Origin: a virus
DNA: 27,885 nt
IMG/VR virus record: IMGVR_UViG_3300034198_009509
Span: 1-27,885 of that record
Direction: 5' to 3' (one strand)
Shown here: positions 1 to 27,885 of the stretch, in pieces
Layout: every line of letters starts with the position of its first letter
How positions within the stretch are numbered: position 1 is the first letter of the stretch
Program-made: the position numbers and the translations under genes
Notes under the pieces: generated by a model
The model's database searches: none
What the model was told of the DNA's origin: nothing
What the model saw: the letters and a program-made list of their open reading frames with translations, nothing else

Positions 1-90
1 TTCGGGGTGGGGGGCAGTGCCTTATGCGTGAGTGCGTGAGCAGCCAGTCCCCCCTCCCCGTCGCCCGCCGCGTCGCGGGGCGCGTGATAT
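1..90. other. GC-rich non-coding segment with long inverted repeat
   Basis: By hand count 60 of the first 80 bases are G or C, in sharp contrast to the AT-rich DNA that follows. Bases 3-14 (CGGGGTGGGGGG) and 49-60 (CCCCCCTCCCCG) form a 12-position inverted repeat with a single T-T mismatch and a 34-base loop. The loop holds two tandem copies of TGCGTGAG (25-32 and 33-40). A second, imperfect GC-rich inverted repeat lies at about 62-84. No convincing gene is present: frame 3 is open to a stop at 90-92 but has no recognisable protein, and it could only be the tail of something outside the window. It may be a structured RNA, a strong terminator of an upstream unit, or foreign or misassembled sequence. 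Confidence 0.6.
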
Positions 91-118
91 AAAACCCATG
101 GGTCCCTGTAATCTATAA

Positions 119-149
119 AGTGTTACGGAAGCGACCGATATTTAACACT
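119..149 (+). other. Hairpin in the 5' non-coding region
   Basis: AGTGTTA (119-125) and TAACACT (143-149) are perfect reverse complements. The inner bases CGG (126-128) and CCG (135-137) can extend the left arm across a 5-base bulge on the right. A smaller inverted repeat, AGTAT-AAGA-ATACT, follows at about 168-181. No T-run follows the main stem, so a simple terminator is not indicated. The hairpin sits between the GC-rich segment and the first small gene and could belong to a leader or a small RNA. I recognise no RNA family. Confidence 0.35.
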
Positions 150-216
150 AGAAACAAAAAATCCGGGAGTATAAGAATACTATATAAAAACAAAAACAAG
201 ATTTAAAGTACACCAA

Positions 217-387
217 ATGAAAAAAAATTCCGGAGATAATTTGAGGACCGTACAAGTCGATCCAATTAATGGTGAGTATTATATTACAATACCTGAATGG
301 ATGATGAATGAATTATCATGGTATGAAGATACTGAGGTTCAATTTAATCTTGAAGGAAATGAAATTATCATTTCTGAGAAGGATTGA
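217..387 (+). CDS. Small AbrB/SpoVT-like (MazE-type) protein
   Basis: This is a 56-residue reading frame from ATG 217 to TGA 385-387. Residues ~12-54 follow the pattern of a swapped-hairpin AbrB/SpoVT/MazE domain: a strand, then YITIPEWMMNELSW with the characteristic IP-E-hydrophobic segment, then the acidic turn YEDTEV, then the closing strand NEIIISE. Proteins of this fold are small DNA-binding transcription regulators or antitoxins. A single copy is too short for a second domain and would have to dimerise. No toxin gene follows, so a toxin-antitoxin role is not supported. There is no clear ribosome binding site upstream. The end of the gene overlaps the -35 box of the promoter for the next gene. 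Identification is by pattern only. The frame itself is likely real because it ends tightly against the promoter and has phage-like codon use. Confidence 0.6.
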   Translation: MKKNSGDNLRTVQVDPINGEYYITIPEWMMNELSWYEDTEVQFNLEGNEIIISEKD

Positions 388-412
388 CAACGACTAGATA
401 ATACTGTATGAT
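384..412 (+). promoter_or_regulatory. Sigma-70 type (early) promoter
   Basis: A perfect TTGACA (-35, 384-389) is followed after exactly 17 bases by TATGAT (-10, 407-412), one base from consensus. Transcription would begin near 419, about 16 bases before the ATG of the glycosyltransferase gene. The -35 box overlaps the stop codon of the AbrB-like gene. T4-like phages use host sigma-70 promoters for early genes, so this unit is inferred to be early, unlike the late octamers further right. Confidence 0.7.
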
Positions 413-434
413 ACTGAAGTAATTACATTCAATT

Positions 435-1190
435 ATGGCTAAAGGATTTACTGTTAAAGCAAAATCTCCAATTGCAGCAAGCGAAGAAGAATTCGATTAT
501 GCGAAAGCCCGTGAGATGATTCGTGGAAAATCAATTGTATTCTGTCTTCCTGGAAGAGGAGTTTCATATACATTTCTGAAGAACTTTGTACAACTTTGTT
601 TTGACATTGTACAGAACGGTGCAAGTATTCAGATCTCTCAAGATTATTCATCAATGGTAAACTTTGCACGTTGTAAGTGTTTAGGTGCAAATGTTCTTCG
701 TGGACCTGATCAGATTCCTTGGGATGGAAAACTGAAGTATGACTATCAGCTGTGGATTGATAGTGATATTGTGTTTAATACTGAAAAGTTCTATCAATTA
801 GTTTTACTAGATCAAGACATTGTATCGGGTTGGTATTGCACTGAGGATGGGCATACATCTTCTGTTGCACATTGGATGGAAGAGGATGATTTCCGTAACA
901 ATGGTGGTGTGATGAATCATGAGACATTGGAAACGATGTCAAAGCGTAAAAAACCATTTACAGTTGATTATGCTGGATTTGGTTGGTTGATGATTAAGCA
1001 CGGAGTTTTTGAACATCCTGAGATTAAATATCCATGGTTTGCACCTAAGATGCAAGTCTTTGAATCTGGTGAAGTACAGGATATGTGTGGAGAAGACGTA
1101 TCATTCTGTTTAGATGCAAAGGAAGCAGGTTTTGAAATCTGGTGTGATCCTCGCATTCGCGTTGGACACGAGAAAACAAGAATCATTTGA
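435..1190 (+). CDS. Glycosyltransferase-like protein (GT-A fold, family 2-like)
   Basis: The 251-residue product looks like a nucleotide-sugar-dependent glycosyltransferase. Residues ~32-40 (KSIVFCLPG) resemble the first strand of a GT-A fold. WIDSDIVF at 107-114 carries a D-x-D motif (D109, D111) of the kind that binds the metal and the sugar nucleotide. GEDVSFCLDAKEAGFEIWCD at 219-238 matches the acidic ED motif and the amphipathic helix-strand typical of family 2 enzymes, ending with H245. There is no signal peptide or membrane segment, so a cytoplasmic enzyme is expected. The acceptor is unknown and could be virion protein, DNA bases or host surface sugar. The gene follows a near-consensus sigma-70 promoter and overlaps the next gene by one base (TGATG), which suggests translational coupling. 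Similar proteins are common in T4-like cyanophages. The fold is fairly sure, the substrate is not known. Confidence 0.7.
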   Translation: MAKGFTVKAKSPIAASEEEFDYAKAREMIRGKSIVFCLPGRGVSYTFLKNFVQLCFDIVQNGASIQISQDYSSMVNFARCKCLGANVLRGPDQIPWDGKLKYDYQLWIDSDIVFNTEKFYQLVLLDQDIVSGWYCTEDGHTSSVAHWMEEDDFRNNGGVMNHETLETMSKRKKPFTVDYAGFGWLMIKHGVFEHPEIKYPWFAPKMQVFESGEVQDMCGEDVSFCLDAKEAGFEIWCDPRIRVGHEKTRII

Positions 1191-1381
1191 TGGCTAACGA
1201 TCGCTATAATATTCTCTGTAAAGGGAGAAGAATTTATACTTCACTGACACAGGAAGAATATTTCAATGTCATGGAGGATCTGTCGATAGAGTTTTATCAG
1301 ACAGGTTCTCCACAACCTGAAGATCTTGAAACTGAAATTTTATTGGAGAAACATCAATGGCAAAAGCAAAAGCCGGTCTGA
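1190..1381 (+). CDS. Small conserved phage protein, unknown function
   Basis: This is a 63-residue frame. The ATG at 1190 overlaps the TGA of the glycosyltransferase gene by one base, so I prefer it to the in-frame TTG one codon upstream. The sequence begins MANDRYNILCKGRRIYTSLT and then has a charged, probably helical middle (EEYFNVMEDLSIEFYQTGSP). It has no cysteine pair, signal peptide or membrane segment. The 3' end overlaps the start of the next small gene by 25 bases in a different frame. The tight overlaps on both sides suggest a coupled early operon. I do not recognise a named family, although its form resembles small cyanophage proteins of this neighbourhood. Confidence 0.65.
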   Translation: MANDRYNILCKGRRIYTSLTQEEYFNVMEDLSIEFYQTGSPQPEDLETEILLEKHQWQKQKPV

Positions 1382-1509
1382 ATAAGAATAGTTCTTATAT
1401 TCCTGGTCCTCCTAAGAAGTCTCGCCAAGGCGATGGGATGGGAACCAAGTATGCCGCTTCTTCTCGCAATGGAGCACGGAAAAAGTATCGCGGACAGGGT
1501 AAAGGTTAA
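1357..1509 (+). CDS. Small basic conserved cyanophage protein (MAKAKAG type)
   Basis: This is a 50-residue frame from ATG 1357 to TAA 1507-1509. The product starts MAKAKAGLNKNSSYIPGPPK and is rich in lysine, arginine, glycine and serine, ending KKYRGQGKG. The composition suggests a disordered, nucleic-acid- or virion-binding peptide. From memory, very similar short proteins recur in T4-like cyanophages, which supports the gene being real despite its size. The start lies inside the previous gene (25-base overlap, different frame), and the stop is 3 bases before the next ATG. The function is unknown. Confidence 0.7.
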   Translation: MAKAKAGLNKNSSYIPGPPKKSRQGDGMGTKYAASSRNGARKKYRGQGKG

Positions 1510-1512
1510 TCA

Positions 1513-2151
1513 ATGGCATACTTAAACCATAGTCTACCAGATTGGTCTTGTTATATTCGTAATGAGTTTTTGTTTAATCATCAAAAAGGACATGGTGAAG
1601 TTACAAAATGTGACGTGCATTCTGTAGCAAGTATTGAAAAAAGAGTTCCTCTATTTGAGGCATTTCTTGAAAATGGCGTGAATTGGACTCGTAGACCACT
1701 TCACGCTTTTTGCTGGAAACCAGATGCCCCTATTGAACCGCTTGAGGACATTATGTATTGGGATTGCTTTTCTCCATACATTGATGTACAAAAACGTGCT
1801 CGACTTGCTGGTTTACAGGCACAACTGATTCGCCCAGATGGGAAAAAAGTTGTTGGAACATATATGTTTACTTTAGATTGGTCTTGGGAAAACAAAGGAA
1901 TTCCAGATCTTAATTTTTCAGAGACTCCGGAACATAAATGTGCTCATTTATTTAAAGTAGAAACTGGAAATTACTACGCTTATCCTAATAATCGGATTAT
2001 TTGGTATGATAATGCTTGGACTTTTAAAAGAATTGATAAAAATCCTGGATATGAAATTGATATGACAGTTTATTCTGTTGAAAATAAGCGAAAAATAGAA
2101 ACTTCAGATCATTATATGTACGAAATCACTAATTTAGAAGAAAATAAATAA
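1513..2151 (+). CDS. Conserved cyanophage protein, unknown function (212 aa)
   Basis: The 212-residue product is rich in tryptophan, tyrosine and acidic residues and has no signal peptide or membrane helix. A central stretch at ~82-105 (MYWDCFSPYIDVQKRARLAG) is followed by alternating strands that include VVGTYMFTLDWSWENKGIPD and NNRIIWYDNAWTFKRIDKNP. This looks like a compact beta-rich domain. I see no catalytic motif. It starts 3 bases after the basic small protein and lies directly upstream of speD, as I recall for related cyanophages, but I cannot name a family. The stop codon region reads AATAAATA, which doubles as a possible late octamer for speD. The gene call is secure from length and codon use; no function should be assigned. 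Confidence 0.75.
   Translation: MAYLNHSLPDWSCYIRNEFLFNHQKGHGEVTKCDVHSVASIEKRVPLFEAFLENGVNWTRRPLHAFCWKPDAPIEPLEDIMYWDCFSPYIDVQKRARLAGLQAQLIRPDGKKVVGTYMFTLDWSWENKGIPDLNFSETPEHKCAHLFKVETGNYYAYPNNRIIWYDNAWTFKRIDKNPGYEIDMTVYSVENKRKIETSDHYMYEITNLEENK
2143..2150 (+). promoter_or_regulatory. Possible T4-type late octamer upstream of speD
   Basis: AATAAATA fits the NATAAATA form of the T4-like late promoter and overlaps the stop codon of the preceding gene. It lies 36 bases before the speD ATG, further than the 18-23 bases seen for the stronger sites in this window. The site is AT-rich enough to arise by chance, so it is a candidate only. Confidence 0.3.
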
Positions 2152-2186
2152 ATTTTTACTAACAAATTGAATTGAAACAGTTTTCA

Positions 2187-2513
2187 ATGGGCAAACACCT
2201 GCTCTTAGAGGTGTATGATGTAGACTTTGACTTGATCAATGACGTAGAATCTCTACAGAGCGTCATGATTGGGGGCATTGAACGTGCAAAAATGACGATT
2301 TTGAACACTTTTTCGCATTGTTTTCTTCCACAAGGGTGTACAGTCGTCATTGCCCTCTCTGAAAGTCATGTTTCTTGTCATACTTGGCCAGAGAATGGGT
2401 GTTTAGCAGTTGATGTTTATACTTGTGGAGAGGGAAATCCAAAATTAATTGCTCTTGAAATCTTAAAATATCTGAATTCAGACTCTTATTCCTTACGTGA
2501 AGTTGAACGTTAA
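2187..2513 (+). CDS. speD: S-adenosylmethionine decarboxylase proenzyme (SpeD)
   Basis: SpeD makes decarboxylated AdoMet, the aminopropyl donor for spermidine synthesis. The 108-residue product is the short prokaryotic form. It carries SESHVSCHTWPENG at ~58-71. Self-cleavage between E59 and S60 would give the pyruvoyl cofactor on the new alpha chain. H65 and C80 sit at the spacing of the catalytic His68 and Cys83 of the Thermotoga enzyme (five and twenty residues after the cleavage serine). An upstream residue that is often serine appears to be threonine here (GCTVV). I chose the ATG at 2187 (MGKHLLLEV) over an in-frame TTG at 2172 because this matches the usual family N-terminus. speD is a known auxiliary metabolic gene of T4-like cyanophages. 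No speE or other polyamine gene is in the window, so the product probably feeds the host pathway. Confidence 0.95.
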   Translation: MGKHLLLEVYDVDFDLINDVESLQSVMIGGIERAKMTILNTFSHCFLPQGCTVVIALSESHVSCHTWPENGCLAVDVYTCGEGNPKLIALEILKYLNSDSYSLREVER

Positions 2514-2521
2514 ATAGAAAT

Positions 2522-2576
2522 AAGGAGATAGCAACCTCCTTTATAAAAGTTCTGTTTTATTCACTTAAAACAGGAG
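2522..2576 (+). promoter_or_regulatory. Leader with two hairpins and alternative pairing of the Shine-Dalgarno
   Basis: Between speD and the next gene, AAGGAG (2522-2527) pairs with CTCCTT (2536-2541) across an 8-base loop. CTGTTTTA (2552-2559) then pairs perfectly with TAAAACAG (2566-2573) across a 6-base loop. The ribosome binding site AGGAG (2572-2576) starts inside the second stem, and it could instead pair with CTCCT (2536-2540). The region could therefore switch between two folds that expose or hide the site. The pairings are read directly; a regulatory role is inferred. Confidence 0.4.
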
Positions 2577-2581
2577 CTAAA

Positions 2582-2824
2582 ATGTCTAATTTACCCGTTG
2601 ATAGAGACCCCAATTACATGAAAGAGATGTGGGGTACTGCCAAGTTAATCACAGATTATAATGCAACACCACCAAAAAGAGTGATTCAGGAGGTTATGCA
2701 CGACTTGGCACCTAAGCATGACCTTAAAAAACAGGTTGAATTGCATGAAAGAATCCGTAATGATGAAGACTATGATGATTGGGAGTACGGCACTGAGCCA
2801 AACTATGGATCTCCCTGGCACTGA
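2582..2824 (+). CDS. Small acidic phage protein, unknown function (80 aa)
   Basis: The 80-residue product starts MSNLPVDRDPNYMKEMWGTA and ends with a strongly acidic, aromatic tail (NDEDYDDWEYGTEPNYGSPW). The middle (KHDLKKQVELHERIRNDE) is probably a helix. There is no membrane segment or known motif. It has one of the clearest ribosome binding sites in the window, AGGAG at 2572-2576 five bases before the ATG, partly held in a hairpin. The stop is followed at once by the late promoter for gp25, so this gene closes the left transcription unit. The gene is well supported, its function is not. Confidence 0.7.
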   Translation: MSNLPVDRDPNYMKEMWGTAKLITDYNATPPKRVIQEVMHDLAPKHDLKKQVELHERIRNDEDYDDWEYGTEPNYGSPWH

Positions 2825-2825
2825 A

Positions 2826-2833
2826 TATAAATA
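2826..2833 (+). promoter_or_regulatory. T4-type late promoter octamer (gp25 operon)
   Basis: The site is a perfect TATAAATA, the T4 late -10 element recognised by the phage sigma factor gp55. It lies 22 bases before the ATG of gp25, with transcription expected to begin within about 6 bases of it, leaving a short leader. It opens the gp25-gp6-gp7 structural operon. Confidence 0.8.
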
Positions 2834-2855
2834 AAGCAAGAAAACTTTCTGACCA

Positions 2856-3257
2856 ATGGCAATCAAAGGGGTATCAAGGGCTTTTAAGGACATTAGTTTG
2901 TCTTTTGAGCCTCACCCTGTAACAAAAGATCTGCCTATTTTAAAAAATGAAGCGGCAATTCGTCGTTCTGTGAGAAATCTGGTTGAAACAATACCCACTG
3001 AAAGGTTTTTTAACTCATTACTTGGTTCAAACGTCCGTTCAAGTCTCTTCGATTTCGTTGATTTTGGAACGGCATCGGTCATTCAAGACCAAATTCGTGT
3101 TACAGTTGAAAATTTTGAACCAAGAGTTGCAAATCTTCGCGTAGAAGTCGATCCTCAACCAGATACCAACACATTTGAAGTCACTGTAATCTTTGATATC
3201 GTCGGTCAACAGTTTCCAACTCAAGAATTTACATTTTTACTAGAGGCAACAAGATAA
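2856..3257 (+). CDS. 25: Baseplate wedge protein gp25 (GPW/gp25 family)
   Basis: gp25 is the small wedge component that docks the contractile sheath onto the baseplate. Its fold is shared with type VI secretion TssE. The 133-residue product matches the T4 protein (about 132) in length. Diagnostic features are DLPILKNEAAIRRSVRNLVE at ~24-43, the segment TIPTERFFNSLLGSNVRSSL at ~45-64 and the conserved ENFEPRVANLRVEV (~85-98) containing the family's EPR motif. It starts 22 bases after a perfect late octamer and ends one base before gp6, as expected for a wedge operon. No signal peptide or membrane segment is present. This is one of the most certain identifications in the window. Confidence 0.95.
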   Translation: MAIKGVSRAFKDISLSFEPHPVTKDLPILKNEAAIRRSVRNLVETIPTERFFNSLLGSNVRSSLFDFVDFGTASVIQDQIRVTVENFEPRVANLRVEVDPQPDTNTFEVTVIFDIVGQQFPTQEFTFLLEATR

Positions 3258-3258
3258 A

Positions 3259-5139
3259 ATGCCTTTTACTAAGTTTACTAATCTCGATTTTGATCAGATC
3301 AAGACCTCTATCAAAGATTATCTCCGTGCTAATTCAACTTTCACGGATTTTGACTTTGAGGGGTCTAATTTTTCTGTCTTAATTGATACTCTCGCGTATA
3401 ACACATATATTACAGCATTTAACTCTAATATGGTTGTGAATGAATCCTTTCTGGATTCAGCAACTCTAAGAGAAAATGTTGTTTCACTTGCAAGAAATAT
3501 CGGTTACGTACCACGCTCTAGAGCGTCCTCTAAGGCAACTGTTAGTTTTAACGTACCAACTAGCAGCACATCCTCTACACTGACATTAGACGCTGGTTTA
3601 GTGTGCGTAGGGAGTGCAAATAATAGCGATTATATCTTCTCAATTCCAGAAAGTGTTACAACGACCATCAATGGTGGAGTTGCCACTTTTAGCAATCTTG
3701 AAATTTATCAGGGAACGTTCTTAAGGAAGTCATTTGTTGTTGATGGATCGTTAGACCAGAGATTTATTCTTGATAACTCTTTTATCGATAGTTCAACAAT
3801 TGTTGTTTATGTTAAAGGTCTAAGTGATACTGGGCTTGGGAGAGAATATTCTAAAGTAGACAATATTTTAAATATTAACTCGACATCAGAAATTTATCTC
3901 ATTCAAGAAGTTCAAGATGAAAAGTATGAACTTCTGTTTGGTGATGGATATTTTGGTAAAAAGTTAGATAATGGTGCAATTATTACAGTTACTTACATTG
4001 TAACTGATGGGAAGGATGGAAATGGTGCTTCCAACTTTTCATTCTCTGGTAGATTCTTAGATGCCAATAATGCTGTGGTCATTCCATCTGGATCAATCAC
4101 AGTTAGCACAATCTCTTCTGCCGCAAATGGGTCCGATATTGAGAGTGTAGATTCCATTAAGTACTTTGCTCCACGCATTTACTCTTCACAGTATCGTGCA
4201 GTAACTGCACGTGACTATGAAGCAATCATCCAATCAATCTATCCTAATACAGAATCAGTTGCTGTTGTTGGTGGTGAAGAACTTGATCCACCACAATATG
4301 GAAATGTTCTGATTAGTATTAAACCCAAGAATGGCGACTTTGTTTCAGATTTTGATAAACAGACCATTCTAAGTAAGTTAAAAAATTATTCTCTAACAGG
4401 TATCAACCAACAAATCATAGATCTTAAAGTTCTTTATGTTGAGATTGATTCTGCAATCTACTACAATAATCCTCAAGTTACAAACGTTAATGATCTGAAA
4501 ACTAAAGTTATTTCAACACTGAATACTTTTGCATCATCCAACATTAATAAATTTGGTGGTAGATTTAAATATAGTAAGGTCTGCCAAACCATTGACAATG
4601 TTGATAATGCAATTACTTCCAACATTACCAGAGTCATTATTCGTAGAAACCTCAAGGCATTAATTGATACTCCTGCCCAATATGAATTATGCTTTGGTAA
4701 TGCTTTCCACTATAAACCAGAAGGATTTAATATTAAAAGCACTGGATTCACTCTCCGCGATAGAGTTGAAACATTTTATTTTACTGACACTCCAAAGAGT
4801 GGTGGAATGGGTGATATTTCTGTTGTTAGAGAAAAGAATGATAATGGTGAATATGTAATTGAAATTCAATCTGCAGGAACAGTGAATTATACCACTGGTG
4901 AAATTATAATTAGTACTGCTACCATAACTTCAACAGTCGCAGAAAATAATGTAATTGAAATTCAAGCGTATCCAGAATCTAATGATGTAATTGGATTGAA
5001 AGACTTGTATCTGAGTTTTTCTGTTGCCAAGAGCAAGATAAATATGGTTAAGGATACTATTACGTCAGGCGAACAGATATCCGGAGTCGGATATAAGACT
5101 ACTTCTAGCTACTTAAACGGAGAACTAAAGAGGGTATAA
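3259..5139 (+). CDS. 6: Baseplate wedge protein gp6 (gpJ-like)
   Basis: gp6 forms the inner ring of the baseplate that links the wedges around the hub. At 626 residues it is close to T4 gp6 (about 660). The N-terminus (FTNLDFDQIKTSIKDYLRAN) and the stretch LIDTLAYNTYITAFNSNMVV at ~48-67 are typical of the family. At ~311-345, YRAVTARDYEAIIQSIYPNT followed by a GGEE turn is the hallmark of baseplate J/gp6 proteins. The C-terminal third is beta-rich and more variable. The gene starts one base after gp25 with an AGAGG ribosome binding site at 3242-3246, and stops one base before the giant gp7-like gene. This tight spacing indicates one late operon. Confidence 0.95.
   Translation: MPFTKFTNLDFDQIKTSIKDYLRANSTFTDFDFEGSNFSVLIDTLAYNTYITAFNSNMVVNESFLDSATLRENVVSLARNIGYVPRSRASSKATVSFNVPTSSTSSTLTLDAGLVCVGSANNSDYIFSIPESVTTTINGGVATFSNLEIYQGTFLRKSFVVDGSLDQRFILDNSFIDSSTIVVYVKGLSDTGLGREYSKVDNILNINSTSEIYLIQEVQDEKYELLFGDGYFGKKLDNGAIITVTYIVTDGKDGNGASNFSFSGRFLDANNAVVIPSGSITVSTISSAANGSDIESVDSIKYFAPRIYSSQYRAVTARDYEAIIQSIYPNTESVAVVGGEELDPPQYGNVLISIKPKNGDFVSDFDKQTILSKLKNYSLTGINQQIIDLKVLYVEIDSAIYYNNPQVTNVNDLKTKVISTLNTFASSNINKFGGRFKYSKVCQTIDNVDNAITSNITRVIIRRNLKALIDTPAQYELCFGNAFHYKPEGFNIKSTGFTLRDRVETFYFTDTPKSGGMGDISVVREKNDNGEYVIEIQSAGTVNYTTGEIIISTATITSTVAENNVIEIQAYPESNDVIGLKDLYLSFSVAKSKINMVKDTITSGEQISGVGYKTTSSYLNGELKRV
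5037..5044 (+). promoter_or_regulatory. Weak candidate late octamer inside gp6
   Basis: GATAAATA fits NATAAATA and lies inside the end of gp6, 96 bases before the start of the giant gene. A similar GATAAATA lies 98 bases before the DUF4815 gene. The spacing to the start codon is much longer than at the intergenic sites, so it is only a candidate internal promoter. Confidence 0.2.
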
Positions 5140-5140
5140 G

Positions 5141-8100
5141 ATGATACAGACTGGATTTGAAAGCAGGGTAAAAGTTCAGCAAATAATTGAAAATCAACTA
5201 CCAGAGTTTATACTTTCAGAAAGTCCTAAAGCAGTAGATTTTTTAAAGCAATATTATATTTCACAAGAGTATCAGAGTGGACCATCTGATATTGCTCAGA
5301 ACTTAGACCAATATTTAAAGTTAGATAATCTAACACCAGAAGTAGTTACTGGTGAAACAACCCTCTATTCTGGAATTTCATCAACGACAGATACTGTTCA
5401 AGTTTACTCCACTAAAGGATTCCCTCAAGAGTATGGTCTCTTTCAAATTGAAGGTGAAATTTTTACATACACTGGTATTACAACCAATACGTTCACAGGA
5501 TGTATTCGTGGATTTAGTGGTATCACAACGTATCGGAGTGAACTAAATCCAGAAGAACTTATTTTTAGAGATACTGAAAAGGCATCTCATACTGCAGGAA
5601 CTAAGGTTAAAAATTTAAGTTCTCTTTTCCTTAAAGAGTTTTATAAAAAATTAAAATATACATTTACTCCTGGACTGGAGGATGTTGATTTTGTTGCTAA
5701 TCTTGATGTAAACAACTTCATTAAAGAAGCAAGAAGTTTCTATGAAGCAAAAGGTACAGAAGAATCATTTAAAATTCTTTTCAAAGTTCTTTATGGGGTC
5801 ACTCCAAAAGTTGTAGATCTTGAAAGATTTTTAATTAAACCATCATCTTCAAACTTTTTAAGAAGAGAAATTATAGTTGCTGAAAGAATTTCGGGAGATC
5901 CCAATAAACTAGTTGGTCAAACAATTAAAAAGTCTACCGATGAAACGACACAGGCATCGGTTTCTGAGGTTGAAATCTTTACAAGATCTGGAATTAGCAC
6001 ATATTATAAGATTGGATTATTTGTTGGATTTGATGAAAAAGATTTAATTGAAGGTAATTTCACAATTCAACCAAAAACTAAAGTTATTAATCCAGTTTCT
6101 GTTGGATCTTCAGTCATTACTGTAGATTCTACAATCGGATTTGGTGCAACTGGAACTTTAATTTCTGGAAATAATATCGTAACATATACAAATAAATCTG
6201 TTAACCAGTTTCTTGGATGTTCTGGTGTAACGGAAACGATTAGTACTAAGTCTGATATTAGAACAGATGAAGTTTTCTTTGGATATGAAAATGGAGATAT
6301 TACTAAAAAAGTAGAAATTATTATTACTGGTGTTCTGTCTAACTTTGAACAAATTAACGATATTAAACTATCTACAGAAGGTCAAAAAATATATGTAAAG
6401 AATGTTGGTGAAAAGATTAAAAACCCACAATCCAATAAAACATATAAGGAAATAATTGTAAACTCCTGGATCTATAATACCAGTTCTAGATTTGAGGTAG
6501 ATGATATTTCTGGATCTACCTTTACTCTTAAATCGGAAATTGATAAATCTAATCTTGCAGTTGGAGATAAGGTTGACATTTTACTTGGTAGCACAGAAAA
6601 CATTGCACATTCAAATGCTACAGTAGCATCGATTAATACTAACAATAGTCAAATTACTTTAAATAATCTTACGGGGTTTGTTTACAATTCTTCTTTAGAT
6701 TATTCAATTAGGAGAAAGTTAAACACAGCAACTAGTTCTGGATCTCCATTATTATATGGTAATGATACAACTGTCAGTAATATTCAAAATTTATATAATG
6801 AAAGAGATGAATATGTATACCTTGCTTCCAATTCTTTACCATCATATGATATTACAAAGACAGTAACTAAGGCGATCATAACCTCTGCCTCTGGAGATGC
6901 TTTACAAGGTTATGATGTGAATACGACAAAATATTCAATATTATCTTTCAATAATAGTGTACCATTTATAACTGGTGATGAAGTTTATTATACATTTTCC
7001 TCTACAAAATTATCTGGTCTTGAAGAGGGTGTTTATTATGTAAAGGTATTACCAGAAGACAATAAAATTAAATTATATCAATCTAGATCTTTAATTGAAA
7101 GTGATTCATATGTTGAATTTACTTCAACAAGCTCAGTAGGATCTCATACATTTACTTTATCATCTCAAAGAAGTGGATCAATTTATCCTCAGAAACTTCT
7201 CAAGAAATTTCCACTTTCTCAGAACATTAAAAATGGTAATAACACAAATACAATTCCAGGATCAACTGGAATGCTTGTCAACGGTGTCGAAATCATAAAT
7301 TATAAGTCCAATGATAAAATTTATTATGGTCCTTTAGAAGATGTAAAACTATACAATGGAGGAAAAGATTACGATGTAATTAATCCACCAACCATAGATA
7401 TTGATGATTCTGTAGTCTCTGGTGGAACAACTGCACTAGTTAGACCAGTTGTAAGAGGTTCCCTACAGTCCGTCTTAGTAGATCCACAAGACTTCGATTT
7501 GGCAGATGTTATTTCAGTTACTATTTCTGGAGGAAATGGAACTGGTGCAGTCTTAGAACCAATTTTAGAAACAAGATATAGAGAAGTTGAATTTGATTCA
7601 AGACCACTTGCTTCTGGGGGAGGGGTTGATATAAGTAGTGACACGATTACATTTACATCAAATCATAATTTTAGAAATGGTGATGCTCTCGTCTATAATA
7701 GAAATGGAAATAATCCTCTAGGTCTTTCAACAATTTCTGGAAATGATAACGATCAGGGTTATACTTTAAGTAGTGGATCAGTTTATTATGCTCAAGTTGT
7801 TAATAATTCTACTATCAAACTTTACCAAACTCTAACTGATTATTCTAGTGGAATTAATACATTAGGAGTTACAAACTCAAGTGCTCAGGGCATTCAGAAG
7901 TTTAGAACTTACGAAGGAAAGAAAACTCTTAGATCTATAAAAGTTATCAATCCTGGAAGTGGATATGAGAACAGAAAATTAATTGTCAATCCATCAAATA
8001 TTTCTACAGTTGATGATTCAATTAACTTTGAAAACCACGGGTTCTTTGATGGCGATGTAATTAGTTATTCAACTGAAGGCACAGTAGCGACTGGTCTGTC

Positions 8101-11100
8101 AACATCATTAAGTTATTATGTTCTAAAAGAAAATGATGATAAGTTTAGATTAGCAAGTGCTGGAGTAGCAGCAACAATCACTGATAATTATATCAAGAGA
8201 AAGCATGTAAATATAACTTCTAGTGGATCTGGATATCAAAACTTTGCATATCCAGAGATTACTCTAACCATCAATGCAGAATATGCTGGTGTAACTGGAA
8301 TTATAACAGCTACACCTCTTCTAAGAGGAGAAATTGTCGATCTGTATCTTTATGATGCAGGCACAGGTTATGGATCAACAATTTTAAATTTCCATAAAAA
8401 ACCAAACGTAAAAGTTAAGTCTGGTAAAGATGCAGAAATCAAACCATTTGTTTCTGATGGTAAAGTAATAGGAGCACAAGTAACTAATACTGGCAGTGAA
8501 TATACATCAGCACCAGATTTAACTGTTATTGGTGTTGGATCTGCTGTTGGAGCAAAACTAAGAGCAGTTGTTAGTGGTGGTAAAATTACATCAGTAGTTG
8601 TTCTTAATCAGGGATCTGGATATACATCAGATACAACTGTTAAAATTACATCGGTCGGATCTAATGCTTTTGCAGAGGCATTTGTAAGGGGTCTTACTTT
8701 AAATAATCATTATAGATTTGGTAATGAAATTCTTACTGGAACTACGGAAGGAATTGAATATGGATTAGTTGGATATTCAACCCAAATTGGTCAAACTGCA
8801 TTTGATGATGAAGGTGGGCAGCATTCACCTATCATTGGATGGGCATATGATGGAAATCCTGTTTATGGACCATATGCTTATGCAAATTCAACTGATATTA
8901 ATTCACCTTTAACATTCTTAGAGTCTGGTTATGTTCTTTCAACTTCAGATATTACTGACAGACCATCTGGATTTGCAGCAGGGTTCTTCGTTGAAGATTA
9001 TAAATTTGACAATTCTGGAGATCTTGATCAATATAACGGAAGATTTGCAATCACACCTGATTTTCCTCAAGGCGTATATGCATACTATGCAGGCATTAAA
9101 GTAGATGTAACAACAAATATTCTAGTTGCCAATTTCCCATATTTTATTGGCGATTTTTACAGATCGTTACCTGTAACACAAAACTTAGATCAGGGATTTG
9201 ATTTTAATAGTTCTAATTTAATCAGAAATACTTTTCCATATAAAGTTTCTGATCTTTATTCCAACAATGATTTTATTTGCGAACCTAATGAGATATTACC
9301 ACAAAGTGCAACCATAGAATCTGTAAGTAAAGGATCTGTTACAGATTTTATTATTAATGAAGAGGGTGAAGATTATGCAGTTGGTGATATTGCTTCATTT
9401 GATAATGAAGAAACAAATGGTGGTGGCGTAAGTGCATATGTATATTCAATTACTGGAAAGCAGATTGTAGACTTAGATACTACAGTTGAGACTTATCAAT
9501 CAGCGTCAATTATCTGGAAAAATCCAAATGAAGTTTCTTTACATATTGACCCATATCACACACTTTTAGATAAAGATAGTGTTACCATCTCTGGAGTCTC
9601 TACTTTTATTAAAGGATTAACAGATTTGCATGTCATTGGAGTTTCATCTGAAAAAACTTATCTTATTCAACAGGCATCAAGTAATGTAATATCTGGATAC
9701 GTTGATGACATTTATGTTTCCAGTATTCCAGTAAACCTTTCTGTTGGTTCAACCGTTGCAATTGGAACTGAAACACTTTCTGTTCTCAATTTATTCCCAG
9801 AAAATAAGATTGTAAGAGTTGTTAGGGGGATATCAGGGGCAGCACACACTGCATCTACAGAAGTAACAGAAATTACTGGTAGATTTACAATTCCACTTAA
9901 GACTGCGTACTTCGATTCCAAACTAGATGATAAAGTTTATTTTAATCCACAACAATCTGTTGGAATAGGGCAAACCACAGGAATTGGTGTGTCCGCCAAT
10001 TACGTTCTTGGAGACGTAACAAAGACAATTTCAATACCAACCCAAAGCATTTATCTCCCAAATCATCCATTTAAAACAAATCAAGAAGTAATCTTTAGAA
10101 GAGTATCGGGAACTCAACCAATCTCAGTTTCTAGCACAGAAACAAGCTCAACATTTAATTTACCTCTGAGTGGAAACTCTCAAACTTTATATGTAATCAA
10201 TAAATCAAAAGATTATATTGGATTATGCACACAGGTAGGATTAACAACTAATACTGGTGGTTTATATTTTAGAGCATTCACTCCTAATGGTGATAGCACT
10301 GATTACAAGTATTCACTTGAATCTAATTTCACACAAGCAACAGCAAAAGTTCAAAAGATTAAGTCAACAATTGCAGTATCTACTGATCATGGATTAAGCA
10401 GTGGCGATACTATTCAATTATCTTTAAAATCGGATCAGTCTGTTGGCATCGGAACATCAACTTATATTGTAGTTAAGTATGATTCAAATAATGATAAATT
10501 ACTAATTAATCCAATCGGATTTGGATCAACTGCGGTAAGCACTTCATCTAATGAACTAGAGATTACTTCTCATGGTCTTAAGACTGGTGAAAAGATATTT
10601 TATAACGCTTCAGATTTGATTGTTTCTGGTTTAGAAACTGGTTCATATTATGTTTATAGAATTGATGATAATAGAATTAATCTAACTAATACTCATTATG
10701 ATTCAGTTTCCTCACCACCATCGATTGTAAGTTTTGCGTCTACTGGTGGAGCATCTCAAGAAATCTCTAGAATAAATCCAGAACTAAGAATTGTAAGGGA
10801 TAATGATTTAGTATTTAATGTAGCAGACTCTTCATTAAGTGGTTATAACTTCAAGATATACTATGATGAAAACTTTAACAATGAATTAGTTTCAATAGGG
10901 GCAACTGACGTTTTTAGTGTAGTTGGTGTTGCAACTGTTGGGGTTGCATCAACTGCAAGATTAACCTTAAACTATTCAGATTCTCTCCCATCTAAACTTT
11001 TCTACGCTTTAGAAAAATCTGGGTTTATTGGAACATCAGACACTGAAGTTAAAAATAACTCACAGATAACTTTTATTGATAGTGCATATAATGGTGCTTA

Positions 11101-14100
11101 TACGATATCTGGAATTGGGTCTACAACTTTCCAGATATCTTTAAAAGCGGATCCAGAGTCTCTAGAGTATAATCAAAACACTACTTCACTTCTCAAATAC
11201 TCTACCACATCTTTCAGTGCAAGAGGTGGTGTTGATTTGATGAGAATTACGTCTCCTGGATCAAATTACAAAAAACTTCCAAGATTTGTAAGTATTGCAT
11301 CAACAGAAGGTGCCAATGCTGACATCATTCCAGTTTCTACAACGGTTGGAAGAATAAATGAGGTTGTTATTAATGATCCTGGATTTGATTTTTCAGTTGA
11401 TAGAACTTTAAATCCAGAAGTTTACGTATCTCCCAATCTAACACTAACTAATAGAAACACTATCACAAGTATTGATATTGTTTCTGGTGGTTCTGGATAT
11501 ACAACACCACCAGATTTAATTATCGTCAATCCTGAAACTGGTGAGACGTATGATACTGGTATTCTGGAAGCTACTATCCAAGGATCATCTATTTCTTCAG
11601 TCAATATTATTCAATCACCTAAGGGTCTATCGGAAATTGAAAATACAATTTATGCAATTAATAACACAAATAGTGTTGGTATTAATAGTTGTATTTCATC
11701 ACCTGCAGGTATCATCACTTGTGCCTTGGCAACACCTATTTTAGGATTTACAACTGATGCTTTCCTTGTTGGTGATGAGGTATTTGTAGAAGGAATTCAA
11801 AAACTAGGAACAACAGGTACAGGATTTAATTCTAAAGATTATGATTATCACTTCTTCCCAGTAACGGCATATAGAAATACGAATCCAGCTGAAGTTGAAT
11901 TTGATATTTCAGCATATGCAACAAATGCAGGTATTGCAGTAACAGATCAAAATTCATTTGCATCTCTTGTAAGAAAGGCAAACTATCCAGTATTTGACGT
12001 ATCTCAATCTCCCCTAACCTTTATTATCGGGGAAACGATTTATACCGAAAATAATGGATCTTATACCGAAAGAGATTTAATAGTTACAGAAAATCTCAAT
12101 GATTTATTAAAGGTATATGGAACTTATGATTTAAAAGAAAATGATGTAATTTTAGGAAAAGATTCTGGAACTATAGCAACTATTAAATCAGTTGAGGAGA
12201 ATAGAGCAATATTTAAAGTTGACTATTCCTTAAGAACAGATATTGGTTGGTCATCAGACATTGGAAAACTTGATGAAGATTATCAAGTTACACCAGATAA
12301 TGACTACTATCAAAATCTATCTTATACAATCAAGAGTCCAATAGAATATGAAGAATTAGTCAATTCTGTAAATAGACTTGTTCATACAACTGGTCTTAAG
12401 AACTTTGCAGATACAGGAATTACCAGTACAAGTTCAGTTTCAGTTGCTACCACAGGTTCAACTTCAGTTGCACTTATAGACATTATTAGTAAAAATCGAG
12501 TAGACACAATTAATAACTTTGACTTTGGTATTGATGTTGATGTAACTTCCAATAAGTCTAAGTTTATAAAGTTAAGGAACAAAAAATTATCCGATTACAT
12601 TAATTGTATTACAAATAGAGTTCTTAGCATTGATGATATTAGTCTACAATTTTCTAATCAAGAGGATAGTAACATATATGATGACATTGATCAATATGAT
12701 CTTAATGATGGTTATTCAAGATACTTAGTTCAGATAATAGGTACTAATGATTCACAAAGACAATCAACTGAAATTATAACTTTACCATCAGTTTCTGGAG
12801 ATATAATTACTTTTGAGAAGGGTACAATTTACAATGGAGAAAGTAAAATCGGTGAAGTTTCTGCATATCTTTCGGATACTGATGTTCTTTCTTTAAGATT
12901 TACACCAGAAGATGTTTTTAATTATGATTATGATATTAAAGTAATTAAAAATAATTTTAATAGTACTCTGGCAGGAATCAACACTCAATCTGTAGGATTT
13001 ATTGATTTAATTGGATCCAACATTATTGTTGGTGTAGGATCTACTTCTAGCATTGTAGAAAAACAGATCTCTTCAACAGAATCATTATTTGCAAATATTG
13101 AAGTTGTAAATCCAACAACATCTGAAAGAACATATGTTGAATTATATGTTAATCACGATAATACAAATACATACATAACAGAATATTACTTCGATAATGA
13201 TGCAAATTCTGAAATCTCTGATAGATTCATTGGCACTTTTAGTGCAAATATAAGTTCTGGCATCCTTTCACTAAAATTTGAAAATACTGAAAGCGATTCC
13301 ATCTTGGTCAGATCAAAGGTTGTTGGATTTGGAACTACCGCATCTGGAATAGGAACTTATAGATTTAAAGCGTCTGGTCAACCAGATGGATCAGAAAACT
13401 CAGCAAGACTGCAAAGTAATTATTCAGTCTCCTCTGGTGTATCAACTATTATCTCAGTTAATAAAGATAATGTTACTACGATAAAATCTATTGCAAAAGT
13501 TGGATACGGGAATACATCAGCACTTCATCAACTCTTAACAGTTCATGATAATACTGATGTCTACACGATGCAATATCCTTTCCTTTCTATTGGAAGCACA
13601 ACTGGAATTGGTACATTTGGATCTGAGTATAGCGGATCGAACTTAGTACTTAAGTTTTATCCAGATTCTGGAATTTCTAATAATATTACAGTTCAAACAT
13701 ACAGTGAAATTATTCAAACCGAACTAGATTCTTTAAATATTGCAGAGCAACTTTCATATGGATCAGTCACGGAAGAGTTAGTATTGTCTCTTTATAATTC
13801 TATTAATGGAGATAGAGTTAATAAAACAAACTTTAATTTAAACTATGCAGGAACTCCGATATTTGAAAAAACATTTAATCCATCAAACTCTAGTATTTTA
13901 AACTTGAGCACTGGTACATTTACTATTACTGATCATTTCTTTAACACAGGCGAAAGACTAATTTATGAACCCGGATCAACGTTTGCTGGTGTAGCAGCAA
14001 CATCAATAGAGACTTCGGGAGGTGTTGGTCTTTCTACTGAAGTTTATGCGATTAGAATTAATTCTAATGAATTTCAACTTGCTTCAACTAGAGCGAATGC

Positions 14101-16999
14101 TATTTCTGGAACAGAGTTAACATTTACATCATATGGAGGTGGAAATGCCCATACTCTTGAGATGTATAAAAAAATGGAAAAATCTATCATTTCCATCGAT
14201 GGTATTGTTCAAAGTCCACTTGCATTTACTCCTATAAATTACAGCTTAACCAATAATGGTGGGCAAATAGGAGCAGCTACAACTTTCTTTGCAATATCTG
14301 GCATATCTTCTATTTTACCAAATGATATTTTAAAGATTGATAATGAATTTTTGAAGGTAAATTCTGTTGGATTGGGTACAACTTCAGTTGGACCAATTAC
14401 TGGAACTGGATCTTTTAATATTATTGAATCAACTAGAGGATTTGTTGGATCGTCAGCAACATCTCATACTGATGGCACTGAAGTTAGAGTTTATCTTGGT
14501 GCATTTAACATTGTAGGTAGCAAAGCGTATTTTACTGAAGCTCCAAGAGGAAATACCGCTGAACTTGTTGATGATAGTAATATTGCACACGTCAGATCTT
14601 CATTTGGTGGTAGAGTTTATCTCAGACAGGACTACTCTACAAACCAAATTTACGATAACATTTCCAAGTCATTCACTGGTATTGGTAAAACTTACACTTT
14701 AACTGTTCAGGGAATCAATACAACTGGTATAGAAACTGGTAGTGGTGTTCTGTTTATCAATAACGTTTTCCAAACACCATCTACACTTAATAATATTGGA
14801 AATAACTATAGTTTTACCACAAATACTGGCATCTCCAGTGTTGTATTTGCTGGCATAACATCTACCAATAATGAATTAATAATTTCAGATTATGATGTAA
14901 ATACCAATCAATTACCAAGAGGTGGAATTATTGTTTCACTTGGTTCAACTTCTGGATTAGGATTTGCTCCTCTCGTTGGAGCAGCAGTAACTGCAGTTGT
15001 ATCTGGTGGTGTTATCACTTCAGTTGGATTGGGAACTACAGATATTGTTGGATCTGGGTATCGTGGTGTTGTTTCTATTGGTGTTACTGACTCCAGTCAT
15101 ACTGGAACTGCGGCCAATATTACCGCTACAGTTGGAGCTGGAGGTACGTTAACGTTTAATGTAGTTTCTGGTGGAACTGGATATGTCAATCCACGCATTC
15201 TTGTTTCAGAACCAAATTATGAAAATCTTTCAGTGATTGGAGTTTCTAGACTTGGAATTGGAACGACAACTGCAACAGGGACAGGTTTACTTGTAAGTCT
15301 AGATGTAGGCGCCAGTTCCACAACTGGAATTGGATCCACACTATTTGAAGTAAAATCATTCAAGATTTCTAGACCAGGATATGGATTTAGAGTAGGTGAT
15401 GTTCTTAAACCAGTTGGATTGGTAACAGGTAGAAATCTTGCAGCACCTTTAGCAGATTTTGAACTAACAGTCTTGGATACCTTCTCCGATTCATTCTCTG
15501 CTTGGCAGTTTGGTGAATTAGATTTCATTGATTCTGTTGAAAATTTACAAAATGGAGCAAGAACTCGTTTCCCACTTTATTATAATGGTCAATTATTGAG
15601 TTTTGAAACTGATGCATCATCTGAAATCGATTTGAATACGGTTCTTCTGGTATTTGTAAATGGCGTTATTCAAGAACCTGGAGTACATTATCAGTTTGAA
15701 GGTGGTACATCATTTACATTTACAAGTGCACCAACAACAAATGATAATATCTCCATTTTCTTCTATAGAGGAACACGTGGAACGGATAGTGCTTCAGTAA
15801 ACATAAATGAAACTATAAAAGTTGGTGACGGTGTACAACTACAAAAGAATGCAGATGTTGTTGCACAAACTGAGAGAACAATTTACAACATCACTGCCTC
15901 AGATAAAATTGAAACTAACATTTATAGTGGTCTGGGTATTAGTGAAACTTCTTATAGACCATTCAATTGGATTAAACAAAAAGTTGACAAAAATCTTGGT
16001 GGGGAAGATGTTTATAAGACTAGAGATTCTATCGAATCACTAGTATATCCAACTGCTAAAATTATTGGTAACCTATCATCAGTTGATTCTGAGGTATTTG
16101 TTGATAGCGCACAATTCTTTAACTATGAAGAAAATGAATCTGCTATTGTTATTTCAAACGTTGATGCTATCATTGTCAATGGATCTACAGATCCAGTTGC
16201 TGCAGCAATTACGGCAACTGTTTCTGTGGCGGGTACAATAAGTGCGTTGACCATCTCTAGTGGTGGTTCTGGATACACTGGTTCTAATGTAACAGTTAAA
16301 ATCTCCGCACCACAAACAATTGGTGTTGGGGTAGGTACAACCGCAACTGCAACACTACCAGTAGTAAATGGTTCTCTGAGTGGAACTGCAAATATCACAA
16401 ATCCTGGATTTGGATATACTCATTCTAAACCCCCACAGGTTTTAGTGCCAACCACTAATGTCTCTTACGAAAATATTTTAGATATTACTTCAGTTCAAGG
16501 AACAACTGGTATCATAACAGGTATAACTACAAGCACTGGAAGCGGATCACATCCCCTTGCTCTTAAGTTCTTCCTGAATGCAATATCTTTTACTGGGTTA
16601 ACAAATGGATATCCAATTTATGTTTATGATACGGTTGTTGGATCTGGAGTAACATCGGTAAATGGATCCAATTCTTCCAAAGTTGGTGTTGGTACTACGT
16701 TTGCTGACAATGTTTATATTGTTAGAAACTTTACAGCAGTTAATGCAACTAATGCATCATTTACTGCGGATATCCTTTCAACAACTAGTGTGGTTGGATT
16801 GGCAACAACTGGATCAACTACAAATATTTGTGGAAGGTTCTCTTGGGGTAGATTATCAGGATTTACTAGGTCTTCATCTCCAATTTCCATAGGTGTAACT
16901 GGTCTCACAATTGATTCTGGATTATCAACATTCCCATCTATCCAGAGAAGAGGATATGGATTGAGAGACACAGGTGCTCTTAGAAAGGATCTTGGGTAG
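5141..16999 (+). CDS. 7: Giant gp7-like baseplate wedge protein with repeat modules (3952 aa)
   Basis: Position between gp6 and gp8 is that of T4 gene 7, and the N-terminal ~330 residues look like gp7. VDFLKQYYISQEYQSG lies at ~32-47. NFIKEARSFYEAKGTEESFK at ~191-210, continuing into ILFKVLYG, parallels the gp7 segment with KG-E-S-K-LFKVLY as I recall it. LVGQTIKKST follows. T4 gp7 has about 1,030 residues; this protein has 3952 in one unbroken frame. The rest is beta-rich repeats: six or more H-x-G-D...YYV modules (~605-2984), at least ten GxGY modules (~935-3760), an EI-Y-RG membrane-free module (~72-140, ~3060-3115), NGVxQxP modules (~3017, ~3203, ~3501) and a YHYH-like region (~1200-1345). 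The C-terminus (TFPSIQRRGYGLRDTGALRK) looks conserved in cyanophages. An AGAGGG site precedes the ATG. gp7 homology is confident at the N-terminus only; the repeats probably project from the baseplate. Confidence 0.85.
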   Translation: MIQTGFESRVKVQQIIENQLPEFILSESPKAVDFLKQYYISQEYQSGPSDIAQNLDQYLKLDNLTPEVVTGETTLYSGISSTTDTVQVYSTKGFPQEYGLFQIEGEIFTYTGITTNTFTGCIRGFSGITTYRSELNPEELIFRDTEKASHTAGTKVKNLSSLFLKEFYKKLKYTFTPGLEDVDFVANLDVNNFIKEARSFYEAKGTEESFKILFKVLYGVTPKVVDLERFLIKPSSSNFLRREIIVAERISGDPNKLVGQTIKKSTDETTQASVSEVEIFTRSGISTYYKIGLFVGFDEKDLIEGNFTIQPKTKVINPVSVGSSVITVDSTIGFGATGTLISGNNIVTYTNKSVNQFLGCSGVTETISTKSDIRTDEVFFGYENGDITKKVEIIITGVLSNFEQINDIKLSTEGQKIYVKNVGEKIKNPQSNKTYKEIIVNSWIYNTSSRFEVDDISGSTFTLKSEIDKSNLAVGDKVDILLGSTENIAHSNATVASINTNNSQITLNNLTGFVYNSSLDYSIRRKLNTATSSGSPLLYGNDTTVSNIQNLYNERDEYVYLASNSLPSYDITKTVTKAIITSASGDALQGYDVNTTKYSILSFNNSVPFITGDEVYYTFSSTKLSGLEEGVYYVKVLPEDNKIKLYQSRSLIESDSYVEFTSTSSVGSHTFTLSSQRSGSIYPQKLLKKFPLSQNIKNGNNTNTIPGSTGMLVNGVEIINYKSNDKIYYGPLEDVKLYNGGKDYDVINPPTIDIDDSVVSGGTTALVRPVVRGSLQSVLVDPQDFDLADVISVTISGGNGTGAVLEPILETRYREVEFDSRPLASGGGVDISSDTITFTSNHNFRNGDALVYNRNGNNPLGLSTISGNDNDQGYTLSSGSVYYAQVVNNSTIKLYQTLTDYSSGINTLGVTNSSAQGIQKFRTYEGKKTLRSIKVINPGSGYENRKLIVNPSNISTVDDSINFENHGFFDGDVISYSTEGTVATGLSTSLSYYVLKENDDKFRLASAGVAATITDNYIKRKHVNITSSGSGYQNFAYPEITLTINAEYAGVTGIITATPLLRGEIVDLYLYDAGTGYGSTILNFHKKPNVKVKSGKDAEIKPFVSDGKVIGAQVTNTGSEYTSAPDLTVIGVGSAVGAKLRAVVSGGKITSVVVLNQGSGYTSDTTVKITSVGSNAFAEAFVRGLTLNNHYRFGNEILTGTTEGIEYGLVGYSTQIGQTAFDDEGGQHSPIIGWAYDGNPVYGPYAYANSTDINSPLTFLESGYVLSTSDITDRPSGFAAGFFVEDYKFDNSGDLDQYNGRFAITPDFPQGVYAYYAGIKVDVTTNILVANFPYFIGDFYRSLPVTQNLDQGFDFNSSNLIRNTFPYKVSDLYSNNDFICEPNEILPQSATIESVSKGSVTDFIINEEGEDYAVGDIASFDNEETNGGGVSAYVYSITGKQIVDLDTTVETYQSASIIWKNPNEVSLHIDPYHTLLDKDSVTISGVSTFIKGLTDLHVIGVSSEKTYLIQQASSNVISGYVDDIYVSSIPVNLSVGSTVAIGTETLSVLNLFPENKIVRVVRGISGAAHTASTEVTEITGRFTIPLKTAYFDSKLDDKVYFNPQQSVGIGQTTGIGVSANYVLGDVTKTISIPTQSIYLPNHPFKTNQEVIFRRVSGTQPISVSSTETSSTFNLPLSGNSQTLYVINKSKDYIGLCTQVGLTTNTGGLYFRAFTPNGDSTDYKYSLESNFTQATAKVQKIKSTIAVSTDHGLSSGDTIQLSLKSDQSVGIGTSTYIVVKYDSNNDKLLINPIGFGSTAVSTSSNELEITSHGLKTGEKIFYNASDLIVSGLETGSYYVYRIDDNRINLTNTHYDSVSSPPSIVSFASTGGASQEISRINPELRIVRDNDLVFNVADSSLSGYNFKIYYDENFNNELVSIGATDVFSVVGVATVGVASTARLTLNYSDSLPSKLFYALEKSGFIGTSDTEVKNNSQITFIDSAYNGAYTISGIGSTTFQISLKADPESLEYNQNTTSLLKYSTTSFSARGGVDLMRITSPGSNYKKLPRFVSIASTEGANADIIPVSTTVGRINEVVINDPGFDFSVDRTLNPEVYVSPNLTLTNRNTITSIDIVSGGSGYTTPPDLIIVNPETGETYDTGILEATIQGSSISSVNIIQSPKGLSEIENTIYAINNTNSVGINSCISSPAGIITCALATPILGFTTDAFLVGDEVFVEGIQKLGTTGTGFNSKDYDYHFFPVTAYRNTNPAEVEFDISAYATNAGIAVTDQNSFASLVRKANYPVFDVSQSPLTFIIGETIYTENNGSYTERDLIVTENLNDLLKVYGTYDLKENDVILGKDSGTIATIKSVEENRAIFKVDYSLRTDIGWSSDIGKLDEDYQVTPDNDYYQNLSYTIKSPIEYEELVNSVNRLVHTTGLKNFADTGITSTSSVSVATTGSTSVALIDIISKNRVDTINNFDFGIDVDVTSNKSKFIKLRNKKLSDYINCITNRVLSIDDISLQFSNQEDSNIYDDIDQYDLNDGYSRYLVQIIGTNDSQRQSTEIITLPSVSGDIITFEKGTIYNGESKIGEVSAYLSDTDVLSLRFTPEDVFNYDYDIKVIKNNFNSTLAGINTQSVGFIDLIGSNIIVGVGSTSSIVEKQISSTESLFANIEVVNPTTSERTYVELYVNHDNTNTYITEYYFDNDANSEISDRFIGTFSANISSGILSLKFENTESDSILVRSKVVGFGTTASGIGTYRFKASGQPDGSENSARLQSNYSVSSGVSTIISVNKDNVTTIKSIAKVGYGNTSALHQLLTVHDNTDVYTMQYPFLSIGSTTGIGTFGSEYSGSNLVLKFYPDSGISNNITVQTYSEIIQTELDSLNIAEQLSYGSVTEELVLSLYNSINGDRVNKTNFNLNYAGTPIFEKTFNPSNSSILNLSTGTFTITDHFFNTGERLIYEPGSTFAGVAATSIETSGGVGLSTEVYAIRINSNEFQLASTRANAISGTELTFTSYGGGNAHTLEMYKKMEKSIISIDGIVQSPLAFTPINYSLTNNGGQIGAATTFFAISGISSILPNDILKIDNEFLKVNSVGLGTTSVGPITGTGSFNIIESTRGFVGSSATSHTDGTEVRVYLGAFNIVGSKAYFTEAPRGNTAELVDDSNIAHVRSSFGGRVYLRQDYSTNQIYDNISKSFTGIGKTYTLTVQGINTTGIETGSGVLFINNVFQTPSTLNNIGNNYSFTTNTGISSVVFAGITSTNNELIISDYDVNTNQLPRGGIIVSLGSTSGLGFAPLVGAAVTAVVSGGVITSVGLGTTDIVGSGYRGVVSIGVTDSSHTGTAANITATVGAGGTLTFNVVSGGTGYVNPRILVSEPNYENLSVIGVSRLGIGTTTATGTGLLVSLDVGASSTTGIGSTLFEVKSFKISRPGYGFRVGDVLKPVGLVTGRNLAAPLADFELTVLDTFSDSFSAWQFGELDFIDSVENLQNGARTRFPLYYNGQLLSFETDASSEIDLNTVLLVFVNGVIQEPGVHYQFEGGTSFTFTSAPTTNDNISIFFYRGTRGTDSASVNINETIKVGDGVQLQKNADVVAQTERTIYNITASDKIETNIYSGLGISETSYRPFNWIKQKVDKNLGGEDVYKTRDSIESLVYPTAKIIGNLSSVDSEVFVDSAQFFNYEENESAIVISNVDAIIVNGSTDPVAAAITATVSVAGTISALTISSGGSGYTGSNVTVKISAPQTIGVGVGTTATATLPVVNGSLSGTANITNPGFGYTHSKPPQVLVPTTNVSYENILDITSVQGTTGIITGITTSTGSGSHPLALKFFLNAISFTGLTNGYPIYVYDTVVGSGVTSVNGSNSSKVGVGTTFADNVYIVRNFTAVNATNASFTADILSTTSVVGLATTGSTTNICGRFSWGRLSGFTRSSSPISIGVTGLTIDSGLSTFPSIQRRGYGLRDTGALRKDLG
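5354..5600 (+). repeat. Protein module copy: sheet plus RG-G turn (giant gp7)
   Basis: Residues ~72-150 of the giant protein read as a module: VQVYSTKGFPQEYGLFQIEG, then EIFTYTG, then GCIRGFSG, then HTAGTKV. A close relative appears at ~3060-3115 of the same protein (DILKIDNEFLKV then ESTRGFVGSSATSHTDGTEV), a partial one at ~1525-1585 (VRVVRGISGAAHTASTEV), and one in the DUF4815 protein (LKVNNEIIYYNS then GIGTRGVDGSFKRTHNIGDK). The shared order is: small loop, I-x-x-E-hydrophobic strand, Y, RG-x-G turn, H-x-G-T/D. Confidence 0.55.
6955..14091 (+). repeat. H-x-tGd...YYV protein repeats in giant gp7
   Basis: At least six copies of one module are visible. Their rough nucleotide positions are 6955-7095 (FITGDEVYYTFS), 7647-7832 (NHNFRNGDALVYN), 8020-8160 (NHGFFDGDVISYS), 10379-10516 (DHGLSSGDTIQLS), 10561-10692 (SHGLKTGEKIFYN) and 13924-14091 (DHFFNTGERLIYE). 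Each begins with a histidine or equivalent and a GD/GE turn, then a Y strand, a glycine-rich loop (often GL-x-G/ST), a YYV or YAI strand and an x-L-x-T/S ending such as IKLYQS, FRLAS or INLTNT. Copies are diverged in sequence, so they are old repeats held by structure rather than recent duplications. Confidence 0.65.
7930..16440 (+). repeat. GxGY protein repeats in giant gp7
   Basis: Ten copies of a short strand-turn-strand motif are seen: VINPGSGYENR (~7940), ITSSGSGYQNF (~8215), LYDAGTGYGST (~8345), VTNTGSEYTSAPDL (~8480), VLNQGSGYTSD (~8602), ITSPGSNYKKLP (~11247), IVSGGSGYTTPPDL (~11479), VVSGGTGYVNP (~15163), ISSGGSGYTGS (~16255) and ITNPGFGYTHSKPP (~16393). The consensus is hydrophobic-x-hydrophobic, N/S-x-G-S-G-Y, then often P-P and a hydrophobic strand. 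Many are preceded by VSGGKI or VNGS-like strands. The same motif occurs in gp8 and in the DUF4815 protein. Confidence 0.7.
8740..9175 (+). other. YHYH-like domain inside giant gp7
   Basis: Residues ~1200-1345 differ from the flanking repeats. They read HSPIIGWAYDGNPVYGPYAY (from ~1228), then a variable stretch, then DRPSGFAAGFFVEDYKF, LDQYNGRFAITPDFPQGVYA (~1296-1314) and FPYFIGDFY. This order (GxxxDGxPxYGPY, LDxxNG, TPDFP-x-G-x-Y-x-Y, FPY) matches the YHYH protein family as I know it. The name-giving YHYH is YAYY here (1313-1316), so histidines of the motif are absent. The role of this family is not established; a structural or ligand-binding insert is the likeliest reading. Confidence 0.6.
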
Positions 17000-17007
17000 T
17001 ATAAATA
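17000..17007 (+). promoter_or_regulatory. T4-type late promoter octamer (gp8 operon)
   Basis: A perfect TATAAATA begins on the base after the stop codon of the giant gene and lies 18 bases before the gp8 ATG. It would restart late transcription for gp8 and the DUF4815 gene, useful after an 11.9-kb gene. gp8 has no clear Shine-Dalgarno in its short leader. Confidence 0.8.
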
Positions 17008-17025
17008 TAGAAAAAAGCTATTAAT

Positions 17026-18573
17026 ATGGCGGCAATTGTAACCGATCAATTTAGAATATTAAACGCGGGGAATTTTGTTGACTCTGTTTCTAATACCTCT
17101 AACTCATATTACGTATTTGTAGGTCTCTCAAATCCAACGGAATCTGGATTTGGTAGAGATACTGATTGGGATACTGACACCCCAAATCCTACTGACAGCA
17201 TTGATTATGCCAATTTTATTGGTGACAATATGTTGTTTGGCAAAAAAGTCACCTCCGCAAACGTAAAAAGACTTGTTAGAAGAATTGATTGGGCGAGAGG
17301 GACAAAGTATGAAATGTATCGCCATGACTATAGTCTAACTAACTTGTCACCAATTACGAGTTCATCACGTCTTTATGATACCAATTATTATGTGATGAAT
17401 AGTGAATATAAAGTTTATATTTGCATCGATAATGGATCATCTGGCATTTCGACTACAGGAAATGCTTCATTAGATGAACCAACATTTACAGATTTAGAAC
17501 CATCTGCTGCTGGAGTAAGTGGGGATGGATATGTTTGGAAATATCTTTTTACAGTTTCTCCAAGTGATATTATTAAATTTGATTCTACTGAATATATTAC
17601 ACTACCTAGTGATTGGGCAACAACAACCAATTCTCAAATAACTGCCGTTAGAGATAATGGTAATTCTGATGTAAATGAAAATCAGATAAAAAAAGTTTAC
17701 ATTAGTAATCAAGGTGAGGGATATTCGAATGGTGTTGGACGAGAATTAAACATTATTGGAGATGGTACTGGCGGAAAAGTTATTGTTGATGTTGTTAGTG
17801 GAAAGATAACTAATGCGGTGGTTTCTTCTGGCGGAAAAAATTATACTTATGCAATGGTTGATCTTGGATCAATCAATGCAAGTTCATCAACTAAGGCAAA
17901 GTTAATACCAATTATACCACCATCTAAAGGTCATGGATATGACATTTACCGTGAACTAGGTGCTGACAGAGTTTTAGTTTATGCAAGATTTGATGATTCC
18001 ACTAAGGATTTCCCATCAGATACTAGTTTTTCACAAATTGGTATTGTAAAAAATCCATCTTCTATTGGATCAACCAACGTATTCATTGAAAATCAATTTT
18101 CATCTCTTGGTGCTATTAAGTTTTCTTCAATAAGTGGAACTGTAAATGCTGGAGATACTATATTTCAGACTGTGACTGGTGGAACTGCAAAGGGATATGT
18201 AGCATCATATGATGTTGAGACAAAGGTTATTAAGTATTTTCAAGATAGATCTCTTTTCCTAAATCAAACTACATTTGATAGTACAGACTATGTTGGAGTT
18301 TCAACAAACTCTAAAGTATTAGATTTTGTATCTAGTGCTAATGCAGTAACTAGCAATGGTGGATTTTCTGGATCAATAGATACCGGATTTACTGGAATCA
18401 CAACTAATCCAACCGGAAATAAAATTATCTCACTCGGAACACAATTCACAAATGGGGTTGCTAATCCTGAGATAAATAAAGGGTCAGGAGATATAATTTA
18501 TATCGACAATAGACCTGAAATATCTAGAAATTCTAGACAAAAAGAAGACGTTAAAATCATCCTGGAATTTTAA
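17026..18573 (+). CDS. 8: Baseplate wedge protein gp8
   Basis: gp8 is a wedge component that bridges gp6/gp7 to the outer baseplate. The 515-residue product is longer than T4 gp8 (about 334). Conserved points are VTDQFRILNAGNFVDS at the N-terminus, PTDSIDYAN and RRIDWARGTKYEMYRHD (~85-101), GDGYVWKYLFTVSPSDIIKF at ~166-185 followed by EYITLP, and the extreme C-terminus IIYIDNRPEISRN plus a KEDVKIILEF ending, which parallels the T4 IYMENRPP...INILFTF ending as I recall it. The extra length is mostly an insert after ~residue 215 that holds GEGYSNG- and GGKNYTY-type repeats like those of its giant neighbour. It starts 18 bases after a late octamer and ends 3 bases before the next gene. Confidence 0.93.
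   Translation: MAAIVTDQFRILNAGNFVDSVSNTSNSYYVFVGLSNPTESGFGRDTDWDTDTPNPTDSIDYANFIGDNMLFGKKVTSANVKRLVRRIDWARGTKYEMYRHDYSLTNLSPITSSSRLYDTNYYVMNSEYKVYICIDNGSSGISTTGNASLDEPTFTDLEPSAAGVSGDGYVWKYLFTVSPSDIIKFDSTEYITLPSDWATTTNSQITAVRDNGNSDVNENQIKKVYISNQGEGYSNGVGRELNIIGDGTGGKVIVDVVSGKITNAVVSSGGKNYTYAMVDLGSINASSSTKAKLIPIIPPSKGHGYDIYRELGADRVLVYARFDDSTKDFPSDTSFSQIGIVKNPSSIGSTNVFIENQFSSLGAIKFSSISGTVNAGDTIFQTVTGGTAKGYVASYDVETKVIKYFQDRSLFLNQTTFDSTDYVGVSTNSKVLDFVSSANAVTSNGGFSGSIDTGFTGITTNPTGNKIISLGTQFTNGVANPEINKGSGDIIYIDNRPEISRNSRQKEDVKIILEF
17690..17870 (+). repeat. GxGY repeats inserted in gp8
   Basis: Residues ~222-280 of gp8 read KKVYISNQGEGYSNG, then a GDGTGGKVIVDVVSGKITNA strand pair, then VVSSGGKNYTYAMVDL. 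This is the same glycine-tyrosine module that recurs in the giant gp7-like protein, and it has no counterpart that I know in T4 gp8. Confidence 0.6.
18471..18478 (+). promoter_or_regulatory. Weak candidate late octamer inside gp8
   Basis: GATAAATA fits NATAAATA and lies in the last part of gp8, 98 bases before the DUF4815 gene. It mirrors the GATAAATA inside gp6. Both lie in coding sequence, so chance is a real possibility. Confidence 0.2.
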
Positions 18574-18576
18574 GAA

Positions 18577-21500
18577 ATGCCACAGAAAACGAATCTTAAT
18601 ATAAATCCTTATTACGACGACTTTGATAAGGATAAGAATTTTTATAGAGTCTTATTCAAGCCAGGATACCCAGTTCAAGCAAGAGAATTAACTACTCTAC
18701 AATCTATCCTACAAAATCAGGTAGAGTCGTTCGGTAGTCATATCTTTAAAGAGGGATCAATGGTGATCCCTGGAAATTTAAATTATGATCCAGCATACTA
18801 TTCTGTAAGGTTAAATGCAGATTACCTAGGTATTGACTTATCAGTTTATGTTGATAAGTTGGTAGGAAAGCGTTTAACAGGTCAGACATCTGGAATAGTC
18901 GCTGTAGTAGATAAGTATCTAGAAAAATCAATATCTGAGGGTATTACGGACCTTACTTTATTCGTAAAATATTTACAATCTGGCGATAATAATGAGATTT
19001 CTCAATTCACCGATGGTGAAATCTTAATTACTGAAGAATCTTTCACCTATGGAAATACTACAGTTAACGCTGGTGATACAGTGGCAACTCTTGTATCAGA
19101 AGATGCCACAGCAGTTGGCACCTCTGTAGGAATTGGTGCCGGTGTGTACTTCATTAGGGGAACATTTGTAGATGTATCTCAAGATAAAATTGTATTAGAT
19201 GCATATACAAACGATTCTTCATATAGAGTTGGATTAAATATTCTAGAAGAAATTGTTACGGCAAAGGATGATAATACGTTATATGATAATGCAAAGGGAT
19301 TTTCAAATTATGCTGCACCTGGAGCAGATAGATTAAAAATCAGTGCATCATTATCAAAAAAATCATTAACAGATTTTAATGATAAGACATTTATAGAATT
19401 AATCAGAATTGAAAATGGAGAAATTAAAAAACTTCAAAATAAAACTCAATATAATTATATCAGAGACTACTTTGCTGAAAGAACTTATGATGAATCTGGA
19501 GACTATTCTGTAAATCAGTTTGGAATTGAAGTAAAAGAGTCTTTAAATGATAGACAATCAAATGATGGAATTTATTTTCCAGGACAATCTACTCAACAGC
19601 AAGCAACTCCATCAGAAGATTTAATGGGAGTTGCTATTTCCCCAGGAAAAGCATATGTTAGGGGATATGACATTGAATCAACTCAAACTACAATTATAGA
19701 TGTTGAAAAACCAAGAGATAAAGAATCTGTATCTCCTGCGTTAGTTCCATTTGAATTTGGAACCCTCATGAGGGTTAATAATGTTTCAGGTACACCATTT
19801 ATTGGAATTGATAACAATACAAATATAGTCAATCTTTATAATCGAAGAAAGAGTTCTATATCTGCTGGAACTGGATCTATTATTGGAAAAGCTAGAATTT
19901 ATTCATTCAATTTAACTGATGCATCATACACAAATCCTTCAACAGAATGGGATCTATACCTATTTGATGTTCAAACTTACACTGTACTAACAGTCAATGA
20001 GTCACTATCATCAGTTACTTGTCCAGCAACGTCCTTTGTTAGAGGTGTAAGTAGTGGTGCTACAGGATATGCTGCAGAAAATCCAGCAGGAACTACTTTA
20101 ACTCTTATTCAAACTTCAGGAACATTTATATCTGGAGAGCAACTTTTAATTAATGAAACTACAGAAGTTTCTAGATCAGTTGTAACTGCTACTGCATATG
20201 GAATTGGGGATGTAAAATCAGTATATCAAGATTCTACAGCATTAACTTCAGAATTAAAGGTTGATTTTGTTGCAGATACTGTTCTGCAAAAATCTTTACC
20301 AAATAATTTTAGTCTGACTGATAGACTTACGATTACCTCTGGTGGAACTGCAACCTGCCCAGGACGTAATTTTGCAGCAACTGGAATTAAAGAAAATTCA
20401 ATCATCAGATATCAGATTTCAGGTTTATCTACAGAGACTTACAATAGAGTTTCTGCAGTTTCTAATGATGGTCTCACATTAACATTAGTAGGCATTAGTA
20501 GTGTTTATGGAGTTTGTAATGGTGGTTTACCAACATCAACTCAATCAGTTACATTTTCAGTTGGTAATCCATTAGTTAGAGACGCTGGTGGATTATATGC
20601 AAAAATTTCTTCAGATAATGTTGCTTCAGTTGATCTTGCAGATTCAACTTTGTTAGTTAATAGTCAAATAACAGAACAAACTACAAATGGTTCTGGAGCA
20701 ATGACTTTGAATGTTTCAGCAACTGGAATATCTAGTGCTTTCTTCGAATCTTTTGACGCTGAAAGATATTCGGTATTCTACTCAGATGGAAGCATTGAAA
20801 ATCTAACTTCAGATCAGTTTACACTTTCTTCCAGTGAATCTCAAATTACACTTTCGGGATTAACTGCAAGTCAAACATCTAATGTAACAGTTAATACAAC
20901 TGTTAGAAAAAATGGAATTAAAGAAAAGCAAAAAGATTATACTAGAAGTGAAAAACTAATAGTCAATAAAACAATTTCTGGAGTTTCAACTTCACTCAGT
21001 GGTTTATCGACTAGTGTATATTATGGTACTAGAATTCAAGATAAAGAAATTTCTTTAAATTTACCAGACGTTGTAAAAGTTTTAGCAGTATACGAATCTT
21101 ATAATTCTTCATCACCAACACTCGACTCTTTACAATTTCCTTCAGGTCTAAGTTTGAATACATCATCAATTTTAGGAGAAAAAATTATAGGTAGGGATAG
21201 TGGAGCACTTGCACAAATCGTTACTAGATCTTCCTCCACTGTAGTTGAGATTGTTTATTTAAATTCAAATACGTTTATTGTTGGAGAAATTGCTGAATTC
21301 CAAGAATCTAATATTAAATCGACAATTCAGACTATCACATCTGGTAACTATCAAAACGTTACAAATCAGTATACCTTAGATAAAGGTCAAAAAGAACAAT
21401 ATTATGATTATTCTAGAATTGTAAGAAAGAGTGATTCATATGTACCAACATATCAGTTATTGGTAATATTTGATTACTATGATGTTCCATCTAATGATCT

Positions 21501-24500
21501 TGGTGATGTTTATACTGTAAATTCATATGATCAAGAAAGATTTAAAGAAGATGTTCCGTATTTGGTAAATGGTATAAGATCTTCAGACACACTTGACTTT
21601 AGACCAAGAGTTGCTCGTTTTACTTCGGAAACTTCCTCTCCATTTGCATTCTCTAGCAGAACATTTGGTACGGCAGGAACTAATCCACCACTAGTTGTTA
21701 CACCTCTAGAAAGTTCTTTAATCGGATATGAGTATTATCTACCAAGAATTGATAAAGTTGTTCTCGATAAACTAGGAAACTTTAGTGTCATAAAAGGAAT
21801 ATCTGCTTTAAATCCAAAGGTTCCTACAAATGTAGAAGAAGCAATGGATCTGGCAACAATTAAGTTGCCAGCGTATCTATATTCAACAAAGGATGTAAAG
21901 ATTACCTTTATTGATAATAGAAGATATACTATGAGAGATATCGGTAAGATAGAGGATAGAGTAGAAAACTTAGAAACTTTAACTTCACTATCTTTACTTG
22001 AACTCGATACTAAAACTTTACAAGTTAGAGATGCTGATGGTCTGGATAGATTCAAGTCAGGTTTCTTTGTAGATGATTTTAAAGATACTTTAAGGTCAGA
22101 TCCAACAGTATCCACTACTGCAATAGATACTGAAAATAATGATCTGATAACGGCAACAGATGCATTCTCTCTAAAACCTGAGATTGCACTAGATCCATCT
22201 ATTGATACCGATACTGCAGATTTTTCTGCAAATCTCCAACTTCTAGACTCAAATGTTCAAAAGACTGGAAACTTAATTACTCTAAAATATAATGAAAAGG
22301 GATGGATTGAGCAACCTTTAGCATCAAGAGTTGAAAATGTCAATCCATTTAATATGATTGACTTTAAAGGAAATATAAAACTAACGCCATCATCTGATAG
22401 TTGGATTAGAACAATTACCGTTGATGGAGGATCTAGAACATACTTCGGCGGAACAACTGGAACATTTTCAACCAGATCTTGGACAGAAATTGTTAAAATT
22501 TCTTCTCAACCAGAAGTTTATATCAGATCAAGAAATGTTAAATTTGATTCAGTATCGTTAAAACCACTGACAAGATATTATCCATTCTTTGATGGTAGCA
22601 CGGGCATTGATATTGTGCCAAAGTTAATTGAAGTGACAATGACTTCTGGCACATTTAATGTTGGAGAAACTGTAAAAGGATACATAGGATCTAAAAATAT
22701 TTTTACTGCTAAAGTTGCTCAACCAAATCATAAGAGTGGTAATTTAAATTCTCCTACAACCACTTACAGTTTAAATCCATACAACAAATCTGTTACCTTA
22801 CCTGCATCTTACTCTGCATCATCAACAGTATTGAATATAGATGTAAATTCTTTATCTGAAGAGGTCCTTGGAAAATATAGTGGGTATATCACTGTAGGAA
22901 CAGTTCTTATTGGAGAAACCAGTGGTGCTCAAGCATCAGTTTCTAATATTAGACTGATAAGTGATACATTTGGAGATACTTTAGGATGTCTTTTCTTCAG
23001 AAATCCTCTCACAAATCCACCACCAATCGTAAGATTCACAACCGGAACTTCTACCTTTAAATTAACATCAAGTTCAACTAATGAAACTCCATTACCTGGA
23101 AGTCTTTTAATTAGTAGTGCTGAAACAACTTATAAAACAAGTGGTATTTTAGAAGTATTTGAAGAATCAAGAATCACTGTTTTTTATGATCCTCTTGCAC
23201 AATCATTTACTGTAGATGAAACTGGCGCATTCTTAACCTCTGTTGATGTATTCTTTGCAAATAAAGATGAAAGTGAGAAATTAACTGCCCAAATTAGAAC
23301 TGTTGAACTCGGAACTCCAACAAGAGACTTAGTTGATGAAAATTCTCAAGTCGTATTGGAACCAAGTCAAATTAAAACATCTAAAGATGCATCAGTTCCA
23401 ACTAGAATAACTTTCCCAGCACCAATTTATCTGTCTCCTGATACTGAATATGCATTAGTTCTCTTAGCACCATCTTCAGATCAATATGAAGTTTGGATTG
23501 CTAGAATGGGAGAGAAAACTATTAATACTAGTACTCTACCTGATGCGGAAAGCGTAGTAGTTGGTAAGCAATATACTGGTGGAAGTCTATTCAAGTCACA
23601 AAATGGAACGATTTGGACAGCAAATCAATTTGAAGATATGAAGTTTAAACTTTATAAAGCAAAGTTTATAACAAACCTGAGCAATCCATCCGTAGCATAT
23701 TTTTATAATCCAAATCTAGTAAATAATGATTCCAATATCGGCACATTAACCGAAAATCCAATTAGAACACTACCAAGAAAGTTGAAGGTTGGTATTACTA
23801 CCAGCACAGGTATGAATTCTATTCTTGTTGTTGGTAGAAAAGTCAGCGATACGACTACAGGTTCTCCAACTGGATATATTGAGCAAGTTGGTGGAAAACT
23901 ATCAACAGTAACAACAGGAAATATTGGTGAAGGATATAGTGATGGAACATATACTAATGTTCCTTTATATAAAATTACTGGATCTGGTACAGGAGCTAAG
24001 GCAACGGTTGTCGTTTCTGGAGGAGTTATTTCAGGAAATCCAACAATAACAACCGCTGGAAATGGATATGTAATAGGAGACGTTCTTGGTGTTACGACAA
24101 GTAATGTTATCAAGGGAACAAATGCTCAAATTTCTGTTACTACCCTAGACGGATTTGATACACTCTATCTTACAAATGTCCAAGGTGAAGAATTTACTAG
24201 TGGACAAGATCTTGTAGTTTATAATGGATCTACTGCAGTTTCATATGCAAATACTGATATTTTATCATCATCTCAAATTGGATCTTTATATGATGGTAGA
24301 GTAATTGAAGTCACTCATTATAGTCATGGAATGCATTCTGATAATAATATTGTTACCATTTCTGACATTGAACCAAATACTATCCCAACAACTCTAGACG
24401 CAGCAATTGGTTTAAGTGATACTATAATTTCTGTTGCCAACACATCAATATTTGGAACATTTGAAGGTATTTCTACATCTAGAGGATATTTAAAAGTAAA

Positions 24501-25635
24501 TAATGAAATTATCTACTACAACTCAATTACTGCTGGTGGATCTGGAGCAGGAACTTTAGGAATTGGAACACGTGGAGTTGATGGATCTTTCAAGAGAACT
24601 CATAACATTGGCGATAAGATTTACAAGTATGAATTAAACGGAGTTTCTCTGACAAAGATTAATACTCAGCATAATATGCCATCTGATGCTACACTTTCTT
24701 CACTTAAAGATCTTGATAAGTATTACTTGCAGATAGATCGTTCTGGGAGATCTACTGGTGACAGTCAATTAAGTTTTACTGATGAAAATTATCTTGGTGG
24801 GACGGATGTATTTGCAAGTCAAAACATTCAATTTAATGCAATTAATCCATCATTTACAGTTTTCACTCCAGGAGAGAATACAAATATTTCCGCAAGCATG
24901 AGAACAGTTTCTGGCACTAGTGCCGATGGTACTGAAGTATCATTTATTGATCAAGGATATGAATCTGTTGAAATTAATAACTTAAATGAATTAACTTCAA
25001 GTAGAATAGTTGCTTCTAGAGTTAATGAAACAACGAGACTATCCACTCTTCCAAAGAATAAATCATTTACGATTGGTCTTTCAATGACATCAGGGGATCC
25101 TAACCTTTCTCCAGTAATTAATGTAGATAAGTCTTCGTTAAACTTTATTAGAAATAGAATAAATCAACCAATCGGAGACTATTCTTTTGATGGAAGATCC
25201 AATTTAGTATCTGGAACAGATCCACACGCTGCCGTTTACCTCACTAACAGAGTGGACCTAAAGCAACCAGCAACTTCATTAAAAGTGCTTGTAGGCGCTT
25301 ACAGACACTCCTCAGCAGACTTTAGAGTTCTTTATCAATTGTTTAAAGTAGACTCATCGCAAATTGAGCAATCATTTGAATTATTCCCAGGATATGATAA
25401 TCTAAAGGATACTAATGGCGATGGATTTGGAGATACCATTATCAATTCAACTCGCAACAGTGGTAGATCTGATGCCTTTGTCACTGCAAGTCAAGATAAT
25501 GAGTTCAGAGAGTACCAATTTAGTGTTGATGATTTAAGTCAATTTACAGGATTTAGAATTAAAATCGTGATGAGTGGAACAAATGAAGCATATGCTCCTA
25601 GACTTAAGGATCTTAGAGTGATTGCTCTTGCTTGA
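18577..25635 (+). CDS. DUF4815-type virion structural protein (2352 aa)
   Basis: The N-terminus, NINPYYDDFDKDKNFYRVLF then PGYPVQARELTTLQSILQNQ and FGSHIFKEGSMVIPG, is the hallmark of the DUF4815 phage structural family (~residues 6-65 onward). A possible short coiled coil (IEDRVENLETLTSLSLLEL) lies at ~1123-1141. A conserved region at ~1535-1690 starts FYDPLAQSFTVDETGAFLTS and contains SPDTEYALVLLAPSSDQYEV; it resembles a beta-sandwich. A GEGY repeat patch (~1778-1850) and an EIIYYNS/RGVDG module (~1970-2030) are shared with the giant gp7. The C-terminus (RLKDLRVIALA) is typical of cyanophage versions. By position it replaces T4 genes 9-12, so it may connect fibres to the wedge, but I cannot assign a T4 number. 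It begins 3 bases after gp8. Confidence 0.85.
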   Translation: MPQKTNLNINPYYDDFDKDKNFYRVLFKPGYPVQARELTTLQSILQNQVESFGSHIFKEGSMVIPGNLNYDPAYYSVRLNADYLGIDLSVYVDKLVGKRLTGQTSGIVAVVDKYLEKSISEGITDLTLFVKYLQSGDNNEISQFTDGEILITEESFTYGNTTVNAGDTVATLVSEDATAVGTSVGIGAGVYFIRGTFVDVSQDKIVLDAYTNDSSYRVGLNILEEIVTAKDDNTLYDNAKGFSNYAAPGADRLKISASLSKKSLTDFNDKTFIELIRIENGEIKKLQNKTQYNYIRDYFAERTYDESGDYSVNQFGIEVKESLNDRQSNDGIYFPGQSTQQQATPSEDLMGVAISPGKAYVRGYDIESTQTTIIDVEKPRDKESVSPALVPFEFGTLMRVNNVSGTPFIGIDNNTNIVNLYNRRKSSISAGTGSIIGKARIYSFNLTDASYTNPSTEWDLYLFDVQTYTVLTVNESLSSVTCPATSFVRGVSSGATGYAAENPAGTTLTLIQTSGTFISGEQLLINETTEVSRSVVTATAYGIGDVKSVYQDSTALTSELKVDFVADTVLQKSLPNNFSLTDRLTITSGGTATCPGRNFAATGIKENSIIRYQISGLSTETYNRVSAVSNDGLTLTLVGISSVYGVCNGGLPTSTQSVTFSVGNPLVRDAGGLYAKISSDNVASVDLADSTLLVNSQITEQTTNGSGAMTLNVSATGISSAFFESFDAERYSVFYSDGSIENLTSDQFTLSSSESQITLSGLTASQTSNVTVNTTVRKNGIKEKQKDYTRSEKLIVNKTISGVSTSLSGLSTSVYYGTRIQDKEISLNLPDVVKVLAVYESYNSSSPTLDSLQFPSGLSLNTSSILGEKIIGRDSGALAQIVTRSSSTVVEIVYLNSNTFIVGEIAEFQESNIKSTIQTITSGNYQNVTNQYTLDKGQKEQYYDYSRIVRKSDSYVPTYQLLVIFDYYDVPSNDLGDVYTVNSYDQERFKEDVPYLVNGIRSSDTLDFRPRVARFTSETSSPFAFSSRTFGTAGTNPPLVVTPLESSLIGYEYYLPRIDKVVLDKLGNFSVIKGISALNPKVPTNVEEAMDLATIKLPAYLYSTKDVKITFIDNRRYTMRDIGKIEDRVENLETLTSLSLLELDTKTLQVRDADGLDRFKSGFFVDDFKDTLRSDPTVSTTAIDTENNDLITATDAFSLKPEIALDPSIDTDTADFSANLQLLDSNVQKTGNLITLKYNEKGWIEQPLASRVENVNPFNMIDFKGNIKLTPSSDSWIRTITVDGGSRTYFGGTTGTFSTRSWTEIVKISSQPEVYIRSRNVKFDSVSLKPLTRYYPFFDGSTGIDIVPKLIEVTMTSGTFNVGETVKGYIGSKNIFTAKVAQPNHKSGNLNSPTTTYSLNPYNKSVTLPASYSASSTVLNIDVNSLSEEVLGKYSGYITVGTVLIGETSGAQASVSNIRLISDTFGDTLGCLFFRNPLTNPPPIVRFTTGTSTFKLTSSSTNETPLPGSLLISSAETTYKTSGILEVFEESRITVFYDPLAQSFTVDETGAFLTSVDVFFANKDESEKLTAQIRTVELGTPTRDLVDENSQVVLEPSQIKTSKDASVPTRITFPAPIYLSPDTEYALVLLAPSSDQYEVWIARMGEKTINTSTLPDAESVVVGKQYTGGSLFKSQNGTIWTANQFEDMKFKLYKAKFITNLSNPSVAYFYNPNLVNNDSNIGTLTENPIRTLPRKLKVGITTSTGMNSILVVGRKVSDTTTGSPTGYIEQVGGKLSTVTTGNIGEGYSDGTYTNVPLYKITGSGTGAKATVVVSGGVISGNPTITTAGNGYVIGDVLGVTTSNVIKGTNAQISVTTLDGFDTLYLTNVQGEEFTSGQDLVVYNGSTAVSYANTDILSSSQIGSLYDGRVIEVTHYSHGMHSDNNIVTISDIEPNTIPTTLDAAIGLSDTIISVANTSIFGTFEGISTSRGYLKVNNEIIYYNSITAGGSGAGTLGIGTRGVDGSFKRTHNIGDKIYKYELNGVSLTKINTQHNMPSDATLSSLKDLDKYYLQIDRSGRSTGDSQLSFTDENYLGGTDVFASQNIQFNAINPSFTVFTPGENTNISASMRTVSGTSADGTEVSFIDQGYESVEINNLNELTSSRIVASRVNETTRLSTLPKNKSFTIGLSMTSGDPNLSPVINVDKSSLNFIRNRINQPIGDYSFDGRSNLVSGTDPHAAVYLTNRVDLKQPATSLKVLVGAYRHSSADFRVLYQLFKVDSSQIEQSFELFPGYDNLKDTNGDGFGDTIINSTRNSGRSDAFVTASQDNEFREYQFSVDDLSQFTGFRIKIVMSGTNEAYAPRLKDLRVIALA
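23905..24120 (+). repeat. GxGY repeats in the DUF4815 protein
   Basis: Residues ~1778-1848 read VTTGNIGEGYSDGTYTNVPL, a KITGSGTGAKATVVVSGGVI strand pair, then TITTAGNGYVIGDVLGV. This is the same module as in the giant gp7-like protein and in gp8, here as a pair of copies. Confidence 0.6.
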
Positions 25636-25636
25636 T

Positions 25637-25834
25637 ATGCAAAGAGTTGACGGACATAAAAATTTGTATCGGGATCAATCTGGTGCAATTGTAAATACGG
25701 ATACTAACGAATATAATCAGTATATTAGACTAAGATCGGAAAGAAAAAATCAGAGAGAAGAAATTGAAGGATTGAAAAAAGATATTGATGAAATAAAGTC
25801 CCTACTTATGGAGATTATCAATGGATCCAGATAA
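25637..25834 (+). CDS. Small conserved phage protein with predicted coiled coil (65 aa)
   Basis: The 65-residue product starts MQRVDGHKNLYRDQSGAIVN and continues with a charged heptad-like helix (RKNQREEIEGLKKDIDEIKS then LLMEII) that probably forms a coiled coil. I prefer ATG 25637, one base after the DUF4815 stop, over an in-frame upstream TTG at 25622, since the MQRVDGHKNLYRD opening matches what I recall from related cyanophages. The 3' end overlaps the next small gene by 14 bases. Coiled-coil length and position suggest a small virion or assembly partner, but no function is known. Confidence 0.75.
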   Translation: MQRVDGHKNLYRDQSGAIVNTDTNEYNQYIRLRSERKNQREEIEGLKKDIDEIKSLLMEIINGSR

Positions 25835-25997
25835 AATTAATCTTGAGTCAATTGACAAAATGTTTGAATATGAAAAATATTCAAGACTTATTGAGGAATT
25901 GAGTATTGGTGAATTAAAAACCTTTGCAAAGGCATACTTTAAACTTTATCTCAGGCAACAAGAAGTTGTTGCCTCTCTTGCCAAAGGGTTGATATAA
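25821..25997 (+). CDS. Small conserved phage protein (58 aa)
   Basis: A 58-residue frame from ATG 25821 to TAA 25995-25997. The product begins MDPDKINLESIDKMFEYEKY and continues through a helical stretch ending YFKLYLRQQEVVASLAKGLI. It is probably all alpha. It overlaps the preceding gene by 14 bases in another frame, which suggests coupled translation. A perfect hairpin lies within its 3' part. A similar short protein after the coiled-coil gene is familiar to me from T4-like cyanophages, but the function is unknown. Its stop is directly followed by a late octamer variant. Confidence 0.7.
   Translation: MDPDKINLESIDKMFEYEKYSRLIEELSIGELKTFAKAYFKLYLRQQEVVASLAKGLI
25953..25974 (+). other. Perfect 9-bp hairpin inside the 58-aa gene
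   Basis: AGGCAACAA (25953-25961) and TTGTTGCCT (25966-25974) are perfect reverse complements around a GAAG loop. The hairpin is coding (it spans the RQQEVVA codons) and lies 23 bases before the downstream late octamer. No T-run follows, so it is not a standard terminator; it could be an RNA processing or stability element. A perfect 12-base palindrome, CCTTTGCAAAGG, lies just upstream at 25921-25932. Confidence 0.45.
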
Positions 25998-26005
25998 CAT
26001 AAATA
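25998..26005 (+). promoter_or_regulatory. T4-type late promoter octamer variant
   Basis: CATAAATA begins on the base after the stop of the 58-residue gene and lies 21 bases before the next ATG. It matches the NATAAATA late form used by T4-like cyanophages, and the spacing agrees with the perfect octamers before gp25 and gp8. Confidence 0.65.
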
Positions 26006-26026
26006 GTTTTAAAAGATAACTGAGAA

Positions 26027-26365
26027 ATGGCAGTCTACGTCAGTAATATAGTAGTAAATGCTGGTGTTGATTTTGACCAAATATTTAATTTGGAAGATAC
26101 TAACACGAATTCTGTTTTGAATTTAAGTGGTTATTCAGTGAAAGCTCAAATGAGAAAACACGCTGCAGCTACAGGTGTAACTACCTTTACAAGTTTAATT
26201 TACAGTGCTCCAGGTGGTCAAATTAAAATAGGACTATCAACTGCAGTAACTTCAAATTTAAAACCAGGAAGATATGTTTATGATGTTGTCCTTACAGATC
26301 AGTATAATGTCATGAGTAGAGTTGTAGAAGGAATGGTTCTAGTTAGAGAAGGAGTTACACGCTAA
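26027..26365 (+). CDS. Small structural protein, beta-sandwich-like (112 aa)
   Basis: The 112-residue product reads as alternating strands: FDQIFNLEDTNTNSVLNLSG, then YSVKAQMRKHA, then GQIKIGLSTAVTSNLKPGRY followed by VYDVVLTD, and it ends RVVEGMVLVREGVTR. The layout (L-D...LSGY-V-A-MRK...G-I-I-LS...T-L-PGRYVYDV...EG-V-V-VTR) is a recurrent pattern of small immunoglobulin-like or BppU-N-like proteins encoded beside phage fibres. It follows a late octamer and overlaps the next gene by one base (TAATG). A virion accessory or fibre-attachment role is inferred from pattern and place. Confidence 0.65.
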   Translation: MAVYVSNIVVNAGVDFDQIFNLEDTNTNSVLNLSGYSVKAQMRKHAAATGVTTFTSLIYSAPGGQIKIGLSTAVTSNLKPGRYVYDVVLTDQYNVMSRVVEGMVLVREGVTR

Positions 26366-26604
26366 TGGGGGAAATTAGGGTTAGAGTAGGACAACAAAAT
26401 GCAATTAGAGTAGCATCTACGGGTTCAGTTGCATCGGGACCCTTAGCACAAATTGCAAATGATATTGATATAACTTCTAGGGCAAACAGAACTTTTTTAA
26501 TGTATGATGCAGCAACTCAATCATACATTCATATTGATGCTGCACAAATTGTAGATTTAGCAGATAATATAGATGATGAATCATATGATGCAGGTACATT
26601 TTGA
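26365..26604 (+). CDS. Small fibre-adjacent phage protein (79 aa)
   Basis: The 79-residue product begins MGEIRVRVGQQNAIRVASTG and contains a central stretch ANRTFLMYDAATQSYIHIDA, a short beta segment of the kind seen in phage fibre proteins, then an acidic tail (IDDESYDAGTF). Its ATG overlaps the preceding stop by one base, so the two are probably translated together. It is followed by a short AT-rich gap with the late octamer of the tail-fibre gene. No named family is recognised; the neighbourhood points to a late virion protein. Confidence 0.65.
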   Translation: MGEIRVRVGQQNAIRVASTGSVASGPLAQIANDIDITSRANRTFLMYDAATQSYIHIDAAQIVDLADNIDDESYDAGTF

Positions 26605-26616
26605 ATAAAAAAATTA

Positions 26617-26624
26617 AATAAATA
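26617..26624 (+). promoter_or_regulatory. T4-type late promoter octamer variant (tail fibre)
   Basis: AATAAATA lies 23 bases before the ATG of the tail-fibre-like gene, in the 43-base AT-rich gap after the 79-residue gene. The spacing fits the other late sites, but the surrounding sequence is so AT-rich that the exact octamer is less certain. Confidence 0.5.
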
Positions 26625-26647
26625 AAATAAAAGGTAAAAATTAAGAG

Positions 26648-27885
26648 ATGGCTGCTCCCGTATTACAGTTTAAGAGAGGTGCCTTTAGTAATCTTCCAGC
26701 TCTGAAAGCAGGTGAACCTGGTTTTACGACGGACAAATATGATCTATATGTTGGTTTAGATAATAATTCTGCGAATAATAAATTTTTCGGTTCGCACAGA
26801 TATTGGAAAAGAGAAACTGGTTCTTCCGGTAGTGGTATTAATCTTGTAGAATCTACAGGCGGTACTGATTTTATTACACTTGCTGCACCAGCATCAGTAG
26901 GTGCTGCAGTAACATTTATTTTTCCTGCATCTCAAGGAAGTACAAATACCGTTTTAACAAATGATGGTAGTGGTAATTTATCTTGGTCAAGTGGATCATC
27001 AAACCCAACTTTCAGTGGAATTGCAACATTTACAGATACTACAGATAATAGTTTAGGAAATCCCGATACTGGTGCAGTTCAGATTGATGGTGGTTTAGGT
27101 GTCAACAAAAATGTAACGATTGGTCAAGCATTATCAGTTATAAATCAAATTAGACCATCTGATGGATCTTCATCTAATAAGGGTATTGAGTGGGCTAGTG
27201 ATATTGGTGGAGGTAGTGGAGATAGGGCATTTATCAAATATTATTCCGAAACTGGAGAAAACACCAGACTTCACATTGGTATTATAAATGATGCAGAGGA
27301 TGATTTATATCTTGAGTCTTCTTTAGTTAGTACTAGTAGTGATTTAACCGTAGGTGCGGCATTGTCTGTAGGGGCAGCTGCTACTATAACTGGAAATCTA
27401 TATGTTGGTGGTCAATCAGAATTTATTGGTATTGTAACGTTCCGTGGTGGAACAATTAATCTTGGTGACTCTGGAACTGACGACGTTGTTATTGGTGGTG
27501 AATTTGCATCAGATCTTATTCCAACCACAAACGTACTTTATAATTTAGGTTCATCATCTAAGAGATGGGCAGATATTTACGCAAGAAGTGTAGATCTTAG
27601 TGGAAACTTAAATGTAACTGGTTTTTCCACTTTTAATGGATTGGTAGTTGGTAATAATGGTGTTAGTGTTTCTGGTTTCTCAACCATTTATGATTTACAT
27701 ATTCTTTCCGATTTGAATGTAAATGGTTCATTTGATGTTGATCAATCTTTTAATGCTAGTGGTAACGCAGTTATAGCAGGTATCACCTCATTTACAAATA
27801 CTACACAATCCACAAATTATGATAACGGTTCCGTAGTTCTTGATGGTGGATTGGGGGTACAAAAAAATGTAAATATTGGTGGAAA
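26648..27885 (+). CDS. Tail-fibre-like structural protein (5' part, runs off the window)
   Basis: The frame opens at ATG 26648 with an AAGAG site just upstream and stays open to the window edge (412 codons seen), so the 3' end is missing. Residues ~18-35 (LKAGEPGFTTDKYDLYVG) resemble the N-terminal domain of Mtd- and hyaluronidase-type fibre proteins, which have a GE-x-x-x-T-x-x-LYVG core. The rest is low-complexity beta sequence. NLGSSSKRWADIYARSVD at ~299-316 is a motif common in phage tail fibres. Two copies of a ~32-residue repeat centred on IDGGLGVNKN / LDGGLGVQKN are visible. It would recognise the host surface or decorate the baseplate. The gene follows a late octamer variant. A fibre role is likely; the specific fibre cannot be named. 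Confidence 0.75.
   Translation, partial: MAAPVLQFKRGAFSNLPALKAGEPGFTTDKYDLYVGLDNNSANNKFFGSHRYWKRETGSSGSGINLVESTGGTDFITLAAPASVGAAVTFIFPASQGSTNTVLTNDGSGNLSWSSGSSNPTFSGIATFTDTTDNSLGNPDTGAVQIDGGLGVNKNVTIGQALSVINQIRPSDGSSSNKGIEWASDIGGGSGDRAFIKYYSETGENTRLHIGIINDAEDDLYLESSLVSTSSDLTVGAALSVGAAATITGNLYVGGQSEFIGIVTFRGGTINLGDSGTDDVVIGGEFASDLIPTTNVLYNLGSSSKRWADIYARSVDLSGNLNVTGFSTFNGLVVGNNGVSVSGFSTIYDLHILSDLNVNGSFDVDQSFNASGNAVIAGITSFTNTTQSTNYDNGSVVLDGGLGVQKNVNIGG
27029..27124 (+). repeat. DGGLGV fibre repeat, copy 1
   Basis: Residues 128-159 of the tail-fibre-like protein read FTDTTDNSLGNPDTGAVQID followed by GGLGVNKNVTIG. The second copy at 27791-27885 aligns over its length, with identical F-T-x-T-T, DGGLGV and KNV positions. 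Confidence 0.7.
27791..27885 (+). repeat. DGGLGV fibre repeat, copy 2 (cut by the edge)
   Basis: From residue 382 the protein reads FTNTTQSTNYDNGSVVLD followed by GGLGVQKNVNIGG at the edge. It is diverged at DNA level from copy 1. Further copies are likely beyond the window. Confidence 0.65.

Follow-up and report, generated by a model that had tools for sequence, protein, structure and literature searches.

Evidence for a split gp7 core in the giant baseplate wedge gene of a T4-like cyanophage

The window analysed here, a virus record of 27,885 bases taken over its whole length, belongs to a T4-like phage of the cyanophage type and is dominated by one gene of 11,859 bases (42.5% of the window) that encodes gp7, as family, synteny, profile and structure matches agree. 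Judged from sequence, the gp7 core in this protein consists of two collinear pieces, one at aa ca. 11-300 plus 383-397 and the other at aa 2380-2440. The explanation that best fits the data overall, with a probability of roughly 0.78, is that the product is a gp7 wedge subunit with a split core and with covalent arms that would build the outer baseplate. Tail genes in the window occur in the order gp25-gp6-gp7-gp8-VrlC, as follows.

2856..3257, + strand: gp25 (sheath initiator); PF04965, E 2.9e-12
3259..5139, + strand: gp6; PF21379, E 3.4e-18, and phrog_219
5141..16999, + strand: giant gp7, whole ORF of 3,952 aa; ORF and translation, and phrog_2885, E 0
17026..18573, + strand: gp8, with a GSGY module (module A at aa 213-280); PF09215, E 7.4e-16
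18577..25635, + strand: VrlC-type protein (DUF4815) of 2,352 aa; PF16075 and phrog_358
26648..27883: downstream ORF, candidate variable fibre; match counts in phage records

As stated in the initial annotation, the giant gene is a single frame covering 43% of the window; it starts with ATG, runs uninterrupted over exactly 5141-16999 on the + strand and contains no internal stop. Its product is 3.8 times as long as T4 gp7 (1,032 aa), which bears out the almost four-fold expansion that had been claimed. The gene lies directly between gp6 and gp8, as does T4-type gp7, and the position of the VrlC-type gene further downstream matches that of the annotated VrlC of P-HM1, phiN3 and HTVC008M.

Among marine viruses, T4-like cyanophages and pelagiphages are abundant. 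The window ORF belongs, as an unremarkable member, to an already known family, that of the giant gp7 proteins of T4-like cyanophages (phrog_2885, "baseplate wedge subunit"). It matches most of this profile with an E value of 0, the best stretch pairing aa 2-3296 with profile positions 2-3326 of 4179. With its first 500 aa as tblastn query, 462 of 50,697 phage records were matched, whose names begin with Synechococcus (372), Cyanophage (61), Prochlorococcus (24) or Marine (5), and relatives are encoded in 548 of 586 candidate stretches from IMG/VR, the best 80 of these 548 being retained; the gene is thus widespread in the cyanophage-type group. Giant forms at the gp7 locus of cyanophages, to which the initial annotation had alluded, were indeed found, with orthologues in equivalent position in P-SSM2 (5,195 aa), S-SRM01 (3,895 aa) and ACG-2014f (4,225 aa). 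Across the gp7 proteins compared, the smaller ones measure 503, 1,006, 1,016, 1,032 (T4), 1,454, 1,937, 3,048 and 3,494 aa and the larger ones 3,895, 3,952 (window), 4,225, 4,314, 4,446, 5,195 and 6,817 aa. Identity between the window gp7 and those of P-SSM2 and S-SRM01 is 43-50%. The P-SSM2 protein (PSSM2_111, a giant gp7 of the Kyanoviridae) has the gene order, the core, the modules C1 and C2, the strings of modules A and B and the C-terminal extension of the window gp7 (see below), but is longer (5,195 versus 3,952 aa), ca. 1,070 of its additional aa lying close to window aa 3330.

The core itself was located in the following segments.

5171..5320, + strand: gp7 core piece 1a, N-terminal helices (aa 11-60); alignment to the N-terminus of Ps15 gp7
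5618..6040, + strand: gp7 core piece 1b (aa 160-300), FYxxKGTxxS-motif helices and the beginning of the beta domain; hmmsearch and hhalign matches to T4 gp7 702-814
12278..12460, + strand: gp7 core piece 2 (aa 2380-2440), element of the YYQxxSYxIxS...HPAG type; motif and profile

Piece 1a is helical in the predicted model, with low confidence (pLDDT ca. 31-63 for the N-terminal helices), and aligns with the start of Stenotrophomonas phage Ps15 gp7, residues 9-118 of which align in turn with T4 gp7 644-760 (E 2.5e-5). Piece 1b displays the FYxxKG(T/I)xxS helix followed by a beta domain. A profile was built from 83 N-termini, corresponding to the window and to 82 of 295 relatives clustered at 85% identity. 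When compared with all PDB chains at E values up to 10, it retrieved just two distinct sequences, both of them T4-type gp7 (E 1.5e-4 and 7.7e-4, aa 730-814), and profile-profile comparison with a five-sequence gp7 alignment hit T4 gp7 702-812 (E 1.3e-7). The corresponding hhalign scores were 53.6 for the T4 gp7 sequence and 69.8 for the five-sequence alignment, whereas 11 other T4 tail proteins did not exceed 21.1 and 30 gp7 shuffles did not exceed 23.0. In the whole T4 genome the sole match of this profile was to gp7 codons 729-758 (E 9.4e-7). Its core part (positions ca. 160-297) occurs at one place per genome in 15 complete phage genomes, in the gene behind gp6, and the extra places seen in some of them match only those profile parts that belong to module C (ca. 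66-143 or 307-367). Plain phmmer searches of the PDB with the whole protein or its N-terminus did not find gp7, which was found by the family profile alone. With T4 gp7 as query 1,432 records were matched, with no cyanophage among the ten commonest names. The initial annotation had described a T4 gp7-like region at the N-terminus: this region is gp7-like, but it aligns to T4 702-814, in the C-terminal third of the T4 protein, and not to the T4 N-terminus.

The structure of aa 1-560 was predicted with a mean pLDDT of 69.9. VIA-align superimposed aa 238-397 of this model on T4 gp7 763-840 (78 residues aligned, rmsd 2.3) with a Z score of 8.4, a value within the range reachable by chance, module C scoring higher on unrelated proteins (Z 10.2 for module C1 of the model on an unrelated capsid protein). 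When the whole model was submitted to Foldseek, unrelated chains came first and T4-type gp7 ranked 13th and 18th (E 0.02-0.06).

The second piece was recognized by its motif, which occurs at position 2415 in the window gp7 (with HTTG for HPAG), 884 in T4 gp7, 425 of 503 in Ps15, 975 of 1,006 in phiN3, 1356 of 1,454 in S-CRM01, 1855 of 3,048 in S-PM2 and 3610 of 6,817 in ACG-2014d. The HP(A/V)G element, read as HTTG in the window, is thus collinear with the first piece and follows it. A piece-2 profile whose alignment was built without T4, Ps15 and phiN3 gave, with hhalign in local mode, scores of 32.7 against the T4 gp7 sequence and 36.4 against the gp7 alignment (aa 863-896), controls reaching at most 20.3 (11 other T4 proteins) and 18.0 (30 shuffles). 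The same piece matches Ps15 (E 2.6e-9) and phiN3 (E 5.4e-10), in both of which the two pieces occur in the same order. The direct match to T4 is modest, with an hhalign probability of 24-60% depending on the alignments used, and the case for piece 2 rests on the matches to Ps15 and phiN3 and on the order of the pieces.

Two-part matches to PF23786, to parts that adjoin each other in that profile, provide independent support for a split gp7 core. In HTVC008M, profile positions 153-230 and 231-276 are matched 520 residues apart, and in ACG-2014d positions 176-221 and 235-280 are matched ca. 2,840 residues apart. One of the two parts is seen in the gp7 of 11 other genomes (E up to 1), both parts together occurring in just 2 of the 15 genomes; the cut-off is exceeded in 2 of 15, and neither T4 gp7 nor ACG-2014f gp7 is matched at E 1. 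PF23786 also has one match outside gp7 (S-SRM01, E 0.037) and one in a control genome.

When compared with the T4 protein (5iv5, 5hx2), whose gene also lies between gp6 and gp8, aa 185-296 and 2396-2429 of the window gp7 correspond to T4 702-814 and 863-898. T4 gp7 has ca. 640 residues ahead of the core and ca. 23 between the pieces, whereas the window gp7 has almost nothing ahead of the core, ca. 2,000 aa between the pieces and ca. 1,500 aa behind them. The domains formed by T4 aa 1-640 have no counterpart ahead of the window core, which begins at aa 11, and are a feature of the T4 lineage rather than of the core family. The smallest form is that of Ps15 (503 aa), which carries both core pieces with GSGY modules between them and has VrlC encoded downstream; it shows no match to modules C1 and C2, has no C-terminal extension and is too short for the YHYH domain (see below), as it is for the T4 aa 1-640 domains. 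It bridges the families: both of its pieces find counterparts in cyanophage gp7, and a weak match (E 8e-3) links it to roughly residues 641-757 of the Straboviridae gp7 of EC-W2. Since so small a gp7 carries both pieces, it appears that a single small gp7 core has been decorated in T4 at other places than in the cyanophages.

The material added to the core in the window comprises three kinds of repeated modules, a YHYH domain and a C-terminal extension.

5348..5614, + strand: inserted beta-barrel module C1 (aa 70-158); module profile, gap in the Ps15 alignment
6056..6286, + strand: inserted beta-barrel module C2 (aa 306-382); second copy of module C
6332..12325, + strand: large insertion between the core pieces (aa 398-2395); T4 equivalent of ca. 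23 residues (840 to 863-865)
7964..8263, + strand: reference copy of module B (aa 942-1041); profile
aa 584-675, 812-911, 1724-1793 and 1789-1877: further copies of module B; profile
8402..8656, + strand: module A of the GSGY type (aa 1088-1172, two units); profile, phrog_460 match at 1104-1179
aa 2101-2131, 3312-3356 and 3676-3764: further copies of module A; profile
8528..9121, + strand: YHYH domain (aa 1130-1327, Pfam limits; overlaps module A); PF14240, E 6e-26
12461..16996, + strand: C-terminal extension (aa 2441-3952); insertion hotspot near aa 3300-3335

Profiles made from homologous columns of the relatives detected two copies of module C, five of B and six of A in the window gp7 at E values up to 0.05, whereas 20 shuffled versions gave no match; with a second B profile six copies were counted and with another A profile three. 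No DNA tandem repeats were reported inside the gene, so that the repetition shows only in the protein. Of the ca. 3,600 residues of repeated beta modules announced there, the repeats are real, but the same stretch also holds core piece 2 and the YHYH domain. A gp7 N-terminus simply followed by modules is not what was found, the core being split and most of the added mass lying inside it (aa 398-2395) or behind piece 2. Based on the end points of the alignment, module C2 apparently sits inside the gp7 beta domain, the 78 T4 residues aligned by VIA-align being spread over a span of 160 residues of the model. Module C profiles match at least twice in each of 10 cyanophage gp7 proteins (only parts of C1 in ACG-2014d) and not in the gp7 of T4, Ps15 or phiN3. 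Module A may be the oldest, since it is also found in Ps15, phiN3 and gp8. As for the ends of the proteins, those of S-CREM2, phiN3 and Ps15 stop 28-78 residues after piece 2 and that of T4 148 residues after it; gp7 has grown between the pieces and, in the larger forms, also behind the second one, ACG-2014d having ca. 500 more residues ahead of the KGT motif as well.

Conservation was followed in 32 close relatives, in which mean identity is 48-81% in every 100-aa interval of aa 1-3800 and in which the added parts (aa 401-3800) are collinear, with a mean identity of 48-73% per 100 residues; no hypervariable stretch or tip was seen in aa 1-3800, the remaining aa 3801-3952 lying outside this comparison, as the loci of the relatives end earlier. 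The projecting fibre proposed in the initial annotation is less likely given this collinearity and the lack of a hypervariable tip over that range, and the shell around the baseplate proposed as its alternative is compatible with the data. Among five relatives, four have aa 1-300 (including module C1) and aa 2380-2440 at 52-67% identity, the inserts at 36-51%, and the neighbouring gp6 and gp8 at 60-66% and 56-61%, respectively. In the fifth and most distant, P-HM1, identity falls to 37% for aa 1-300 and to 29% over part of the length of the insert, and tblastn did not find piece 2, though its motif is present.

In the arrangement that we favour, the giant gp7 would be the single partner of two gp6 copies in a (gp6)2-gp7 wedge unit. 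Its two core pieces would pack together as in T4 and join the gp6 core bundle and the trifurcation unit, while the long inserts would leave the unit as covalently attached arms which, with VrlC, may make up the outer baseplate and anchor the tail fibres, a task for which T4 has gp9, gp10 and gp11 as separate proteins. As for the role of the modules, the most likely reading is that they form the outer baseplate, substituting for T4 gp9-gp11. In line with a place in the particle, gp122 of S-CREM2 (1,937 aa) carries both gp7 pieces (E 1e-36 and 2e-14), and Table 3 of PMC10665884 lists it in the virion with 91 unique peptides. PF07880 (gp9/gp10) was found in 1 of 14 non-T4 genomes and GP11 in 0 of 14, both being found in T4; this scarcity fits a takeover by gp7 and VrlC but is weak evidence that may reflect Pfam sensitivity.

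Parallels are offered by other wedge proteins. T4 gp7 is a monomer present in six copies per tail and contacts gp6, gp8, gp9 and gp10 (PMC3004832); XM1 gp17, a gp7 orthologue, anchors the spikes through a loop and through its C-terminus (PMC10457771); TssK trimers are gripped by two TssG loops (PMC6300606); and a C-terminal loop of A-1(L) gp32 helps to hold the long fibre (PMC10966104). XM1 gp17, TssG and A-1(L) gp32 presumably occupy the same place in the wedge, to judge from their relation to T4 gp7, but are without module strings (242 aa, ca. 366 aa and at least 151 aa, respectively), and their loops or ends hold separate fibre or adaptor proteins. By analogy, the growth points of the window gp7, namely its core loops and C-terminus, may be the same as the loops of these three proteins. 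A more far-reaching version is put forward tentatively, at somewhat less than even odds: the cyanophage outer baseplate would be a covalent extension of gp7, in which the loops and C-terminus that carry separate fibre or adaptor proteins in simpler contractile systems have lengthened to module strings, six in each virion and as long as several thousand residues, that jointly with VrlC replace gp9, gp10 and gp11.

Alternatively, the giant protein might be chiefly a host-binding fibre or adhesin mounted on a borrowed gp7-like anchor, its modules recognizing the cell surface. The C-terminal extension of ACG-2014d has a concanavalin-like Laminin_G_3 domain (63.8 bits for a cut-off of 27.6) and P-HM1 a weak CBM_5_12 match (22.8 bits, below the cut-off of 26.2), yet the window gp7 shows no lectin or CBM match at E 0.01. 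Module B resembles a phage endosialidase domain (VIA-align gave Z ca. 6-8 for domains of phage endosialidases and of E1 enzymes), and module C resembles a tailspike domain. The last 1,012 residues match 101 of the 50,697 phage records (in 58 cases across 80% or more of the length), as compared with 462 for the first 500 aa; the extension thus has a narrower distribution than the core. Against an adhesin stand the uniform conservation of aa 1-3800 in the 32 relatives and the presence downstream of a far more variable fibre-like ORF (26648-27883), matched in 7 of 50,697 records, never over 80% of its length and mostly over its first ca. 100 residues only. We consider this alternative unlikely and retain the wedge subunit with arms.

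Less probable still, by a clear step, is a role for gp7, by virtue of its YHYH domain, as a zinc hydrolase of the tail that breaches the cell wall, as follows from a prediction in PMC7824862 based on three histidines and an aspartate. PF14240 is matched well over its curated cut-off (92 versus 25 bits), and alignment with 64 cellular copies indicated that His 1228 and Asp 1237 are kept in the window. Cellular YHYH proteins and the gp7 copies share the core HSP...DGxPIYG...LDxxNGRxxxTPE(F/Y)P, but the gp7 copies are without the upstream HxH pair, taken here as the source of the YHYH name, which is absent from the window copy too and to which two of the three histidines of PMC7824862 probably correspond. 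This pair occurs in 57 of 60 anchored cellular copies and in 0 of 69 anchored phage copies (80 in total, 11 without anchor being left out), and also in 0 of 15 phage-like sequences of MAG contigs, the division into cellular and phage-like being our own, by locus rank. With the HxH pair missing, a role as zinc enzyme is unlikely and the domain is most likely structural or glycan-contacting. No solved relative was found for this stretch by profile against the PDB at E 10, Foldseek gave no match below E 0.03 for its model, and the VIA-align rows fell almost wholly on module B.

Finally, according to PMC7029224, cyano- and pelagimyophages lack T4 gp7, which VrlC appears to replace. HTVC008M, the cultured reference of that study, was found to encode between gp6 and gp8 a protein labelled "head closure Hc2" (gp055) that carries both gp7 pieces (E 4.6e-20 and 8.8e-14) and matches phrog_2885 (E 1e-38). 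Neither piece was detected in the annotated VrlC of HTVC008M, Ps15, phiN3 and P-HM1 (4 of 4), in three of the HTVC008M ORFs labelled "baseplate wedge initiator" (gp059, gp062 and gp064) or in the first 1,558 residues of the second "gp7" of P-HM1; the strongest VrlC matches (P-HM1, E 0.022; window, E 1.8e-4) both fall on the part of the profile that corresponds to module C1. The published claim that gp7 is missing is contradicted by these data, and that the giant gene is an unrelated structural protein with VrlC in place of gp7 is scarcely credible, for while plain sequence search does not find T4 gp7, the four VrlC proteins lack both core pieces, HTVC008M gp055 has them, and Ps15 and phiN3 each carry a short gp7 together with VrlC.

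The baseplate is, according to PMC7029224, the structural region in which cyano- and pelagimyophages differ most from T4. No description of a split gp7 core or of a gp7 structure from a T4-like cyanophage was found in the literature searched, in which subscription journals were little covered; the same holds for the growth sites of that core, for the mislabelled gp7 of HTVC008M and for the changed histidine site in the YHYH domain. The covalent extension of gp7, if true, would be a baseplate plan not described in that literature. A split core predicts that aa 160-400 and 2380-2440 form one domain. It would also show where gp7 starts, stops and grows, and would explain wrong names in the databases, where a true gp7 appears as "head closure Hc2" and fibre-like genes as "baseplate wedge initiator".

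Modules of the giant gp7 recur in neighbouring genes of the window. The gp8 (17026-18573), which at 515 aa is larger than the T4 gp8 (334 aa), was found by module profile search to carry a GSGY module at aa 213-280, and the same type of search placed one copy of the beta-barrel module C at aa 1935-2016 of the VrlC-type protein (18577-25635). In pelagiphage HTVC008M, the gp7 corresponds to gp055 (L408:13436-16486), which is annotated "head closure Hc2", a name likewise given to its family, phrog_3465; common GSGY modules are perhaps the reason for this label. The label "baseplate wedge initiator" is carried by the HTVC008M ORFs gp059, gp062, gp063 and gp064, and profile comparison of three of these (all except gp063) did not find the gp7 core in gp059, gp062 or gp064.

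Other relatives have further annotated or unusual gp7 genes. In P-HM1, a second gene is annotated gp7 (PHM1_095; L087:29325-34001), and neither gp7 core piece was found in its first 1,558 residues, the stretch that was compared. Four open stretches in different frames make up the gp7 of S-SKS1 in its reference record (L003:20001-32384), where the gene looks interrupted, by either a sequencing error or a real break. In ACG-2014d (L089:25783-32232), whose gp7 is the largest in this set (6,817 aa), the gp7 extension has a lectin-like domain, and three extra genes, one of which has a gp9/gp10 N-terminal domain, separate gp7 from gp8. Long gp7-like proteins, with 31-44% identity across most of the query, are also encoded on contigs (L326-L332) that are assigned to MAGs of flavobacteria, archaea, gammaproteobacteria and planctomycetes; these are probably phage contigs binned into MAGs.

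Two further features of the window are:

1513-2151, protein with a match to phrog_3704 "ferredoxin", encoded before the baseplate genes
26648-27883, fibre-like ORF, open-ended

S-SKS1 and ACG-2014i likewise have a gene annotated ferredoxin before gp25. For the fibre-like ORF, the PHROG search gave no match at E 0.001; seven phage records matched it, mostly over its N-terminal ~100 residues, and "tail fiber-like protein" is the annotation in three of these records. This ORF is a candidate host-range gene.
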